This document shows positions 1 to 64,000 of a DNA stretch of 64,000 nucleotides, piece after piece. A model generated the notes under the pieces. It was given only the letters and a program-made list of their open reading frames with translations, was not told where the DNA came from and did not search any database. The stretch is from an uncultured Clostridia bacterium (GTDB lineage: Bacteria > Bacillota > Clostridia > Oscillospirales > Acutalibacteraceae). The position numbers and the translations under genes are program-made. Location of the stretch: positions 124,001-188,000 of the forward strand of contig CANQBM010000002.1 of assembly GCA_947589575.1 (NCBI GenBank), read 5' to 3'. Each line of letters begins with the position of its first letter. Positions within the stretch are counted from its first letter, which is position 1.

Positions 1-1
1 C

Positions 2-976
2 ATTGGCGATTGGAATGTAAGCAAAGAGCTGTTTCCCAAAGGACTTAAACCTGTTTGCGATATGATAAAATCATACGGATTAATTCCGGGAATATGGTTT
101 GAAATGGAAAATGTTGCTCCTCTTTCTCAAATTTACAGTGAAACGAATCATCTGCTTTCCCGCTTCGGAACTCCGCTGAATGTATCTGAACACAGATTTC
201 TTGATTTGCGTGATGACTGGTGTGTAAAATATCTTGATGAAAAGGTGATTAAGTTTCTTCGTGAGAGCGGTTTTGGTTATTTAAAAATTGATTATAACGA
301 AAATATAGGTGTAGGATGTGACGGGGCAGAAAGTCTTGGAGAGGGACTTCGTCAATATGTGCTTGCAAGTCAAAATTACTTTAAGCGTATTAAAAAGCAA
401 CTGCCTGATTTGGTAATTGAAAACTGTGCAAGCGGGGGTCACAGGCTTGAACCGTCAACAATGGAGTTGTGCTCAATGTCAAGCTTTTCTGATGCTCACG
501 AATGCAAAAGTATTCCTATAATCGCCGCTAATCTTCACAGATTGATTAAACCGAGTCAAAGTCAAATTTGGGCAGTTCTTCGCGCGGACGATGATATTCA
601 CAGAACATATTACAGCCTTATTTCGGGCTTTTTGGGTCGTCTTTGTATCAGCGGCGAAATATTTGATTTGCCGCAGGAAAATTGGCAGATTGTCCTTGAC
701 GCCGTTAAATTCTATAATGAAATTAAACACATTATAAAATACGGCTTTACAAGAACAATTAACTGCAATGTTGAAGATTATAACGACCCAAAGGGTTATC
801 AGATTGTACTTCGTGAAACGGAAAATGACGCATTACTTATTGTACATACCTTTAAAAACGGTTCTAACCCGCCGATCGGTAGGTATCTTGAAAACCGAAA
901 TATCATAAAGATATTCGGCAGTAGTATTGACGCTGATTTTAGGAGCAGATGCTATCTTCTAAAAAAAATGGAATAA
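2..976 (+). CDS. alpha-galactosidase, GH36 family (5' end outside the window)
   Basis: The open frame runs in from the window edge: codons from base 2 read IGDWNVSKELFPKG before the first internal Met at 62, so the N-terminal part of the gene is missing. GH36 enzymes hydrolyse terminal alpha-1,6-galactose from raffinose-type sugars and galactomannan. Seen here are the GDW block, GIWFEME strand, the nucleophile strand LKIDYN (Asp near base 289) and the acid/base strand SFSDAHE (Asp near base 490), followed by a short C-terminal beta domain. There is no signal peptide to judge because the start is absent. The gene ends 12 bases before a hairpin. Family call is firm; the exact galactoside is inferred. 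Confidence 0.88.
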   Translation: MGDWNVSKELFPKGLKPVCDMIKSYGLIPGIWFEMENVAPLSQIYSETNHLLSRFGTPLNVSEHRFLDLRDDWCVKYLDEKVIKFLRESGFGYLKIDYNENIGVGCDGAESLGEGLRQYVLASQNYFKRIKKQLPDLVIENCASGGHRLEPSTMELCSMSSFSDAHECKSIPIIAANLHRLIKPSQSQIWAVLRADDDIHRTYYSLISGFLGRLCISGEIFDLPQENWQIVLDAVKFYNEIKHIIKYGFTRTINCNVEDYNDPKGYQIVLRETENDALLIVHTFKNGSNPPIGRYLENRNIIKIFGSSIDADFRSRCYLLKKME

Positions 977-987
977 GATTATGAAAA

Positions 988-1013
988 AATCCGAGAGCTG
1001 TTGCTCTCGGATT
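988..1013 (+). terminator. hairpin after the alpha-galactosidase
   Basis: A 10-bp inverted repeat (AATCCGAGAG / CTCTCGGATT) with a 6-base loop sits 12 bases after the stop codon. Only a short T run follows, so it may be a weak terminator or a 3'-end stabiliser. Confidence 0.6.
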
Positions 1014-1210
1014 AATTTACGGATAAAATCTTTTCACTTTTGAATTTACAGGCATGCAGTCTATACCGCATACGCTGTAATTTTCCATAATTCAAATCTC
1101 TTTTATAATAATATAAATATTTTATATCTTTTGTAAACAGTTTGCTTTAATTTTTGAGTTATCGGTCGTATTTTCCACAAGATTGATGTTGTGGCAAAGG
1201 ATGAAATCGG

Positions 1211-1363
1211 TTACTGAAAACGAAAACACTTTATAATATGCAAAGTGCTTTTTAAGTTTTTATTTTTTTGATTTCTTTCAATTTCTTCTATCAATTTATC
1301 AATGTTAAATTCACCATCAAGTATAGTGTCATCCTCACTGAATGTTTGTAATCTTAAACCCAT
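1211..1363 (-). CDS. possible 50-residue small protein beyond the leader-distal end of the CRISPR array
   Basis: An ATG at 1363 reads MGLRLQTFSEDDTILDGEF and ends at a TAA at 1211. A good ribosome site (GAAAGGA, about 8 bases upstream) precedes it. The N-terminal half is acidic, then comes an amphipathic helix-like stretch (IDKLIEEIERNQKNKN) and a basic tail. I do not recognise the family. It lies on the same strand as the array and cas genes, about 110 bases past the oldest repeat, so array transcription could run into it. It may be a real small gene, a remnant of a larger one, or chance. Confidence 0.35.
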   Translation of the reverse strand: MGLRLQTFSEDDTILDGEFNIDKLIEEIERNQKNKNLKSTLHIIKCFRFQ

Positions 1364-1475
1364 AATCTTTTCCTTTCTCTAAAAGTGATTTTGAAAAGTT
1401 ATTTAACATTTTAATGTCATATTGTTTATAATTTGGATTTTTTGCTTTGAACTGTTTTAATTGCTTCTTTATATA

Positions 1476-2629
1476 GTTTTACTACCTTATGAAATTACAC
1501 TACTCTCAAACTAATCCTAAGACCGTTAATATTAAAGGTGGGTTTTACTACCTTATGAAATTACACTACTCTCAAACCATTTCTCCGCCTCGCTTTCAAG
1601 CCATTTCGTTTTACTAACTTATGAAATTACACTACTCTCAAACGTGCGTATCATCAGCGTTATGGGTATTTTTGTTTTACTACCTTATGAAATTACACTA
1701 CTCTCAAACATCGTATTTTGCTGTCAACCGTGCAAGCCGTTTTACTACCTTATGAAATTACACTACTCTCAAACTTATAAAAACGGTCAATATAATTGCG
1801 AAAAGTTTTACTACCTTATGAAATTACACTACTCTCAAACTTGCAGGCGAGATAAGGCAATCAAATTATGTTTTACTACCTTATGAAATTACACTACTCT
1901 CAAACCACTCTGCACAGTTTTCGGAGACCCGTCCAGTTTTACTACCTTATGAAATTACACTACTCTCAAACAATGAGCTTCATCGCAATAGCAGAAGCTA
2001 GTTTTACTACCTTATGAAATTACACTACTCTCAAACAAGGTATCGTTGTGTAGCTTCTGTTACCTCGTTTTACTACCTTATGAAATTACACTACTCTCAA
2101 ACAAGTTGTTCATCAGTTCCGTCAACAGTTTTGTTTTACTACCTTATGAAATTACACTACTCTCAAACAAATTCATCAGTAACGACAATAAACGGCTTGT
2201 TTTACTACCTTATGAAATTACACTACTCTCAAACTGTTTAATGACGATTTTAAATGTATTGATAGTTTTACTACCTTATGAAATTACACTACTCTCAAAC
2301 AAATATAAATCCGTTGACTTTTATATTTAGTTTTACTACCTTATGAAATTACACTACTCTCAAACCGCAGGCGAGATACGGCAATCAATCTCTGCGTTTT
2401 ACTACCTTATGAAATTACACTACTCTCAAACGAAAGGAAAGTGTATCTTGTAACCACAATTGTTTTACTACCTTATGAAATTACACTACTCTCAAACATG
2501 GTAATGAGCCGAACGTTGAAACAACCTGTTTTACTACCTTATGAAATTACACTACTCTCAAACTGTTGTAACAGATGTCAGTCCTGCTTTTGTGTTTTAC
2601 TACCTTATGAAATTACACTACTCTCAAAC
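1476..2629 (-). CRISPR. type II-A CRISPR array, 18 repeats and 17 spacers
   Basis: Eighteen 36-base repeats start at 1476, 1542, 1608, 1674, 1739, 1805, 1870, 1936, 2001, 2067, 2133, 2199, 2265, 2330, 2396, 2462, 2528 and 2594. They are separated by 29- or 30-base spacers, the usual length for Cas9 systems. Read on the minus strand the repeat begins GTTTGAGAGTAGTGT and ends GGTAGTAAAAC. Transcription is taken as minus because the cas genes are minus, the leader motif abuts the right end, and only this orientation pairs with the tracrRNA. All repeats are identical except the third from the left, which has A for C at 1617; it sits near the old, leader-distal end, where decay is expected. Spacers at 1841-1869 and 2366-2395 are near copies of each other. 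Confidence 0.98.
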
Positions 2630-2710
2630 CTCAAATGACAGTAAACAACGGGCACTACAAACCGTTGGGTATTGCATAAGATAAATTTTATTATATATCA
2701 GATTGACAAA
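2630..2710 (-). promoter_or_regulatory. CRISPR leader with leader-anchoring motif
   Basis: This 81-base AT-rich stretch separates csn2 from the first repeat. On the minus strand its last seven bases, directly against the repeat, are ATTTGAG (2630-2636). That is the leader-anchoring sequence known from type II-A systems such as Streptococcus thermophilus, which directs Cas1-Cas2 integration. New spacers should therefore enter at 2629, making the right-hand spacers the youngest. I could not pick out one convincing array promoter, so the array may also be read from the csn2 side. Confidence 0.8.
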
Positions 2711-3376
2711 TTAATCAATAATTTCACATAAATCCTCATCAACAATATATATTTTTTCATATTGCGATGAAACAAAAGATTTTTTATTTTCAATCAAAAG
2801 AATGTTTATATTTTGATAAATCAATTCCTTATAAAGCTGATTCAGCTCATCAGCGCTAAAACAATTATGAATATTCAATAAGACAAAACATTTAACTGTT
2901 GAATATTTTTTTATAACAATCATAAAATCAAGTAACCTGTTAAGCAGATTGCCGTTAACCACAGGTTTAAAGTTTTGAATTTTCATCAAGTCTATAATAT
3001 CAAGCTCATCTTTAAATTCAAAGTCGAAATCATAACTCTGCGAGAGCATTTCAAGGTAACAAAGTACGTTTGTTTTAATCTTCATTGTATCTTCGGTTAA
3101 AAATGTATTTGCATGCTCTGACAAATCCTCATATATTTTTTTCATAAAAGCGCCCGAAAAATCAATACTGAATATATCCGAAATAAAGCATACGTTATTC
3201 TTGAAACTTATTTTAGAATAATTTTCGGAAAACACTATATCCTTTTCCTCAATACATCCGTCATAAAAATTTTTAACCGTTTTTCTGTAAAGAGAATGAT
3301 TTTCAATACATAACACACTTATTTTATTTTTTGACAAATCAATAGGTTTTGACATAAATTCAAAGCTTACCATCAT
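2711..3376 (-). CDS. csn2: Csn2, type II-A adaptation protein
   Basis: The 221-residue product has the length of the short Csn2 family (SpyCsn2 is 220). Csn2 forms a tetrameric ring that binds double-stranded DNA ends and is needed with Cas1, Cas2 and Cas9 to acquire spacers. The N-terminal beta region includes [12 protein letters not shown], followed by a helical middle (residues about 80-130) and a C-terminal Rossmann-like end ([21 protein letters not shown]). Its start overlaps the cas2 stop by 4 bases (ATGA), so translation is coupled. Its presence, with no cas4, defines subtype II-A. Confidence 0.9.
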
Positions 3377-3693
3377 AATATCAACAACCTTTCATCTGTG
3401 TCCACAACATTACTGTTGCATTTACCCGAAATGAACTCCATTTTTGAAAACTGTTTTTCCGTAACAGACAATATTTGAACACAACCGCTTTCAGGACGGG
3501 ATTTTTTCACCTCATTAATTATTTGCGACACTTGAGTGGAATTAAGGGCAAGCTTTGCGTAAACCGACTCCTGTATCATCATAAAACCGTCTTTAATTAA
3601 AAATTTTCTGAATTTCCTGTAATTTCTTTTGTCTGAAGCTGTCACTGTGGGTAAATCAAAAAATACAATAACTCTCATAAATCTATAACTCAT
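3373..3693 (-). CDS. cas2: Cas2, CRISPR adaptation endoribonuclease-fold protein
   Basis: The product is 106 residues from the first ATG, or 101 from the second ([11 protein letters not shown] at residue 6), which matches the usual Cas2 N-terminus better. The ferredoxin-like fold is visible: the beta1 strand VIVFFDLP with the conserved Asp, the helix following [14 protein letters not shown], and the C-terminal strand ERLLIL used for docking on Cas1. Cas2 is the structural core of the Cas1-Cas2 integrase. The first start overlaps the end of cas1 by 11 bases, so the two are translated together. Confidence 0.94.
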
Positions 3694-4558
3694 ATTGATA
3701 AAACTTTATATCGGCGGTATCGCCGCTTTCAATTGCCTCAAAAACGCTTTTTGCATAAATTTTAATTACATTTAACAAATTTTGTTTTTTTCCGTCAACA
3801 AAAAGCTCCATACTTAACAAGGAAAGAATAAAATGTTTTTCATTGGTATCAAACTTTGTCGGATTAAAATTTTTAACCGCGCGATCAATAACAGGTCTAA
3901 ACGGCTCCATCAAATCGCATCCGAAATTAAACTGATTAAACATATTATTATGAAAAAGTCCAAGCATAGTTGAATATCCGTTGCAAACAATTTCTCTGTT
4001 AAAACAAGACAAAATTATACTGTAACCGTAATTCAGCATTGCGTTTACCGGGCACTCATCATTTCTTGAAAATTTTTTGCCGAACATTGCATTGAAATAT
4101 ACTTTTGCAGCATGACCTTCCCTGTTTGATTCGTCATTAAATTCCATCTCGTTAATATAGTCATATAGTAAATCAGCCCCGTTTAAACGAAAATAATCAA
4201 GATTTTCAGCTTGCATTTTTATTTTTTGTGTAACGATGGAAGTCCAGACTGCCTGCTTATTTATTTCAGTCCATTCAAGTTGAGTCCTGAATTTCAGTGA
4301 ACAATCATGGCATCCGTAATAGGGTACAAGCTCGGAGGACGGATTTTGCTTTTCATCACAAAAAATGACCTTGATTTTTTGTTTTGTTATCTCGCTGAGT
4401 AAAGCCGTGGTAATGGAGGAAGCGGTGTTTTCAATAATCAAAACAGAAATTTCACTGATATGTACACGGACTGTACTTTCGCAATCACGCACCACCATAT
4501 AACCAAGTCTCAAATCAATTTTTGACGGTTTTGAAATCACCACTGTTCTCCATCCCAT
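3683..4558 (-). CDS. cas1: Cas1, type II CRISPR integrase
   Basis: The 291-residue protein has the type II Cas1 layout: an N-terminal beta domain (to about residue 75) and a helical catalytic domain. Likely metal ligands, by position against SpyCas1 (E149/H205/E220), are E147 in [17 protein letters not shown]203 in [10 protein letters not shown] and E218 in [12 protein letters not shown]. Cas1 inserts new spacers at the leader-repeat junction. The gene follows cas9 with a 10-base gap and overlaps cas2, so cas9-cas1-cas2-csn2 reads as one operon. Confidence 0.97.
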
Positions 4559-4568
4559 AACATTCTCC

Positions 4569-7500
4569 TTATTTAAGTAAATTTATTTCGTTTTCAAACA
4601 ATCCCGTAATAGATTGATTTATAAGCTTAAACGATTTATATGACGGTTGAATTTTGTTACTTATTGTGGTTACACCGCTTTTTTTCGCTTCGCCGATTGC
4701 AGTTAAATCTCCGCTTAACGCGTTAGCGTGGATAATATTGATTATCTGCATAAGGGTATAACATTGGCTGTATAATGAAAGTTTTTCAAAAACATTTTTC
4801 TTTTCGGTTAATGTGTTTGCAAGCCTTCCAAATTTTACACCGTATATAGCGTTTTTCATTTTGTCTGTTAATACATCATACAAATCCAAATTTTCCTGTA
4901 ATGTTATTCCATCGAAAGAAGTTATTTCTTTTTCACACCTAAGCTCAACGCATTTTGCAAGATAGTTTGAAATCTTTTTAACATATCTCTCCAAATTATA
5001 ATTAAGCACGAGCTGAACAGCCGGTTTACATCCGATTACCGCTCCGTTGTTCTTCTTACTGCTTATATGCATCCTAAATCCATCAAGACTGATAAGCGCG
5101 TTATACTTGATACAAGGAATGATTATTTTAACATTATCTACCCCAAGCCGTTTTGACATAAACAATTCGGGATTGTTTTTATATTCTTTTTCAATGTACA
5201 AATCAACAGGTTCAAAGGAACGAATCAATTTTCCCTTTTTATCTTTATATTCAACAAATGAAAAATAGGTTGATGTCGGTCTGTTGTAACCGCCGTATTT
5301 ACTGATTTCCAAACCTTTTTTGAGCGGAACCTGACCATTGCCCTTTTTCAAAGGCATTTGATCAAACAGACCACCTTTCTGTTTGTAGGCATACCTCGTA
5401 AATCTAATATTATTTTTAGACAAAATTGATTTCACTGCATTAAGGGTTTCATCGTTTTCCGCAACCCACGCGCCCGGAGTGGAATAGTCGAATAACCTGT
5501 TAATACTCCAAATGCCATTTTGGATATTGTTTATAAAATAACTTTGTCTTGCTTTAACCGTATAAACATTTCCTACAACAATATTCAGGTACGCGTCTTT
5601 TGCATGGTGGAAATCATTAACATCACGGCTTTTAATAATATCAAAATCTCTTCTGAAATCAGAAACAAGTCCTGCTTTTATATTTTCAATATCCGTGTTA
5701 GGATAGCGGTTTTTTAAAAGCTGTGCAACCGCTTTTGTAGACTGCCTTGTTTCAACAAGCTGTCTTGCAACAAATGAAGATAACTCTTCGTCAGTCAAAG
5801 CGGAATTTCTTGTAAGTCTGTCAAACTTTCTCTTGCTGATTAAGCCCTTTGAAAGCAACATTTTCCAAAACGGCATCATTTCTGTTCTTATGTTTTCGGC
5901 AACAGGATATTTATTTCCTTTTACTTCGTTGGCGGTTTTAAAAACAAGCACTCTGTTATCAAGACTATCGTCCTTTATCTTAGAACGAGGATAAATATGG
6001 TCAATATCATAAATGTTTTTGTTATAAAGATTTTCAAAATCTATAGCTTTACCTGTATACATACATTTACCGAATTGAGTAAAATACAGGAATAACGCAT
6101 CGCGCCTAAATTCATTTTCATCTGTATTGCACAGTTTTTCATAAAGCGCACTTTCATCTTTTTTGCAATATTTATAAAGTTCAAGCAGTCTTTGCTTTCT
6201 TGTTACCGTCCTCTTTTTTTCGCCCTCAGATTTTGCAACCTCAATAAAAATCTTTTTAGGAGCACTGCCCTGTATTTTAACGATTTCCTCTACAATTTGC
6301 ATTGCCTGGTATACCGGACGTTTTATTTTAGGGGAAACATAGAGCTTGTCCACTTCCTCTTTCAGAGACGTAAATTCTATTGCTCCGTTTTCATTATCAA
6401 TATTATCCTTAAAATCATAATTTTTGCTGAGCAGCTGCATTAAATTATCATTTGTTTCCCAAAGCGCGTGAATGATATTAACATATTCTCCGCTTTCAGG
6501 TAAAACAGAATGTATTCCGGTCAGCAATTTTGCGGAAAGCCTGCCCCAGCCGGTATATTTAAGCTTCAATATTTTAATAATATCGTCATTTGAAATCTTA
6601 CCGCCGTATTTTTTCATAAGACGTTTTTTAAGCAGCTTTTTATCTTCACCGAAAATAGTAATTGCTTTTATGATTTCTTCCTTATCGGAATCGGGTAAAT
6701 CAAGAAAAGCCAAATCTCTAAACGGTTTTAAATTACTTTTAAAATCGCCGTCAATACCCGTGATTTCAACATCATCAAAGTTATGAAGTTCAAGATATTT
6801 TTTTAATGTTGAACATTTTACTTTGTTTTTCTTTAGGAACAAATCATTGTAAATATTCTGTTTCAACTCAACAGATATACTTTTTCCGTCAATTTTAAGA
6901 TTATTTAATTCATTGAGTACAGTAAAAGCAGAATATAATAGCGAATTTTTCGCAATGACATCTTCTTTCGGTAAATAGGTGCATTTACTTGTAAGGTTGT
7001 CAATAAAATTTTCGGCGCTCTTGTCAATATCAACAACAGATTCAAAGTTCCAAGGATATATCTTTTCGTTAGTTCTGACAACCCAGCTTCTTTCGCTGTG
7101 GCTGTTGAGAGGACCTACATAATAAGGGATTCTAAAATTAAATATATCTATAATTTTTTCGCTTATTGTTTTATTGTTTTCATCTTTTTTTGTCAAAAAC
7201 GGCAGATAGGCTTCTGCATTTTTCAGTATAACCTTTAATTCATCTCTGTTTAACTGCATGGGTATAACTGAATTATCCTTTGTAACAGCTTTAGGCAAAA
7301 ATGAATTGCTTGATATTTCCGCATACATTTTACAGTACCGCTCATCAGCCGGTTCTTTAGGCAGTTGCTTTCTTAAAAATTCACAAAACAGTTCCTGTGA
7401 ACATTTTTTGGCAACAGCTTCTTTTTTTGAATATCCCGAATAAGCAAGGTAATTAGGCGTCTTTTCATTGTTTACATTGAAAATAAGATCGTATTTCTCG

Positions 7501-8507
7501 GGTACATAAGTTTTAACATATTCTTTCAAAAGCTTTAAATCATTCTTATGCTTGTTATATGTATCCACCTTTGAAAAAGAAATATATTTTTCACTGTTTA
7601 AAATATCTGCGAGAACAGCCCAATCATAGATTGATTTAATCATTTCAACAAGTTCAAATTTTTCACCAAAAGTATTTTCATAAACAGCCTTCTTATCATC
7701 ATAACCGCTTTTAAATGTTATGCTTTTTGCTTCACTGTCATCATATTCATACGTATCAAAAAGGTCTTTTGCTTTTGCCGTACCGCCCGAAAGTAAAACA
7801 ACAACAGCTAATTCAAAGGTATTGTCCCTTTTATTAAGATTAAACTCCTTGGCAAGAAGATCTTTTTTCTTTGTAACAGTTAAAGAACGCTCCTTGAGGA
7901 TTTCTTCAATCCTTGACAAGTCACTGTTATAAAACCCATTTGAATCATAATTATCTTTTATGTAGATATTCAGGTCATTCCATATCGAAGAAAAATCGGA
8001 GTTGCCGTTTTGTCCTAACTCTTCGTTATCGAACAAAAAGTGACCTCTGTTTTTTATTATGTGGCTTACCGCAAGATAAACAAGACGAACATCATGATAT
8101 GACGCATCTTCAACAAGCTCTTTTCTTAAGTGATAAACAGTGGGATATTTCTTAAAATAATCTGTATCAGTAAAATCTTTATCATTAAATAACGAATACT
8201 TACCGTCTACGCTTTTATCCCCGTTGTAAAAAGAGCTTTCTTTAAGACGTTGAAAAAAAGCTGTATCTTTTTTTGAGATTTCTTCATTAAAAATCATTTC
8301 AAGGCACTGCTGCCTGAATTTATTTCTCTCTGTTCTGCGTCTTGTTCCTCTAAAGATTCTTCTTTCAACAGCGGTTTTTCCGCTGTCCAGAAGTCTTATT
8401 CCCCACATAGCATTACCTTTAAATTTAGGTATGTTGTATTCTTCGTCGGTAACTGCCCATCCTATTGAATCTGTTCCCAAATCCAATCCTATAAAATAAT
8501 TTTTCAT
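4569..8507 (-). CDS. cas9: Cas9, type II-A RNA-guided endonuclease
   Basis: At 1312 residues it is a little shorter than SpyCas9 (1368). RuvC-I is at the N-terminus (FIGLDLGTDSIGWAV, Asp9). The Arg-rich bridge helix follows near residues 48-66 (ERRIFRGTRRRTERNKFR). RuvC-II has Glu756 (IFIEVAKSE), HNH has Asp836/His837 (YDIDHIYPRS) with Asn851, and RuvC-III has His967/His968/Asp971 (FHHAKDAYLN). All nuclease residues are present, so it should cut both strands. The last ~250 residues would hold the PAM-interacting domain; the PAM cannot be read from sequence. The start is fixed by AAGGAGG 5 bases upstream. It heads the cas operon, with the tracrRNA divergent and immediately upstream. Confidence 0.98.
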   Translation of the reverse strand: MKNYFIGLDLGTDSIGWAVTDEEYNIPKFKGNAMWGIRLLDSGKTAVERRIFRGTRRRTERNKFRQQCLEMIFNEEISKKDTAFFQRLKESSFYNGDKSVDGKYSLFNDKDFTDTDYFKKYPTVYHLRKELVEDASYHDVRLVYLAVSHIIKNRGHFLFDNEELGQNGNSDFSSIWNDLNIYIKDNYDSNGFYNSDLSRIEEILKERSLTVTKKKDLLAKEFNLNKRDNTFELAVVVLLSGGTAKAKDLFDTYEYDDSEAKSITFKSGYDDKKAVYENTFGEKFELVEMIKSIYDWAVLADILNSEKYISFSKVDTYNKHKNDLKLLKEYVKTYVPEKYDLIFNVNNEKTPNYLAYSGYSKKEAVAKKCSQELFCEFLRKQLPKEPADERYCKMYAEISSNSFLPKAVTKDNSVIPMQLNRDELKVILKNAEAYLPFLTKKDENNKTISEKIIDIFNFRIPYYVGPLNSHSERSWVVRTNEKIYPWNFESVVDIDKSAENFIDNLTSKCTYLPKEDVIAKNSLLYSAFTVLNELNNLKIDGKSISVELKQNIYNDLFLKKNKVKCSTLKKYLELHNFDDVEITGIDGDFKSNLKPFRDLAFLDLPDSDKEEIIKAITIFGEDKKLLKKRLMKKYGGKISNDDIIKILKLKYTGWGRLSAKLLTGIHSVLPESGEYVNIIHALWETNDNLMQLLSKNYDFKDNIDNENGAIEFTSLKEEVDKLYVSPKIKRPVYQAMQIVEEIVKIQGSAPKKIFIEVAKSEGEKKRTVTRKQRLLELYKYCKKDESALYEKLCNTDENEFRRDALFLYFTQFGKCMYTGKAIDFENLYNKNIYDIDHIYPRSKIKDDSLDNRVLVFKTANEVKGNKYPVAENIRTEMMPFWKMLLSKGLISKRKFDRLTRNSALTDEELSSFVARQLVETRQSTKAVAQLLKNRYPNTDIENIKAGLVSDFRRDFDIIKSRDVNDFHHAKDAYLNIVVGNVYTVKARQSYFINNIQNGIWSINRLFDYSTPGAWVAENDETLNAVKSILSKNNIRFTRYAYKQKGGLFDQMPLKKGNGQVPLKKGLEISKYGGYNRPTSTYFSFVEYKDKKGKLIRSFEPVDLYIEKEYKNNPELFMSKRLGVDNVKIIIPCIKYNALISLDGFRMHISSKKNNGAVIGCKPAVQLVLNYNLERYVKKISNYLAKCVELRCEKEITSFDGITLQENLDLYDVLTDKMKNAIYGVKFGRLANTLTEKKNVFEKLSLYSQCYTLMQIINIIHANALSGDLTAIGEAKKSGVTTISNKIQPSYKSFKLINQSITGLFENEINLLK

Positions 8508-8517
8508 AAAAACCTCC

Positions 8518-8546
8518 TTGACAAAATGTCATTTTTGATTTATACT
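8518..8546 (+). promoter_or_regulatory. tracrRNA promoter
   Basis: A near-perfect vegetative promoter: TTGACA at 8518-8523, a 17-base spacer, TATACT at 8541-8546. The start should fall near 8551-8554. The -35 box overlaps, on the opposite strand, the cas9 ribosome binding site (8513-8519), so the two genes share sequence. Confidence 0.85.
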
Positions 8547-8550
8547 TAAG

Positions 8551-8670
8551 GCAGTCTCAATACTACCTATGAGATTGCACTACAAGTTCAAATAAAAATT
8601 TATTCAAATCGCCGTTTACGGCATCACAGTGTGTGATTCGGGACCTACATACGTAGGTCTTATTTTTTTT
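8551..8670 (+). ncRNA. tracrRNA of the type II-A system
   Basis: Bases 8561-8593 form the anti-repeat. UCAAAU (8588-8593) pairs with the repeat start GUUUGA (lower stem). AAGU (8584-8587) faces GA as the SpyCas9-type bulge. CACUAC (8578-8583) and the upstream AUGAGAUUG and ACUACCU then pair with the rest of the repeat, with a few wobbles and one bulged A. Downstream come a nexus-like AT hairpin (AATAAAAATTTATT), a GCCG/CGGC hairpin (8611-8622), an ATCACA/TGTGAT hairpin (about 8623-8637) and a terminator. Length about 120. The pairing was worked out by eye and fits only the minus-strand reading of the array. Confidence 0.92.
8642..8670 (+). terminator. tracrRNA intrinsic terminator
   Basis: Stem GACCTAC / GTAGGTC (7 bp) with an ATAC loop, followed by TTATTTTTTTT. 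On the opposite strand no U-run follows, so it should stop only plus-strand transcripts. Confidence 0.9.
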
Positions 8671-8688
8671 GCTGTGTATCACAAATTA

Positions 8689-8716
8689 AGTATAACATAA
8701 AACAAAAATATTTCAA
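8689..8716 (-). promoter_or_regulatory. candidate cas9 operon promoter
   Basis: On the minus strand TTGAAA (8716-8711), a 16-base spacer and TATACT (8694-8689) form a good promoter. A start near 8683 would give a roughly 175-base cas9 leader that is antisense to the whole tracrRNA. No better match lies between this and the cas9 start. The call rests on consensus match only. Confidence 0.55.
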
Positions 8717-8834
8717 AACTGTTTTAAGAAATAATCTTTTAAATAGTATCGTTTACTAATAGTTTGATTATTTGCTTTTAGTTACATAACAACATTTTCT
8801 GCAAAATTAATACTGCAGTAAAATTCTAAGATAT

Positions 8835-8876
8835 AAAAAATAAACGTCAGCAGAAATCTGCTGGCGTTTATTTTTT
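8835..8876 (-). terminator. terminator after rubredoxin gene
   Basis: A long inverted repeat (AAACGCCAGCAG / CTGCTGACGTTT on the minus strand, one mismatch) with an ATTT loop is followed by TATTTTTT. It begins 3 bases after the rubredoxin stop. A/T runs on both sides mean it could also act on plus-strand read-through from the tracrRNA side. Confidence 0.85.
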
Positions 8877-8878
8877 AC

Positions 8879-9037
8879 TTACTCTTCTATGCTGAAATCT
8901 TCTTTACCTACTCCGCAGAGAGGACAAACAAAATCTTCAGGCAAGTCCTCCCATTTTGTGCCGGGAGCAATCCCGTTATCGGGGTCGCCGAGTTTTTCGT
9001 CATAAACCCATCCGCACATATTGCAAACATATTTCAT
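8879..9037 (-). CDS. rubredoxin
   Basis: The 52-residue product begins [20 protein letters not shown] and has the two rubredoxin CxxCG knuckles (C5-x2-C8 and C38-x2-C41), plus the [18 protein letters not shown] linker typical of the family. It binds one iron through four Cys and carries electrons to oxygen- or peroxide-reducing enzymes in anaerobes. GGGAG lies about 9 bases before the ATG. It stands alone between the CRISPR locus and a decayed gene, so its partner protein is elsewhere. Confidence 0.95.
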
Positions 9038-9100
9038 AATATCAACTCCCATCATTAAATTGATTATATTATATGTTAAATTTACATATTAATCAATACC

Positions 9101-9300
9101 CTATTTTCCGCTCTTTGCCGTATAAAGTTCTCTCACATCATTAACCTTGTCACAAATTTCTTTAATACTAATACTGCAGGTTGGGAAATCAAAAATATGA
9201 TTAAGCGCGGTATTGCCTCCTGATTTTATCTGCAGATATTTTCAAGCATATCAATATCTCAATCACTAAAAAGCATAGAAATATTTATTTTAAAAACCAT
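9101..9300 (-). pseudogene. decayed short gene, family unknown
   Basis: The minus strand has clear protein-like sequence that no open frame covers. The last ~45 codons read LQIKSGGNTALNHIFDFPTC then SISIKEICDKVNDVRELY and end at a TAG at 9101. Going upstream the frame must shift by one near the Ile-Cys codons (about 9229-9233) to continue as DIDMLEN, which itself sits behind an in-frame TGA (about 9260). With no ribosome site before the ATG at 9300, it reads as a gene with at least a frameshift and a nonsense change. I do not recognise it. The rest of the 9038-9429 gap is featureless AT-rich sequence. Confidence 0.4.
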
Positions 9301-9429
9301 AGCAAATTTTATATAAAATTCTGAAATCGGATTATATACCATATCTGTAAAATTTTTGTTTACTGATTTTTTATGATATGATAGTATAAAATAAGAATGT
9401 AATACATTATATAAATTTAAGAGGTAATA

Positions 9430-10359
9430 ATGAAAAAAGCATTAAAAATTCCGCTGACAATACTTTTGCTGTTTGCCGCCGCCTCGGCAGCATTTATAGG
9501 GGTAATAAGTATTCGCGGAGACTATGACAAATATATAATACCAAACGGCTTTGAGGAGTCCGTAAATCGGGCCGACACCTTCAGAAGCGACGACACATAC
9601 GCAAGAATTATGAGTTCAAACCTCCTTGTTAATTATGAAAGCTGGGGCGGAACAGACGCTCGCAAAAGAGCAAAAATGTTTTCTTACATTCTTAACGCCT
9701 ACAAGCCCGATGTAGTTGCTGTTCAGGAAATGAGCGACCAGTGGTACTGCTGCCTGACTAAAAACAGAGGGAGTTATCGTCTTGTGTACCCGATTTCTTC
9801 AGGCGCAATGTTTCATATGACAGGCTTAATGTACAATTCGGACACCGTAAAGCTCCTTGATTACGGACGTATGGAATATACGCAGGGCGACAACAAAAAG
9901 CTAAGAAGAGTTGTCTGGGGATTTTTTGAGGATAATGAAACAAAAAAGCAGTACGTTGTAACGTCAACACATTTTGATTTAATACGCGAGGGAAAGGAAA
10001 AAGAGGAGCTGAGCGTTATGAATACTCAGGCAAGCGAACAACTTGATATTGATAAAGAGCTTGGTAAACGATTTGACTGCCCCATAATCTCCGCAGGTGA
10101 TTTTAACGCGATGGACAACGGCGGATATGACAACGAATATTTTGCGCCCACGGTATATAACACAATCGCCGAAACACTGACGGACACAAAATACATTGCT
10201 CAAACAAAAACCGGCGGAGATGCGCGTGACGTTGATAAACCCACCTTTGACCATATCTTCTTAAAGGGTGACGCAACAGTAAACAGATATTCAATAATAT
10301 CCGACAGCGTGATGTCCCAGATGAGCGACCATTACCCTATCTTTGCGGATATAGCATAA
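9430..10359 (+). CDS. secreted or membrane-anchored endonuclease/exonuclease/phosphatase (EEP) family protein
   Basis: The 309-residue protein starts with KK and a hydrophobic stretch (residues 5-27) that is a signal peptide or anchor, so the domain faces outside. The EEP (DNase I-like) fold is marked by the Asn in SSNLLVNYESW, Glu in VVAVQEMS, the STHFD strand, GDFNAMDNGGYDNEYF and the terminal SDHYPIFADIA, which together hold the metal and the general base. Members cleave nucleic acids or phosphate esters such as sphingomyelin or inositol phosphates; the substrate here is unknown. AAGAGG precedes the ATG by 6 bases. It ends 5 bases from the convergent DUF2798 gene. Confidence 0.85.
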   Translation: MKKALKIPLTILLLFAAASAAFIGVISIRGDYDKYIIPNGFEESVNRADTFRSDDTYARIMSSNLLVNYESWGGTDARKRAKMFSYILNAYKPDVVAVQEMSDQWYCCLTKNRGSYRLVYPISSGAMFHMTGLMYNSDTVKLLDYGRMEYTQGDNKKLRRVVWGFFEDNETKKQYVVTSTHFDLIREGKEKEELSVMNTQASEQLDIDKELGKRFDCPIISAGDFNAMDNGGYDNEYFAPTVYNTIAETLTDTKYIAQTKTGGDARDVDKPTFDHIFLKGDATVNRYSIISDSVMSQMSDHYPIFADIA

Positions 10360-10364
10360 TTTTC

Positions 10365-10874
10365 TTATTGCTTTTTGATTTTATAGATTTTTCTGAACAG
10401 AAATCTTGTTACGGGTCCTGCCGCAAAAATGTTCCACATTAACGCCATAGGGAAATTTTTTAATATTGTTCCAACCCATATTGCGGGAAGCTGTACAATC
10501 GGCTGATGTCCTAAAATAAGGTTAAAAAGTATTGATGCGACAAGGCTCATTGTCGGGCACATTATTAATACCGTACAGCCTGAAATCATAAGCGTAATGA
10601 AAAACGGATTGTCCTTTTCGGGCTGTATGATTTTTTCCGCAAGTCTGTGACCGAGCCTGTTTCCCCACAAATTAGAGAATATAAATACAAACATCCACAT
10701 ATAAGCCATTTCCTTAAGCGCCTGCCAAAACACAATATTTGTCATATTGCTTAATCCGCCTGCTTTCAGCGTGTACCCCATCTTAATTGCAATGTTATAA
10801 AGCTCCATACCGTACGCCATTGTTATTGACATAATAATTGAGAATACGATTCCCTGCCCCTTTGTTTTTGGCAT
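10365..10874 (-). CDS. DUF2798 family membrane protein
   Basis: The 169-residue protein has four predicted membrane spans in two similar halves, each opening with a pattern like FSIIMSITMAYGMELYNIAI or FITLMISGCTVLIMCPTMSL, as in the DUF2798 family of uncharacterised inner-membrane proteins. A strong AAGGAGG site lies 8 bases before the ATG. Its promoter is strong but a 12-bp hairpin stands between promoter and ribosome site (separate entry), suggesting control by attenuation or by a repressor. No function is known for the family. Confidence 0.8.
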   Translation of the reverse strand: MPKTKGQGIVFSIIMSITMAYGMELYNIAIKMGYTLKAGGLSNMTNIVFWQALKEMAYMWMFVFIFSNLWGNRLGHRLAEKIIQPEKDNPFFITLMISGCTVLIMCPTMSLVASILFNLILGHQPIVQLPAIWVGTILKNFPMALMWNIFAAGPVTRFLFRKIYKIKKQ

Positions 10875-10901
10875 AATAGTCCTCCTTACAGTTAAAAAAT
10901 T

Positions 10902-10936
10902 AAAGTGCGTAAACCCAATCTGGATTTACGCACTTT
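10902..10936 (-). promoter_or_regulatory. 12-bp hairpin in the leader of the DUF2798 gene
   Basis: AAAGTGCGTAAA (10902-10913) is the exact reverse complement of TTTACGCACTTT (10925-10936), with an 11-base loop. Read on the minus strand it is followed by TTTAATTTTTT and then the AAGGAGG site, so it looks like an intrinsic terminator placed in the 5' leader. It could equally be a DNA operator. Confidence 0.6.
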
Positions 10937-10953
10937 TGCTACTCGATAGATTT

Positions 10954-10982
10954 ATTATATCAAAATACTCCTGAATTTTCAA
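10954..10982 (-). promoter_or_regulatory. promoter of the DUF2798 gene
   Basis: On the minus strand TTGAAA (10982-10977), 17 bases, TATAAT (10959-10954). The start near 10947 puts the 12-bp hairpin in the first 50 bases of the transcript. Confidence 0.75.
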
Positions 10983-11050
10983 GAAAAATATTGTATTTAA
11001 AGTTTGCATTTGTTAATATTGTTTATAATCTTTAATGCAAAGGAGTAATT

Positions 11051-11530
11051 ATGTCAAAGCTTGAAATTACAAATATGGTTATGATACAAGACATTAAAAC
11101 AGGCAAGGTAGTGGTTCAGGACAGAGTAAAAAACTGGTGCGGTATTTCCTTTCCCGGAGGTCATGCAGAAAACGGTGAAAGTATTTATGACAGTGCAGTC
11201 CGTGAAATAAAAGAAGAAACAGGGCTTGACATTAAAAATCTTAAGTCCTGCGGTTTTATGTTTTGGTTTAATAATAAGACAGAGGATAAATATTTTACAT
11301 ATTTCTATAAAACTACGGATTACAGCGGCGATATGCTTGATGAAACAGATGAGGGTATTGTCTTTTGGGCGGACCCGAAAGATTTTAATAATATGAAACT
11401 TTCACCGAATTTTAAGGAATATTTGCCTATGTTTTTTGAAAACAAATACACAGAGGCGTACTGCTCATGGAATGACGATATGCACCCCGATTTAACAATG
11501 GATAACCCATGGGGAGTAATTTACAGATAA
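11051..11530 (+). CDS. Nudix hydrolase, MutT/8-oxo-dGTP diphosphatase type
   Basis: The 159-residue protein has the complete Nudix box at residues 37-59 (GHAENGESIYDSA followed by VREIKEETGL), which binds Mg2+ and hydrolyses nucleoside diphosphate-linked compounds. The length and the FPGGH entry fit the MutT-like 8-oxo-dGTP diphosphatases common in Firmicutes, but the substrate is inferred. AAAGGAG stands 6 bases before the ATG. The MATE gene follows after 16 bases, so the two are probably co-transcribed. Confidence 0.88.
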   Translation: MSKLEITNMVMIQDIKTGKVVVQDRVKNWCGISFPGGHAENGESIYDSAVREIKEETGLDIKNLKSCGFMFWFNNKTEDKYFTYFYKTTDYSGDMLDETDEGIVFWADPKDFNNMKLSPNFKEYLPMFFENKYTEAYCSWNDDMHPDLTMDNPWGVIYR

Positions 11531-11546
11531 TATCAGGTATATACAT

Positions 11547-12890
11547 ATGGCAAAAACACAGGATCTGACAGTAGGAGATACTAAAAAGCTATTGCTTATT
11601 TTTTCATTTCCCACTCTGCTAAGTAATCTTTTTCAACAATTTTATAATCTGGCTGACACGGCAATCGCAGGTCATATCATAGGTAACAATGCACTTGTCG
11701 CAATCGGAGCAACATCGTCAATTTATAGTCTTGTTATCACCTTTTCGGCAGGACTTACAGGAGGCTTTGGTATAATATTTGCCCAGTGTTTTGGCGCAAA
11801 GGATTATGACAGGCTCAGAAAAGCCTTAGCGCACTCTCTCGTTATAAACATAATGTTTTCAATAATTATCAGTGTCACAAGCTTTTTAATTATAAGTCCC
11901 GTACTCAGACTTATGAACACACCCGCAGAGCAGATAAATGACGCTCACAGCTACATAACAGTAATTCTCACGGCGATTTCCGTTCCGACGTTTTATAACC
12001 TTGAAGTGACGCTTTTAAGGTCGCTCGGCGACAGCAGAACTCCCCTTTATTTTCTTATTTTCGCAAGCGTGCTCAATATTGTTCTTGATTACATTTTCAT
12101 AAAATATATGCACACGGGCGTAATGGGCGCCGCGCTTGCAACTGTAATGGCACAGGCAGCGGCAATGATACTGTGCTTTATTATTCTTGTTAAAAATTTT
12201 AAAATAATCCGACTTGAGAAAAAGGATTTTAAATTCAGCGCAAGACTGTTTAGGAAAATGATGTCTGCGGGTATGACAATGGCAATGATGAACTCGATTT
12301 TCTCAATAGGCTCAATAATTATGCAGTACGCAATCAACGCTTTGGGGGATATAATAATTGCGGCTCATTTAGCGTCAAGAAAGCTGTCTGAAATGTTTAT
12401 GCAGCCGCTCGTCACCATAGGGATTTCCTGCTCTACCTTTGTGGGACAGAACTACGGCGCAAAAAAATATAACAGAATATCGCAGTCAATTAAATACAGC
12501 CTGATTTATTCACTGATATGGTCTGTGATAAGCTTTGCCGTTCTGTTTTTCCTTGGAGGTAGCTTAGCTGCGCTTATTACAGGCACTGACAGCGATGAGG
12601 TTATACAAAACACAAAAATGTACCTCAGAATTAATGTTCCGTTTTATTTTATACTCGGTATACTCTTTATACTCAGATTTTCCATTCAGTCGATTGACAG
12701 GAAAATACCTCCCCTTATTTCAAGCAGTATGGAGCTTGCAAGCAAGATAGGTGCATCGTTTGTATTTATTCCTCTTTGGAAATATTTCGGCGCTTGTATA
12801 GCAGAGCCGTTGAGCTGGTGTCTCGGCGCAGTTTACCTGATATTTGAATTTAAAAATACTTATAAAAAAATTAAGACAGGCACCGCTTGA
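11547..12890 (+). CDS. MATE family multidrug/Na+ antiporter
   Basis: The 447-residue protein has twelve predicted membrane helices in two six-helix halves. Family blocks are visible: FPTLLSNLFQQFYNLADTAIAGH near the start, TAISVPTFYNLEVTLLRSLGDSR around residues 130-160, and the second-half equivalents SCSTFVGQNYGAKKYNRI and LRFSIQSIDRKIPPLISSS. MATE proteins export organic cations and drugs using Na+ or H+. It lies 16 bases behind the Nudix gene, and its last codons form part of the terminator stem. Confidence 0.93.
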   Translation: MAKTQDLTVGDTKKLLLIFSFPTLLSNLFQQFYNLADTAIAGHIIGNNALVAIGATSSIYSLVITFSAGLTGGFGIIFAQCFGAKDYDRLRKALAHSLVINIMFSIIISVTSFLIISPVLRLMNTPAEQINDAHSYITVILTAISVPTFYNLEVTLLRSLGDSRTPLYFLIFASVLNIVLDYIFIKYMHTGVMGAALATVMAQAAAMILCFIILVKNFKIIRLEKKDFKFSARLFRKMMSAGMTMAMMNSIFSIGSIIMQYAINALGDIIIAAHLASRKLSEMFMQPLVTIGISCSTFVGQNYGAKKYNRISQSIKYSLIYSLIWSVISFAVLFFLGGSLAALITGTDSDEVIQNTKMYLRINVPFYFILGILFILRFSIQSIDRKIPPLISSSMELASKIGASFVFIPLWKYFGACIAEPLSWCLGAVYLIFEFKNTYKKIKTGTA

Positions 12891-12904
12891 CAATGCCTGT
12901 CTTA
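12872..12904. terminator. bidirectional terminator between MATE and HprK-like genes
   Basis: TAAGACAGGCA (12872-12882) pairs with TGCCTGTCTTA (12894-12904). On the plus strand AATAATTTTTATT follows. It overlaps the MATE stop codon and lies just past the end of the convergent HprK-like gene. Confidence 0.85.
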
Positions 12905-12929
12905 ATAATTTTTATTATATAATTTTACT

Positions 12930-13640
12930 TTATTTTTTCATTGCGTTATATGAGGTGAGGAATGCCTCCTCGCTTATATCACAGCCAAGCTCATAGAGAG
13001 GCACCTTTGCAAATATCTGCTCAAGAACATCAAAGAGCTTGTCCATTTTTTCGGCATTGAGATTTCTTATCGTCTGAGAAAAAATGTTATATACCGCCTT
13101 GCTTGTATCCGCCTTTTTAATCCAGTTGGTTTCACTTCTTTCCAGAAAACATATACCGGCAAGTTCAACAATTTTCGGAGTTGAATAATCATACTTTCCG
13201 CTCCACGGAGTTCCGCAGGCGTAAACCTTGCCGTCAATAAGCCTTATGGCAGGCTTGTCGTCATTAAGCATATATGCCCTGTCACCCAAATGCTTAAGCC
13301 AGAGCTGAGTATGAGTTGATTTGCCGGTACCGCTGTCGGCAGAAAAGGCATAAGCCATACCATCAACAACAATACAGGAGGAATGAAGAATAATACCGTT
13401 AAAATTTAAAAGCTGAGTATAAAAGTCCGAACCCGTGAGCATATATTCCCAATCGTCCTGCACAAGTTCGGGATGCTCCTTCATCGCCATTAAAACCCTT
13501 TTTTCATCAACATCAACAACAATGTCAATATTCTGATTTTCATCTTGATTGTCAGAGAGGTAAGGACTTGCCTGCTTTTCGGTCCTGCCCTTTACGTTTA
13601 CTATATTAACCTTTAATCCAGCAATATCATATACAGCCAT
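12930..13640 (-). CDS. HprK-like (HPr kinase C-terminal-fold) protein
   Basis: The 236-residue protein has a Walker A loop at residues 100-109 (SADSGTGKST) preceded by an ILHSSCIVVDG strand, and a downstream LNDDKPAI strand, as in HPr kinase/phosphorylase C-terminal domains. It lacks the N-terminal domain and length of true HprK. Such orphan HprK-like proteins are typically found with PqqD-like and NTP_transf_5 proteins in peptide-modification (RiPP) gene sets, including lasso peptide clusters, where some phosphorylate the peptide. Here the PqqD-like and NTP_transf_5 genes lie about 37 kb away, and no precursor peptide is seen nearby. Fold call firm, role unknown. Confidence 0.78.
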   Translation of the reverse strand: MAVYDIAGLKVNIVNVKGRTEKQASPYLSDNQDENQNIDIVVDVDEKRVLMAMKEHPELVQDDWEYMLTGSDFYTQLLNFNGIILHSSCIVVDGMAYAFSADSGTGKSTHTQLWLKHLGDRAYMLNDDKPAIRLIDGKVYACGTPWSGKYDYSTPKIVELAGICFLERSETNWIKKADTSKAVYNIFSQTIRNLNAEKMDKLFDVLEQIFAKVPLYELGCDISEEAFLTSYNAMKK

Positions 13641-13783
13641 AAAGTCACCTGATACTTATTTTAAAATTAGTATAACCTAACTTTATCAAATCGTCAAGAA
13701 AAAGTGTATTTTACTTTCTAATAAAAATCTTAAATATAATGAAAAATCTTCAATACCAGCAGGTTATTGCAAAATTCTGCCAT

Positions 13784-13824
13784 TGACAAAATTCCGTTTT
13801 TAATGTATATTGAACATATGTTCG
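13784..13824 (+). promoter_or_regulatory. SOS-regulated dinB promoter with LexA box
   Basis: TTGACA at 13784-13789, a 16-base spacer and TATATT at 13806-13811 form the promoter. TGAACATATGTTCG at 13811-13824 matches the Gram-positive LexA (DinR) box CGAAC-N4-GTTCG and covers the transcription start, so LexA should block it until DNA damage. This places the true dinB start downstream, at 13848. Confidence 0.88.
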
Positions 13825-13847
13825 ATATACTTATAGCGGTGGTAGAA

Positions 13848-15077
13848 ATGAAAAAGGAAATTTTACATATCGACTGCAACAAATTTTATGCAAGCGTGGA
13901 ATGTTACCTGCATCCCGAATTGAGAGACAGACCCGTAGCAGTCGGCGGAAGTGAAAAATCAAGGCATGGCATCATACTCACGAAAAATGAAATTGCGTCA
14001 GCATACGGGCTAATCGTCGGCGAACCGCTTTGGAAGGCAAAGCAGAAATGCCCCGATTTGATTATTGTACCTCCGAATTTCCCCGTATATATTGAATTTT
14101 CAAAAAGAGTTAGAAAAATTTTTGAGGAATATACGGATTTAATTGAGCCGTTCGGTCTTGACGAGGCATGGCTTGACGTTACAGGTGATTGGAATAAAAC
14201 AGGATATGAAATCGCGCAGGAAATCAGAAAAAGGGTTAAGGAGGAAATCGGAATTACCGTAAGTATCGGGCTCAGCTTTAACAAAATTTTCGCAAAGCTC
14301 GGCTCAGACTATAAAAAGCCCGACGCAGTAACCGTAATCAGCAAAGAAAATTACAGGGATATTGTATGGCCTCTCCCCTGCAATGACCTTTTAATGATAG
14401 GACGGGCAACGACAAAAAAGCTGAACGCTTATGGCATTTATACAATAGGCGATGTGGCGAATGCAAGTGACAGCTTTATGAAAAACCTGCTTGGTAAAAA
14501 CGGTCAGATGCTTCAGCGCTTTGCGCGAGGACAGGACCGCTCACCTGTAAGACATATGGATATTTCAAGAGATATAAAGAGTATAGGAAACTCCACGACT
14601 ACTCCGAGAGATTTAATTGACAACAAGGACGTAAAGATTATTTTCACCGTCCTTGCGGAAAGCGTTGCAAGGCGTATGAGGGAGCACAATCTGAAGGGTA
14701 CAACTCTTTCAATTTCCGTAAGAGACAGCGACCTTAACACATTCACGCGCCGGTGCAAAATGCAGTCGCCCACGAATATCAGCAATGAATTTATAAAAAG
14801 CGCAATGGGGCTTTTTAAAGCAAATTATAACTGGGAAAAGCCTATAAGAAGTCTCGGTCTGTGCGTAACCGATTTTGACTACGACAATGCTTTGCAGTTC
14901 GATTTTTCAGGCTCCTCTGAAAAAAGGGAAAAGCTGGAACGGCTCGAAACCGCAGTCGACAAATTGAAGGACAGATACGGGAATTTCTGCATACAAAAGG
15001 CATCGACGCTCTGCGATAAAGGGCTTTCTCATTTTAATCCGTTTGAGGAGCATACTATCCACCCCGTCAGTATGTAA
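13848..15077 (+). CDS. dinB: DNA polymerase IV, Y-family translesion polymerase
   Basis: Read from MKKEILHIDCNKFYASVE the product is 409 residues. A longer frame opens at 13767 but would begin upstream of the promoter and LexA box, so that start is rejected. Polymerase motifs: Asp9 in LHIDCNKFYASVE, the catalytic pair in EPFGLDEAWLDVTG, SIGLSFNKIFAKLGSD, the HhH region LMIGRATTKKLNAYGI, and a little-finger domain to about residue 350. The C-terminus carries extra sequence with no clear beta-clamp motif. The enzyme copies damaged DNA with low fidelity. It stands alone, controlled by its SOS promoter. Confidence 0.95.
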   Translation: MKKEILHIDCNKFYASVECYLHPELRDRPVAVGGSEKSRHGIILTKNEIASAYGLIVGEPLWKAKQKCPDLIIVPPNFPVYIEFSKRVRKIFEEYTDLIEPFGLDEAWLDVTGDWNKTGYEIAQEIRKRVKEEIGITVSIGLSFNKIFAKLGSDYKKPDAVTVISKENYRDIVWPLPCNDLLMIGRATTKKLNAYGIYTIGDVANASDSFMKNLLGKNGQMLQRFARGQDRSPVRHMDISRDIKSIGNSTTTPRDLIDNKDVKIIFTVLAESVARRMREHNLKGTTLSISVRDSDLNTFTRRCKMQSPTNISNEFIKSAMGLFKANYNWEKPIRSLGLCVTDFDYDNALQFDFSGSSEKREKLERLETAVDKLKDRYGNFCIQKASTLCDKGLSHFNPFEEHTIHPVSM

Positions 15078-15083
15078 ATTCAT

Positions 15084-15126
15084 AAAATAAATGGACTCAA
15101 AGAGTACTTTTGAGTCCATTTATTTT
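15084..15126. terminator. bidirectional terminator between dinB and the methyltransferase
   Basis: AAATAAATGGACTCAAA pairs with TTTGAGTCCATTTATTT, giving a stem of about 17 bp with A/T runs on both sides. The methyltransferase stop codon lies inside the stem. Confidence 0.9.
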
Positions 15127-15890
15127 ATCGCTGTAAAAAACAGACGGTGAAACGGGAAAATGACCTCTCCGTTTTTCTGTCGGGAATACTGCTTTTTCAC
15201 CTCAACCAAAATATCCTTTTCAAATTCACTTTTATCCTTATCATTAAGCACATCGAGATACGGTTTTAGACCTGTTGATTTATACCATTCAACTATACTT
15301 TCGTATGAGGGAAGACGGTGTAAATAAACTGTTTTCCACATTGAAAAATCCGATGATATATTAGACAATAAATCAAAATATTCTTCCTCAAAAAGATTAT
15401 AAAATTCCCTTTTCTTTTTAAATTTACCTTTCCATTTTTCACTTTCGATCATACTGTCAATGATTTTGTTGATAGGCATTTCAATCTGATTGGGCACCTG
15501 AACCGCCATAACTCCGTTAGAATTAAGAATACCCATCATATCGCTCAAAAGCTTTTTATGGTTTGGTATCCATTGAATACAGGCGTTGGAAAATACTACG
15601 TCAAATTTACCCTCAATCTTGTTGAAATCACTTGATGCATCAAAAATCATAAAATCAAGTTCGGAATAATCCTGCTTTGCTTTTTCAATCATATTGGGAG
15701 AAAAATCTGCTCCGAGTATGTATGCGTCAGGGAATCGTTCTTTCAGCACAGCCGTACTGTTCCCGGGTCCGCATCCTATATCAATAATGCGTTTGGGATT
15801 ATCAATATTGATTCTGCCTGCAAGGTCAATTGACGGCTGAGTTCTCTCTTTCTTAAATTTCAAATATTGCTCTGAATTCCAATCACTCAT
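15120..15890 (-). CDS. class I SAM methyltransferase, trans-aconitate 2-methyltransferase-like
   Basis: The 256-residue protein has the SAM-binding motif I IIDIGCGPGNST (about residues 35-46), the acidic end of strand 2 (ILGADFSPNMI), FDVVFSNACIQWIPNH (motif IV), and a C-terminal region with RLPSYESIVEWYKSTGLKPYL typical of the Tam family. Tam methylates trans-aconitate, a by-product of aconitase; a Tam-like small-acid methyltransferase is the best guess, but the substrate is not proven. It is a single-gene unit ending in the shared terminator. Confidence 0.82.
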   Translation of the reverse strand: MSDWNSEQYLKFKKERTQPSIDLAGRINIDNPKRIIDIGCGPGNSTAVLKERFPDAYILGADFSPNMIEKAKQDYSELDFMIFDASSDFNKIEGKFDVVFSNACIQWIPNHKKLLSDMMGILNSNGVMAVQVPNQIEMPINKIIDSMIESEKWKGKFKKKREFYNLFEEEYFDLLSNISSDFSMWKTVYLHRLPSYESIVEWYKSTGLKPYLDVLNDKDKSEFEKDILVEVKKQYSRQKNGEVIFPFHRLFFTAIK

Positions 15891-15904
15891 TTTATGTCCT
15901 CCCC

Positions 15905-15943
15905 AAAAAAGCCGAAGGCTGTTTTAATAACCTTCGGCTTTGT
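15905..15943 (-). terminator. terminator of the leuAB operon
   Basis: On the minus strand AAAGCCGAAGG pairs with CCTTCGGCTTT across a 12-base loop and runs into TTTTTT. It lies 13 bases past the leuB stop and just before the methyltransferase start region. Confidence 0.88.
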
Positions 15944-15955
15944 AATAAATCAAAA

Positions 15956-17026
15956 TTATAACAACGATACGACCATATCGCCCATTTGCGAGGTTGTAAC
16001 CGTTTCAAGTCCGTCCTGCGCTATATCAGGTGTTCTCACCTTAGTAAGCGCCGTGTCAACCGCCTTTTCTATTGCGTCGGCAGCCTCGCTTTCGCCGAGA
16101 GAATATCTCAGCATCATAGCACCCGAAAGAATTGTCGCAAGCGGATTTGCCTTTCCCTGTCCGGCAATATCGGGCGCAGAGCCGTGAATAGGCTCATACA
16201 TACCGAATGTACCCTCTGCCAAAGACGCGGACGCAAGCATACCGATTGAGCCCGAAATCATAGACGCTTCGTCTGACAAAATGTCGCCGAAAATATTTGA
16301 AGTTACAATAGTATCAAACTGATTAGGATTACGTACAAGCTGCATTGCGCAGTTGTCAACATACATATATGAAATCTCAACCTCGGGATAATCCTTTGAT
16401 GTTTCCTCCATAACCTTTCTCCAGAGCTTTGATGAATCAAGGACATTCGCCTTATCAACACAGGTGAGCTTTTTATTTCTCTTCATAGCGTACTCAAAAC
16501 CTGCCCTGACTATACGCTTGATTTCGGGATAAGTATAACGCTCCGTATCATATGCACCGACAACGCCGTTTTCCTCATACGTTCCCCTGTCGCCGAAATA
16601 AATACCGCCCGTAAGCTCGCGGACAATGAGTATGTCAAGCTCGTCGCCGATAATCTCAGGCTTCAGCGGAGAGGCTGATTTTAGCGGAGCAAAAATCTTC
16701 GCGGGACGGAGATTCGCAAAAAGTCCGAGCGACTCACGAATCGCAAGCAGTCCCTTTTCAGGTCTTATTTCACTTGGAAGAGTATCCCACTTAGGTCCTC
16801 CGACCGAGCCTAAAAGCACAGCGTCGGAAGCTTTGCAGGCAGTCTCCGTTTCTTTTGGAAACGGTACGCCTGTTTCATCAATAGCAGCGCCGCCCAAAAG
16901 CTGATAGTTGTAATCAATTGAAAAGCCGAATTTTCCCCCTGCCTTGTCAAGCACCTTTATACATTCATCAACAATTTCGGGACCGATTCCGTCACCCTTT
17001 AAAACCGTTATCTTATAATTCTTCAT
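15956..17026 (-). CDS. leuB: 3-isopropylmalate dehydrogenase
   Basis: The 356-residue enzyme oxidises and decarboxylates 3-isopropylmalate with NAD+ in leucine synthesis. Family marks: [17 protein letters not shown] at the N-terminus, [25 protein letters not shown], the [13 protein letters not shown] loop that sets substrate specificity, VDKANVL, and the metal Asp pair in [28 protein letters not shown] near the end binds NAD. It follows leuA after 21 bases in one T-box controlled operon. leuC and leuD are not in the window. Confidence 0.97.
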
Positions 17027-17047
17027 AATTAGTCCTCCAAATTAATA

Positions 17048-18784
17048 TCAGCAAACATCAAAAATTCCGGGCATCGTATCATCACGCATTGTATCCTCCT
17101 GGTCACGGTTGATTGCGCAGATAATACCTTTCATTGACGCATAGCTGATATTATGGCTTACGCCTATTCCGAAAACATCTTTACCCTGCGGATTTTTCAG
17201 ATGAATATAACTGATGGCCTTTGAGTCGCTTCCGACTGAAATTGCGTGTTCACTGTAATCAACAAACTCGTAATCGGTTATTCCGATTTCCCGTATAGCA
17301 GAGAAGAAAGCGCCGATAGGACCCGAGCCTGTTCCTTCAATTTTTACAGGCTCATTATCCTTATACTTAATCTCGCCTGTGAAATGAACAGAGGTTAAAT
17401 AGTCCTCCTCATTCTTTTCCTCGCTTATTTTATAGTTAATAAGTCTGTACGGACCGCATACATTTCTGTATTCCTTCTGGAACAAATCAAAAATTTCTGT
17501 TGTGTGAAGCTCCTTGCCCTTTTCGTCGCACGCTTTCTGAACTACCGCGCCGAACTCGGGGTGCATAGCCTTGGGCATTTTAATACCGTACTCATTTGCA
17601 AGAATGTATGCCGTACCGCCCTTACCGCTCTGTGAGTTAATACGGATAATCGGTTCATACTCTCTGCCTACATCTGCCGGGTCAATAGGAAGATACGGTA
17701 CCTCCCACATATCCGAGTGGCTCTCATCCATATAAATCTTACCCTTATTTATAGCGTCTTGATGAGAGCCTGAAAAAGCTGTGAACACAAGCTCGCCCGC
17801 ATAAGGATGGCGCGGCGGGACCTTCATTTTAGTTGTTCTTTCGTATACGTCTTTAATTTTGTTAATATCGTGGAAATCAAGTTCGGGGTCAATTCCCTGC
17901 GTCCACATATTCAAAGCAAGAGTTACAATATCAACATTGCCCGTTCTTTCACCGTTTCCGAAAAGCGTACCCTCAATTCTGTCAGCGCCCGCAAGCAAAG
18001 CAAGCTCGGCGGCAGCAACACCCGTTCCCCTGTCATTATGGGGGTGAAGTGAGATAATAGCTGAATCACGGTTAGGCAGGTGGCGGCAGAAATATTCAAT
18101 CTGGTCTGCGTAGCCGTTTGGCGTTGAGCCTTCAACAGTTGACGGCAGATTAAGAATAATCGGATTTTCCTTAGTGATATGAAGTTCCTCCATAACCTGG
18201 CGGCAAATCTCCACAGCGTTATCCATTTCAGTTCCCGTAAAGCTTTCGGGACTGTATTCAAAACGGATATTTGTTTCGGGATTAGTTTTCTTCTGCTCCT
18301 CGGTTAATTCATAGATGAGCTTCGCGCCGTTTACGGCAATATCAATTACACCCTGCATATCAGTCTTGAATACGACCTTGCGCTGAAGTGTTGATGTTGA
18401 ATTATAAAAATGAACAATGACATTCTTAGCTCCCTTGATTGCCTCAAAGGTTTTCTTGATAAGATGGGCTCTTGCCTGAACAAGCACCTGAATTGTTACA
18501 TCATCGGGAATATAACCGCCGTCAATAAGCGTACGCAGGATTTCATACTCCGTTTCGCTTGCCGACGGAAAACCGACCTCAATTTCCTTAACGCCTATAT
18601 CAACAAGTGTTGAGAAAAGCTCAAGCTTTTCCTGCAAATTCATCGGGTCTACAAGCGCCTGATTGCCGTCACGCATATCGACCGAACACCATATAGGAGC
18701 TTTTGTAATAGTCTTATCGGGCCATGTACGGTCCGGAATGTTTATCGGCTTGAAGCCGACATATTTTTCATACCCTTTTTTCAT
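17048..18784 (-). CDS. leuA: 2-isopropylmalate synthase, long (LeuA2/yeast-like) type
   Basis: The 578-residue enzyme condenses acetyl-CoA with 2-oxoisovalerate, the first leucine-specific step. The TIM barrel shows WCSVDMRDGNQALVDPM (substrate and metal), VGFPSASETEYE, LHPHNDRGTGVAAAELALLAG and GNGERTGNVDI. The C-terminal ~130 residues are the regulatory domain that senses leucine in the family. The N-terminus (KPINIPDRTWPDKTITKAP) identifies the fungal/actinobacterial-like LeuA subtype rather than the shorter E. coli type. AAAGGAG lies 11 bases before the ATG. It is preceded by a T-box leader. Confidence 0.97.
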   Translation of the reverse strand: MKKGYEKYVGFKPINIPDRTWPDKTITKAPIWCSVDMRDGNQALVDPMNLQEKLELFSTLVDIGVKEIEVGFPSASETEYEILRTLIDGGYIPDDVTIQVLVQARAHLIKKTFEAIKGAKNVIVHFYNSTSTLQRKVVFKTDMQGVIDIAVNGAKLIYELTEEQKKTNPETNIRFEYSPESFTGTEMDNAVEICRQVMEELHITKENPIILNLPSTVEGSTPNGYADQIEYFCRHLPNRDSAIISLHPHNDRGTGVAAAELALLAGADRIEGTLFGNGERTGNVDIVTLALNMWTQGIDPELDFHDINKIKDVYERTTKMKVPPRHPYAGELVFTAFSGSHQDAINKGKIYMDESHSDMWEVPYLPIDPADVGREYEPIIRINSQSGKGGTAYILANEYGIKMPKAMHPEFGAVVQKACDEKGKELHTTEIFDLFQKEYRNVCGPYRLINYKISEEKNEEDYLTSVHFTGEIKYKDNEPVKIEGTGSGPIGAFFSAIREIGITDYEFVDYSEHAISVGSDSKAISYIHLKNPQGKDVFGIGVSHNISYASMKGIICAINRDQEDTMRDDTMPGIFDVC

Positions 18785-18817
18785 ATTTAATCAATCTCCT
18801 TTCAAATTTGTACAGGA

Positions 18818-19096
18818 GCAAAAAATAAGCCCCTATACATCAATGTATAGGGACGTAATGTCTACGTGGTACCACCCTATTTCAGCAGAAAAATCCGCCC
18901 TTTAGCATCTATCAATGCCTTTGCCTGTAACGCAGCAACACGGCTGTTCCTATTGATTTCTATTCAAAACAGCGACTCCGCAGAGAGCTATACACCTGAT
19001 AATCCGTATTGACTTACACCGCCCGTCAACTCTCTTAAACTGAATTACAAGGTCTTTTTCTGCTTCATAGTTTTTACTTGGGTACTATTGAATTGT
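18818..19096 (-). promoter_or_regulatory. T-box riboswitch of the leuAB operon
   Basis: On the minus strand AGGGTGGTACCACG (18877-18864) is the conserved T-box sequence that pairs with the antiterminator bulge and tRNA acceptor end. It is followed by a terminator: CCCTATACAT (18831-18840) pairs with ATGTATAGGG (18843-18852), then TTATTTTTT to 18820. Upstream, AGAGAG near 19030 and CUCUCU near 18983 can close Stem I. A CUC (leucine) triplet lies in that region and would fit leuA, though the specifier position is inferred. Uncharged tRNA-Leu should allow read-through. Confidence 0.93.
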
Positions 19097-19102
19097 AAAA
19101 CA

Positions 19103-19130
19103 ATTATATCAAATTAAAAATTTTTGTCAA
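19103..19130 (-). promoter_or_regulatory. promoter of the leuAB T-box transcript
   Basis: On the minus strand TTGACA (19130-19125), 16 bases, TATAAT (19108-19103) preceded by TG one base upstream of the -10. The start should be near 19096, directly before the T-box leader. Confidence 0.88.
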
Positions 19131-19145
19131 GAGTAAAAATATTTA

Positions 19146-19790
19146 TTACAGCAGTGAATAACCGTAACCGTTTGCGATAGCATCTACTTTTTCTCCTGCT
19201 TTGCAGTGCGGACAATCATGAGGGGCATAAGCCTCGTATCCGGGGACATCCTCCTTGCTGAAAACAGTGTTGACATCTATTTCCCTTATTTTGTCTTTTG
19301 CTGAGAAAATTGATGTAACTCCCGCAACACATCCTCCGTAATAACACACGCTTTCCATAGCTCTTTCAACAGTTTTACCGCTTGTTATACAAGAAATAAG
19401 TATAATCACATTTTTACCGCTAATGTGCTTTTTAAGATTATCACGGAATATAATATTTCCTACTGCGTCGTATTCGGGACCTATTACATATATGTCATCA
19501 TCCGGATTTGGATTAAGCATATTCGGACGTGAAAGCTCGTGGGCAAGATAAGCACCGAGAGCCTGCGTTTCATAAAGACATAAAACCGTATTAACATTAA
19601 TGTTTCTTTCAACATAATACTGCGCCATAAGCATAGCGGCGTCAACGGATACGCTGTGATTGTGCTTTATGTCAGATGTGCCTATATAATAATTAAGATG
19701 AGTTGACGAAGAAATAAAGTGCCCCGGCATCGCGTGAATAAACACACTTTCATCCCTGTCAGACGTTATTGTATAAATCGGTTTATCCAT
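19146..19790 (-). CDS. phosphoribosyltransferase-like protein (orotate PRTase-like)
   Basis: The 214-residue protein shows a PRTase-like core: strand VNTVLCLYETQALGAYLAHEL, then VIILISCITSGKTVERAMESV, which resembles the PRPP-binding strand-loop although its usual acidic pair is replaced by SC. The C-terminus has CPHCKAGEKVDAI, a possible metal knuckle. Proteins of this kind are annotated as orotate phosphoribosyltransferase-like in Clostridia, but the missing acidic pair leaves its activity uncertain. It stands alone upstream of the leuAB promoter. Confidence 0.6.
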   Translation of the reverse strand: MDKPIYTITSDRDESVFIHAMPGHFISSSTHLNYYIGTSDIKHNHSVSVDAAMLMAQYYVERNINVNTVLCLYETQALGAYLAHELSRPNMLNPNPDDDIYVIGPEYDAVGNIIFRDNLKKHISGKNVIILISCITSGKTVERAMESVCYYGGCVAGVTSIFSAKDKIREIDVNTVFSKEDVPGYEAYAPHDCPHCKAGEKVDAIANGYGYSLL

Positions 19791-19910
19791 AATATTGTAT
19801 GCTCCTTCAGAAATATTTTTCCTGTTAAATTAATTTTAACCCACAAGATATATTTTTTCAACTAAAGCGCATATAAAAAATAATCTATAATATTTGTGAA
19901 AAATAAACAA

Positions 19911-19939
19911 AGGAAACAGCAAAGATTCTGCTGTTTCCT
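19911..19939 (-). terminator. terminator after the GH43 gene
   Basis: On the minus strand AGGAAACAGCA pairs with TGCTGTTTCCT over a 7-base loop, followed by TTGTTTATTTTT. It lies 9 bases beyond the GH43 stop. Confidence 0.85.
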
Positions 19940-19948
19940 CACTTATTA

Positions 19949-20890
19949 TCACACTCTGTCCCTGTATCTTTCAGCCGTTATTACGCCGTCATTTATATTG
20001 AGCTTGCATATTCTCGCGTTGCGTCTGTCGCCCGAAAGCCCGTCGTCCTCAACATCTCTTGCGTGGTAAACCGCATACCACTGGTCCTTGTATTTAATCA
20101 TTGAATGATGACCCGTACCCTCTTCAAAATCATTCGCCTTAAGCACGGGATTGTATGTATTATCATCAGGGTACTTTTCAAATTTGATTTTTGTCAAATC
20201 GGTTTCATCGGTCTTTGCCCTTGCATAGCCGACATAGTATGTTGGACGCTGATAACAGTTTCCCGAATACATAAGATACTGCCAGTCGCCCTCTTTAAAA
20301 TAAAAAGCTCCCTCAATCGTATGCCAGTTCACGCCTTTCTTGTATCTGTCTTTCATATAGACATCTTCGTCAAGAGTAGGGACTACAAGCGTTACCGGCC
20401 TGCCCTCCGCCGTTTCGGGGTCTATAAGTCTGTCTACTACTATATAAGTACCCGGTCTTTCACCGTCAAAGCGGTTTGTTGAATAGAAAATGAAAAGTCC
20501 GCTTTCATTTTTAACAACATGGGAATCAATCGAGAAGGGATGCAGGAGCTGTTTTGCGTTTTCAAACGGACCGAGCGGGCTTTTACTGCTTGAAACGTGC
20601 ATAGTCTGCCTGTGTCCTCCCTTATCTGGCGTGTCCCCATAAAACTCAAACGAACAGTACATATAATATGTTCCGTCAATTTCAATTACCGACGGCGCCC
20701 AGAATTCCTTAACACCGGGATATGTAAACACCCTGCCGTAAAATTTCCAGTCGCCGAAGAGGTCATCGGCATAATATGCGTAAATGCCGTCGTCACCCGT
20801 AGTGTAAATATAAAATTTACCCTCGCTTTCAAGAATAAACGGGTCCGCCTGTCCGATATAGTTTTCCTTATCAATTTTCAAAAGATTCAT
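19949..20890 (-). CDS. glycoside hydrolase family 43 (arabinosidase/xylosidase-type)
   Basis: Read from MNLLKIDKENYIGQADPFIL the protein has 313 residues. GGAGAG seven bases upstream supports this start over the longer frame from 20959, whose extra N-terminus is hydrophobic but lacks a ribosome site. GH43 five-bladed propeller marks: the general base Asp in GQADPFIL, FWAPSVIEIDGTYYMY, the pKa-modulating Asp in FSIDSHVV, and the acid Glu in IEGAFYFKEG, with GTGHHSM late in the sequence. Cytoplasmic by this start. It probably trims arabino- or xylo-oligosaccharides taken up from outside; the sugar is not determined. Confidence 0.87.
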   Translation of the reverse strand: MNLLKIDKENYIGQADPFILESEGKFYIYTTGDDGIYAYYADDLFGDWKFYGRVFTYPGVKEFWAPSVIEIDGTYYMYCSFEFYGDTPDKGGHRQTMHVSSSKSPLGPFENAKQLLHPFSIDSHVVKNESGLFIFYSTNRFDGERPGTYIVVDRLIDPETAEGRPVTLVVPTLDEDVYMKDRYKKGVNWHTIEGAFYFKEGDWQYLMYSGNCYQRPTYYVGYARAKTDETDLTKIKFEKYPDDNTYNPVLKANDFEEGTGHHSMIKYKDQWYAVYHARDVEDDGLSGDRRNARICKLNINDGVITAERYRDRV

Positions 20891-21013
20891 AAATACTCTC
20901 CAAATATACGAAATATTTAATGGCAGTATTATACTACCGAAAATTAGATAATACAACAATAATTTTATAAATAATTAAACTTTTTTCAGTATTTAATTAT
21001 TTTATAAAAAATA

Positions 21014-21553
21014 CTATTTTATAAATCTTTTCAGCCTGTTTACAAGAACAGCCGCAACGATGATTTTAACGGCGTCAGGCAAAAGAAACGGTAAAACGCA
21101 GGTAGAAAACGCTGAAACAAACATAACATTATACGCAATTACAAACCATATTGTGCCGAACAAATAGCATACTAAAATGCCGGCTGTCATAAAAAGTATA
21201 TTCTGCCACAGCTTTCTGCCTGTTTTTTCAGCAGCGGCTCCCACTATAAGAGCAGTAAAGACAAAACCGACAATATATCCGCCCGTAGGTCCCGTTACCG
21301 CGGCAATACCGCTTTTAAAGCCTGTAAAAACAGGCAGCCCCACCATACCCAAAAGGATATAAACTATAACAGTAAGCGTACCGCGTTTCCATCCGAGCAA
21401 GCCTGAGGTCAGACAGATTGCAAAAGTCTGAAGAGTTATTGATACGGTAAGCGGAACGGCAATCCACGAACATACCGCGATAAGCGCCGCAAATAAGCCT
21501 ATGTAAACTATATCAAGTGTTTTAAATTTTCTCTTTTTATTTTCAGAATTCAT
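21014..21553 (-). CDS. bioY: biotin transporter substrate-binding subunit BioY
   Basis: The 179-residue membrane protein has about six helices and the BioY blocks: VPLTVSITLQTFAICLTSGLLGWKRG and VFTGFKSGIAAVTGPTGGYIVGF, which form the biotin pocket of this ECF-type S component. It needs the shared EcfAA'T energy module, which is not in the window. GGAAGG precedes the ATG by about 11 bases. No BirA-type operator was recognised in the 90 bases upstream. Confidence 0.94.
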   Translation of the reverse strand: MNSENKKRKFKTLDIVYIGLFAALIAVCSWIAVPLTVSITLQTFAICLTSGLLGWKRGTLTVIVYILLGMVGLPVFTGFKSGIAAVTGPTGGYIVGFVFTALIVGAAAEKTGRKLWQNILFMTAGILVCYLFGTIWFVIAYNVMFVSAFSTCVLPFLLPDAVKIIVAAVLVNRLKRFIK

Positions 21554-21656
21554 AATTATATCGCCTTCCTTTTTGAAGATTATGCCATTTGCAAATCAAA
21601 TTGTCAACTTTTTAATTTAAAAAGGTTTACAATTATAAAAATAATGAATTATTTTG

Positions 21657-21710
21657 TTGAATATTGTATCTTTATACTATATAATTTAGTGTGCAAAATA
21701 ATTATTTTGC
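21657..21710 (+). promoter_or_regulatory. promoter and 18-bp palindrome ahead of the GH30 gene
   Basis: TTGAAT (21657-21662), 17 bases, TATAAT (21680-21685). GCAAAATAATTATTTTGC at 21693-21710 is a perfect 18-base palindrome that starts at the expected transcription start and ends directly at the AGGAGG ribosome site. It could be a repressor operator or an RNA hairpin that hides or protects the 5' end. Confidence 0.65.
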
Positions 21711-21727
21711 AGGAGGAAGATATTATT

Positions 21728-24700
21728 ATGAAAAGGGGTATATCATTACTTTTAAGTTTAGTAATGCTCCTGTCGGTTATGACAGGATTTTCAACTACCG
21801 CTTACGCAGCTGCAAAAAACTACACTTGCGGTGACCTTTCGGTGTCTCTTAATACCGACACGGGTGTAATGACTGTCAGCGGTAACGGCTACGGTAAAAA
21901 CTACGCAAACAATATATCAAACAGAGCTCCGTGGTACAATTCGAACAGGAATGACATAAAAAGCGTTGTTATTGAAGAAGGCGTTAAAGGTATCGGCGAT
22001 TACTGGTTTTATAACTGTACAAACCTTGCGTCCGTAACATTTTCAGGCACGGTTGATACAATAGGCTCTGACTGTTTCAGAAGCTGTACATCTCTGACAG
22101 GCATTGAGCTGCCGAGAAATTGCAACTGGTATTATAAGGAGCTTTTCCTTGATTGTTCAAATCTTAAATGGGTAATTATGCCAAACGGTAATTCAACGGA
22201 TACCTACTCGGGCAAACTGCCTGACGGTACATTCAAAAACTGTTCCAAGCTTGAAGAGGTTTATATCGGTTCGGGTCACACCTCAGTTGACACAAACGCT
22301 TTCAGCGGATGTAAAAACCTCAAGGGCGTTATCTGGGACAGCGGAGAAATCACGTCAACAGGCTCAAACGCACTAAGCAACGTTCCGAAGAGTTGTACTT
22401 TTATTGACGATAACAATTCACTTTCAAGCTGGTGCAGTTCAAACGGCTACGCATTTAATACCCTCAACGGCACCTGCTCTGACAATACATATTCGTTAAG
22501 CAAGCTGACATACAGCCTTGATACTTCAGACTTCAGACTCAGCTTTTCCGGCAGCGGAGATATGAACTCTGCTCCGTGGAGTCTGTTCCACTATCTTATA
22601 AGGAACATTGATTTTTCAAGAGTTGACAACACATTCTCTATTTCAGCAAACGCGTTTTCAAACTGTGAAAAACTGGATACGGTTGTATTTAACGAAAACA
22701 ACAGCGGCACACTTCACATTTATCCGTATGCGTTCAGTGGCTGTACGGCAACAACATACTGGCTGAATATACCAGCAAATACAACAAATATAGATGACCA
22801 CGCGTTTTATCAGACCGGTTTTAATTATGTAACCATTGCGTCGGAAAAAATTAATATGGGCGCGGACGCGTTCGGTAATGGCAGCGGCGGATATTCTAGA
22901 TTTTTCGGTCTGCATGATTCGGGTGTTTATGACTGGGTTAAATCATATAAAAATTCAGGCTACGATTGGCATTACTACTGCTTAAATGATAACCACGAAT
23001 ATAAGGCTGATACTGTCGAGCCTACATGTACTGAAAAGGGATATGATTTAACCTACTGCCCTTACTGTGACGCCGACCCCTATAAAAGTAATTATACAAA
23101 TCAGCTTGGTCACAGTTATAAATATTCAGGCGAAAACGGTTCAAACTTCATTTACTCCTGCACACGATGCGGAAAAAACGATTTAGCGCTTGATGCCGTT
23201 ATGGTACAGAATATATTTAAAAACGCCGTCAGTCATGATAATGACAATCCGCCGTATAAGCAGTCAAACTATGACGGAAGGGCTGACGTTTACCTTGACG
23301 GATACGTTAACGCAAAAGACTTTTTAACTATTGATAATTTAACAAAAAAGATTGATACGACTAATAAGGCAACCACGATTAATGAAAACACTGCATATCA
23401 AACTATGGAAGGCTTCGGCGCATCCGCCGCGTGGTGGTCACAGGACGTAGGTGGCTGGGAAAATATTGACGAAATAACCGAGCTTCTTTACGGCGACAAA
23501 AAAGGAATAAGACTAAATATTTACCGTTATAATTTAGGCGCCGGCTCCGAAGACGATACTCACATAGGCGACTGGCACAGAAGAGCGGAGGATTTCCTGA
23601 GCGAAAGCAGTAATATAAACGACAGTTCAACATATGACTGGAATGCGGACGTAAATGCGAGAAAAGCGCTTGCGTCAGCGAAGAAAGCAAACAATAATAT
23701 TAAGCTTACGCTTTTCTCAAATTCGGCGCCTGTTTCGCTAACGGATAACGGAAGAGGATACTGCTCATATAATACAAATTCAAATCTAAGCGAGAAGAAT
23801 TATCAGGCTTTTGCAAACTACGTTATAAACTGCGCGGAACACTTTATTGATGAGGGCTACAACGTAACAAACGTATCGCCTATCAACGAACCGGAGTGGG
23901 CTTGGGCGGCAGACGAATTCGGTAACTGCAGCCAGGAGGGTTGCCACTTTGAATACGACGCGGCACGTGTATTTTACAACAACTATATGGTGCCTGCTTT
24001 GATGAACAGCAGCCTTAACGGTAAGGTCGATTTATCTGTATGGGAGTGTGCACAGCTCAATCATTCATCATACTGGAATGATTATCTCAATAACATGTTC
24101 TCCTCCTCAACATCAATTTTCTCAGGTAATTACGGCAAAAATAACGCGAATATCCGCAGCTATTGCGACAGTCTTGACACACATTCCTACTGGGCAAGCA
24201 CAAGCGACAGAAATGCCGTTGCGTCAAAGCTTAAAGACAATAACTATTCTGCTGTCAAAAAGGTCAGATGCACCGAATACTGCCAGATGACAAATGACGG
24301 CAGTACAGGCGTATATGACCTCATTCAGCAGGAGGGCGGAAATACAAACGGTATGGGAATTGAATACGGAATTGCTCTTGCGGATATTATATATCAGGAT
24401 ATGACAATTCTAAACGCTGTTGAATGGGACTGGTGGACCGCATGCAGTTCCGGCATTTACCCTGACGGTCTGGTGTATATCAATTATAACAGCCATTCCG
24501 ATGTTCAGACATCAAAGCGTTTATGGTGTCTCGGTAACTACTCAAAGTTTATCGACGACGGAGCTAAGAGAGTTTCTGTTTCAACACAAAGCGGAATACC
24601 GTCAACTGTTGAACAAACCGCATATGTAAATCCCGATGGCAGTGTAGCCGTTGTGTATATAAACAAAGGCGAAACAACACAGTACACTTCATTTGACAAT

Positions 24701-24841
24701 TCAAAATATTCAACATTTGAAACATATGTAACGGATGATGCGCACGATTTATCGCTGTACCAGTCGGGCAATGTAGAAAACAAGGCTGTTTCAATCCCAG
24801 CAAAAAGCGTTACAACGGTTGTACTTGAAAAAACAAAATAA
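21728..24841 (+). CDS. secreted multidomain GH30 glycosidase with LRR and dockerin-like segments
   Basis: Start at 21728 is set by AGGAGG 11 bases upstream and by the signal peptide MKRGISLLLSLVMLLSVMTG ending AYA-A; length 1037. Residues about 30-430 carry BspA-type leucine-rich repeats (IGDYWFYNCTNLASVTF, AFSGCKNLKGV). Then come two Cys-pair modules (CTEKGYDLTYCPYC; YSCTRCG), typical of clostridial surface proteins, and a dockerin-like segment with one calcium loop (DVYLDGYVNAKD, near residue 520). The rest is a GH30 barrel (YQTMEGFGASAAWWSQDVGG) with acid Glu in SPINEPEWAW and nucleophile Glu in RCTEYCQM. It resembles endo-beta-1,6-galactanase-like GH30; the substrate is inferred. Confidence 0.88.
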   Translation: MKRGISLLLSLVMLLSVMTGFSTTAYAAAKNYTCGDLSVSLNTDTGVMTVSGNGYGKNYANNISNRAPWYNSNRNDIKSVVIEEGVKGIGDYWFYNCTNLASVTFSGTVDTIGSDCFRSCTSLTGIELPRNCNWYYKELFLDCSNLKWVIMPNGNSTDTYSGKLPDGTFKNCSKLEEVYIGSGHTSVDTNAFSGCKNLKGVIWDSGEITSTGSNALSNVPKSCTFIDDNNSLSSWCSSNGYAFNTLNGTCSDNTYSLSKLTYSLDTSDFRLSFSGSGDMNSAPWSLFHYLIRNIDFSRVDNTFSISANAFSNCEKLDTVVFNENNSGTLHIYPYAFSGCTATTYWLNIPANTTNIDDHAFYQTGFNYVTIASEKINMGADAFGNGSGGYSRFFGLHDSGVYDWVKSYKNSGYDWHYYCLNDNHEYKADTVEPTCTEKGYDLTYCPYCDADPYKSNYTNQLGHSYKYSGENGSNFIYSCTRCGKNDLALDAVMVQNIFKNAVSHDNDNPPYKQSNYDGRADVYLDGYVNAKDFLTIDNLTKKIDTTNKATTINENTAYQTMEGFGASAAWWSQDVGGWENIDEITELLYGDKKGIRLNIYRYNLGAGSEDDTHIGDWHRRAEDFLSESSNINDSSTYDWNADVNARKALASAKKANNNIKLTLFSNSAPVSLTDNGRGYCSYNTNSNLSEKNYQAFANYVINCAEHFIDEGYNVTNVSPINEPEWAWAADEFGNCSQEGCHFEYDAARVFYNNYMVPALMNSSLNGKVDLSVWECAQLNHSSYWNDYLNNMFSSSTSIFSGNYGKNNANIRSYCDSLDTHSYWASTSDRNAVASKLKDNNYSAVKKVRCTEYCQMTNDGSTGVYDLIQQEGGNTNGMGIEYGIALADIIYQDMTILNAVEWDWWTACSSGIYPDGLVYINYNSHSDVQTSKRLWCLGNYSKFIDDGAKRVSVSTQSGIPSTVEQTAYVNPDGSVAVVYINKGETTQYTSFDNSKYSTFETYVTDDAHDLSLYQSGNVENKAVSIPAKSVTTVVLEKTK

Positions 24842-24851
24842 ACCGCATAAA

Positions 24852-24876
24852 AAAGGAGTGTCAGTGACACTCCTTT
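24852..24876. terminator. bidirectional terminator after the GH30 gene
   Basis: AAAGGAGTGTC pairs with GACACTCCTTT across an AGT loop; GGTTTT follows on the plus strand. It also lies 5 bases past the end of the convergent four-helix protein gene. Confidence 0.85.
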
Positions 24877-24880
24877 GGTT

Positions 24881-25330
24881 TTATAGAAATTGTCTTACAT
24901 CGGTCGCGAGCCTGTCCTCAATCTGAACAAGTCTGCCTGTAATATCTCTTGACTTTTCATCAGCGCTTTTATACTGGTTAAGATACCTGCTGAGTGACTT
25001 TACGCCCATATTGCACCCGTCAGTAATTAAATCCGCCACTGTGCTGTCCGTACCGTCAACAGCCATTTTCATATTCGTCTTCATCCAGCTCATTCCCTTT
25101 GCCATAGGATTAGGATTTTTTCCCTCATCGTTATGCTCATTTAAAAGCACAAGAATTTCATCTTTAAGCTTTTCGTGCTGTGTCTTGCTGTCGTGAAGAA
25201 GATTTCTGAAATCGCTGTTTTTTACATCATCAATTACATCGTCTATTGCGGATATACCCATTTTAATACCCGAATCGCACTCTTTAAGGAGCTTTACGGT
25301 ATCTCCGTCAGCACCGTTTTTATCAACCAT
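24881..25330 (-). CDS. predicted four-helix-bundle protein, DUF2383-like
   Basis: The 149-residue protein is soluble and almost wholly helical: DTVKLLKECDSGIKMGISAIDDVIDDV, a second helix around FRNLLHDSKTQHEKLKDEILVLL, a central MAKGMSWMKTNMKMAV, and a last long helix. The pattern resembles ferritin-like DUF2383 bundles, but clear metal-binding ExxH pairs are not obvious. No function can be given. It is a single-gene unit. Confidence 0.6.
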   Translation of the reverse strand: MVDKNGADGDTVKLLKECDSGIKMGISAIDDVIDDVKNSDFRNLLHDSKTQHEKLKDEILVLLNEHNDEGKNPNPMAKGMSWMKTNMKMAVDGTDSTVADLITDGCNMGVKSLSRYLNQYKSADEKSRDITGRLVQIEDRLATDVRQFL

Positions 25331-25392
25331 ATTATCCCTGCTTTCTGTATATTACTATTAAAAGTATATCCTGCAAATACCAAGTTATACAT

Positions 25393-25421
25393 TTGACCTA
25401 AAACGATATAGATAGTATACT
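25393..25421 (+). promoter_or_regulatory. promoter of the two HAD genes
   Basis: TTGACC (25393-25398), 17 bases, TATACT (25416-25421), followed within 20 bases by GAGGTGAT and the ATG at 25439. Confidence 0.75.
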
Positions 25422-25438
25422 TAATTTGAGGTGATGAA

Positions 25439-26176
25439 ATGAAAAAGCCAAAGATGATTTTGTTTGACTATGGTCACACATTGGTTTATGAGCCATATTG
25501 GGATTATATTAAAGGCGAAGAAGCTGTTTTTAAACATATAATACACAATCCAAACAACATTACACCCGAACAGGTAAATAATTTTTCGATTGAATTATTC
25601 AGTAAATATGAAAAATTCAGGCAACAGGGTTATGAACCAAGCGCAATACAAACCCTTAAATATAAGTATGAATATTTTAATCTTAAATTTGACACAAGCT
25701 ATGAAGATATTCAAAAAATTCTGTGGGACAACAGCTCTCAATGCTACCCTATGCATTATATAGATGATTTGCTTAAATATCTGAACGAAAATAACATACG
25801 CACAGGCGTAATCAGTAATATAGGCTGGACGGGTAACGCACTAAAAAACAAGCTTGACGAAGTTTTACCCGATAACAATTTTGAATTTATAATTGCATCA
25901 AGTGATTATGGTTTCAGAAAGCCGAATGAAATGTTATTTGACTTGGCACTAAAGAAAGCAAATCTAAAGTCCGATAATGTATGGTATTGCGGTGACAGTA
26001 TTGATTACGATGTTAATTCAGCGCACAATATCGGTATCTTCCCTGTACTGTATGAAAACACTGTGATACCTAATCCATGGTATGAAAAACCCGATACATC
26101 AAAAATTGACTTTGATTTTTTACATATACACAGCTGGAAAGATTTAATTGAAATATTATCAAAATATGACTGTTAG
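25439..26176 (+). CDS. HAD-superfamily hydrolase
   Basis: The 245-residue protein has HAD motif I as FDYGHTLVYE (the second Asp of DxD is Gly), motif II GVISNIGW, motif III Lys in YGFRKPNEMLF and motif IV YCGDSIDYDVNSAHNIG. The helical cap inserted after motif I puts it in the class I cap group, like YjjG or haloacid dehalogenases. Loss of the second Asp is common in some HAD branches but normally argues against a standard phosphatase. It is followed by a second, related HAD gene 12 bases later. Confidence 0.85.
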   Translation: MKKPKMILFDYGHTLVYEPYWDYIKGEEAVFKHIIHNPNNITPEQVNNFSIELFSKYEKFRQQGYEPSAIQTLKYKYEYFNLKFDTSYEDIQKILWDNSSQCYPMHYIDDLLKYLNENNIRTGVISNIGWTGNALKNKLDEVLPDNNFEFIIASSDYGFRKPNEMLFDLALKKANLKSDNVWYCGDSIDYDVNSAHNIGIFPVLYENTVIPNPWYEKPDTSKIDFDFLHIHSWKDLIEILSKYDC

Positions 26177-26188
26177 GAATTATGAAAT

Positions 26189-26875
26189 ATGAAAGTAATC
26201 GTATTTGATTTAGGCGGAACTTTAATGGAATTTGAAAATATGCCGCCGTCGTGGGTGGATTATTACAGGCAGGGATTTGAAAACACAGCAAAATCGCTTA
26301 ATGACGGCATATCGGATAAGGACATTGATTTATCCGCTGAAATAATGAAATCATATAACCCGCGTGTGAATTACCGTGAAATCGAGTATACCCCTGAATT
26401 TATATTTGAAAAGTGTTTAAAGCATTGGCAAAGTAATATTGAGCTTGAAAAAGCAATTAAAATTTTCTTTGATGGAATTAATCCCAAAACTGTAATTTAC
26501 AGCGATTCAATAGATATGCTGAAATATTTAAAATCCGACGGATACAGTATTTGTGCGCTTACTGATATTCCGAGCGCTATGCCCGATAATTATTTTAAAG
26601 AAAAAATACCCGAACTATTAAATCATATTGATTTTTATGTTTCCTCACAATCATGCGGATACCGAAAACCGAACATAAAAGGTATTGAAATAATCGCTGA
26701 AAAATACAACGTTGAGCCGGGTGATTTAATATTTGTCGGTGATGAGGAAAAGGACAAACGGCTTGCAAACAAAATCGGATGTGAATTTTATCTGATTGAC
26801 AGAAAGGGTAAAAATAAAAACGCCGATATACACAATATGACAGATTTACTGAATAAATTAGACAAGCGTCATTGA
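26189..26875 (+). CDS. HAD-superfamily hydrolase, second of a tandem pair
   Basis: The 228-residue protein has motif I FDLGGTLMEFE (again Gly in place of the second Asp), motif II ICALTDIPS, motif III SCGYRKPNIKGIEII and motif IV FVGDEEKDKRLANKIG. It is about as long as its neighbour and shares the motif spacing, so the pair probably arose by an old duplication. The two share one promoter and a terminator that overlaps the end of this gene. Substrate unknown. Confidence 0.85.
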   Translation: MKVIVFDLGGTLMEFENMPPSWVDYYRQGFENTAKSLNDGISDKDIDLSAEIMKSYNPRVNYREIEYTPEFIFEKCLKHWQSNIELEKAIKIFFDGINPKTVIYSDSIDMLKYLKSDGYSICALTDIPSAMPDNYFKEKIPELLNHIDFYVSSQSCGYRKPNIKGIEIIAEKYNVEPGDLIFVGDEEKDKRLANKIGCEFYLIDRKGKNKNADIHNMTDLLNKLDKRH

Positions 26876-26896
26876 TACAAAATATCAATGACGCTT
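26864..26896 (+). terminator. terminator after the HAD pair
   Basis: AAGCGTCATTGATA pairs with TATCAATGACGCTT (14 bp, 5-base loop), followed by TCTCATTTTATT. The stop codon of the second HAD gene lies in the left arm. It may also serve the convergent kinase-like gene. Confidence 0.85.
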
Positions 26897-26916
26897 TCTC
26901 ATTTTATTAAACTATT

Positions 26917-27657
26917 TTACTGAAAATCAAAAACATTTACCCACGAGTCAAGGAGTTCCTTTTCCTCAGGTTTATTTTTAACACTCTGAGAACAAGCGAC
27001 AATCGGCATCCACTGCTGAACAAGCTGCTTTGGTATATCCGCCTTTTTACAGAACAGATTGAGATACTTTTCAGCAAGCTCCTTTTTATCTTCAAGGCAG
27101 AATACAAGGTATGTTCTTGCCGCGTCCGCCGAGGCATTGCCCTGAGTAGCGTGCGCCCAGTCGATTATATAATACTCGCCGTCGGGAGTAACAATAATAT
27201 TTGACGGGCAATAATCACCGTGGAGCACCTTTTTATGCGTTTTCATACCCTCAAGACGATTATGGAGGTCAAAACGTACGGTTGCCTCATATGACGAGGC
27301 GCTTATCTTAGCGTGCATTTTATCCTTGATTTTATTGAGGTGAGGCGCTCTCTTTGAATGAATTTCAAGCTGTAAATCGACAAATTTTTCAAGATATTCG
27401 TCTTCCTTGTCAGGATGTTCAGCCATAAGCTCGGAAAGTGTTTTTCCCTCAATATACTCCCTTGTTATCGCCCAGCCCTCATCGGTTTTTGAAACATTAA
27501 GGAGCTTTGGAATTTTAAGACCCGTTTCTTCAACACGGGCGTTGTTAAGCGCCTCATTCAAAATATCCGCCTTGGTAAACGTATCGTCAAAAACCTTGAC
27601 AAGCTTATCGCCGTCACGGTAAATCCTTTTATTTTCTCTTTTTATAATCGTTGCCAT
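26917..27657 (-). CDS. aminoglycoside phosphotransferase/choline kinase-like protein
   Basis: The 246-residue protein has the APH fold: N-lobe IYRDGDKLVKVFDDTF with the ATP-binding Lys, the hinge ITREYIEGKTL, the catalytic loop VLHGDYCPSNIIV (Asp base, Asn metal ligand) and the IDWAHA metal Asp. It resembles the TIGR02172-type family of small APH-like kinases in Clostridia and Fibrobacter, for which no drug resistance is known. The substrate is unknown. Single gene, 60 bases downstream of adhE on the same strand. Confidence 0.82.
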   Translation of the reverse strand: MATIIKRENKRIYRDGDKLVKVFDDTFTKADILNEALNNARVEETGLKIPKLLNVSKTDEGWAITREYIEGKTLSELMAEHPDKEDEYLEKFVDLQLEIHSKRAPHLNKIKDKMHAKISASSYEATVRFDLHNRLEGMKTHKKVLHGDYCPSNIIVTPDGEYYIIDWAHATQGNASADAARTYLVFCLEDKKELAEKYLNLFCKKADIPKQLVQQWMPIVACSQSVKNKPEEKELLDSWVNVFDFQ

Positions 27658-27717
27658 AATGACACACCCCCTGTTTATTTTAGCATAACCTATATAACAT
27701 CTTCAATAAAAATACGA

Positions 27718-30315
27718 TTACTTGCCGTAATATGCTTTCAGGTACATATCCTTAATTTCACTCATTAGAGGAAGTCTCGGATTAGCGCCTGTGCACTGGT
27801 CGTCAAACGCCTGCTCAACCATATCGTCAAGATTATCAAGGAAGTATTTTTCATCAACTCCGTAATCCTTAATAGTCTTTTTTATACCGCAGTATTCCTT
27901 AAGTTCATCAATTTTTTTAATAAGACCTTTAAGCTTTGCCTCATCATTTCTGCCCTTAATACCGAGGGCGTCGGCAATCTGAGCGTAACGTGAAAGCGTT
28001 TTAGGATAATCGTACTGACTGAAAGTACCCATTTTCGCGGGAACATCCGACGCGTTGAATTCAAGGACATAATCAATCATAAGCGCGTTTGCTACTCCGT
28101 GAGGAAGGTGGTGAAAAGCGCCGAGCTTGTGAGCCATTGAATGACATACGCCGAGAAAAGCGTTAGCAAAAGCCATACCCGCCATTGTAGCGGCGTTAGC
28201 CATTTTCTCCCTTGCCACAGGGTCATTAGGACCGTTGTCATAAGCTCTTGGAAGATACTCAAAGATAATCTTAAGCGCCTCCACAGCAAGACCGTCAGTA
28301 TATTCAGTAGCCATCATTGACGCATATGCCTCAAGCGCGTGGGTTACGGCGTCAATACCCGACGCGGCGGTCAATCCCTTTGGAGCGTTCATATGAAGGT
28401 CCGCGTCAACAATCGCCATATTAGGCATAAGCTGATAATCGGCAAGCGGATATTTTGTACCTGTCTTTTCATCAGTAATAACGGCAAACGGAGTAACCTC
28501 TGAGCCTGTGCCTGCCGATGTGGGAACTGCAATAAAATATGCCTTTTCTCCCATTTTAGGAAATGTATAAACTCTTTTGCGGATATCCATAAATCTCATG
28601 GCAAGGTCAAAGAAATCTGCCTCAGGATGCTCATAGAGTACCCACATAATCTTTGCCGCATCCATTGCAGAGCCTCCGCCTACAGCAATAATGCAGTCGG
28701 GTTTAAAAGCGTTAATCTGTGCGGCCCCTTCCTTTGCGCTCGCAAGCGTTGGGTCAGGCTCTACATTGAAGAATGTTGAATGGGTGATACCCATAGAATC
28801 AAGCTTATCGGTAATCGGTTTTGTATAGCCGTTATTATAAAGAAATGAGTCTGTAACAATAAATACTTTCTTCTTGCCCATAACTGTTTTCAACTCATCA
28901 AGAGCTACAGGCAGACAGCCTTTTTTGATATAAACCTTTTCAGGCGCTCTGAACCAAAGCATATTTTCCCTTCTTTCCGCAACAGTCTTGATATTGAGCA
29001 GATGCTTGACACCTACGTTATCCGATACCGAGTTACCGCCCCACGAACCGCAACCGAGAGTAAGTGACGGAGCGAGGTCAAAATTATAAAGGTCACCGAT
29101 ACCGCCGAAGGAAGAAGGCGTATTAACAAGAATACGGCAGGTCTTCATACGATGCGCGAATTCCTCAAGCTTTGCTCTTTCGGTCATTTCATTAAGATAA
29201 ACCGAAGAGGTATGACCGTAACCGCCGTCAGCAATAAGGCGGTCCGCTTTTTCAAGCGCGTCGCTGAAACTTTCGCTCTTATACATAGCGAGAACGGGAG
29301 AGAGCTTTTCGTGGGCGAACTCCTCGCTTATATCAACCGACTCCACCTCGCCTATAAGTATTTTTGTTTCTTCAGGAACCTTTACACCTGCAAGCGACGC
29401 TATTTTTACAGGACTTTGTCCTACGATTTTCGCATTAAGCGAGCCGTTTATTATAATTGTTTTACGCACCTTGTCAAGCTCGTCACCCTTAAGAAAATAA
29501 CAGCCTCTGTCCTCAAATTCCTTGCATACTGCCTTGTATATTTTTTTATCAACAATACATGACTGCTCAGACGCGCATATCATACCGTTGTCAAAAGTTT
29601 TTGAATGAATAATTGAATTGACAGCCTTGAGGATATCCGCGCTTTCATCAATAATTGCCGGTGTGTTTCCCGCTCCGACTCCGAGCGCAGGCTTGCCGCT
29701 TGAATATGCAGCCTTAACCATACCCGGACCGCCTGTTGCGAGAATGATGTCAGCCTCCTTCATAACAAGGTTTGTCATATCAAGCGAAGGGGCATCAATC
29801 CAAGAGATAATTCCCTCGGGAGCACCTGCCTCAATGGCGGCATCAAGAACTATTTTAGCAGCCGCGGCGGTTGAATTCTTTGCTCTCGGATGAGGAGAGA
29901 TGATAATACCGTTTCTTGTTTTAAGGGCTATAAGTGTCTTGAATATAGCTGTTGAGGTCGGGTTAGTCGTCGGAATAACAGCGGCGATTACACCTATTGG
30001 CTCCGCGATTCTCATTGTGCCGTATGCCTTATTCTCTTCAATAATACCGCAGGTCTTTGTGTTTTTATACTTATTATAAATATACTCGGCGGCATAGTGG
30101 TTTTTTATTACCTTATCCTCAACAACTCCCATTCCTGTTTCCTCAACCGCCATTTTTGCAAGCGGTATTCTCGCCATATTAGCAGCCTTTGCGGCAGCGA
30201 GAAAGATTTTATCAACCTGTTCCTGAGAATATGTTGAAAATTCCTTTTGAGCCGCGCGGACTCTTGCAAGCTCCGCCTCAAGCTTTTTAACAGTGTCAAT
30301 GACTTCTCTTGTCAT
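27718..30315 (-). CDS. adhE: bifunctional acetaldehyde-CoA/alcohol dehydrogenase
   Basis: Start at 30315 (MTREVIDTVKKLEAELARV, 865 residues) is chosen because GGAGG lies 8 bases upstream; the upstream in-frame ATG at 30330 overlaps that site. The N-terminal aldehyde dehydrogenase half has catalytic Cys in FDNGMICASEQS. The C-terminal iron alcohol dehydrogenase has the NAD loop IAVGGGSAMDAAK and iron ligands in HALEAY and CHSMAHKLGAFHHLPHG. It reduces acetyl-CoA to ethanol and regenerates NAD+, matching the nearby pyruvate formate-lyase that makes acetyl-CoA. A Rex-like site lies upstream. Confidence 0.97.
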   Translation of the reverse strand: MTREVIDTVKKLEAELARVRAAQKEFSTYSQEQVDKIFLAAAKAANMARIPLAKMAVEETGMGVVEDKVIKNHYAAEYIYNKYKNTKTCGIIEENKAYGTMRIAEPIGVIAAVIPTTNPTSTAIFKTLIALKTRNGIIISPHPRAKNSTAAAAKIVLDAAIEAGAPEGIISWIDAPSLDMTNLVMKEADIILATGGPGMVKAAYSSGKPALGVGAGNTPAIIDESADILKAVNSIIHSKTFDNGMICASEQSCIVDKKIYKAVCKEFEDRGCYFLKGDELDKVRKTIIINGSLNAKIVGQSPVKIASLAGVKVPEETKILIGEVESVDISEEFAHEKLSPVLAMYKSESFSDALEKADRLIADGGYGHTSSVYLNEMTERAKLEEFAHRMKTCRILVNTPSSFGGIGDLYNFDLAPSLTLGCGSWGGNSVSDNVGVKHLLNIKTVAERRENMLWFRAPEKVYIKKGCLPVALDELKTVMGKKKVFIVTDSFLYNNGYTKPITDKLDSMGITHSTFFNVEPDPTLASAKEGAAQINAFKPDCIIAVGGGSAMDAAKIMWVLYEHPEADFFDLAMRFMDIRKRVYTFPKMGEKAYFIAVPTSAGTGSEVTPFAVITDEKTGTKYPLADYQLMPNMAIVDADLHMNAPKGLTAASGIDAVTHALEAYASMMATEYTDGLAVEALKIIFEYLPRAYDNGPNDPVAREKMANAATMAGMAFANAFLGVCHSMAHKLGAFHHLPHGVANALMIDYVLEFNASDVPAKMGTFSQYDYPKTLSRYAQIADALGIKGRNDEAKLKGLIKKIDELKEYCGIKKTIKDYGVDEKYFLDNLDDMVEQAFDDQCTGANPRLPLMSEIKDMYLKAYYGK

Positions 30316-30490
30316 TATCTCTACCTCCATATACGCATATCATTCGTTAAATAATTAACAATTTTATTGCTCATATAATAATATTACAAAAAAGAAATTT
30401 CAATATTATTTCCTAAAATTCTCCAAATATAATAAAAACGATAAAACTATAACAATTATTTTGTGCGTATTTTCTTGATTATTTTATATA

Positions 30491-30508
30491 TTGTTAAGTT
30501 TTTGCCAA
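30491..30508 (-). promoter_or_regulatory. Rex-like redox operator over a candidate adhE promoter
   Basis: TTGTTAAGTTTTTGCCAA matches the clostridial Rex consensus TTGTTAA-N4-TTAACAA at 12 of 14 fixed positions. On the minus strand TTGGCA (30508-30503) is a good -35 with TAAAAT 16 bases on, so bound Rex would block the polymerase. Rex represses adhE when NADH is low in Clostridia. The match is by eye and the leader to the adhE start is long (about 160 bases). Confidence 0.45.
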
Positions 30509-30560
30509 TATTATTTATATATGTAACATAGTTAAAAAATGCTATTATTTATAATATTAT

Positions 30561-30600
30561 ACACAAAAACAGCCGATTTAATCACCGGCTGTTTTTGTGT
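30561..30600 (-). terminator. terminator of the pfl operon, inside the pflA 3' end
   Basis: ACACAAAAACAGCCG pairs exactly with CGGCTGTTTTTGTGT (15 bp). On the minus strand the U-run is within the second arm. The pflA stop codon lies in the loop, so the last codons of pflA (YTKTAG) double as the first arm. Confidence 0.88.
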
Positions 30601-31306
30601 ATAAGCATCTGTTAAGATATGACTGCAGATTATCAAGCCTATCCTTTGAAAGGGGCGCGATGTTTTTTAAAGGATTTTCAATTCCTAAATTTTCATACTT
30701 GAAAAATCCCATTGTATGAAACGCAAGAAGCTCATATTTTTCAAATTTAAATTGCTTAGAAAACTCAGCGTATTTTTTTATGCTCTGTTCATTATCATTA
30801 ATATCAGGAATAATAACTGTTCTGAGCCACAGCCTTATACCGTTTTCAGAGCAGTATTTTCCCACAGCGATAAAATTATCAAAATTTCCTTTTGTATATT
30901 TTTTATAGCTGTCTCTGTCAAAAAATTTAACATCTAATATTACGAGCTCCGCACCGTCAAGAGCGGCTTTCACATCATCCGTCAGCGGTACGCTGCCAGA
31001 GGTATCAATATCATAATTGATACCCTCTTCTTTAAGCAGTCCTCCGGTTTCAACAATAAACTTTGCGTTTAAAAGAGGCTCACCGCCTGAAAAAGTAACT
31101 CCACCGCCGTTTTTAAAATAAGGCTTGTACCTTTTTATTTTTTTTACAAGGTCGGCGGCGGACCATTCTCTGCTCGACTTGAACCAAGTATCAGGATTGT
31201 GACAATATGCACACCTGAGCGGACAGCCGGTAAAAAACACCGCGTAGCGTATACCCTCTCCGTCAAGCGCCGCCATAGATTCAAAGGAATGAATATCAGC
31301 TTTCAT
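30578..31306 (-). CDS. pflA: pyruvate formate-lyase activating enzyme
   Basis: The 242-residue radical SAM enzyme has the cluster motif C28-x3-C32-x2-C35 (GCPLRCAYCHNP) and the GGE SAM-binding motif (VTFSGGEPLLN). It makes the glycyl radical on PflB using S-adenosylmethionine and a [4Fe-4S] cluster. It starts 6 bases after the pflB stop and ends in the terminator stem. All expected residues are present. Confidence 0.96.
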   Translation of the reverse strand: MKADIHSFESMAALDGEGIRYAVFFTGCPLRCAYCHNPDTWFKSSREWSAADLVKKIKRYKPYFKNGGGVTFSGGEPLLNAKFIVETGGLLKEEGINYDIDTSGSVPLTDDVKAALDGAELVILDVKFFDRDSYKKYTKGNFDNFIAVGKYCSENGIRLWLRTVIIPDINDNEQSIKKYAEFSKQFKFEKYELLAFHTMGFFKYENLGIENPLKNIAPLSKDRLDNLQSYLNRCLYTKTAGD

Positions 31307-31311
31307 TTTAT

Positions 31312-33540
31312 TTACATTGATGTGTGGAAGGTTCTTGAAATAACCTCCTCCTGTTTCTCTCTTGTAAGTTTGTTAAAGTTTACCGCATAACCGCTTACAC
31401 GGATTGTGAGCGAAGGGTAAAGCGTCGGGTCGTTCATTGCCGCAATAAGCTTTTCACGGTTAAGAACATTTACGTTAAGATGATGGGCATCCTGAGCAAA
31501 ATATCCGTCAAGCATTGTTGTAAGATGTTCAATCTGTTCCCGCTTATTCTTACCGAGCGTATCGGGAGTTATCGAAAAGGTATTTGAAATACCGTCCTGA
31601 CAGCAGGCATAATCAAGCTTAGCAACTGAATTGAGCGAGGCAAGAGCACCCTCCGCGTCTCTGCCGTGCATCGGATTGGCACCCGGAGCAAAAGGCTCGC
31701 CTGCCTTACGTCCGTCGGGAGTCGCGCCCGTCTTTTTACCGTACATTACATTTGATGTGATTGTGAGAATTGAAAGTGTGTGCTTTGCTCCTCTGTACGC
31801 CGGAGTTTTGCAAAGCTCCTTATAGAAATACTCTATAAGTTCCTTACCTATAAGGTCAACTCTGTCGTCATCGTTGCCGTATTTCGGAAACTCACCCTCA
31901 ACCTTAAAATCATTTATGATACCGCGTTCGTCCTTAATCGGCGTTACCTTTGCATATTTGATTGCGGAAAGCGAGTCAGTCGCAACAGACATACCCGATA
32001 CGCCGAACGCCATAAGCCTTTCAACATCTGTATCGTGCAGGGACATCATAAGCCTTTCATATGCGTATTTATCGTGCATATAGTGAATAACATTCATTGT
32101 ATTGACATATAGCTTTGCCATCCATGAAAGATATTTTTTATACGCGGTAAGCACTTTGTCATAATCAAGTACCTTTTCCTCAAATACCTCGCCCTCGGGA
32201 GCAATCTGCTCGCCTTCTATTTCATCCTTACCGCCGTTAAGCGCCATAAGAAGAACCTTTGCTAAATTGCACCTTGCACCGAAGAACTGCATCTGCTTAC
32301 CCATTTTCATTGCCGATACACAGCAGGCAATAGCGTAATCGTCACCAAACAGTCTTCTCATAACGTCATCATTTTCATACTGAATAGAGTCGGTATCTAT
32401 TGAAACCTGAGCGCAGAAATCCTTAAATCCCTGAGGAAGATGCTCGGACCAGAGGACTGTAATATTCGGTTCGGCAGACGGACCGAGGTTATAGAGTGTC
32501 TGAAGGACGCGGAACGAAGTCTTTGAGCACATCGACTTGCCCTCACCCGTCACGCCTGCAAGTGCAAGCGTTACCCACACAGGGTCGCCCGCAAACAAAT
32601 CGTTATATTCGGGAGTGCGAAGATGACGTACTAAACGAAGTTTCAGTACAAGATCATCAATCAATTCCTGAGCTCCTTTTTCATCAAGAACGCCCTCGGC
32701 AAAATCCCTTTCAATATAACAGTCAATAAATTCAGCTATTCTTCCTATTGAGTTAGCAGCGCCGTTCTGTTCCTTAATTGCGCCGAGATAGCCGAAATAA
32801 AGCCATTGTATAGCCTCTTTTGCATTTTCGGCAGGCTTTGAAATATCATAGCCGTAATCAAGCGCAAGTCCTTTAAGCTGATTCATAAAATCAAGCTGTT
32901 TTGAAAGGTCCTCAAGAAGATGGATTGTTTCCTCATCAAGAACATCCGCCTCACCGATTTTATTCTTATCGGCTTTTTTCTGCTCAATAAGATAATCCAT
33001 ACCGTAAAGAGCGACTCTGCGGTAATCGCCTATAATTCTTCCTCTTGCATAAGCGTCGGGAAGCCCTGTAAGAATACCTGCGTGGCGCGCTTTTTTCATT
33101 GTATCAGTATATGCGCGGAACACGCCCGTGTTATGGGTTGTCCTATAGATAAATTCATCCTTAACTTTATCGGAAATTTCATAGCCGTAGGCACGGCAGG
33201 CCTGGACGGCATTTCTGTATCCGGCAAACGGCGAAACGCCTCTTTTAAGCGGTTCATCTGTTTGCAGTCCTACGATAATATCCTTTTCCCTGTCAATATA
33301 TCCGGGCTTGTGTGAGAGAATAGAAAGCACCTTTTCGGTATCAATATCAAGCACTCCGCCGTTTTCATTTTCCTTAATTAAAAGTTCCTTCACCTTTTCA
33401 AGAACATCCTTTGTTCTTTGAGTAGGACCTTCAAGAAATGAAGCATCTCCGTCATAAGCAGTATAATTCAATTTAATAAAATTACTTACGTTGATTTCAT
33501 CACACCATACGCCCTCTTTAAAATTTCTCCAAGCGTTCAT
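31312..33540 (-). CDS. pflB: formate C-acetyltransferase (pyruvate formate-lyase)
   Basis: The 742-residue enzyme cleaves pyruvate with CoA to acetyl-CoA and formate under anaerobic conditions. The catalytic pair Cys406-Cys407 lies in [13 protein letters not shown] and the glycyl radical Gly717 in [12 protein letters not shown], 25 residues from the C-terminus. Length and both motifs match true PFL rather than a diol dehydratase. It sits between a DUF134 regulator gene (38 bases upstream) and pflA (6 bases downstream), so all three are probably one operon. Confidence 0.97.
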
Positions 33541-33578
33541 AATTTTCCTCCTGTATAAATCACATTAAAACAAACAAA

Positions 33579-33989
33579 CTAATTATGCTGAATCAAATAA
33601 CATTCCTTGCCGGGCTCGTGAAAAATCCCGATACATCTGTCACAGTCGCCGTGCCTGCACCTTAAACACCTGTTCTTTCCGCATTGACCGCAGCAATGTT
33701 TTGAATTAGTACAAAGTTCATAATCTCCGCCGTCAATCTTAAGCGGTTTGCAGTTTACAATCGAATCGGAAATTTTATAGCGCGCGTTATCATAAATTGC
33801 AGTAATAGTTGATCGGGCAACCTGCATCTGCTTAGCGCACTCCTGCTGAGTTAATCCGACATAATCTATTAATCTTAAAGCCTCATATTCATCGACAGTA
33901 ATATTTACGGTTTCCTTATCGCTGTCGTCATTAAATTTTATTATGCCGGGCGCCGAGCACACTCGCCTGCTCTTTTTTGGGCGTGCCAT
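33579..33989 (-). CDS. DUF134 (UPF0251) family helix-turn-helix protein
   Basis: Start at 33989 (MARPKKSRRVCSAPG, 136 residues) is preferred because GAGGTG precedes it; the frame also has an ATG four codons earlier that overlaps that site. The core has a sigma-70 region 4-like HTH: VDEYEALRLIDYVGLTQQECAKQM followed by QVARSTITAIYDNARYKI. The C-terminal tail is Cys-rich (HCCGQCGKNRCLRCRHGDCDRC), a possible iron or zinc site. The gene leads into pflB, and a 24-bp perfect palindrome covers its promoter, suggesting it controls itself and the pfl genes in response to metal or redox state. That role is inferred. Confidence 0.82.
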   Translation of the reverse strand: MARPKKSRRVCSAPGIIKFNDDSDKETVNITVDEYEALRLIDYVGLTQQECAKQMQVARSTITAIYDNARYKISDSIVNCKPLKIDGGDYELCTNSKHCCGQCGKNRCLRCRHGDCDRCIGIFHEPGKECYLIQHN

Positions 33990-34035
33990 TTTGCACCTCA
34001 TTTCACGTTATTTTATTATTTGCTATTATAACTCT

Positions 34036-34068
34036 ATTATACATAATTATTGACATATGTCAATAATT
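34036..34068 (-). promoter_or_regulatory. promoter with a 24-bp perfect palindrome before DUF134-pflB-pflA
   Basis: On the minus strand TTGACA (34063-34058), 16 bases, TATAAT (34041-34036). The -35 box is one arm of a perfect palindrome, centre TTGACATATGTCAA, spanning 34045-34068. Any protein bound there would cover the -35. The core resembles Crp/Fnr-type sites (TTGAC-N4-GTCAA) but could be the DUF134 protein's own operator. Confidence 0.7.
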
Positions 34069-34120
34069 AATAAGCTTTTTTATTTGAAAATAATATAAAA
34101 TTTAACACAAAAATAAAAAA

Positions 34121-34152
34121 TGAGCTATCTCAAGTTTTATTTGAGATAGCCC
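34121..34152 (-). terminator. terminator after ferredoxin
   Basis: GCTATCTCAA (34124-34133) pairs with TTGAGATAGC (34141-34150) over a 7-base loop; on the minus strand TCATTTTTTATTTTT follows. Confidence 0.85.
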
Positions 34153-34173
34153 ACTTTATTTATGGATATTTTA

Positions 34174-34344
34174 TTATGCCTGTGCAGGAGCGCTTACAGG
34201 GCAAACGCTTTCGCACGCACCACACTCAATACAAGTAGCAGCGTCGATAACAAACTTGCCGTCACCCTCTGAAATTGCGCTTACAGGACATTCACCTGCG
34301 CACGCGCCGCATGAAATACAATCCTCAGAAATTGCATATGCCAT
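34174..34344 (-). CDS. 2[4Fe-4S] ferredoxin
   Basis: Start at 34344 (MAYAISEDCISCGACAGECP) follows GGAGGTG by 8 bases; an upstream in-frame start adds six residues but overlaps that site. The 56-residue clostridial-type ferredoxin has two CxxCxxCxxxCP sets (CISCGACAGECP and CIECGACESVCP), each holding a [4Fe-4S] cluster with the last Cys crossing over. It carries low-potential electrons for pyruvate oxidation or hydrogenase. Single-gene unit. Confidence 0.96.
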   Translation of the reverse strand: MAYAISEDCISCGACAGECPVSAISEGDGKFVIDAATCIECGACESVCPVSAPAQA

Positions 34345-34415
34345 TATAGATACACCTCCCACATCAATCTTCTACAACTAATATAACAGTATGCCTCAAA
34401 AAAATCAAGTTATTT

Positions 34416-35264
34416 TTATTCTTTTGCCTTATTTTCTTTATGGTAATTCGAGTCATCTTTAACAACTGTTACCTCTTCCCTGTCAACAACAACCGGAAGC
34501 CCTTCCGGAGACTTGTCAAGCTGAACCTTCAGCTTGCCTGTTAAAAGAGACACGTCAACAACGACTCCCCTGCCCTCACGACAATCAACAACAGCGCCTT
34601 TCTTCGGAGTAATCTTTTGCAGATACTCATATGAATTCTGCTCATATTTCAAACAGCACATAAGTCTGCCGCAGGTACCGCTGATTTTACTCGGCGCAAG
34701 CGACAAGCCCTGGTCCTTTGCCATTTTAATAGTAACCGAATGAAAATCATCAAGAAAAGTTGAACAGCAAAACGGTCTTCCGCAAATACCAAGACCGCCG
34801 AGAAGACGGCTCTCGTCGCGCACACCTATTTGCCTAAGCTCGATTCTTGTGTGAAAATGCGAACCTAAATCCTTAACAAGTTCCCTGAAATCGACCCTGC
34901 CCTCCGCTGTAAAATAAAAAATAATCTTTGACCTGTCAAAAGAATATTCAGCGTCCGTCAGATACATTTCAAGATTATGGGCTTGTATTTTTTCTGCGCA
35001 CACAGCAAGAGCTTCTTTTTCAAGCTTTTTATTTTCCTCAAGAATTTTCAAATCCTCGTCTGAAGCAATTCTTTTAACGGGCTTAAGCGGTGCGACGACC
35101 TCGCTGTCATCAACCTCTTTTACCGACGTCTGCGCCGTTGCGCACTCAATACCCTTTGAGGTTTCAAGCACAAGAGTCTGTCCTTTTTTTATATCAAGGC
35201 CCTGCGGGTCAAAGTAATAGGTCTTGCCTGTGTCCTTAAAACGAACACCAACAACCTTTGTCAT
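34416..35264 (-). CDS. ricT: PSP1-domain protein RicT/YaaT
   Basis: The 282-residue protein has the PSP1 core: GVRFKDTGKTYYFDP at the start, VDFRELVKDLGSHFHTRIELRQIGVRDESRLLGG, and the Cys pairs ICGRPFCCSTFL and GTCGRLMCCLKYE that bind a [4Fe-4S] cluster in the RicAFT complex. In Bacillus RicT with RicA and RicF (YlbF, YmcA) helps RNase Y mature mRNAs and affects biofilm and sporulation. It follows holB and darA as in B. subtilis yaaQ-holB-yaaT. Confidence 0.93.
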   Translation of the reverse strand: MTKVVGVRFKDTGKTYYFDPQGLDIKKGQTLVLETSKGIECATAQTSVKEVDDSEVVAPLKPVKRIASDEDLKILEENKKLEKEALAVCAEKIQAHNLEMYLTDAEYSFDRSKIIFYFTAEGRVDFRELVKDLGSHFHTRIELRQIGVRDESRLLGGLGICGRPFCCSTFLDDFHSVTIKMAKDQGLSLAPSKISGTCGRLMCCLKYEQNSYEYLQKITPKKGAVVDCREGRGVVVDVSLLTGKLKVQLDKSPEGLPVVVDREEVTVVKDDSNYHKENKAKE

Positions 35265-35280
35265 TTATATATCCTCCATA

Positions 35281-36261
35281 TTACCTGCCGACAGCTTGTC
35301 TTAAGCTGTAACAGATTTTAGTAATAAGAATTGAATTATTTGAATTCATTAATGCCGTTTCCTTAAGTGTATCACAAACATTCATTAAGTCAACAAGTTT
35401 TTGCCTGGTAAGTTTTGTTTTTAAAAGCCTTGCAGTTTCTCTTTGACCTGACAAAAAATCTCCGTTTTCACTGTAAACTAACGCATCTCTGAAAATATTT
35501 TTTAAAAAATCGCAGGCAAAAACAACCGCATTTCTATCCTTTTGAAATACAGAACAGGCACACAAAAGAGAATACTCGCTGTCATCAACAAGCAGCCTGC
35601 AAATATCGCAGCAGACCCGTGCCAGCTCGCTTTGTTTTGAGTTTGAAAAGCTGTCAATGGTTTTTCCTATGTTGCCGTTAAAAATTTCAAGAGCCTTTTC
35701 AGCATCATCAAAACTGATATTTTCAAAATGGGATGATATATATTTTGCGCCCTTATAAATATCAACGCCCTCAAGACTTACAACAACAGACCTTGAAATA
35801 ACTGTTTCAAGGAGCATACTCTTTGACTTAGCTGTAAGAATAAACACCGCATATTGCGGAGGTTCCTCAAGCACCTTTAAAAGCGCATTTTGAGCGGATA
35901 TGCTCATACAATCCGCATTTCCTAATATATATATTTTATGTTCAGCCTCATTCGGCTGAATATACGCATCCTTGATTATTTCACGAACAACATCAACATG
36001 AAATGAATTTGCTCCTCCCTGCGCACTGTACTCAAATATATCAGGATGTATCTTATCCTGAGCTTTATGGCACTGAGTACATTTCATACAGGGTTTTTGC
36101 TCTCCACGGCAAACAAGAGCCGTTGCCAGCAAGCGAGCCAGAGTCCTTTTTCCGAGACCCTGTTCCCCCTCAATAACAACAGCGTGAGGAAACCGCCCGG
36201 AGTCGATAAGACATCCGAGCTGATCTATTATTCTTTCATTAGATATAAAGTCTATTTTCAT
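35281..36261 (-). CDS. holB: DNA polymerase III delta' subunit
   Basis: The 326-residue clamp-loader subunit has an AAA+ domain with a Walker A-like loop (VIEGEQGLGKRTLARLLA), the zinc module CRGEQKPCMKCTQC, a Walker B-like IYILGNADCMSISAQNALLKVLEEPP that includes the SRC-like sensor region after it (VISRSVVVSLE), and a C-terminal helical collar. It starts one base after the darA stop. Part of the darA-holB-ricT operon. Confidence 0.93.
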   Translation of the reverse strand: MKIDFISNERIIDQLGCLIDSGRFPHAVVIEGEQGLGKRTLARLLATALVCRGEQKPCMKCTQCHKAQDKIHPDIFEYSAQGGANSFHVDVVREIIKDAYIQPNEAEHKIYILGNADCMSISAQNALLKVLEEPPQYAVFILTAKSKSMLLETVISRSVVVSLEGVDIYKGAKYISSHFENISFDDAEKALEIFNGNIGKTIDSFSNSKQSELARVCCDICRLLVDDSEYSLLCACSVFQKDRNAVVFACDFLKNIFRDALVYSENGDFLSGQRETARLLKTKLTRQKLVDLMNVCDTLKETALMNSNNSILITKICYSLRQAVGR

Positions 36262-36262
36262 A

Positions 36263-36586
36263 CTATAATTTTCTAAACTGTTCTATATCCACTACAAACG
36301 CAACCGCTCCGTATTCCTCTACGTCTACAGGTTTTTTGAGGAGAGAACCTTCTATCGTGCTCTCAACTCCTTTTTTGCGAACAACGCGTTTTGTAATATT
36401 CTTTTCCAAAATACTGAAAAGTAAATCAATTTTATCCTCGTAAACACCATAAAGAATAGTTGTGTGGCCGCCTTCTAAAAACTGGCCTTCGGTCGAAACC
36501 TTTGTTGAAAAAAAGCCTTCCGCTCCTGTTGCTGCAAGAACATTTGATAAATCCTTATTTGAAACGATAACTATAACTAATTTCAT
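36263..36586 (-). CDS. darA: cyclic di-AMP receptor DarA (PstA/YaaQ)
   Basis: Start at 36586 (MKLVIVIVSNKDLSNVLAAT, 107 residues) follows AAAGGGTG by 6 bases; a GTG three codons upstream overlaps that site. The PII-like ferredoxin fold is clear: IVIVSNKD, a GAEGFFSTKVSTEGQFLEGGHTTI loop that binds c-di-AMP in PstA, and VAFVVDIEQF at the end. It is a signal protein tied to c-di-AMP levels. First gene of the operon with holB and ricT. Confidence 0.93.
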   Translation of the reverse strand: MKLVIVIVSNKDLSNVLAATGAEGFFSTKVSTEGQFLEGGHTTILYGVYEDKIDLLFSILEKNITKRVVRKKGVESTIEGSLLKKPVDVEEYGAVAFVVDIEQFRKL

Positions 36587-36714
36587 ATGTATCACCCTTT
36601 AAAATATATTCCGTTCGTTCCTCTTCTCATTCCATTCTTGCAAATATAATTATACAATATTTTAAAAAGTAATTCAATCTATGTCTATTTATTTTAAATA
36701 AAATTTACAATTCA

Positions 36715-37653
36715 TTAATTTACTACCGTTGCAAGCGCCACAATAAACGGCATTGTTACTACGGAAAGTACAGATGACTGTGCCGCAAGCTCAGAGCCGA
36801 GCGCCGTATCGTTTTTATACTTTGCGGCATACATTGCCGTATTTGTCGCAGAGGGAGCAGATGCCGAAATAAGCATTGCGGTAAGCAGAGAGCCTCTCAC
36901 ACCGCAGACATAAAACAAACCGAGCATACAAAGCGGAATGAATATAAGCCGCATAAATGATACAAAATATATTTCCTTTTTTGAGAACATACTCCTGAAA
37001 CTTGAATTTGCAAGAAAAGTGCCGAAAACAATCATTGCAAGAGGAGAATTACAGTTGCCGACAATTTCCATGGGATACTCAATAAAATACGGTATATCTG
37101 GCTGAATCAGGAAAAGCGGCAGACCGATTATAACCGACATTGAGCCCGGATTAAATATAAGCTTTTTTAAATTAATCTTAGCTTCTCTCCCTGAAATTTC
37201 ATAAATTCCGAGAGTAAATGCCACAATATTAAACACTGCAACATAAACCGAACAGTAGAAAATCCCCTCGCTGCCTATGACGCTTTTGGCAAGAGGAAGC
37301 GCTAAAAAAGCGGCATTTGACATAATCATTGCGTAATGGTAAATACCGCGTTCCTTAAGCGGTCTTTTCCTGAAAGTCACCGCCGACAAAAGAGCGCCGA
37401 AAATATGAGTGGCAAAAGCGCATACAAAAGCAATAAGTATTCCTTTTATATGCTCCTGTGAATATTCCATTGTCATAAAGGTATGTATAATGGCAATCGG
37501 CAAAATCACGTTAAAAAGCAAATCAATCAGCCGTTTGCCGTCCGCCTGTTTAAATATACCGATTTTATCTGTAATAAAGCCTATACCGGCGATAATGTAC
37601 AAAATAAGCACCTGGAGCGCTATAGTTTTTAAATTTTCAAAAAACAAAACCAA
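36715..37653 (-). CDS. AEC family (auxin efflux carrier-like) transporter
   Basis: The 312-residue protein has ten predicted membrane helices and the AEC blocks IIAGIGFITDKIGIFKQADGKRLIDLLFNVILP near the start and SASAPSATNTAMYAAKYKND near the end. In bacteria such carriers move malate or other carboxylates; the substrate is unknown. No ATG fits: the frame opens with TTG at 37653 and a second TTG at 37647 is better spaced from AAGGA. The upstream membrane gene ends 8 bases before it. Confidence 0.87.
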   Translation of the reverse strand: MVLFFENLKTIALQVLILYIIAGIGFITDKIGIFKQADGKRLIDLLFNVILPIAIIHTFMTMEYSQEHIKGILIAFVCAFATHIFGALLSAVTFRKRPLKERGIYHYAMIMSNAAFLALPLAKSVIGSEGIFYCSVYVAVFNIVAFTLGIYEISGREAKINLKKLIFNPGSMSVIIGLPLFLIQPDIPYFIEYPMEIVGNCNSPLAMIVFGTFLANSSFRSMFSKKEIYFVSFMRLIFIPLCMLGLFYVCGVRGSLLTAMLISASAPSATNTAMYAAKYKNDTALGSELAAQSSVLSVVTMPFIVALATVVN

Positions 37654-37661
37654 TATTCCTT

Positions 37662-38498
37662 TTACTGTCCTAAATTACTGCGTTTATTAATATCACAAAG
37701 CAGCGTCAACGAAAATATCCCCAGCATTATATACGTAACAGATGAAAATGTTACTTCACCGAATATACTGCTGACGCCCATTATAATTAAAGCTATTCTC
37801 GGCAGGGCAACAATGCAGGACATAAACGCAAGCAAAACCGCCGAAAATACAAATATCCTTGTTGCGCCCTTTTCTTTTTTATCCACAGCGCAAATCATAC
37901 TGAAAAGAAAGCAAAGAGTTACGCACAACAGAATGAACTCACAGCATACCTCAATATTAATTTTCACGTCAACAATTTGAAGCATTATCACAACAAGCTT
38001 GGTAAACGCCCATGCCACGGGTGCAAAATGGAGAAACGTAAAATTTTTGAAATCATAATTTTCGTTTCTCTGCGTAAGCGCAAGAGTCAGAAAATAAAAA
38101 CTGCTAATAAGCGCAAGAATACCTGAAATGCCCATAGGAATAACATATGTATAATCAATGTAATACGCACTCGAGGCATATGAGTAACAGTTATACCCCT
38201 GATGGATAAAATCATAAAAAAAAGACAAAGACAATAAAGCCGAAGACAAAAGAATACTTTTTTTACCCTCTTGCACATCAAATACGCAGGCTGAATCTTT
38301 TTTAAAAACAGCATAAAAAAAAGCAAATATAAAACCTAAAAAGATTAATATATAGATTATGTAAGAGGGAAAATCAATAAAAAAAGCAAATCCGTTTTTG
38401 CTTTGCTCTGTATAAATACGAAAAAAGTGCAGAAAACAAGCAGCAACGGCCGTTATTATTATCAAAAAAACAGGTAGTTTTGCTCTTGTCTTTTGCAC
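37662..38498 (-). CDS. polytopic membrane protein of unknown function
   Basis: The 278-residue protein has about eight hydrophobic segments (for example LPVFLIIITAVAACFLHFF, YIIYILIFLGFIFAFFYAVF, IFVFSAVLLAFMSCIVAL). GTG at 38498 is taken as start because AGGAG lies 8 bases before it; the open frame also extends 7 codons upstream through that site. I do not recognise a family. It follows citrate synthase by about 20 bases and precedes the AEC carrier by 8, so the three may be co-transcribed. Confidence 0.6.
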   Translation of the reverse strand: MQKTRAKLPVFLIIITAVAACFLHFFRIYTEQSKNGFAFFIDFPSYIIYILIFLGFIFAFFYAVFKKDSACVFDVQEGKKSILLSSALLSLSFFYDFIHQGYNCYSYASSAYYIDYTYVIPMGISGILALISSFYFLTLALTQRNENYDFKNFTFLHFAPVAWAFTKLVVIMLQIVDVKINIEVCCEFILLCVTLCFLFSMICAVDKKEKGATRIFVFSAVLLAFMSCIVALPRIALIIMGVSSIFGEVTFSSVTYIMLGIFSLTLLCDINKRSNLGQ

Positions 38499-38520
38499 TT
38501 TAATATCTCCTCGTAACAAA

Positions 38521-39897
38521 TTATTTTTCTTTTCGGTTCATTATATCAACAAATTTTTTGGAATGGCTGACGCTCTTATAAGCGGGACGCATAATTCTTC
38601 CTCCCGATGTAAGCTCCTCAAGCCTGTGAGCGCACCAGCCCGCTATTCTCGATGTGGCAAAAAGTGGCGTATACAAATCCTCCGGAATTCCAAGAACCTT
38701 ATAAACAAGTCCGGAATAAAGGTCGACATTTGCACATATTGCCTTGTCAGATCCCTTGATTTCGGAAAAAATTTCAGGAGTAAGGGATTCAATATTCTCA
38801 AGCGTCTTGAATTCCTTTTCAAAACCTTTTTCATACGCGAGCTTTTTAGCTCTTTCCTTAAGTATTACGGCGCGCGGGTCTGATTTTGTATATACCGCGT
38901 GACCCATACCGTAAATAAGCCCCGTACCGTCGCCTGCCTCTTTATTCATAATCTTTATAAGATAATCCTTAACCTGCGACGGGTCCGTTGAGTCGGGCAG
39001 ATTTTCAATAATTTCGTTCATCTGAGAGGCTACTCGGAGATTCGCTCCCCCGTGGCGGGGCCCTTTAAGTGAACCGAAACCGGCAGTTATAGCAGAATAT
39101 GTATCGGTACCGCTTGAGGTTAAAACTCTTGTTGAAAAGGTTGAATTATTGCCTCCGCCGTGATCCGCATGGAGTACAAGGCAAATATCAAGAAGTTTTG
39201 CTTCCTCATGAGTAAATTTTTTATCAGGTCTTAATTGATTTAAAATATACTCCGCGGTTGACTGTTCCTTTCTGATTGGATGGAGGAACATTGTTTTATT
39301 GTAAAACGCCCTGCGCTTAACCTGATAAGCGCTGTTCATAATAGTAGGCATCTGGGCAATAAGCTGAAGCGACTGGCGAAGCACATTAGGAATTGAAATA
39401 TCATCTGGGTTTTCATCAAAGGAATACAGCATCATAACGCTTCTTGCCATTTTGTTCATAATATCCTTTGACGGATTTTTCATAATCATATCTTCAATAA
39501 ACTCGTCAGGGAGCGCCCTGCACTCCGCAATAACCTCACGCAGGCTTATGAGCTGATTTTCCGTAGGAAGCTCCCCGAAAAGCAGAAGCCACACTACCTC
39601 CTCATAACCGAAACGGTCGTTATCTACACAGCTTTTAATAATGTCGTTAATATCATAGCCTCTGTATGAAAGTTTACCGTCTTTGGGAATTCTTTCACCG
39701 TCAAGAATATAGTAACCCTCAACAGAGCAGATACGGGTTAATCCTGCCATAACGCCGGTACCGTCGCTGTTTCTGAGACCTCTTTTTACGTGATATTTTA
39801 TATAATCCTCCTTCTTTATGGAGTTATTCTTGTCAAGCTCACCGCATAAACTTGAAAGGGCATCCATTGAAATCGGGGAAATATAACTTGATGGCAT
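38521..39897 (-). CDS. gltA: citrate synthase
   Basis: The 458-residue enzyme condenses oxaloacetate and acetyl-CoA. Active-site marks: VLHADHGGGNNSTFSTRVLTS (His), GPRHGGANLRV and GMGHAVYTKSDPRA (His), and CANVDLYSGLVYKVLGIP (Asp). The extended N-terminus (SSYISPISMDALSSLCGELDKNN) is typical of the clostridial group. AAGGAG-like GGAGAAAC precedes the ATG by 7 bases. It probably supplies 2-oxoglutarate for glutamate synthesis rather than a full citric acid cycle. Confidence 0.95.
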   Translation of the reverse strand: MPSSYISPISMDALSSLCGELDKNNSIKKEDYIKYHVKRGLRNSDGTGVMAGLTRICSVEGYYILDGERIPKDGKLSYRGYDINDIIKSCVDNDRFGYEEVVWLLLFGELPTENQLISLREVIAECRALPDEFIEDMIMKNPSKDIMNKMARSVMMLYSFDENPDDISIPNVLRQSLQLIAQMPTIMNSAYQVKRRAFYNKTMFLHPIRKEQSTAEYILNQLRPDKKFTHEEAKLLDICLVLHADHGGGNNSTFSTRVLTSSGTDTYSAITAGFGSLKGPRHGGANLRVASQMNEIIENLPDSTDPSQVKDYLIKIMNKEAGDGTGLIYGMGHAVYTKSDPRAVILKERAKKLAYEKGFEKEFKTLENIESLTPEIFSEIKGSDKAICANVDLYSGLVYKVLGIPEDLYTPLFATSRIAGWCAHRLEELTSGGRIMRPAYKSVSHSKKFVDIMNRKEK

Positions 39898-40021
39898 AAT
39901 GTTTCTCCTTCCATGCTCTATAAATAATCAATCAAGAGAAGATTGCTTTATTAAAAGAAATATGGTATTCATATCAAATAATTATACATTTTATTTAATA
40001 TAAAGTCAAGGAGATGAGATT

Positions 40022-40174
40022 ATGAAAAAAATACTAATAGTATACGTTGTAATGTTTGCGCTTACAATTCTGATACCCGCAATTGTCTGCTTTACAAATA
40101 CGGCAGTAAACAGTGAACAGGAGATGGTCACTATATTCCGGCAGTATATTAATTTAATTGGCTGTTATCGGTAA
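40022..40174 (+). pseudogene. truncated SpoIID-like N-terminal fragment
   Basis: A strong AAGGAG site 8 bases upstream starts a 50-residue frame: MKKILIVYVVMFALTILIPA, then a short extracytoplasmic stretch NSEQEMVTIF, then a stop. The single signal-anchor followed by an E-xx-VTIF strand looks like the first ~40 residues of a SpoIID-type sporulation transglycosylase, but the 250-odd remaining residues are missing. The fragment overlaps the end of gerAC by 26 bases on the other strand. It may be a remnant left when the gerA block arrived, or an independent small membrane peptide. Confidence 0.5.
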
Positions 40175-41288
40175 TTTTTTTCATATGAGCGTTTGCGCTT
40201 ATATACATATTAACTGTTTTAAAATAGGTGTCCCATTCATTAGCCACCTTATTATACGATTCAGGACTGTCCTTTGCAAGATATTCGCCTATTCTCAGAG
40301 CGTCGCTGTTATTTTCACGGCAGGCGTTAAATCCCTTTATACACAGACGTTTTATTTCCTCGTCTGCTTTTGAACAGATACTTTCAAGATTTTGTTCGGT
40401 AAGCTTTGTGATAATACCTTTTTCAATTTCATCTATCATTATCTGGCAGTCAATATCCACAATAAAATTTATATTGCCGTCAACAATATCAATCCTTTTT
40501 TTAATCTTAGGAGATGAAATACGAACTCCTACCCTGCCGATTTGCTCGTCATTAAACTCAATCATACACTCCTTTATCTTACCTGACAGCATAAGAAATC
40601 CCATTGTTTCATCGTCATTTGTTACATAGACAAGCCTATCATTGCTGAAAAGTCCGATTCCGTTTGTTTCAACATTGTTCTTTTCTTTCTCCTTTTTCAG
40701 CACCGGCAGATAAATGTCGGAAGTTTTATCTGACGCCATATTCAAAAGCTCGCTGACTGATACATAAGCGCTCACACCAGCGTCCTGACCGTTTTTTAAA
40801 AGATAAACCATATTTTCACACGGAACGCCCGCGTCATTTTCCTTGCTTTCAATAATATCCTTAGAGCTTTTATCCGCTATGCATACTGCCACATCAATAC
40901 GTGAATCGGGCGAACGCAAAAAGTAATCAAGATTTTCCTTGAAGTTTGCTTCGGCAATTTCTCTGCTGAAAACAATAATTTTATTCTGACCGAAGAATAA
41001 TTTTTTTGAAACGCTTTGCGTCAGATTTGAAACGGCGTCAACAATTGTGTCACCGTCTTCTTCGGTGTTATACGTTCTGTTGCCTTCAGGCGGTTCCGTG
41101 CTCGAAGCCGCTCCAAGCTTAAGTGTCTGAATGATAACATTTATCTTGTCATCCTTTGTTTCAATTCCCATTCCTTCAACAATGAGCAAATCCTTAAGAT
41201 GAACAGTGTTCATACAACCGGACAGCATCGCAGCAATCAGGACGACACAAGCTATTACCTTAAAACTTTTCAACAAGTTCATCACCAT
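40149..41288 (-). CDS. gerAC: GerAC-type spore germination lipoprotein
   Basis: The 379-residue protein has a lipoprotein signal (VLIAAMLSGCMN, lipid-bearing Cys near residue 26), the DLLIVEGMGIE start of the Ger(x)C domain, and NLTQSVSKKLFFGQNKIIVFS, a family hallmark. GerAC is the outer lipoprotein of the nutrient receptor in the spore inner membrane. Its start overlaps the gerAB end by 29 bases. ATGs at 41288 and 41282 are both possible. The stop lies within the convergent SpoIID-like fragment. Confidence 0.93.
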   Translation of the reverse strand: MVMNLLKSFKVIACVVLIAAMLSGCMNTVHLKDLLIVEGMGIETKDDKINVIIQTLKLGAASSTEPPEGNRTYNTEEDGDTIVDAVSNLTQSVSKKLFFGQNKIIVFSREIAEANFKENLDYFLRSPDSRIDVAVCIADKSSKDIIESKENDAGVPCENMVYLLKNGQDAGVSAYVSVSELLNMASDKTSDIYLPVLKKEKEKNNVETNGIGLFSNDRLVYVTNDDETMGFLMLSGKIKECMIEFNDEQIGRVGVRISSPKIKKRIDIVDGNINFIVDIDCQIMIDEIEKGIITKLTEQNLESICSKADEEIKRLCIKGFNACRENNSDALRIGEYLAKDSPESYNKVANEWDTYFKTVNMYISANAHMKKITDNSQLN

Positions 41289-42306
41289 AATTTCTCTTTT
41301 TGAAAATCAATGTCAATATCGGAATTATTACGCAAAATACAACAAACGGTACAAAATTGATAACCTGCGAAACAGTATTGACCTGTAAAAATTCGGTAAA
41401 GAAAACTGCTACGGCAAGCGCCAAAACCGAAGAAATTATACTTTTTGTACTTTTTTTCATAGGATTGAATGCTATGCCGGAGCAATATATGAGCAAAACA
41501 GATTTGATAAATATACCGAATATCCAGAACGAAATATATAAAACATCTATTCGCTCAAACAAACCGATTTTTGCTAACTGAAAAAGAGTGTAAATCGGGA
41601 AATCCTGCAACAGCGCCGCGTCACCCATAACGGCGTTGACAAAAAGAATCAGCACAAAAATCGTAAAAAAGGATGCTATTACGGACCATACATACGGTTT
41701 CACTGCTCTTCCGTTTACCTTTTTTGTAAGGCATAAAAACAGCGCTATTTCGGTGGAATCTCCTGTAATTGTCAACGTATTTTTTAAAATCTCATTATTC
41801 GTGTTTGTAATAACCGGATAAAGATTAATCTCCTGATAATTTTTAATATTTAAAAAAAGGGCGGCAAGGATTGAGGCAGCCAACAAAATAAACGCGAATG
41901 CCGAGAATCTGGACAATCCCTCTATGCCAAGATACGCTCCGTAAAAGGCGCATGCCGCAACTATAACTGAATATATTAACGCCTGTGAATTAGGATTGAG
42001 CGTGGTAGACGCGAAATATGAGAATTTACTGATATTTACTCCTGCTACAAATATGAAATAGAGCGAATAAAAGAAGCCTACCCACTTAATATCAAAAGGA
42101 CTTTTATGCTTTATATAGCAATAAATTGCGGGAAGTGATAAAAGCAGAGTGATACCCAAAGACAATAAAATACTTATTAACATATCCGTTGTCATCAGAC
42201 CTACTGAAGCCGACTGAACGCTTGTCATACTGACTACTATCCTGCTGATATAAAGCAGAAAAAATATACTTACCGGCGCTATCTTATCCCTTTTTGCCTG
42301 TGTCAA
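41260..42306 (-). CDS. gerAB: GerAB-type spore germination permease
   Basis: The protein (about 348 residues) has ten predicted helices and belongs to the APC-type permease subunits that bind the germinant amino acid. Typical blocks: PVSIFFLLYISRIVVSM at the start and NSQALIYSVIVAACAFYGAYLGIEGLSRFSAF in the middle. TTG at 42306 is favoured because GAGGGG lies 8 bases upstream; a GTG at 42315 overlaps that site. It overlaps both gerAA and gerAC, so the operon is tightly coupled. Confidence 0.92.
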   Translation of the reverse strand: MTQAKRDKIAPVSIFFLLYISRIVVSMTSVQSASVGLMTTDMLISILLSLGITLLLSLPAIYCYIKHKSPFDIKWVGFFYSLYFIFVAGVNISKFSYFASTTLNPNSQALIYSVIVAACAFYGAYLGIEGLSRFSAFAFILLAASILAALFLNIKNYQEINLYPVITNTNNEILKNTLTITGDSTEIALFLCLTKKVNGRAVKPYVWSVIASFFTIFVLILFVNAVMGDAALLQDFPIYTLFQLAKIGLFERIDVLYISFWIFGIFIKSVLLIYCSGIAFNPMKKSTKSIISSVLALAVAVFFTEFLQVNTVSQVINFVPFVVFCVIIPILTLIFKKRNYGDELVEKF

Positions 42307-43750
42307 TATCTGCACCCCTCAATTTATTTACACGCACTTTGCGTTTTGATAATTTAAGCCATGTTTCCCTGTAGAATATATCGCCGAGCGAATGCTTATC
42401 AAGCGGTGATATAGGAGATGAAAGGGGAACACCAAACGGGTCAAGCGAGCAGATATTTATATATATAATACCTGCGCCGAATATAATTCCGTACACACCG
42501 AACATTCCGCCTAATAATATAAATATAAATCTTAAAACAGACACGCTTTCATATAACGGATACACGACATATGAGGATATCGCGGTCATCGCTATTACCA
42601 CAAGCATCGGCGCGCCTATAATTCCTGCCGTTACGGTAGTTTCTCCAATTATGATACCGCCAATAATCGAAACAGCGTGACCTATAGCTTTCGGCAGTCT
42701 TATTCCCGCCTCTCTCATAATTTCATAAAGTATTAAAAGCATTATGGCTTCCGTCATTAATGAAAACGGAGTCGTTATTTCCTCCGACGCAATCGTGTAT
42801 AAAAGATTTGTCGGTATCAGCTCCTGATGAAAGGTTCCAACCCCGACATATATTCCGGGCAGAAAAATAGAAATAAGAAAGCTGAAATACTTTAACGCTC
42901 TTATAAAACCGCTGTGAAACGGCGGGCTGTCATAATCGTCAACCGACTGAAAATTATCACTGAAAAGATAAGGCAGATAAATTACAAACGGGGTACCCTC
43001 CACCATTATAATGACTCTGCCCTCAAGGAGCTTTGAAACCGCAGTATCGGGGCGCTCGGTATTTCCTACGCAGGAAAAAAACGATTTGATATCCGTATCA
43101 ACAAACGGTACAAGCTCACCGTAATCAACAACCGTATTGAAATTAGCTGCTTTCAGCCTGTGCTCAACCTCTCTTACAAGATCCTCATCAGCACGGTTAT
43201 CAATATAGGCGATGACAACAGGGGTGTTTGCCGCTGTGCCTAATTTTATCTGTTTAAATTTTAGATGGTGGGTTTTAAGCCTTTTTCTTAAAAGCGCCTT
43301 GTTATCATTAAGCGCCTCGATAAAGCACTCCTTCGCGCCTTTTACATTGCTCTCGTTTGACGGCTCGTCTACTGAACGCCTTGCCCAGCCCTGGATACCG
43401 AATACAAGCGCTCTGTTACAGCCGTCAAGCACAAACACGCAAAAGCCGCTCATTAAAAAATAGTAGCAGTCCTGAAATGTTGTTGCCTCGTTAAGCTCAA
43501 CAGAATTAACAACGCTTAGCTTGATTTGATTTAACAAATCATTATTGTTATTAAATTCCAGTTTTCTTGCAAGTATAGGTGATGTTACCATCTGTGAAAG
43601 CTGGAGCGAATTAATCAACCCGTCCATTGCACAGAAAAATCCTTTTTCACCGCAGATTACCGCCTCACGCAAAAGAAAATCGGAACAGTCCTTAAAATCA
43701 TCCTTGAATCTTTTTTTATTGCTATCATAATCTGGATACAAATTATCCAT
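42284..43750 (-). CDS. gerAA: GerAA-type spore germination protein
   Basis: From the start at 43750 (MDNLYPDYDSNKKRFKDDF, preceded by GTGGTGA) the protein has 488 residues; another ATG nine codons earlier lacks a ribosome site. It has a long soluble N-terminal domain (to about residue 240; CSDFLLREAVICG) and a membrane domain with EGTPFVIYLPYLFSDNFQSVDDY, the PGIYVGVGTFHQELIPT block and ASEEITTPFSLMTEA, all GerA family signatures. It forms the oligomeric ion channel of the germinant receptor. First gene of gerAA-AB-AC; it fixes the organism as a spore former. Confidence 0.94.
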   Translation of the reverse strand: MDNLYPDYDSNKKRFKDDFKDCSDFLLREAVICGEKGFFCAMDGLINSLQLSQMVTSPILARKLEFNNNNDLLNQIKLSVVNSVELNEATTFQDCYYFLMSGFCVFVLDGCNRALVFGIQGWARRSVDEPSNESNVKGAKECFIEALNDNKALLRKRLKTHHLKFKQIKLGTAANTPVVIAYIDNRADEDLVREVEHRLKAANFNTVVDYGELVPFVDTDIKSFFSCVGNTERPDTAVSKLLEGRVIIMVEGTPFVIYLPYLFSDNFQSVDDYDSPPFHSGFIRALKYFSFLISIFLPGIYVGVGTFHQELIPTNLLYTIASEEITTPFSLMTEAIMLLILYEIMREAGIRLPKAIGHAVSIIGGIIIGETTVTAGIIGAPMLVVIAMTAISSYVVYPLYESVSVLRFIFILLGGMFGVYGIIFGAGIIYINICSLDPFGVPLSSPISPLDKHSLGDIFYRETWLKLSKRKVRVNKLRGADIDTGKKG

Positions 43751-43816
43751 ATTTATCACCACATATACTTTCTGCATAATTACTGCGGTTATTCACAAAA
43801 AATAATATTGATTAAA

Positions 43817-43853
43817 AAAAAACACACAATAAACGATGAACTGTGTGTTTTTT
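43817..43853. other. 12-bp hairpin in the divergent gerAA/DUF421 intergenic region
   Basis: AAAAAACACACA (43817-43828) is the exact complement of TGTGTGTTTTTT (43842-43853), loop 13. Both strands end in a U-run, as in a bidirectional terminator, but no gene points into it: gerAA starts at 43750 to the left and DUF421 at 43877 to the right. Only 23 bases separate it from the DUF421 start, so a promoter for that gene must lie across or behind it. Confidence 0.6.
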
Positions 43854-43876
43854 AAATCATTATTTTCGGAAGGGCT

Positions 43877-44560
43877 GTGAAAATCAGTATGGCAATTAAT
43901 TTTATAAGAGCAATAATAATTTATATATTTATCATTATAGCCGTAAGACTTATGGGTAAACGGCAGGTTGGCGAATTAAAACCGCACGAGCTTGTCATTA
44001 CAATTCTTTTAAGCGCCGTAGCGGTTATACCGCTTGAGGAAAATTCAATGCCGCTTGCTAACTGTCTTGTGCCTATACTTCTTTTTATAAGTATGGAAAT
44101 AATCGTATCCGTCATTTCAATGAAAAGCCTCTGGTTCAGAAATCTTCTTCAGGGCAGACCTATATTTATAATCAGAAAGGGCAGGCTCGACCAGAAAAAA
44201 CTAAAGGAAATGAGGTTTACCATTGACGACGTTATAGACGCGTTAAGGCAAAAGGATATATTTGATTTATCAGAGGTAGAGGACGCCATTATTGAAACAA
44301 ACGGCACCATATCCGTTCTTCCAAAGGCAGAATACAAACCCCTCACACCTAACGACGTAAATATTCCCGCAGAAAATAACGGTATGCCGATAACTATTGT
44401 TATGGACGGAAAGCCTGTCAACGAATATTTTAATGAATATAAAATAAATGACAGTGAAATTGAGCTTATCATAAAAAATGAAAACAAAGAGGTAAGCAGG
44501 ATTATGCTGCTTACCATTGACGATAACGGTAATACATTTTTAATAGAGAAGGAATCATAA
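43877..44560 (+). CDS. DUF421 family (YetF-like) membrane protein
   Basis: The 227-residue protein has three N-terminal helices, then the RLMGKRQVGELKPHELVITILLSAVAVIPLEENSMPL signature of DUF421, then the cytosolic beta domain with LRQKDIFDLSEVEDAIIETNGTISVL. The start is GTG at 43877 behind GGAAGG; an internal ATG four codons on is an alternative. Members such as B. subtilis YetF/YkjA/YdfS are sporulation-linked, and the position next to gerA fits. The DUF4363 gene begins on the base after its stop. Confidence 0.92.
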   Translation: MKISMAINFIRAIIIYIFIIIAVRLMGKRQVGELKPHELVITILLSAVAVIPLEENSMPLANCLVPILLFISMEIIVSVISMKSLWFRNLLQGRPIFIIRKGRLDQKKLKEMRFTIDDVIDALRQKDIFDLSEVEDAIIETNGTISVLPKAEYKPLTPNDVNIPAENNGMPITIVMDGKPVNEYFNEYKINDSEIELIIKNENKEVSRIMLLTIDDNGNTFLIEKES

Positions 44561-44938
44561 ATGAAAAGAATTTATATTGCGGTTTTATTTTTAGCAGTCG
44601 CGGTTTCGCTTTGTATTTTTGAGCAGTATACCGTTTCAAGCGCATACAGGGAAACCACAGAGTATTTAAACACGGCGATTGAGGAAGTGGAAAAAGAGGA
44701 CTACGAAGGAGCAAAAAAGACCTGCGGAAATTTAAGAGACTACTGGTCGCAGAAACAAAAATATATGGCGGCAATGATAGATCACGGTTCACTTGATGAC
44801 ACAAGTATAACAATATTAGCTCTTGAAGAGCTGGCAAATACCGAAAGCGACAGCCTTGAGGACGAACTAATAACGGCTAAAAACCAAATAAAATCTATTT
44901 ACGATAATCAAAAAATAACCTTTGGAAATGTGTTTTAA
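44561..44938 (+). CDS. DUF4363 family protein
   Basis: The 125-residue protein has an N-terminal anchor (IAVLFLAVAVSLCIFEQY) and a helical outer domain rich in Glu and Lys (TEYLNTAIEEVEKEDYEGAKKTC; YWSQKQKYMAAMIDHGSLDDTSITILALEEL). That order is the DUF4363 pattern, a family that commonly follows DUF421 in spore-forming Clostridia. Its ATG directly follows the DUF421 stop. Role unknown; probably works with DUF421 in the spore or sporangium membrane. Confidence 0.88.
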   Translation: MKRIYIAVLFLAVAVSLCIFEQYTVSSAYRETTEYLNTAIEEVEKEDYEGAKKTCGNLRDYWSQKQKYMAAMIDHGSLDDTSITILALEELANTESDSLEDELITAKNQIKSIYDNQKITFGNVF

Positions 44939-44973
44939 AATCATAACCACCTATTAAATACAATAGTAAAATA

Positions 44974-45012
44974 AAGGTAGACATATGGAAAGCCACCATG
45001 TATCTACCTTTT
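44974..45012 (+). terminator. terminator after DUF421-DUF4363
   Basis: AAAGGTAG pairs with CTACCTTT, with an inner ATGG/CCAT, followed by TTTTTTC. Beyond it, to 45175, is plain AT-rich sequence with only a 17-codon frame. Confidence 0.8.
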
Positions 45013-45175
45013 TTCTTATGCTAAAATATTATGTAAGGTATGGTTATGAAAAAAGGACAAAAGAAACGAATATGGGTTAGAGAACAAAATTAGAAATCAT
45101 AAGTAAAACCTACGTATTGTATTGTTTAAACATTTCTTTTGAACATTTTTAACCATCACTCTTAAAAAATAATTT

Positions 45176-45370
45176 TTAAAGAAGATCATTATTAATAATA
45201 TCAACTAGTTTTTTGCCGATTTCTTGTGTTATATGTACTGTGTCATGCGTTGTTGTTCGAATTATTAATACATTATCTACAATTTCATATGTTGCAATGC
45301 TATCAACAACACCATTTAATGTCGTTTCTTCAAGACCGGTGTGTCTTTCTAATCGAGTTATAACTGACAT
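45176..45370 (-). CDS. small protein of unknown function (64 residues)
   Basis: GAGGAG lies 6 bases before the ATG, so translation is likely. The sequence alternates polar and hydrophobic residues (YEIVDNVLIIRTTTHDTVHITQEIGKKLVDIIN), suggesting a small beta-alpha fold. I do not recognise it. It is the last gene of the AT-rich accessory cassette that includes the zinc-ribbon and JAB genes, 83 bases after the zinc-ribbon membrane protein. Confidence 0.65.
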   Translation of the reverse strand: MSVITRLERHTGLEETTLNGVVDSIATYEIVDNVLIIRTTTHDTVHITQEIGKKLVDIINNDLL

Positions 45371-45453
45371 AAAATCTCCTCATTGAAATAGTTAATCTGT
45401 TTTCGTAAACATTATAAATATAAGAGATGATAATTCTTATCAATTAAAAATTA

Positions 45454-45981
45454 TCAATCGCAGCATAATGGACAGTAGTAAAAACAATCCTTATATTTTA
45501 AGGTTTGACCATAACTATTTGTTCCTGCACTTTGATTAGGCTTTACATGAATCACCTCAGCATCAAAAGTATTTGCAACTTTTTGACAACAAGTTTTGCT
45601 TTTATGCATATATCCGTCAACTTTTACGCTGGCTGCACTATAAGATGGAAGTTTGGCTACATAGTATGAAGAAAACCAATCATTATAAAAAGGAGCCAAG
45701 ATAAGAAAAATTGGGATAAGCACACTAACAATCTTCAACAAAGCACTGTTGGTCTTTTTTCTTTGCACTGTAGGTTGTGAGTTGCTTTCCGTTAAGGTAT
45801 CCATATTTTTATTTACAGTTGGCTGGGTATTACTGCAATATAAGCATGGCTCCTCGCTAATCATATTTCCGCAATTTGAGCATCTCCACTTATGAGTGAT
45901 AACAGGCGCCCCACATTTAGGACAACGTGCCGCCTTGTCGGATATTTCGGCTGAACACTCCGAACATTTTATCAATGCCAT
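45454..45981 (-). CDS. zinc-ribbon membrane protein
   Basis: Start at 45981 (MALIKCSECSAEISDKAARC, 175 residues) follows GGAGG by 9 bases. It has two N-terminal zinc ribbons (CSEC..CPKC and CSNC..CLYC, residues about 5-55), a low-complexity linker, one membrane helix (LLKIVSVLIPIFLILAPFY), and an outer domain with a further Cys/His set (HKSKTCCQKV and DCFYYCPLCC). The first ribbon is nearly the same as that of the next zinc-ribbon protein upstream, so both probably dock on the same partner. Function unknown. Confidence 0.75.
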   Translation of the reverse strand: MALIKCSECSAEISDKAARCPKCGAPVITHKWRCSNCGNMISEEPCLYCSNTQPTVNKNMDTLTESNSQPTVQRKKTNSALLKIVSVLIPIFLILAPFYNDWFSSYYVAKLPSYSAASVKVDGYMHKSKTCCQKVANTFDAEVIHVKPNQSAGTNSYGQTLKYKDCFYYCPLCCD

Positions 45982-46043
45982 ACTTGGCATCCTCCTTTAC
46001 TATAATAATAAAACTTATTAACAATAAATCGCAAAAAGAGCAT

Positions 46044-46412
46044 TTAATGACTCGTTATTGTTGCCACGATACTTCCGCTTGCTCTGTCAAACTCAATATG
46101 CATTTCACTTTTTTTACCAGGTAAAACTCTAACTAAAGTTGATCTTATAGAACATTTTAGTTCAACATTTGTAGGCTTTGTAATTGGAAATTCTCTTGTT
46201 TTAGCTTTATAGCCGACATCACCGACTAGTTTTCCATCAAAATAAATCCTGACGCTGGGCTTGACAAGAAACCAACCTGTATAGCCATATATAACCAACG
46301 AACCGTCTACATTTTGTGATGATTTACCACGAATCGGATATCCGCAATGAATACAGTCTTCTGCCTTGTCAGATACATTCTGCCCACATTCCGGGCAACT
46401 AATTAACGCCAT
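46044..46412 (-). CDS. zinc-ribbon protein with a PEGA-like beta domain
   Basis: The 122-residue protein opens with MALISCPECGQNVSDKAEDC, a single zinc ribbon (CPEC..CIHC). It is followed by a beta-rich domain with VKPSVRIYFDGKLVGDVGYKAK and a Thr/Val-rich end, which resembles PEGA-type surface modules. No membrane span. It overlaps the JAB gene by 14 bases, so the two are translated together. Function unknown. Confidence 0.72.
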   Translation of the reverse strand: MALISCPECGQNVSDKAEDCIHCGYPIRGKSSQNVDGSLVIYGYTGWFLVKPSVRIYFDGKLVGDVGYKAKTREFPITKPTNVELKCSIRSTLVRVLPGKKSEMHIEFDRASGSIVATITSH

Positions 46413-46713
46413 ATTTAATATACTCCCATATTTTTTCTATATAAAAGCTGACTCCACCGCCTGAAAGCTTTTCTCCTGTAGGATAATGACTGTGGCAAAT
46501 ACCATAAAATTCTATTCCCTTTTCTGCCCAATCAAATATTATTTCATTTATTATTTTGGTGTTAGGAGTATATTTTCCATATTCTCCTTTGCCGCTGTCT
46601 AAAATATATTTTATTATTACACCTGATGTTCCCCCTAAAATACCGCCTGTTTCAATTGTGGTATTTGGAAAATCTAAAATAATACTGTTAAAAATTTCAC
46701 TTTTTATTTTCAT
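46399..46713 (-). CDS. JAB/MPN-domain (Mov34-like) protein, ligand site altered
   Basis: Taken from the internal Met (MKIKSEIFNSIILDFPN, 104 residues) because the 28 upstream codons to 46797 run through the operator region; neither start has a good ribosome site. JAB metalloproteases cut isopeptide or peptide bonds. The Glu (TIETGGILGG) and the H-x-H pair (GICHSHYPTGEKLSGGG) are present, but the residue three after the motif Ser, normally Asp (SxxD), is Gly. That Asp binds zinc, so the enzyme may be inactive or a binding protein. The C-terminus is short and overlaps the zinc-ribbon gene. Confidence 0.7.
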   Translation of the reverse strand: MKIKSEIFNSIILDFPNTTIETGGILGGTSGVIIKYILDSGKGEYGKYTPNTKIINEIIFDWAEKGIEFYGICHSHYPTGEKLSGGGVSFYIEKIWEYIKYGVN

Positions 46714-46742
46714 AATTATTTTAAAAATAAATATCTTATTAA

Positions 46743-46804
46743 ATACATCATATGATGTATTTATATTACAACATATGATGTATTTTGTCAACAACAAATG
46801 TTGT
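46743..46804. promoter_or_regulatory. three palindromic operators 23 bp apart
   Basis: Site 1, ATACATCATATGATGTAT (46743-46760), is a perfect palindrome. Site 2, TACAACATATGATGTA (46767-46782), has one mismatched pair. Site 3, ACAAC-N4-GTTGT (46791-46804), is again symmetric. Centres are 46751.5, 46774.5 and 46797.5, so the spacing is 23 bp twice. A minus-strand promoter (TTGACA 46791-46786, 17 bases, TAATAT) for the JAB side lies across sites 2 and 3. The divergent XRE gene starts 31 bases to the right and is the likely repressor. Confidence 0.78.
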
Positions 46805-46834
46805 ATTGTGTCATAATAATACTGAGGTGTTTTT

Positions 46835-47059
46835 ATGCAGTATTATCGAAGAATCAGAGATTTGCGAGAGGACAGGGATTTAACACAGGACCAAATCGTG
46901 AAAATATTGAATATGCATAAAACAACATACACAAATTATGAGCAGGGGAAAAGAGAACCGCCGTTTGATTTTATAATTAAGCTTGCAAAAATTTATGATG
47001 TATCCATTGATTATATCGCAGGATTGACAGATGAGCCTAAGTCTTACAGAAATAAATAA
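46835..47059 (+). CDS. XRE family transcriptional regulator
   Basis: The 74-residue protein is little more than a lambda-repressor-type HTH: YRRIRDLREDRDLTQDQIVKI, recognition helix HKTTYTNYEQGKREPP, and the IIKLAKIYDVSIDYIAGLTD end typical of Firmicute repressors. It has no sensor domain. It is divergent from the JAB/zinc-ribbon genes and faces three operators, so it probably represses both directions. GAGGTG lies 6 bases before the ATG. Confidence 0.92.
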   Translation: MQYYRRIRDLREDRDLTQDQIVKILNMHKTTYTNYEQGKREPPFDFIIKLAKIYDVSIDYIAGLTDEPKSYRNK

Positions 47060-47082
47060 TAAAAGAAAATTAGTATAGAAAA

Positions 47083-47122
47083 AACAACAGGGCGGAGATG
47101 AATCTCAGTCCTGTTGTTATTT
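47083..47122. terminator. bidirectional terminator between XRE and gpsA
   Basis: AACAACAGG (47083-47091) pairs with CCTGTTGTT (47110-47118), with an inner GAGAT/ATCTC helix; TATTTTAATT follows on the plus strand and TTTTTTCTA on the minus strand. Confidence 0.85.
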
Positions 47123-47125
47123 TAA

Positions 47126-48130
47126 TTATTCTTTTCTCTTTTTTCTTGTCATAAGTTCATTTACGGTTTCAAGCGGGTCGGCGCCTTTATTTACAACCGC
47201 ATTGACAGCAAAGACAATCGGCATTTCAACATCATATTTTTTCGCAAGTTCAACCGCCGCGTCAAGGGCGTTAATACCCTCAACTACCATTCCGACTTCC
47301 TCAACAGCCTTTTGGGGCGTCAGTCCTTTTCCTATCAGATAGCCTGCGCGGTTATTACGGCTGTGCCTGCTTGTTGCGGTTACAATCAAATCCCCCAAGC
47401 CTGCCAGACCCGCAAACGTCTGATAGTTGCCTCCCATAGCCTTGCCCAAGCGTGACATCTCCGCAATACCTCTTGTAATAAGCGCCGCTTTCGCATTGTC
47501 GCCGTAGCCCAGCCCGTCAGAAACGCCTGCCGCTATGGCGATAATATTTTTCAGCGCACCGCACAGTTCAACGCCTATTTTGTCTGAATTTGTATAGACC
47601 CGCATACATGTATTCATAAAAACATCCTGAACATATTCCGCGCTTTTAATATCCTCACACGCCGAAACAATAGTCGTCGGCAGGTCAATAGCAACCTCCT
47701 CCGCATGAGTAGGTCCCGAAAGCACAACCACCTTAATATTATCGTGCTTAAAATCCGCACGGATTTCCTGTTCAATTATCTGTGACATTGTGAGGTTTGT
47801 GCCTTCCTCAATTCCTTTTGCAACATCAACAATTATCTGCCCGTCGGGAATAAGTCCTCCGACCTTTTTTGCCGTATCTCTCACATACAGTGACGCAACG
47901 GCAAAAAGCACAATATCCTTATCAACACACGCCTGCCTCAAATCCTTTGTAAAAATAATTTTTTCGGGTATTTTACAGTTTTTTAAATTCGGGTGAATAT
48001 GAGTTTTTGAAAGAATATCTATTTCATTTTCAACAGCAGACCAGACAGTTACATCATAGCCTGTATTTGCAAGCATTCTCGCAAGTGCAACGCCCCAAGT
48101 GCCCGCGCCTAAAACTCCGATTTTCTGCAT
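47126..48130 (-). CDS. gpsA: glycerol-3-phosphate dehydrogenase [NAD(P)+]
   Basis: The 334-residue enzyme reduces dihydroxyacetone phosphate to sn-glycerol 3-phosphate for phospholipid synthesis. Marks: the dinucleotide loop GVLGAGTWGVALARMLA, VVLSGPTHAEEVA, the catalytic Lys in ELCGALKNIIAIAAGVSDGLGYGDNAKAAL, and TFAGLAGLGDLIVTATSRHSRN. AAGGAG precedes the ATG by 9 bases. It follows lepA after 30 bases. Confidence 0.97.
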   Translation of the reverse strand: MQKIGVLGAGTWGVALARMLANTGYDVTVWSAVENEIDILSKTHIHPNLKNCKIPEKIIFTKDLRQACVDKDIVLFAVASLYVRDTAKKVGGLIPDGQIIVDVAKGIEEGTNLTMSQIIEQEIRADFKHDNIKVVVLSGPTHAEEVAIDLPTTIVSACEDIKSAEYVQDVFMNTCMRVYTNSDKIGVELCGALKNIIAIAAGVSDGLGYGDNAKAALITRGIAEMSRLGKAMGGNYQTFAGLAGLGDLIVTATSRHSRNNRAGYLIGKGLTPQKAVEEVGMVVEGINALDAAVELAKKYDVEMPIVFAVNAVVNKGADPLETVNELMTRKKRKE

Positions 48131-48160
48131 AACATACAGCTCCTTATTTCAAGAATATTT

Positions 48161-49978
48161 TTATTCGTCATCGCTTGAAAGCTTGAGTACAGCAAGAAAT
48201 GCCTCCTGCGGTACTTCAACCTGGCCGAACTGTCGCATACGTTTTTTGCCTTCTTTTTGCTTTTCAAGGAGCTTTTTCTTACGTGTAACATCACCGCCGT
48301 AGCATTTTGCAAGCACGTCCTTGCGAAGCGCCTTAACGGTTTCACGCGCGATGACCTTTCCTCCGATTGCGACCTGAATCGGAATTTCAAACAAATGGCG
48401 CGGAATATGTTTTTTAAGCTGTTCAGCGATCTTTCTTGCCCTTGAATATGCCTTTTCTCTGTGGATTATAAATGAAAGAGCGTCAATAATATCTCCGTTA
48501 AGCAGAACGTCTACCTTGCACAAATCTGATTTACGGTAATCGGCAATCTCATAGTCAAACGAGGCATATCCGCGCGTCCTTGATTTAAGAGCGTCAAAGA
48601 AATCATAAATAATTTCGTTGAGAGGAAGCTCATAATGAATATCCACTCTGTCAGGAGTGATGTAATTCATATCCTTAAAAATGCCTCTGCGCTCCTGGCA
48701 CATATCCATAATAGTTCCCACAAATTCACTCGGCACATATATGTGCGCGTTTGCAAACGGCTCTTCGCAGTAGTCGATATACGCTGGGTCCGGATAATTA
48801 GTCGGATTATCAATTTCAACCATCGCGCCGTCGGATAAATAAATCTTATAAACAACGCTCGGTACGGTTGTTATAAGTTCAAGATTATATTCCCTCTCCA
48901 GACGCTCCTCAATAATTTCAAGATGAAGAAGCCCCAAAAAGCCGCACCTGAAACCAAAGCCAAGCGCGCCTGATGTTTCAGGCTCATATGAAAGCGACGC
49001 GTCATTAAGCTGAAGTTTTTCAAGTGCGTCACGCAGATTTTCATAATCAGCGCCGTCGGCAGGATAGATTCCGCAGAAGACCATAGGATTGACCTTTCTA
49101 TATCCCGGAAGCGCCTCGTCTGCGGGGTTTGACGCAAGAGTAACCGTATCGCCGACTCTTGCCTCGCTGACTGTCTTAATTGACGCCGTAATATACCCGA
49201 CCTCACCGGCGCAAAGCTCGTCAGCCCTTTCCATAGACGTTGCGCGCATATATCCGACTTCGACAACGGTAAATTCCGCTCCTGTTGCCATCATACGCAT
49301 TGTATCGCCCGACTTTATTTTACCGTCCATAATGCGGACATATACAATAACACCTCTATATGAATCATAAATTGAATCAAATATCAAGGCTCGCAGAGGT
49401 TTATCGTCGTCTCCTGCCGGAGGTGAAACCTCATTTACAATGTACTCCAAAACCTTTTCAACATTCTGACCTGTCTTTGCGCTCACACGCGGCGCGTCAA
49501 GACAAGGAATTCCTATAACCTCTTCAACCTCCTCGGCAACCCTGTCAGGGTCAGCGGCAGGAAGGTCTATCTTATTTATAACAGGAAGAATGTCAAGGTC
49601 ATGGTCAAGCGCAAGATAAGTATTTGCAAGTGTCTGAGCCTCAACGCCCTGCGACGCATCAACAATTAAAATCGCTCCCTCGCACGCGGCAAGCGAACGC
49701 GACACCTCATAGTTAAAGTCAACGTGACCGGGAGTGTCAATAAGATTAAATTCATAAAGCTCGCCATTTTCCGCTGTATAATCAAGCTTAACGGCGTGCG
49801 CCTTAATAGTAATTCCGCGTTCACGCTCAAGGTCCATATCATCAAGTATCTGCTCCTGCATATCACGCTTTGCAACAGAGCTTGTAAGCTCCAAAAGCCT
49901 GTCCGCAAGAGTTGACTTTCCATGGTCGATATGCGCAATTATTGAAAAGTTCCTGATATGTTTTTTATCAACTGACAA
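48161..49978 (-). CDS. lepA: elongation factor 4 (LepA)
   Basis: The 605-residue GTPase has G1 [16 protein letters not shown]2 [10 protein letters not shown]3 DTPGHVDF and G4 [10 protein letters not shown], then EF-G-like domains and the LepA-specific C-terminal domain ([44 protein letters not shown]). The start is TTG at 49978, with GGAGG 7 bases upstream. EF4 back-translocates stalled ribosomes. Directly upstream of gpsA, an arrangement common to neither function. Confidence 0.97.
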
Positions 49979-49995
49979 TGGTAGTCCTCCGTGGG

Positions 49996-51096
49996 TTATT
50001 TATTAATTTTCTTAATTTCATTCAGCTCATTTTTAGCTGATTTTGAATTATATTTTACCTTTGTAAAAAGTCTGATAATATAGTAAACGGGTAATAAATA
50101 CGGCCTTTTTTCAAGCTGTCTGTAATCTGCTGCCATTTTCCTTTTTTCAGGAAAAACCCGTCTGAATAAATATCTTATCTTTGAGTCGTTAAACTCCGAA
50201 AGTTTTTTTGAATAATCAACAATATGGTTTCCGTAAACCCCGCTGCTCAGCAGAAAATCAAGCATCTTCTGCTGATTTTCAGTCACTTCACCGCCGTTGA
50301 ATATTGCATTTGCAAGACTGATTGCGTCAAGCGCGAAATCTTTTATACCGATTTTATCAAGCACGGCAACCGCCTTGTCTAAATCAATATCTTTTCCATA
50401 ATTAAGCAGTACATAAATATCACATAAAAAGCGTATACCGCATCCATTTGTGGCATAGTGCTTGTACATATGACATATTGTGTAAATAAAGTGCTCTGTT
50501 TCTTCAACATAGTACTTATACGGATTATGACTGTCAGCTGTCGCGTTCTTCCATAAATCAAAATGAGGGCAGAACTCAGCCTCTTCAAAGAACAGTTCCC
50601 TATGCCATTCAAATGTATAAAACGGTTCCTTGAAAAAATCGTCTGAATTTTCGCACGACGCAGTAAGCCTGAAACCGCGTGATTTCATAATCTTTAATAA
50701 AGTATCCCTCTTTGTGTAATCGTAAAGAATATCAATATCGCTCATTTGGCGCATTTTTTGCTGAGGATAATAATTTCTTATTACACTGCCTTTAAGGAGC
50801 ATAAATTTTATTTTCTTTTCCCGCAGTTTTTTTTCAAGCTCCTCAAGCTCATTTTTCATTGAAAGAAGTCTTAACAGCTCATTATTAATATATACTGCTA
50901 ACTCCTGTGCCTGTTCCTGAGGAAGATATGATGGATCAAGCACAGACGCAATAATTGAGTAAACCTGCTGCTTTTTAGAGATTGAAATAAGCTTTTGCCA
51001 GTCAACACCGTCCAAAGCAGGAGGCATAGTCTCTTTTTTCAGAGCAGATTTTAACAATGATACAATATATTCACTTTCCAAAGATGAATACTGCAT
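49996..51096 (-). CDS. NTP_transf_5 family nucleotidyltransferase
   Basis: The 366-residue protein has the family core [20 protein letters not shown] then MSDIDILY (KG at 102-103, the metal pair at 120-122), followed by the [20 protein letters not shown] block and a helical end. These proteins are found with PqqD-like, HprK-like and S24-type genes in RiPP and related clusters, and their substrate is unknown. It begins 2 bases after the PqqD-like stop, so the two form a unit. No precursor peptide or modification enzyme is adjacent. Confidence 0.85.
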
Positions 51097-51098
51097 AA

Positions 51099-51365
51099 TT
51101 ATCCCTCAATAAGATTTTTACTTCTTAACAATTCCAAAAGTTCCTTAACGTCCGTGCGAACAGTCTTTTCGTCAATGTCATACTTTTCAAGCATTGCCGC
51201 AACAATACTGTCCTCTGTCTGCTCCGTTTTAAGCAGTTCAAAAATAAACGCAGCGGTCGGATTGTTCTTGACAAGTCCGTTAAACTCCTTCGCCGCCTTG
51301 CCTGTCGCAATAGCAAAATTTTCACCGTCTATTGAATTTGTTACAATTCCGTCTTTTAATCTCAT
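51099..51365 (-). CDS. PqqD-like RRE (RiPP recognition element) protein
   Basis: Start at 51365 (MRLKDGIVTNSIDGENFAIA, 88 residues) follows AAGGA by 9 bases. The PqqD fold is visible: beta hairpin IVTNSIDGENFAIATG, then helices around FNGLVKNNPTAAFIFELLKTEQTEDSIVAAMLEKYDIDEKTVRTDVKELLELLRSK. PqqD-type domains bind leader peptides of RiPP precursors and present them to modifying enzymes. It is coupled to the NTP_transf_5 gene; no precursor was found. Confidence 0.85.
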   Translation of the reverse strand: MRLKDGIVTNSIDGENFAIATGKAAKEFNGLVKNNPTAAFIFELLKTEQTEDSIVAAMLEKYDIDEKTVRTDVKELLELLRSKNLIEG

Positions 51366-51370
51366 ATATA

Positions 51371-51880
51371 TCATTCCTTATATATTTTTTTATTAATTAC
51401 TTCTTTGAAAAAATAGGAAAGCGTATTAACTAATCTGCCTTCATTCAGATATTTGCGTATTTCGTCGGGCGTCATCCATTTTACATCTGCCACTTCCTTT
51501 TCGGTAGCGTTTGCTAAATTGACATCACCGTCATATTGAAACAACCATACATCCTTGAAATCATTAAATTCCTCTCGTATTTCCGAGCATACCAAGACAC
51601 CTGTCTCAGGCGGTAAATCAATGCCGACCTCTTCCTTAACCTCACGAACGGCTCCCCTCAAGCTTGTTTCGCCCTTTAATACGGAACCGCCTACACATTC
51701 CCACATTAACGGAAAAGTCGGACGGCTTGCGTCACGCTGTGAAATCAGGTATTTACCCTCTTTATTTACAATCCAGACGTGCACAACAAGGTGATACCTG
51801 TTTTTGGGCAATTTACTCCCCCTGATATGCTCCTCGCCCGTAAGCTCTCTATTTCTTGTATACAAATCCCACAATTCCAT
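51371..51880 (-). CDS. Nudix hydrolase
   Basis: The 169-residue protein has an intact Nudix box at residues 65-87 (GSVLKGETSLRGAV then REVKEEVGI) and the N-terminal pattern MELWDLYTRNRELTGEEH seen in a widespread Firmicute group related to IPP isomerase-like Nudix proteins (VVHVWIVNKEGKYLISQR). Substrate unknown. It ends just before the PqqD-like start and may share its transcript. Confidence 0.88.
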   Translation of the reverse strand: MELWDLYTRNRELTGEEHIRGSKLPKNRYHLVVHVWIVNKEGKYLISQRDASRPTFPLMWECVGGSVLKGETSLRGAVREVKEEVGIDLPPETGVLVCSEIREEFNDFKDVWLFQYDGDVNLANATEKEVADVKWMTPDEIRKYLNEGRLVNTLSYFFKEVINKKIYKE

Positions 51881-51956
51881 AAAGCCACCGTCATTGCCTT
51901 TTATGAAAACTCTTTTTATTTCGCAAGAATATTAACTATGTAATAATGCTTGATGT

Positions 51957-52487
51957 TCAGCTTTTTCTTTTGCTGTAAAATTCCACACCCGAATACGTAC
52001 CGTCTTTATTTAATCTTCTGTCTGCGACATATCCGTCTTTTTTAAAACCTGCCTTTAACATAACTTTTGATGATTGAGTATTCAATTCATTACAAGAACA
52101 TTCAACAAGATAATATCCCCGTTTATTCAGTAAATAATCTGATACAGCTTTTAAAGCCTCTGCCGCGTAACCGTTTCCCCAATATTCATATCTAATCGTA
52201 TATCCCACATTACAATAATTATGCTTTTTAATAACCGTATTAACATCAATATTACCGACAACTATATTATTATCTTTAGTTTCAATTACCCACTTTTCAT
52301 AATCGGATTCATCAGCGTCTTTTATCCAAGACTTAATGCAATTCATTTCCTCTTCCACTGTTAAATTCGGATATTTAATATATTTTGCCAATCTTTCGTC
52401 TGTAATTATTTCATATAAAGCATCAATATCGGTTTCCTTGTATCTTCTTAAAATCAACCTCTCGGTTTCTAATTTAGGACTTAACAT
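51957..52487 (-). CDS. GNAT family N-acetyltransferase, RimJ/RimL type
   Basis: The 176-residue protein has the GNAT fold: LETERLILRRYKETDIDALYEI at the start, the acetyl-CoA strand NVGYTIRYEYWGNGYAAEALKAV (pyrophosphate loop WGNGYA), and CNELNTQSSKVMLKAGFKKDG at the end. RimJ/RimL-like members acetylate protein N-termini or small amines; the target is unknown. Its start lies 14 bases past the end of the broken radical SAM frame. Confidence 0.88.
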   Translation of the reverse strand: MLSPKLETERLILRRYKETDIDALYEIITDERLAKYIKYPNLTVEEEMNCIKSWIKDADESDYEKWVIETKDNNIVVGNIDVNTVIKKHNYCNVGYTIRYEYWGNGYAAEALKAVSDYLLNKRGYYLVECSCNELNTQSSKVMLKAGFKKDGYVADRRLNKDGTYSGVEFYSKRKS

Positions 52488-52501
52488 AAAATCTTCCTGA
52501 C

Positions 52502-53308
52502 TTATAATTTATTATCGGCATATGCAGTTGTTTTTCCTGCCGGCAAATATGATTTAAATATTTCAAGAATATTGTTTTTATAAATATTCCCTTGAAGCAC
52601 ATCGCCATTTGGCGAAACACAAATCGCCCTGATATCCTGAGGATTTTCTGTATAAGGGCTAATTTAAGGTGTATCAGAGTCAAAATATTCTTTTAAATAT
52701 TTTAATGCGTTTCCACTCGGAAAAATTATATTTCCTGAAGATTCTTCAATTCCCATATTCAGAAATTCATTTAAAATCTCACGGGTTTTGATATTGTAAG
52801 GATTATCTGACTGTGAATCAACAAGCCATGCGGGATGCACACGAAGTCTATGGATTCCGGCTTTTATAAGTGCTTTTGTAAATGTCATTACAGGTTCAAG
52901 CGGAATACTTTCCTGATGAAATGCATCTGCCGAAAGCAATATATCATTAACGCCATTATCAATAAGTTTCTGTGCAACAAGCTGTATTTTTTCTGTATCA
53001 CGGCTAAAAAATCCGTTAGTAATCATTTGACGCTTAGAAATTCCCATTTCTCTTGCCACCGCATGAATTTTATAAACCTCCTCAGGATAAAGCAACGGTT
53101 CACCGCCAAAAGTCATAAGTGATTTTATATCATAATTTTCTGATATTCTACGAACAATTTGTGCTGCTATGTTTCCATCAATATGCTCGCCTGAGAAATG
53201 ATGTTCCCCTTCTGAACAGTGCTTGCACCGCCCCGTACAGGCAAGAGTAATCATAAATTCTATTCTGTTTAAATTATTAATGTATTTATTCATATTTATT
53301 ATTCTCAA
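52502..53308 (-). pseudogene. radical SAM protein gene interrupted by one in-frame TAA
   Basis: The first 214 codons read a radical SAM domain: CTGRCKHCSEG (C-x3-C-x2-C), MTFGGEPLLYPEEV (SAM-binding GGE-like), and LRVHPAWLVDSQSDNP. A TAA at 52664-52666 then stops it, but the same frame continues for about 53 more codons (ISPYTENPQDIRAICVSPNG and on) to a natural TAA at 52502. That tail has the CVSPNGDVLQGNIY pattern of SPASM-like ends. So one nonsense change separates an otherwise intact 268-codon gene. The first codon is TTG (53308) or an ATG five codons on (53293). The 214-residue piece might still fold. Confidence 0.8.
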
Positions 53309-53321
53309 TATTTACCGCTAA

Positions 53322-53347
53322 CGCTACACATTCGACGTGCGGGGTGC
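53322..53347 (-). repeat. copy of the rlmD 3' end (left direct repeat)
   Basis: Bases 53322-53347 match 54402-54427 at 25 of 26 positions (core ACACATTCGACGTGCGGGG). In the rlmD frame this copy reads CTPHVECVALA, like the true end RTPHVECVALVS, and weaker similarity (ADILF for VDMFP) extends about 15 bases further. It sits 14 bases before the radical SAM start, with no rlmD attached. Confidence 0.85.
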
Positions 53348-53401
53348 AGAAAAGTATATCTGCCCACTATTTACAGCGTACAATATACTAATTAATGTAA
53401 C

Positions 53402-54334
53402 TTATATTTTATGCTTTTCTTCAATCAAAGTGGCTCTACACTTTATCCTGTTTAATATTTCTGTTAAACACTCCTTTACTTCTTCCATTTCTTTTGGTAA
53501 AGGATATTTTAACGATTGTTTTTTAAAAAAAGGAATTCCAACAATACGTGGCTCCTCAACTTCTTTTTGCTCGACATAATAATATGGTTGCAAACAATAT
53601 TTTTCTCTATTGTTAATAAACCATTTTTTCCAATTTTTAATTGTCTCAATATCAACAATTGTTTCTTTTTCATTCCGTTCTTGATATTGCATTTCTTTAT
53701 TATATTCAACACATTCCTGTATCTTATCTATCATTAAAGGTAAATAATCTTTCACTTCGCTCAACAAACCTTTAGCAGAATTAAAAGGACTCGATGGACA
53801 AGGCATAAAATTAGCAACACAGTGGCAAAGTGCTGAAAAATTTTCAATCATGTACCAATTTTTATCTTTTATATATATTTGTATTGTTTTATTACAACTA
53901 TTTTTATTATCAATAATTTTCTTTACAAGTTTCTCTTTTCCTATTGGAGTTTGGTTATTATACTTTGTTTTATAAGCAAACATATCTCTCTTTTCTCCTT
54001 CTATATAAGAAAAACTGGTTTCTGCTTCTGTTTTTTTATTCAATTCGCTTGCGCTCAAAGCCACTAAAGCAGATTGAAATGTTGTCCAAAAAGAATTAAT
54101 CACATCAAAATAACTTCCATCCCATTGAAGTTCATTATAAAAAGATTCTGCAAAAGATCTATTCTCATAATGTTTCTCAAATTTATTTTCATTAAAATAT
54201 TGAAATGATAACATCAATCGTTTAAAAGAATTCTCGGCTATATTTTGTTTGTCATATTCTTTTCTTATATAGTTCTCTAATTCTGCATCCTTTAATTTTG
54301 CATCATGAAGCAGGTTCACATTATTAATATCCAT
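53402..54334 (-). CDS. protein of unknown function, lying between rlmD 3'-end repeats
   Basis: The 310-residue protein has no signal or membrane span and is rich in Asn, Lys, Glu and Tyr. Notable segments are a helical N-terminus (AKLKDAELENYIRKEYDKQN), a central ENFSALCHCVANFMPCPSSPF with three Cys, and IVDIETIKNWKKWFINNREKYCL. I cannot place it in a family, though the NF-x-P-x-P pattern is seen in some uncharacterised Firmicute and phage-linked proteins. It is clearly more AT-rich than rlmD and the housekeeping genes around it. It is the only gene between two 26-base copies of the rlmD 3' end, suggesting arrival by integration. No integrase is present. Confidence 0.7.
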   Translation of the reverse strand: MDINNVNLLHDAKLKDAELENYIRKEYDKQNIAENSFKRLMLSFQYFNENKFEKHYENRSFAESFYNELQWDGSYFDVINSFWTTFQSALVALSASELNKKTEAETSFSYIEGEKRDMFAYKTKYNNQTPIGKEKLVKKIIDNKNSCNKTIQIYIKDKNWYMIENFSALCHCVANFMPCPSSPFNSAKGLLSEVKDYLPLMIDKIQECVEYNKEMQYQERNEKETIVDIETIKNWKKWFINNREKYCLQPYYYVEQKEVEEPRIVGIPFFKKQSLKYPLPKEMEEVKECLTEILNRIKCRATLIEEKHKI

Positions 54335-54377
54335 GCTTATTCTCTCACTATTGCCTTATATTGTTTTTTCTTACTTT

Positions 54378-55739
54378 TCAATTACTTGTTTTTGACACCA
54401 GCGCCACACATTCGACGTGCGGGGTGCGTGGGAACATATCCACGGCAATTACTTTTTTTGTTTCATATCCTTTTTCTTTGAGAATTGCCAAATCTCTTGC
54501 AAGCGTTGCGCTGTCACAGGATACATAGACAATTTTTTTAGGAGAAAGCTCTTTAATCGTGTCAAGAAGTGATTTATCACAACCCTTACGCGGCGGGTCA
54601 AGGATAATAACATCGGGTTTAATACCCTGCTTTTTCAAAATCTCCGCGCCCTTTGGCGCATCCGCACAGATGAACTGTGCATTTGTAATGCCGTTAATTT
54701 TTGCATTTTCTTTTGCATTTTCAACTGCCTGAGGGATAATCTCAATTCCGACAAGCTGTTTGGCGCTTTGCGCCATTGTAAGACCGATTGTGCCGACACC
54801 GCAGTAAAGATCAAGCAGAATTTCATCTCCTGTAAGAGCCGCCAGCTCACCTGCCTTTTTATAGAGTTTTTCGCACTGATTATGATTTACCTGATAAAAG
54901 GAGTCGGGTGAAATTAAAAATGTTTTTCCGAGAAGCTTATCCTTGATATTTTTACTGCCCCAGATAATTTTTGTTTTCCTGCCTAAAATAACATTTGTTT
55001 TTTCCTTATTGATGTTGACAGCGACCGAAACCAAACCGTCAACCTTTTCTCTCAAAAGTGATACCAGCAGTTTGCTGTTAGGTATATTGTCTGCATTAAT
55101 AACGGCGCACGCCATTATCTCGCCTGTGGCAAAGCCCTTTCTGAAATATATATGGCGTAAAAGCCCGCTGCCCGTCTGCTCGTTATAAGAAGTTATATTT
55201 TCACTTCTAATCCATTCAGTAAAAGCCTTTAACCCCTGCTCAAATTCAGGCGGCTGCAATTTACAATTATCACATGGAATTATCCTATGGCTCTTATACG
55301 CGTAAAATCCCGCATACATTTCTCCGTCAGATATATTAACGGGATACTGCGCCTTGTTCCTGTAATGCGTCAAATCATCCGCACCGATTATTTCGTCAAC
55401 ACTGACATCAATATGACCTATCCTTTCAAGCGCGTCCTGTACTCTGCTTTTTTTATATTTAAGTTCTTCTTCGTATGTCATATGACGAAAGGAGCAGCCG
55501 CCACACTTTTCGGAATAAGGGCAGTCGCTTTCTGTCCTTTCTGGACTCGGAGCAACTATTTTGTCAATTATGCCGACTGCATAATTCTTTGATCTTTTTA
55601 TAATATGTGCAATTATTCTGTCCTGTGGAACAGTACCTCTCACAAAAACGGCAAGTCCGTTGTATCTTCCGACTCCGCTGCCTTCGGAGGTAATAGAATC
55701 AATCGTTAATTCAATTTTGTCGTTTTTTGACAACTCCAC
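54378..55739 (-). CDS. rlmD: 23S rRNA (uracil-C5)-methyltransferase RlmD/RumA type
   Basis: The 453-residue enzyme has a TRAM domain (KIELTIDSITSEGSGVGRYN), the [4Fe-4S] Cys set DCPYSEKCGGCSF, the SAM motifs EILLDLYCGVGTIGL and LDPPRKGCDKSLL, and the catalytic Cys in IVYVSCDSATLARD. It methylates C5 of a 23S rRNA uracil. The final codons (RTPHVECVALVSKTSN) include the 26-base sequence duplicated at 53322. The rum/rlmD 3' end is a known ICE integration hotspot in streptococci. Confidence 0.95.
   Translation of the reverse strand: MELSKNDKIELTIDSITSEGSGVGRYNGLAVFVRGTVPQDRIIAHIIKRSKNYAVGIIDKIVAPSPERTESDCPYSEKCGGCSFRHMTYEEELKYKKSRVQDALERIGHIDVSVDEIIGADDLTHYRNKAQYPVNISDGEMYAGFYAYKSHRIIPCDNCKLQPPEFEQGLKAFTEWIRSENITSYNEQTGSGLLRHIYFRKGFATGEIMACAVINADNIPNSKLLVSLLREKVDGLVSVAVNINKEKTNVILGRKTKIIWGSKNIKDKLLGKTFLISPDSFYQVNHNQCEKLYKKAGELAALTGDEILLDLYCGVGTIGLTMAQSAKQLVGIEIIPQAVENAKENAKINGITNAQFICADAPKGAEILKKQGIKPDVIILDPPRKGCDKSLLDTIKELSPKKIVYVSCDSATLARDLAILKEKGYETKKVIAVDMFPRTPHVECVALVSKTSN
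54402..54427 (-). repeat. rlmD 3' end (right direct repeat, inside the gene)
   Basis: This is the 25-of-26 partner of 53322-53347 and forms the last ~15 codons of intact rlmD. The two copies bracket 1,054 bases that hold one gene. The pattern suits attL/attR of a site-specific element that uses the rlmD 3' end and restores it on insertion. Confidence 0.85.
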
Positions 55740-55817
55740 TTAAATCACCGTTACATATAATTCAGCATTTTATATAATAACACATATAATTAAAATAATA
55801 AAGAGAAAAATAAAAAA

Positions 55818-55845
55818 AGAACGGCTTGCAGATACAAGCCGTTCT
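55818..55845 (-). terminator. terminator after the GtrA-like gene
   Basis: AGAACGGCTTG pairs with CAAGCCGTTCT over a 6-base loop; on the minus strand TTTTTTTATTTTT follows. It lies 14 bases past the stop. Confidence 0.92.
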
Positions 55846-55858
55846 AAGTATTTAATAA

Positions 55859-56533
55859 TTAAGCTGCTTCCTCTTCGCCGTCCTTTTTCTTTTCCTTGAG
55901 GAGTACAAATTTTTCCATCGGGAAGAGAACGACCATCTGAACAAAGCCGGCTGCAAGACCTGCTATTGTTCTCGCAAGGCCGTTGAGCCATGCCCACGGA
56001 GCCTTTGCGATAATTCCTACAAGCCAACCCTGGAACCATGTTGAGAACAGGATAAGAGCTATCATAAGTACAATATATATTGCGAAGTTATACCACGGAG
56101 CATCTGATTTAAATGTTGTCTTCTTGTTCTGATAAAATCCGTATATATTAGCAATAAGATTTGAAAGGAAGAACGGGAGAAGATAACCCCATGTAACAAT
56201 ACCGCCAACGACAAGGCCGTTTTCAATAATGCCGCCCAAATTCCCTGTGGCTGAGTCAACAACATATTTACCTATTTGCTCAATTCCCTTTTCTGTTGAG
56301 GCGTCAAAAATTACATTCGGGTCAAATATTCCCTGTAAGAACGCCGGAAGTGTAGCCGTAACTCTGTCAAAAATAAGCGGAAGTACATTAGCGAGCACAA
56401 GCTGAATGATAGTTACAAGTCCTGAAACAACAAGAAACTTTATGAGCTGCCAAACAGTTTTAATAAATGAACCCTTTTCCTCCGCGGCATTATCAATACC
56501 GCCGAGACTGATTTTTTTCTTTTCGTCTGCCAT
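55859..56533 (-). CDS. GtrA-like membrane protein
   Basis: The 224-residue protein has four main helices (LIKFLVVSGLVTIIQLVLANVL; GGIVTWGYLLPFFLSNLIANIYGFYQNKKTTF; FAIYIVLMIALILFSTW; RTIAGLAAGFVQMVVLFPMEKFV) and the NxxYGFYQNKKTTFKSDAP and FPMEKFVL patterns of the GtrA family. GtrA proteins flip or carry lipid-linked sugars for cell-surface polysaccharide modification. A long soluble loop between the first two helices is unusual. AAGGAG precedes the ATG by 9 bases. It is a single gene behind the phosphoesterase. Confidence 0.78.
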   Translation of the reverse strand: MADEKKKISLGGIDNAAEEKGSFIKTVWQLIKFLVVSGLVTIIQLVLANVLPLIFDRVTATLPAFLQGIFDPNVIFDASTEKGIEQIGKYVVDSATGNLGGIIENGLVVGGIVTWGYLLPFFLSNLIANIYGFYQNKKTTFKSDAPWYNFAIYIVLMIALILFSTWFQGWLVGIIAKAPWAWLNGLARTIAGLAAGFVQMVVLFPMEKFVLLKEKKKDGEEEAA

Positions 56534-56610
56534 AAATTTTTCTCCTTAAATAAATAATAAAATATTATAAAAATATTATATCAGTTATGCTGTATGATTT
56601 CAAGAATTAT

Positions 56611-58275
56611 TTAAAATAAGCCTAAAAAGGCAAATCCTGTAACAGTATGTATTATCGCAATAACAGCCCATACAACAAGCGCAACAATGCCGACAACAAC
56701 TGCTAAAAGAAGAATTACGATAAGAATAAGAATCAAAAGAACGAGCGGACCTTTTTTACTCTTTTTGACAGGGTCGTTAAACTTCTTTTCTTCTTTTTCC
56801 GGAGCAGGATTGCTTTCATCATATACAGGATAAATCGGCAGGGTTGCCTCCGCGTCACAATAGCCCGGATTCCAGAGAAGCGGTTCTACAAGCGCGCGTA
56901 CCGTTGTTGCGCCCTTAAGAATTTTACCGAGTTTAAGATGAATAGTGTCAAGGAATGAATCAATTATATTCAGAAGACCGCAGGTGAGCTTATACTCTCT
57001 TGTATCGGGACCGTACGGCGAATCACCGCAATAAAGATTTTGAATGAGCTCGAGAATAAAATCAACGACTCTGTTGTCAGCAATGTCTGCAATATCTTTC
57101 TTTTTAAGTCCGCTTTCCTTTTTGCAAAGTCTCCATATTTTCTTAAAGGTAAGCTTATTAAGCCACTTGCCGACAGGTTTGATAATCCACGCAAGCTTTT
57201 TAACTTTTTCACCTGGGATTGAAAAAGCGGGCGTCATTTCCGCAAGGCGGTCTATATCATTGCCCATTGCCCAAATGACCTCAGCAATCATACCGAAGAA
57301 AAAGCCCTTCATATATTCATCAAACGGCTTGCCGTTTGTATCAAGTCCGGGAACATTTTTAATCATTACGGTTTCAACGTCAATTTTTGCATTTTTCGGG
57401 TCAAATGTTATGTTTCGCATTGCCGGAGGACAACCTATCATTGCACCGCAGGCAACATCATAAAATACATTGCCTTTTTTTGATGTTATGTAGCTTATAT
57501 CGTGGATATGCGTATGACCTGTAAGCATACAATGCAGTCCCGCGTCCGCGAAGATTTCTCTTGTTGTTTCGTGATTTCTCTGCATATCACCTTTACCGAT
57601 AATAGCGTAGAAAGGTGACGGAGCAATCATCGGGTGGTGAGTCATAGCAATTACATACTGGTCATTTTCCTGAGCGTCCTTTAACTGCTCAAGAATCCAT
57701 TTCATGCAATCATCGGAGTATCCCGAACCTCTCTCGCCGTCGGGTTTGAAATTTGTGTCGTCATTAAGCGCAAAAAGGCGGTAGCCCGGCGCAAGCTGAA
57801 CAACATAGCTCATTGATTCTCTGTGCTGTGATATTGCCTCATTCGGACCGAATTCATAGTACATATCCCACAAATCCTGTCTGTTTTCTATAGCGGGCAC
57901 GTCAATTTCATTGTCACCGACATAACCCTTTGCAATACCGCCGTCACGAAAGTCATGAGTAGCTGTTATTACATATACTCTTTTTCCCCTTTTTTTGAGG
58001 TCACGGAGCATTTCAATAAATTCCTTATGCGACTCAATTTCGCCGTCGCGTGTTGTATCTCCCGCAAGAACTACAATATCTGTAGACGTGTCCTCGCAAA
58101 GCATATCAAAGCCCGCCTTAAGAACAAGGTCGGTATCCTTAATTACCTTCTGCGATTTTGACTCAGCCTTTTCATATGCCTTTCCCTCTGTGCCGATTTT
58201 TCGTGAATAATAATGAGTATCCGTAATAAACTGGATTTTGAGAGGCTCATTATTACTTCCATAAATTTTACCCAT
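56611..58275 (-). CDS. membrane-anchored calcineurin-like metallophosphoesterase
   Basis: The 554-residue protein has the two-metal phosphoesterase motifs in order: IQFITDTHYYSR (D-x-H), VLAGDTTRDGE (GDxxR-like), ITATHDFRDG in place of GNHD, MTHHPMIAP and LTGHTHIHD. A helical middle follows, then a Pro/Lys-rich linker and one C-terminal helix (LVLLILILIVILLLAVVVGIVAL), so the enzyme domain is likely held at the membrane and cytosolic. Substrate unknown. Its start overlaps the GH63-like stop by 8 bases, so the two are coupled and probably act in the same pathway. Confidence 0.88.
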   Translation of the reverse strand: MGKIYGSNNEPLKIQFITDTHYYSRKIGTEGKAYEKAESKSQKVIKDTDLVLKAGFDMLCEDTSTDIVVLAGDTTRDGEIESHKEFIEMLRDLKKRGKRVYVITATHDFRDGGIAKGYVGDNEIDVPAIENRQDLWDMYYEFGPNEAISQHRESMSYVVQLAPGYRLFALNDDTNFKPDGERGSGYSDDCMKWILEQLKDAQENDQYVIAMTHHPMIAPSPFYAIIGKGDMQRNHETTREIFADAGLHCMLTGHTHIHDISYITSKKGNVFYDVACGAMIGCPPAMRNITFDPKNAKIDVETVMIKNVPGLDTNGKPFDEYMKGFFFGMIAEVIWAMGNDIDRLAEMTPAFSIPGEKVKKLAWIIKPVGKWLNKLTFKKIWRLCKKESGLKKKDIADIADNRVVDFILELIQNLYCGDSPYGPDTREYKLTCGLLNIIDSFLDTIHLKLGKILKGATTVRALVEPLLWNPGYCDAEATLPIYPVYDESNPAPEKEEKKFNDPVKKSKKGPLVLLILILIVILLLAVVVGIVALVVWAVIAIIHTVTGFAFLGLF

Positions 58276-60976
58276 TTTGTTTACCCTCTTTTTCTCTTAT
58301 TTCAAGGATACCTGATTTAACACTCTCATCGAATGTAAACTCAAGCGAGCCTTTGGTTCTTTCGTTAAACTGAACTTCATTACCGTCAAGAAACGCCGTA
58401 TATTCGGCTTTGTCGGACAGAGTAACAATAATTGTATACCGCTCGTTTTCACCGAAATATTTAAAGGAAATCTCAGCGCTTTTATCAGTCGTTCTCTGAT
58501 AATCAGTCCAAATATCAAATCCTGTTGTGACAGTCTGAGGCCTAAAATACGCATTAGCCCAAATACAAATCGGAGCGGAAAGTCCGCCGAAATTATGGAA
58601 CCAGCCGCCGCGTCTTGTAGCGATACCAAAACATTCATATGTGTAATAGGAAAAATCAGTTTCCTCCTTCCACATATCAAGCGCCCTTTTTGCTATCTCA
58701 TATGCAAAATCCGACTCACCGTTGTCGAGCATCGTTTTCCAGACAAACCATTGATGGCTCATCCACACATTACCGTTCCAGTAGCCGTCGTCAATATAAT
58801 ATGAAGCAGACATATCAACAGCGGAAATACCTGCCTGCGACCACATTTCATCGGGATTTTTTATATGCTCGATTATTCTCTTTTTTCGCTCGCCCTTTAC
58901 AGCGCCTGCAACAATGGGATAGATACCGTCCATACCCTTATTCCAGTTTTCGCCGTCAACGGTTTTCATTATTCCCTTCAGATTACCCTGCCTGTCATAG
59001 AGCGTATAACCGAAATAACCGCTCTCTTCATCCCAAGCAAGCTCATTGAGCGCTTTTGTGGAGTATTCAATATCAGCGTCATAAACTTTAATATCATCAA
59101 ACCTGCCGAGTGAATATGCCACCATTTTCATAATTTTGCCCGCGCGTATAATCTGAGCGGTAGACAGACAAGGGCAGGTATACTCCTCAGCTCTGTTTGC
59201 AATCATTTCCATCTGAGCAGGATAATCGTCCATACCGCAGTGTGAATACCAGTAATCGTAAGTGGTTAAAAGTCCGTTATTAAATTTTGCGCAGGTTGAC
59301 GAGTGACATCTTCCTCTCAAAAACTCATAATAAAGCTTTGCTTTATCATAAAGGAATGAGATTTTTTCCTTGTCCTCAGTCCTCTTTAAAAGCTCAATAT
59401 ACTCAACAAACTGAGTAGGTACAAGCGAGCCGTGAAGCAGAAATGCAAAATCTTTGTTTGTATCATCACAGAGATACATATTAAGCGCATACTGACAAAG
59501 CTCCTTTGAATATTCAAGAAGCCCCATACCGATAAAACCGCTGTCCCATGTATAGAAACTGTCCCACCGTTTGCCGGGAGTATGGTGAATCACATTTTCT
59601 CCGTGGCGGTAAACGGGATAAACAACATTTGTTAAAAGCGTAGCCTTGAGAATTTCAGTTGAGAGGGTGTATTTTTTACCTGCTTCGTTAAACTCTGTTA
59701 CAGACTCATCCGACCTTGCGTTTTTATAAATATCCTCATACTCTTCGTCGGTAAGCGGTTCAAAAATCTCATTTGATAAAACAACATACTCAATATGCGA
59801 AGTGTTGGGTTTAACGAAAATTGACTTAATAAGCGTATTGTGGAAAAAACCCTCGTCGCTTGTTTTTCTTTGAAATGAGCCTGAAAAGGTTTCCTGCAAA
59901 TCGTCATACGTCGGATCACCGTTTGAAAGACGATTTATAAGAGCATCCTCAAGCGAACCTGATTTTAAAACTCTTTCTCTTGTATTCTTGTTATGGGTTA
60001 AGATATAAAACGGCGTTTCAACCGAGTCATATTTAAGAGCAGTTATGTGACCGTTTCCCGTTTCCTTTGTCGTAATCTTCGGAACATATGAATACGGCAC
60101 ATTTTCAGTTGTGAGCAAAGCCTTGTCATTATTTTCAACGACAGCAAGAAAATCAAGTTCAATACCCGCTTTGCCTAAGCTTTCAAGCGTAAATTCCTCC
60201 ATATAAGGAATATAAGCAAAGGTAAGCTCGTTACTGTTTTTAAAATCAATTTCCCTGCCGTTCATATCGAATGCAGCGTCACCGTCCGTAACAGTTTTAT
60301 ATCTTACGGCAATAACCGGATTATCAAAACCCTCTGCTTTGATTTTATATGAAACCTTATCTCCCTTTTCGCAGCCAAACGGCTTAAGATTCAAAAATTG
60401 AACATGGTCATTCCCGCATCTGTCGCCAAGCCCCTTACCAAGATAAAAATCCTTGTCGGCAAACATACCTTTAAACATACCGTCGGGATTTTCCTCATCC
60501 CACGGACGCCTTACTTTATATGAATAGCTTTCATATTCATTTGCTTTTTTTATTATACATTTTTTCGGCGTATTTACTTTGCAATAAGCAGGATACGGAA
60601 ATTCAAGAGCTGCAAAAACATTTAAAACACAGTTTTGAGTAAGATGTGTATTATTGAAAAACTCACACCTCATTAAGTATGAATTGTCTTTTATTTTAGA
60701 AAATGAAACGTCGGCATAGACCTTATCCTTCCACATAAGCTCATATCTGTATGAAAGAAAAGAATAATCACTTTTACAACTCCACAAATGATAATTTGAC
60801 GGAACCGTTACATTTGGTACCGGGGTCGCGCTGTTCCACAGCGTAGGATGGACGGAAAAATCAAATCTTGCTCCGACATTTCTCAAACTTTCAACAATCT
60901 TTGAAATTCCCATATATTTTTTGGAATACGGTCCCCATTCGGGCATTATTATTTTATCTTGTGAAATTTTTATCAT
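58268..60976 (-). CDS. GH63/MGH1-like six-hairpin glycosidase
   Basis: Start at 60976 (MIKISQDKIIMPEWGPYSKK, 902 residues) follows AGAGGAA by 6 bases; the frame also runs 12 codons upstream. An N-terminal beta sandwich (to about residue 330) precedes an (alpha/alpha)6 barrel with KRWDSFYTWDSGFIGMGLLEY, the YSHCGMDDYPAQME block, and YWNGNVWMSHQWFVWKTM, a layout of MGH1-type (GH63-related) glycosidases acting on alpha-glucosides or mannosyl-glycerate-like sugars. No signal peptide, so intracellular. It is co-transcribed with a metallophosphoesterase. Confidence 0.8.
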   Translation of the reverse strand: MIKISQDKIIMPEWGPYSKKYMGISKIVESLRNVGARFDFSVHPTLWNSATPVPNVTVPSNYHLWSCKSDYSFLSYRYELMWKDKVYADVSFSKIKDNSYLMRCEFFNNTHLTQNCVLNVFAALEFPYPAYCKVNTPKKCIIKKANEYESYSYKVRRPWDEENPDGMFKGMFADKDFYLGKGLGDRCGNDHVQFLNLKPFGCEKGDKVSYKIKAEGFDNPVIAVRYKTVTDGDAAFDMNGREIDFKNSNELTFAYIPYMEEFTLESLGKAGIELDFLAVVENNDKALLTTENVPYSYVPKITTKETGNGHITALKYDSVETPFYILTHNKNTRERVLKSGSLEDALINRLSNGDPTYDDLQETFSGSFQRKTSDEGFFHNTLIKSIFVKPNTSHIEYVVLSNEIFEPLTDEEYEDIYKNARSDESVTEFNEAGKKYTLSTEILKATLLTNVVYPVYRHGENVIHHTPGKRWDSFYTWDSGFIGMGLLEYSKELCQYALNMYLCDDTNKDFAFLLHGSLVPTQFVEYIELLKRTEDKEKISFLYDKAKLYYEFLRGRCHSSTCAKFNNGLLTTYDYWYSHCGMDDYPAQMEMIANRAEEYTCPCLSTAQIIRAGKIMKMVAYSLGRFDDIKVYDADIEYSTKALNELAWDEESGYFGYTLYDRQGNLKGIMKTVDGENWNKGMDGIYPIVAGAVKGERKKRIIEHIKNPDEMWSQAGISAVDMSASYYIDDGYWNGNVWMSHQWFVWKTMLDNGESDFAYEIAKRALDMWKEETDFSYYTYECFGIATRRGGWFHNFGGLSAPICIWANAYFRPQTVTTGFDIWTDYQRTTDKSAEISFKYFGENERYTIIVTLSDKAEYTAFLDGNEVQFNERTKGSLEFTFDESVKSGILEIREKEGKQNG

Positions 60977-61010
60977 TAAATATTCCTCTGTGGCAATTTT
61001 TGTATAATTC

Positions 61011-61039
61011 ATTATCTAACTTTTAAATAGTTTTGTCAA
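61011..61039 (-). promoter_or_regulatory. promoter of the GH63-phosphoesterase unit
   Basis: On the minus strand TTGACA (61039-61034), 17 bases, GATAAT (61016-61011). Its -35 and the divergent -35 at 61060-61065 form an inverted pair (TGTCAATA..TATTGACA with A/T insert), so one regulator could touch both. Confidence 0.7.
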
Positions 61040-61059
61040 TAGAATAAATAAAACTATTA

Positions 61060-61088
61060 TTGACAAAAACAATATTATAAAGTAATAT
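61060..61088 (+). promoter_or_regulatory. promoter of the capsule regulation trio
   Basis: TTGACA (61060-61065), 17 bases, TAATAT (61083-61088), with the ATG at 61131. It is the divergent partner of the GH63 promoter. Confidence 0.7.
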
Positions 61089-61130
61089 ATATGGGAATTA
61101 AAACATATTTTTGAAAAATGGAGAAATAAC

Positions 61131-61895
61131 ATGAATATTGATGCAAATGTTCAAAAAATTATTACACTCTTAATAAAAAAATGGAAACTAATAGTTCTTT
61201 TTGCGCTTATCGGAACTCTTCTCGCGTATGTATACACAGCAAATTTCACAACATTGACATATTCATCAAGCGTTGAATTTTTAGCATACGCTCATGATTC
61301 GCAACAGGAGTTTTCCGACTCAACATCTGCCGCGCAGCAGATAAGCAATACAAGCCGAATGAATTATGCGATTAAAATGCTTAATACCTATGTTGAGCTT
61401 TTTAAAACGAGTGAATTCAATAAAACTGTGGCGAGTGATTTGAATGACAACTTTAACACCTCCTACACTGCAGAACAAGTGAAAAACGCTGTTTTATATG
61501 AAGAAGTTGAAGGCACTGCTATGTTTAAAGTCACGGTAACAACTACAGATGCCGATATGTCATATCAAATCGCAGAACAACTTCAAAAAAGTATTCCTGA
61601 AAAAATGAAAAGAACAAATAACGGCTTAGTCAGAGCTTCTGTAGAAGATCAGGCTCTTAAAGCAAGTACATCCGAAAGTCTCGGATACCCGAAAAAATGT
61701 ATATTCGGATTTGTAATAGGCGCAGTTCTCGCTGCCGCATATATTATTCTGCGCGATCTGCTTGATGTTCGTATTAAAGGCAGTGACAACCTCAGTGAGC
61801 GTTACGGAATACCTGTTCTCGGAACAATACCCGAATTTGAAATTAAAGCATCTTCAAATAGCAAAAATTCCGACAAGAAGGGAGCTGAAAAATAA
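61131..61895 (+). CDS. capsular polysaccharide chain-length/transmembrane activator protein (Wzz/YveK-like)
   Basis: The 254-residue protein has two membrane helices (WKLIVLFALIGTLLAYVYTANF near residues 18-38, and CIFGFVIGAVLAAAYIILRDLL near 183-204) around an extracellular helical domain, and a short cytosolic tail (EFEIKASSNSKNSDKKGAEK). This is the Firmicute CapA/YveK layout: it activates the BY-kinase in trans through the cytosolic tail. The stop overlaps the kinase start by one base. The rest of the capsule cluster is not in the window. Confidence 0.9.
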   Translation: MNIDANVQKIITLLIKKWKLIVLFALIGTLLAYVYTANFTTLTYSSSVEFLAYAHDSQQEFSDSTSAAQQISNTSRMNYAIKMLNTYVELFKTSEFNKTVASDLNDNFNTSYTAEQVKNAVLYEEVEGTAMFKVTVTTTDADMSYQIAEQLQKSIPEKMKRTNNGLVRASVEDQALKASTSESLGYPKKCIFGFVIGAVLAAAYIILRDLLDVRIKGSDNLSERYGIPVLGTIPEFEIKASSNSKNSDKKGAEK

Positions 61896-62752
61896 TGGCT
61901 AAAAAGAATAAAAATAAGATCTCGACTCAGACAACCTCCCGTTATATTCTCGAAAACGCCCCTATCCAACCCTCATTAAAATTCAGAATTGAAGAAGCGT
62001 ATAAAACCATGCGCGCAAACATTATGTTTTCAATAATGAAAAAAGGATGCAAAATCATTGTTGTTACCTCTTCTGTTCCAAACGAGGGAAAAACAACAAC
62101 GACGGTTAATTTAGCCGTGAGCATTTCACAGGCGGATCAAAAAGTTTTACTTATTGACGGTGATCTTAGAAAGCCTAAGATTAATAGCTATTTTTCAATT
62201 TCTAATTCTCCCGGTCTTACAAACTATCTCGGGGATAAAATTTCCGGTAAGCGGACTGCCGACTTGTTCAGCGTTATTCATCCTACCGAATATGAAAATC
62301 TTTGCGTTATGTGCTCAGGTACTATCCCGCCTAATCCGGCGGAGCTTTTAGGATCTGAGATTATGTCGGAATTTCTTGAAGATGTAAGCAGTGATTTTGA
62401 TTATATTATTATTGACACTCCGCCTGTTAACGTCGTATCAGACTCCCTCCCTCTTATCAGGGAATCCGATGGCGTTGTGCTTGTTGTACGCTCTAATCAG
62501 TCAACGCACCCCGAACTTCAGAAGGCGCTTTCCTCGCTTGAATTTATTGACGCTAAAATTTTAGGTTTCGTTGTCAATTTTGTTGAATCAAAGGCAGGAA
62601 AAAGATATTCATACAAATACGGTAAATACGGTAAATACAGCAGATACGGATACAGCTCTTACGGAAATTACGGCTACGGATACGGATACGGCTACGGATA
62701 TTATGATGCCTATGGCAATAACAAGTATGATAAAAATAATCAGAAAGATTAA
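61895..62752 (+). CDS. BY-kinase, CpsD/CapB-type protein-tyrosine kinase
   Basis: The 285-residue protein has Walker A SSVPNEGKTTTTVN (residues 59-68), Walker A' LLIDGDLRKP (85-92) and Walker B DYIIIDTPPVN (about 169-177). The C-terminal ~48 residues (KRYSYKYGKYGKYSRYGYSS onward) contain about 17 tyrosines in a Gly/Tyr repeat, an unusually dense autophosphorylation cluster. In the family, phosphorylation of the tail sets polymer assembly. Coupled to the Wzz-like and phosphatase genes. Confidence 0.94.
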   Translation: MAKKNKNKISTQTTSRYILENAPIQPSLKFRIEEAYKTMRANIMFSIMKKGCKIIVVTSSVPNEGKTTTTVNLAVSISQADQKVLLIDGDLRKPKINSYFSISNSPGLTNYLGDKISGKRTADLFSVIHPTEYENLCVMCSGTIPPNPAELLGSEIMSEFLEDVSSDFDYIIIDTPPVNVVSDSLPLIRESDGVVLVVRSNQSTHPELQKALSSLEFIDAKILGFVVNFVESKAGKRYSYKYGKYGKYSRYGYSSYGNYGYGYGYGYGYYDAYGNNKYDKNNQKD

Positions 62753-62766
62753 GGGGCGTTTTTGCA

Positions 62767-63489
62767 ATGTTTATTGAAAATCTTGTAGAAACCCACTGCC
62801 ACATTCTGCCGGGAATTGACGACGGCTCGCCTGATGTTGAAACAAGCATTAAAATGATAGCTAAGCTTAAGGCGCAGGGAGCCAAAGCAATTATCCTTAC
62901 ACCCCATTATTATTCAGATTCCATATCGCTTGATGACTTTATCAAAAGACGTGATATGGCATTTAATGAGCTCAAAAGCGCTTTGCCGGATGACAGTCCG
63001 CTTCTTATTCCCGCTGCCGAGGTTTATATGAGCCGGTATCTTTTCAGTAATGAAAATCTCGATAGAATATCAATAGGAGATTCCGGATACGCTTTAATAG
63101 AGCATCCTTTTTCATCAAACTTTTCACAGGCAACATATGACAGACTGCTAAATCTTACTTATGAATGCGGCGTTAAGCCTGTTCTTGCGCACATAGAGAG
63201 GTATCAAGCTTTAATTGAAGATGAGGATCTTCTTGATGAATATATAAATATGGGCTGTATGACACAGGTTAATATCAGTTCATTTGCCGATTCTTCAAGA
63301 CATATAAGGAAAAGGCTTTTCAAATATCTTGAAAACGGAAAAATACATTTTATCGGCTCTGACTGTCATAATCTTACAACACGTCCGCCCGATTATAAAA
63401 ACGGTGTTAATGAAATCATTAAAAAGTGCGGGAAAGAGATGATTGAACAGCTTGAAGAAAACACCGGTTTATTAATTAAACAACATTAA
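62767..63489 (+). CDS. CpsB/CapC-type PHP protein-tyrosine phosphatase
   Basis: The 240-residue protein has the PHP metal sites: ETHCHILPGIDDGSPDVETS (H10, H12, D18-D19), ILTPHYYSD, EHPFSSNFS, VLAHIERYQAL and IGSDCHNLTTRP. It reverses BY-kinase tail phosphorylation, so the trio forms a kinase-phosphatase switch for exopolysaccharide length. It starts 14 bases after the kinase. Confidence 0.94.
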   Translation: MFIENLVETHCHILPGIDDGSPDVETSIKMIAKLKAQGAKAIILTPHYYSDSISLDDFIKRRDMAFNELKSALPDDSPLLIPAAEVYMSRYLFSNENLDRISIGDSGYALIEHPFSSNFSQATYDRLLNLTYECGVKPVLAHIERYQALIEDEDLLDEYINMGCMTQVNISSFADSSRHIRKRLFKYLENGKIHFIGSDCHNLTTRPPDYKNGVNEIIKKCGKEMIEQLEENTGLLIKQH

Positions 63490-63528
63490 AAAGGACAGAA
63501 AACCTTTTCGGCTTTCTGTCCTTTTTTA
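63487..63528. terminator. bidirectional terminator after the capsule trio
   Basis: AAAAAGGACAGAAA pairs with TTTCTGTCCTTTTT over an 11-base loop. It ends the trio and the convergent aldolase gene. Confidence 0.92.
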
Positions 63529-63541
63529 TTATGTGCAATAA

Positions 63542-64000
63542 TTATTTTGCCATCTCAGCCCTTGCTTCTTTTATACGCTGAACGAAGAGCTTGCCTGTTT
63601 CGGTAATTTTGTTATAATCGCCTGTCTTAGCTCCAGCAATAAGAGATGAGCCTGCTCCGCATGCAACAGCGCCCGCCTTAATCCAGTCCTTAACATTGTC
63701 AACATCAACACCGCCCGACGGCATCATAACAGCATTAGGAATCGGACCGTGAATATCCTTTATAAATGCGGGACCTGCAATATCACCAGGAAAAACCTTG
63801 AGAACATCCGCTCCGCATTCCATAGCGTGAACAGCCTCGGTAGGCGTATAAATACCCGGCATTGAAGGCACGCCGTAACGGTTACAGGTTCTTACAGTTT
63901 CGGGGTCGAAATACGGTGATACAATATATTCCGCGCCTGCAAGAATTGCAATACGTGCGGTAGCGGCATCCATAACGGTGCCTGCACCGATAATTATTTC
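63542..64000 (-). CDS. 2-keto-3-deoxy-6-phosphogluconate/4-hydroxy-2-oxoglutarate aldolase (start outside the window)
   Basis: The visible 152 codons run off the right edge; codons before the Met at 63973 read EIIIGAGTV, which is part of the KDPG aldolase barrel. Marks: GAGTVMDAATARIAI, YIVSPYFDPETV, MPGIYTPTEAVHAMECGADVLKVFPGDIAGPAFIKDI with the Schiff-base Lys (VLKVFP), and MPSGGVDVDNV. It cleaves KDPG or related sugar acids to pyruvate. The first ~60 residues are not seen. Confidence 0.92.
   Translation of the reverse strand, partial: EIIIGAGTVMDAATARIAILAGAEYIVSPYFDPETVRTCNRYGVPSMPGIYTPTEAVHAMECGADVLKVFPGDIAGPAFIKDIHGPIPNAVMMPSGGVDVDNVKDWIKAGAVACGAGSSLIAGAKTGDYNKITETGKLFVQRIKEARAEMAK

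Follow-up and report, generated by a model that had tools for sequence, protein, structure and literature searches.

A repeat-flanked unit behind rlmD

The DNA analysed here (the window) is a stretch of 64,000 nt whose own positions serve as coordinates and whose genome is labelled G000. On its minus strand, the gene rlmD (rumA), which ends with the sequence FPRTPHVECVALVSKTSN, is followed by a unit of ∼1.08 kb bounded by two copies of a short repeat (Table 1). The copies lie 1080 nt apart, are 84% identical across 37 nt and share a core of 22 identical nt, which is the longest exact match of the rlmD tail to the following 3 kb; the maximum in 300 shuffles of these 3 kb was 14 nt. Even with up to three mismatches permitted, a search of G000 for the 22-mer returned these two copies and no third. 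The second copy translates as TPHVECVAL, as the initial annotation had noted when it described an rlmD-end repeat some 1.08 kb away in the same frame, yet it is merely an rlmD fragment. The annotation had also considered that this copy could belong to a second rlmD paralogue, an origin that was rejected: G000 has one full-length RlmD, and its other match to the RlmD query is a 79-residue stretch in a different methyltransferase. Among the relatives searched with this query, 59 of 60 gave a match at E ≤ 0.001, some of the weaker rows being other methyltransferases.

Table 1. Features at the rlmD locus of the window
Feature	Position	Strand	Basis
rlmD (rumA), target gene, 453 aa	54378..55739	-	Pfam tRNA_U5-meth_tr (E 8.7e-27) and TRAM
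Repeat copy 1, within the rlmD 3′ end (HVEC codons), in frame	54391..54427	-	
Orphan gene, 310 aa, 27.3% G+C	53402..54334	-	Sole ORF between the repeat copies
Spacer, orphan gene to repeat copy 2	53348..53401	-	R-type site test negative
Repeat copy 2, rlmD core fragment, far edge of the unit	53311..53347	-	
Radical SAM gene with in-frame TAA, first of the second block	52664..53308	-	Pfam Radical_SAM
GNAT acetyltransferase, second block	51957..52487	-	Pfam Acetyltransf_3
NUDIX gene, overlaps the start of the pqqD-like gene	51371..51880	-	ORF list, Pfam, loci of relatives
PqqD-like gene, conserved right-hand neighbour	51099..51374	-	

The insert has a G+C content of 27.4%, against 38.3% for the window on average, and not one of 630 segments of 1,043 bp is as low (minimum 28.5%). 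The picture of a single, very AT-rich orphan gene between the repeats is thereby upheld, and so is that of a unit devoid of integrase: the only ORF filling the insert, of 310 aa, has no Pfam match, and conjugation or mobilisation genes are likewise absent from this one-gene insert.

A second block of genes lies beyond the outer repeat. The frame of its radical SAM gene continues past the stop codon to ...AYADNKL. In the relatives fetched, the interval from rlmD to pqqD contained neither the radical SAM nor the GNAT gene, and a NUDIX gene 33% identical to that of the window precedes pqqD in the relative G011. The additions behind rlmD in the window therefore number at least two, namely the repeat-flanked unit and the radical SAM/GNAT/NUDIX block, and this cargo past the second core implies more than one event at the site; no further core was found in this region.

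The orphan gene and its homologue

Pfam, PADLOC, NCBIfam and PDB sequences returned nothing for the 310-aa protein, and PHROGs nothing better than E 0.09; its AlphaFold2 model, computed for the protein alone, has a mean pLDDT of 35. Searches of the PADLOC families remained empty up to E 10, and the anti-phage role that the initial annotation had suggested for the cargo is unsupported.

Within the genus, the gene is present in one of 80 genomes, that of the window itself, and absent from the 79 others. A single strong homologue, in G1105, emerged from searches that covered the order (394 genomes), the phylum (398) and the family (398, run at E ≤ 5, with some match in 20 of them). None of seven weaker matches proved convincing on re-alignment; the best of them covers 48 residues in G834. 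The match in G335 is part of an ORF read as coiled-coil and peptidase-like, and that in G688 (E 3.7e-4) sits in a 35-aa frame with stops; a further match, in G922, has E 3.8e-4. Neither the single sequence nor a two-row profile detected a relative in plasmids, phages or viral contigs. In genome contigs the single sequence found none, and the sole match of the profile was RGIG1247, a Clostridia MAG from cattle rumen that is probably the same genome as G1105. Applied to 200 family genomes, the profile matched the window alone, and G1105 was not among its matches.

The G1105 homologue (275 aa, 38% identity by tblastn) comes from another genus than the window and shares the pattern CHC.ANF.PCP...FNSAKG with the window protein. 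It starts 19 nt beyond a 384-aa RlmD-type gene, and no core repeat follows it apart from a 12-of-13 near-match. Both known members of the orphan family, two in all, thus sit behind an RlmD-type gene. The content downstream of the 384-aa gene varies between genomes, as read in 13 loci of the genus of G1105. In two loci of that genus (L203 and L207), foreign C-terminal tails similar to the one described below for G013 are carried by this gene or have left traces after it; both RlmD types thus seem to be used as target genes.

Empty and occupied rlmD ends

The DNA behind rlmD was taken from 33 members of the genus. In 22 of 34 genomes, including the window, rlmD and the pqqD-like gene lie on one stretch, and the latter, as the conserved right-hand neighbour of rlmD, was used to define an empty site. 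The gap between the two genes is only 4–93 nt, i.e. the site is empty, in seven of 21 relatives (G023, G018, G008, G024, G025, G028 and G030); it measures 351 nt in one, 1.0–15 kb in the 13 others and 3.0 kb in the window. Not all DNA in the long gaps need be inserted, since a flavoprotein-like gene of ∼460 aa precedes pqqD in some of these 13 relatives (G001, G006 and G013). Among the seven relatives closest by RlmD identity (71–85%), six have an empty site and G011 holds other DNA. The repeat, the low G+C content, the absence of the gene from 79 genomes and the empty sites in seven of 21 relatives together establish an insertion at the rlmD 3′ end with no integrase inside, the boundaries of which are set by the repeat. 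The comparison with relatives that the initial annotation had called for thus reveals both empty sites and larger islands, and the layout of the window is not universal.

One of these islands is in the congener G013, where an element of ∼12 kb with a PF07508 serine recombinase occupies the rlmD site (L058, G013:C6, oriented 1383–13378). The rlmD gene runs into a foreign C-terminus, followed by ∼12 kb in which restriction-type and ParB-like genes were recognised by eye and then by the recombinase, which ends in VETVCLLHKTK. This arrangement looks like that of published rumA ICEs. The passages of PMC4701971 concerned with rumA describe streptococcal ICEs with a single serine integrase that enter this gene, leave repeats of 2–21 bp and swap the 3′ ends of rumA and of the integrase gene, and a passage of PMC4320837 reports CTn5 of C. 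difficile relocated into rumA. As far as these passages go, the rlmD/rum gene is a documented ICE target, in keeping with the earlier claim, and the accompanying idea that the element simply restores the gene end gives way to an exchange of 3′ ends. Integration at the rlmD 3′ end, also claimed initially, is borne out by the empty sites, the other DNA found there elsewhere and the serine-recombinase element of G013.

Probable site-specific integration and a possible source of the recombinase

The unit of ∼1.08 kb, with one gene and no integrase, was probably integrated site-specifically into the rlmD 3′ end. The evidence in favour comprises the 22-bp core on both sides, the empty sites, the absence of the gene from the rest of the genus examined, the foreign base composition, the location of the G1105 homologue behind an RlmD-type gene, the G013 element and the published rumA ICEs; sharp sequence breaks at the same core are also seen in other genomes of the order. 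Against it stand the lack of a recombinase tied to the unit, the G1105 homologue without a core repeat behind it and the further cargo past the second core. In such an event, a recombinase provided in trans would join the core of a circular form of the unit to that of rlmD, and one of the two alternative rlmD C-termini would have arrived with the unit while the other was displaced 1.08 kb downstream. A serine integrase specific for rlmD is a plausible candidate for this enzyme, given the G013 element at the rlmD site and three PF07508 matches elsewhere in G000. Such matches occur in 13 of 17 genomes tested, and the nearest on the contig of the window is ∼177 kb away. A second copy of the unit was not found in the data at hand, nor was a circle or a same-strain empty site seen; circle, enzyme and transfer are inferred. 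The orphan gene most likely belongs to the short accessory genes that move from one rlmD end to another.

Some relatives have longer DNA at the rlmD site (up to 15 kb, in G013), which could also suggest that the unit is the residue of a larger integrative element whose integrase and transfer genes were deleted internally. This origin is unlikely, as no integrase remnant is seen in 1.04 kb of DNA that one intact gene nearly fills, and the core is undamaged.

R elements and rlmD cassettes across the order

The starting point for a wider view was the presence, in two relatives of the order, of short rlmD matches away from the gene, where single genes are separated by a repeat that ends in the rlmD core. 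This element, termed R, spans ∼170 bp and consists of AAATTCC.GTTTG, a hairpin, CCCAAGG, the core CA(T/C)GTnGAG and an rlmD-like tail. In several copies AAATTCC.GTTTG is near the preceding stop codon, and the hairpin loop mostly has 10 nt with T's at its end. A covariance model made from five copies (G039, G055 and G006) was searched against 60 genomes of the genus, 295 of the order and 63 of the family of G055, by filtered searches that yield lower bounds. At E ≤ 0.001, R occurs in at least one of the 60, at least 10 of the 295 and at least six of the 63, corresponding to 14 distinct genomes of which three are seed sources. A match in G1190, which is an rlmD end, was dropped from this count, and five genomes of the order with E between 0.001 and 0.01 were excluded; among three of these that were opened, one has an rlmD end and two have neither R nor rlmD.

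The loci fetched contain 29 R matches, or 25 copies after removal of two antisense mirrors, one rlmD end and one weak match. Of these, 11 follow rlmD in the same orientation at a distance below 3 kb, three follow an rlmD 3′ fragment and one another R; nine are preceded by a contig end at a distance of 1.1 kb at most, and one, at 6706–6803 of L144 (G162:C104), lacks rlmD in the 6.7 kb upstream and could mark a secondary target site. Six loci (L066 in G039:C20, L067 in G055:C23, L141, L142, L149 and L062 in G006:C35) contain units of one gene each, placed behind rlmD or a fragment of it and closed by R, and five of the six have two R copies per stretch. One of the 25 copies comes from the genus of the window, in G006, in the order rlmD, 23S-IVP gene, DUF3795 gene, R, NERD gene. 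In L143 (G055:C25), behind an RlmD-type gene, a leader with the palindrome GAGACAGTATGTTTACTGTCTC is present twice in succession before an IVP gene.

Pfam matches were obtained for 14 of 20 cassette-region proteins, including GNAT, methyltransferase, IVP, SUKH, GyrI-like, 2′-5′ RNA ligase-like and Tox-GHH nuclease families. PADLOC matched one of 10 proteins tested (nine from cassette regions and the G1105 homologue), as HEC-07 and HicA-like. A three-gene unit behind rlmD in L151 (6384–9203, G186:C2) combines a SUKH immunity-type, a Tox-GHH nuclease-type and a HEC-07/HicA-like gene, followed by R.

Exchange at the core is visible between genomes: a leader located behind rlmD in one genome can be found behind R in another. 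In G006 and G055, which belong to different families and have different RlmD types, the 180 nt to the left of GAGACAGTATG are 68% identical (121/177 aligned) and the 180 nt to its right 96% identical (169/176). Among 250 rlmD/R pairs, a comparison that omits four R copies and one rlmD fragment with no core by the pattern used, the left sides are on average 25% and the right sides 43% alike; right sides at least 80% alike occur in four pairs, which involve the rlmD genes of G1190 and G162. Given this exchange, the account of integration in trans is better supported for R units than for the unit of the window. The arrays also contain rlmD 3′ fragments of ∼150–210 bp with cargo genes directly after them (L066, 2050–2202, plus strand; L067, 6548–6757, minus strand). 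These longer matches in G039 and G055 could be taken to mean that the second repeat copy of the window is itself an rlmD 3′ fragment produced by homologous or illegitimate recombination, with no site-specific enzyme. This is very improbable, since the exact match stops at the core, the same point at which sequence breaks occur in unrelated elements of the order.

As to the nature of R, its pair measures exceed those of all 500 shuffles in the 29-row alignment, which was fitted to the model, leans towards it and includes the four dropped rows. In the 25 clean rows, the pairing value is 0.826 for arms of the same copy, which 38 of 5000 permutations reach, and 0.804 for swapped arms; one of 10 copies folded as single-stranded DNA has a z below −2. 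The hairpin is consistent with selection, with modest support. No Rfam family reached its gathering score in two array loci or in the stretch of the window scanned. R may be the relic 3′ end of a serine-integrase gene, given that most copies have an open frame in the HVE register and that the G013 recombinase ends in an rlmD-like tail; the length and sequence upstream of R copies vary, however, and no protein end seen in 30 recombinase loci resembles R, the longest ORF having been inspected for about a dozen. The exact R pattern has no occurrence in viral contigs, and the R peptide gave E values of 0.1 or worse in plasmids and phages. No report of rlmD cassette arrays was found in the open PMC literature; subscription journals and preprints are beyond this scope, and such arrays may be known elsewhere.

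The unit of the window and the R cassettes

In the unit of the window, as in an R cassette, one gene immediately follows an rlmD core. When the DNA behind rlmD was scanned for cores like that of the gene, the scores exceeded their own shuffles in the window (31.6), G006 (18.5) and G001 (12.5); those of G011 (4.3) and G012 (7.3) are also above shuffles and far under the lowest real rlmD end (14.4). The unit could be an rlmD cassette, composed of gene, structured 3′ site R and core, in which the 3′ site is divergent or shortened. Target and orientation are shared, the cargo is a single gene with no integrase, and R cassettes are present in the same genus (G006). The spacer, when read by eye and post hoc, shows GTGGGCAG, a 10-nt loop ending in TTTT and CTGCACCC, resembling one R subtype. 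Systematic comparisons argue against this assignment, which is doubtful: the R model scores only 6.8 bits at the second core and has no match in the window at E 0.001; the similarity of the spacer to the 25 R arms is equalled by 28% of shuffles (p 0.28); its fold is ordinary (z −0.23); and no R or rlmD leader in the set closely resembles that of the unit. These results do not place the unit among the R cassettes.

For the order as a whole, a tentative proposal is that single genes circulate as cassettes in an undescribed integron-like system and enter at the rlmD 3′ end. Each cassette would comprise a leader, a gene and R, and a recombinase provided in trans would chain them into arrays; the unit of the window would be a member whose right site has diverged. 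The left leader would supply the last codons of rlmD, and the hairpin-bearing right site R would end in the core. If this reading holds, gene-cassette capture would not be confined to classical integrons, the conserved end of an rRNA-methylase gene would be a landing pad for single genes in this order, and reading behind rlmD could reveal short mobile genes with no known domains, such as the 310-aa orphan. The unit itself is a well-bounded mobile unit of 1 kb, with no recombinase of its own, at a known ICE target.

Comparison with known systems

The unit shares with the serine-integrase ICEs of rumA, as described in passages on Streptococcus (PMC4701971) and CTn5 (PMC4320837), the target gene end, short direct repeats and an altered RumA/RlmD C-terminus. 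It differs from the ICEs in those passages by its single gene, by the lack of integrase and transfer genes and by an identical core of 22 bp instead of 2–21 bp. When set against rlmD-targeting ICEs and IMEs as a class, it has the insertion at the rlmD 3′ end with a flanking direct repeat, and neither its own integrase nor conjugation or mobilisation genes.

CIMEs, which are cis-mobilisable or passively moved elements, have attachment-like flanking repeats and no integrase. The unit resembles them in both respects and differs in its size of only ∼1 kb and in that no second element was found at its outer core.

Gene cassettes of integrons carry attC sites, form arrays and may lack an integrase; the attC core differs from CA(T/C)GTnGAG. 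Unlike integrons, R units have the coding end of rlmD as their entry site and CA(T/C)GTnGAG, not the attC core, as their core; the unit of the window differs from them in turn by having no hairpin-bearing site. The R units nevertheless look like an integron-like system, in that they form arrays of single genes, usually in one orientation, each gene being followed by a site with a hairpin, and share one entry site.
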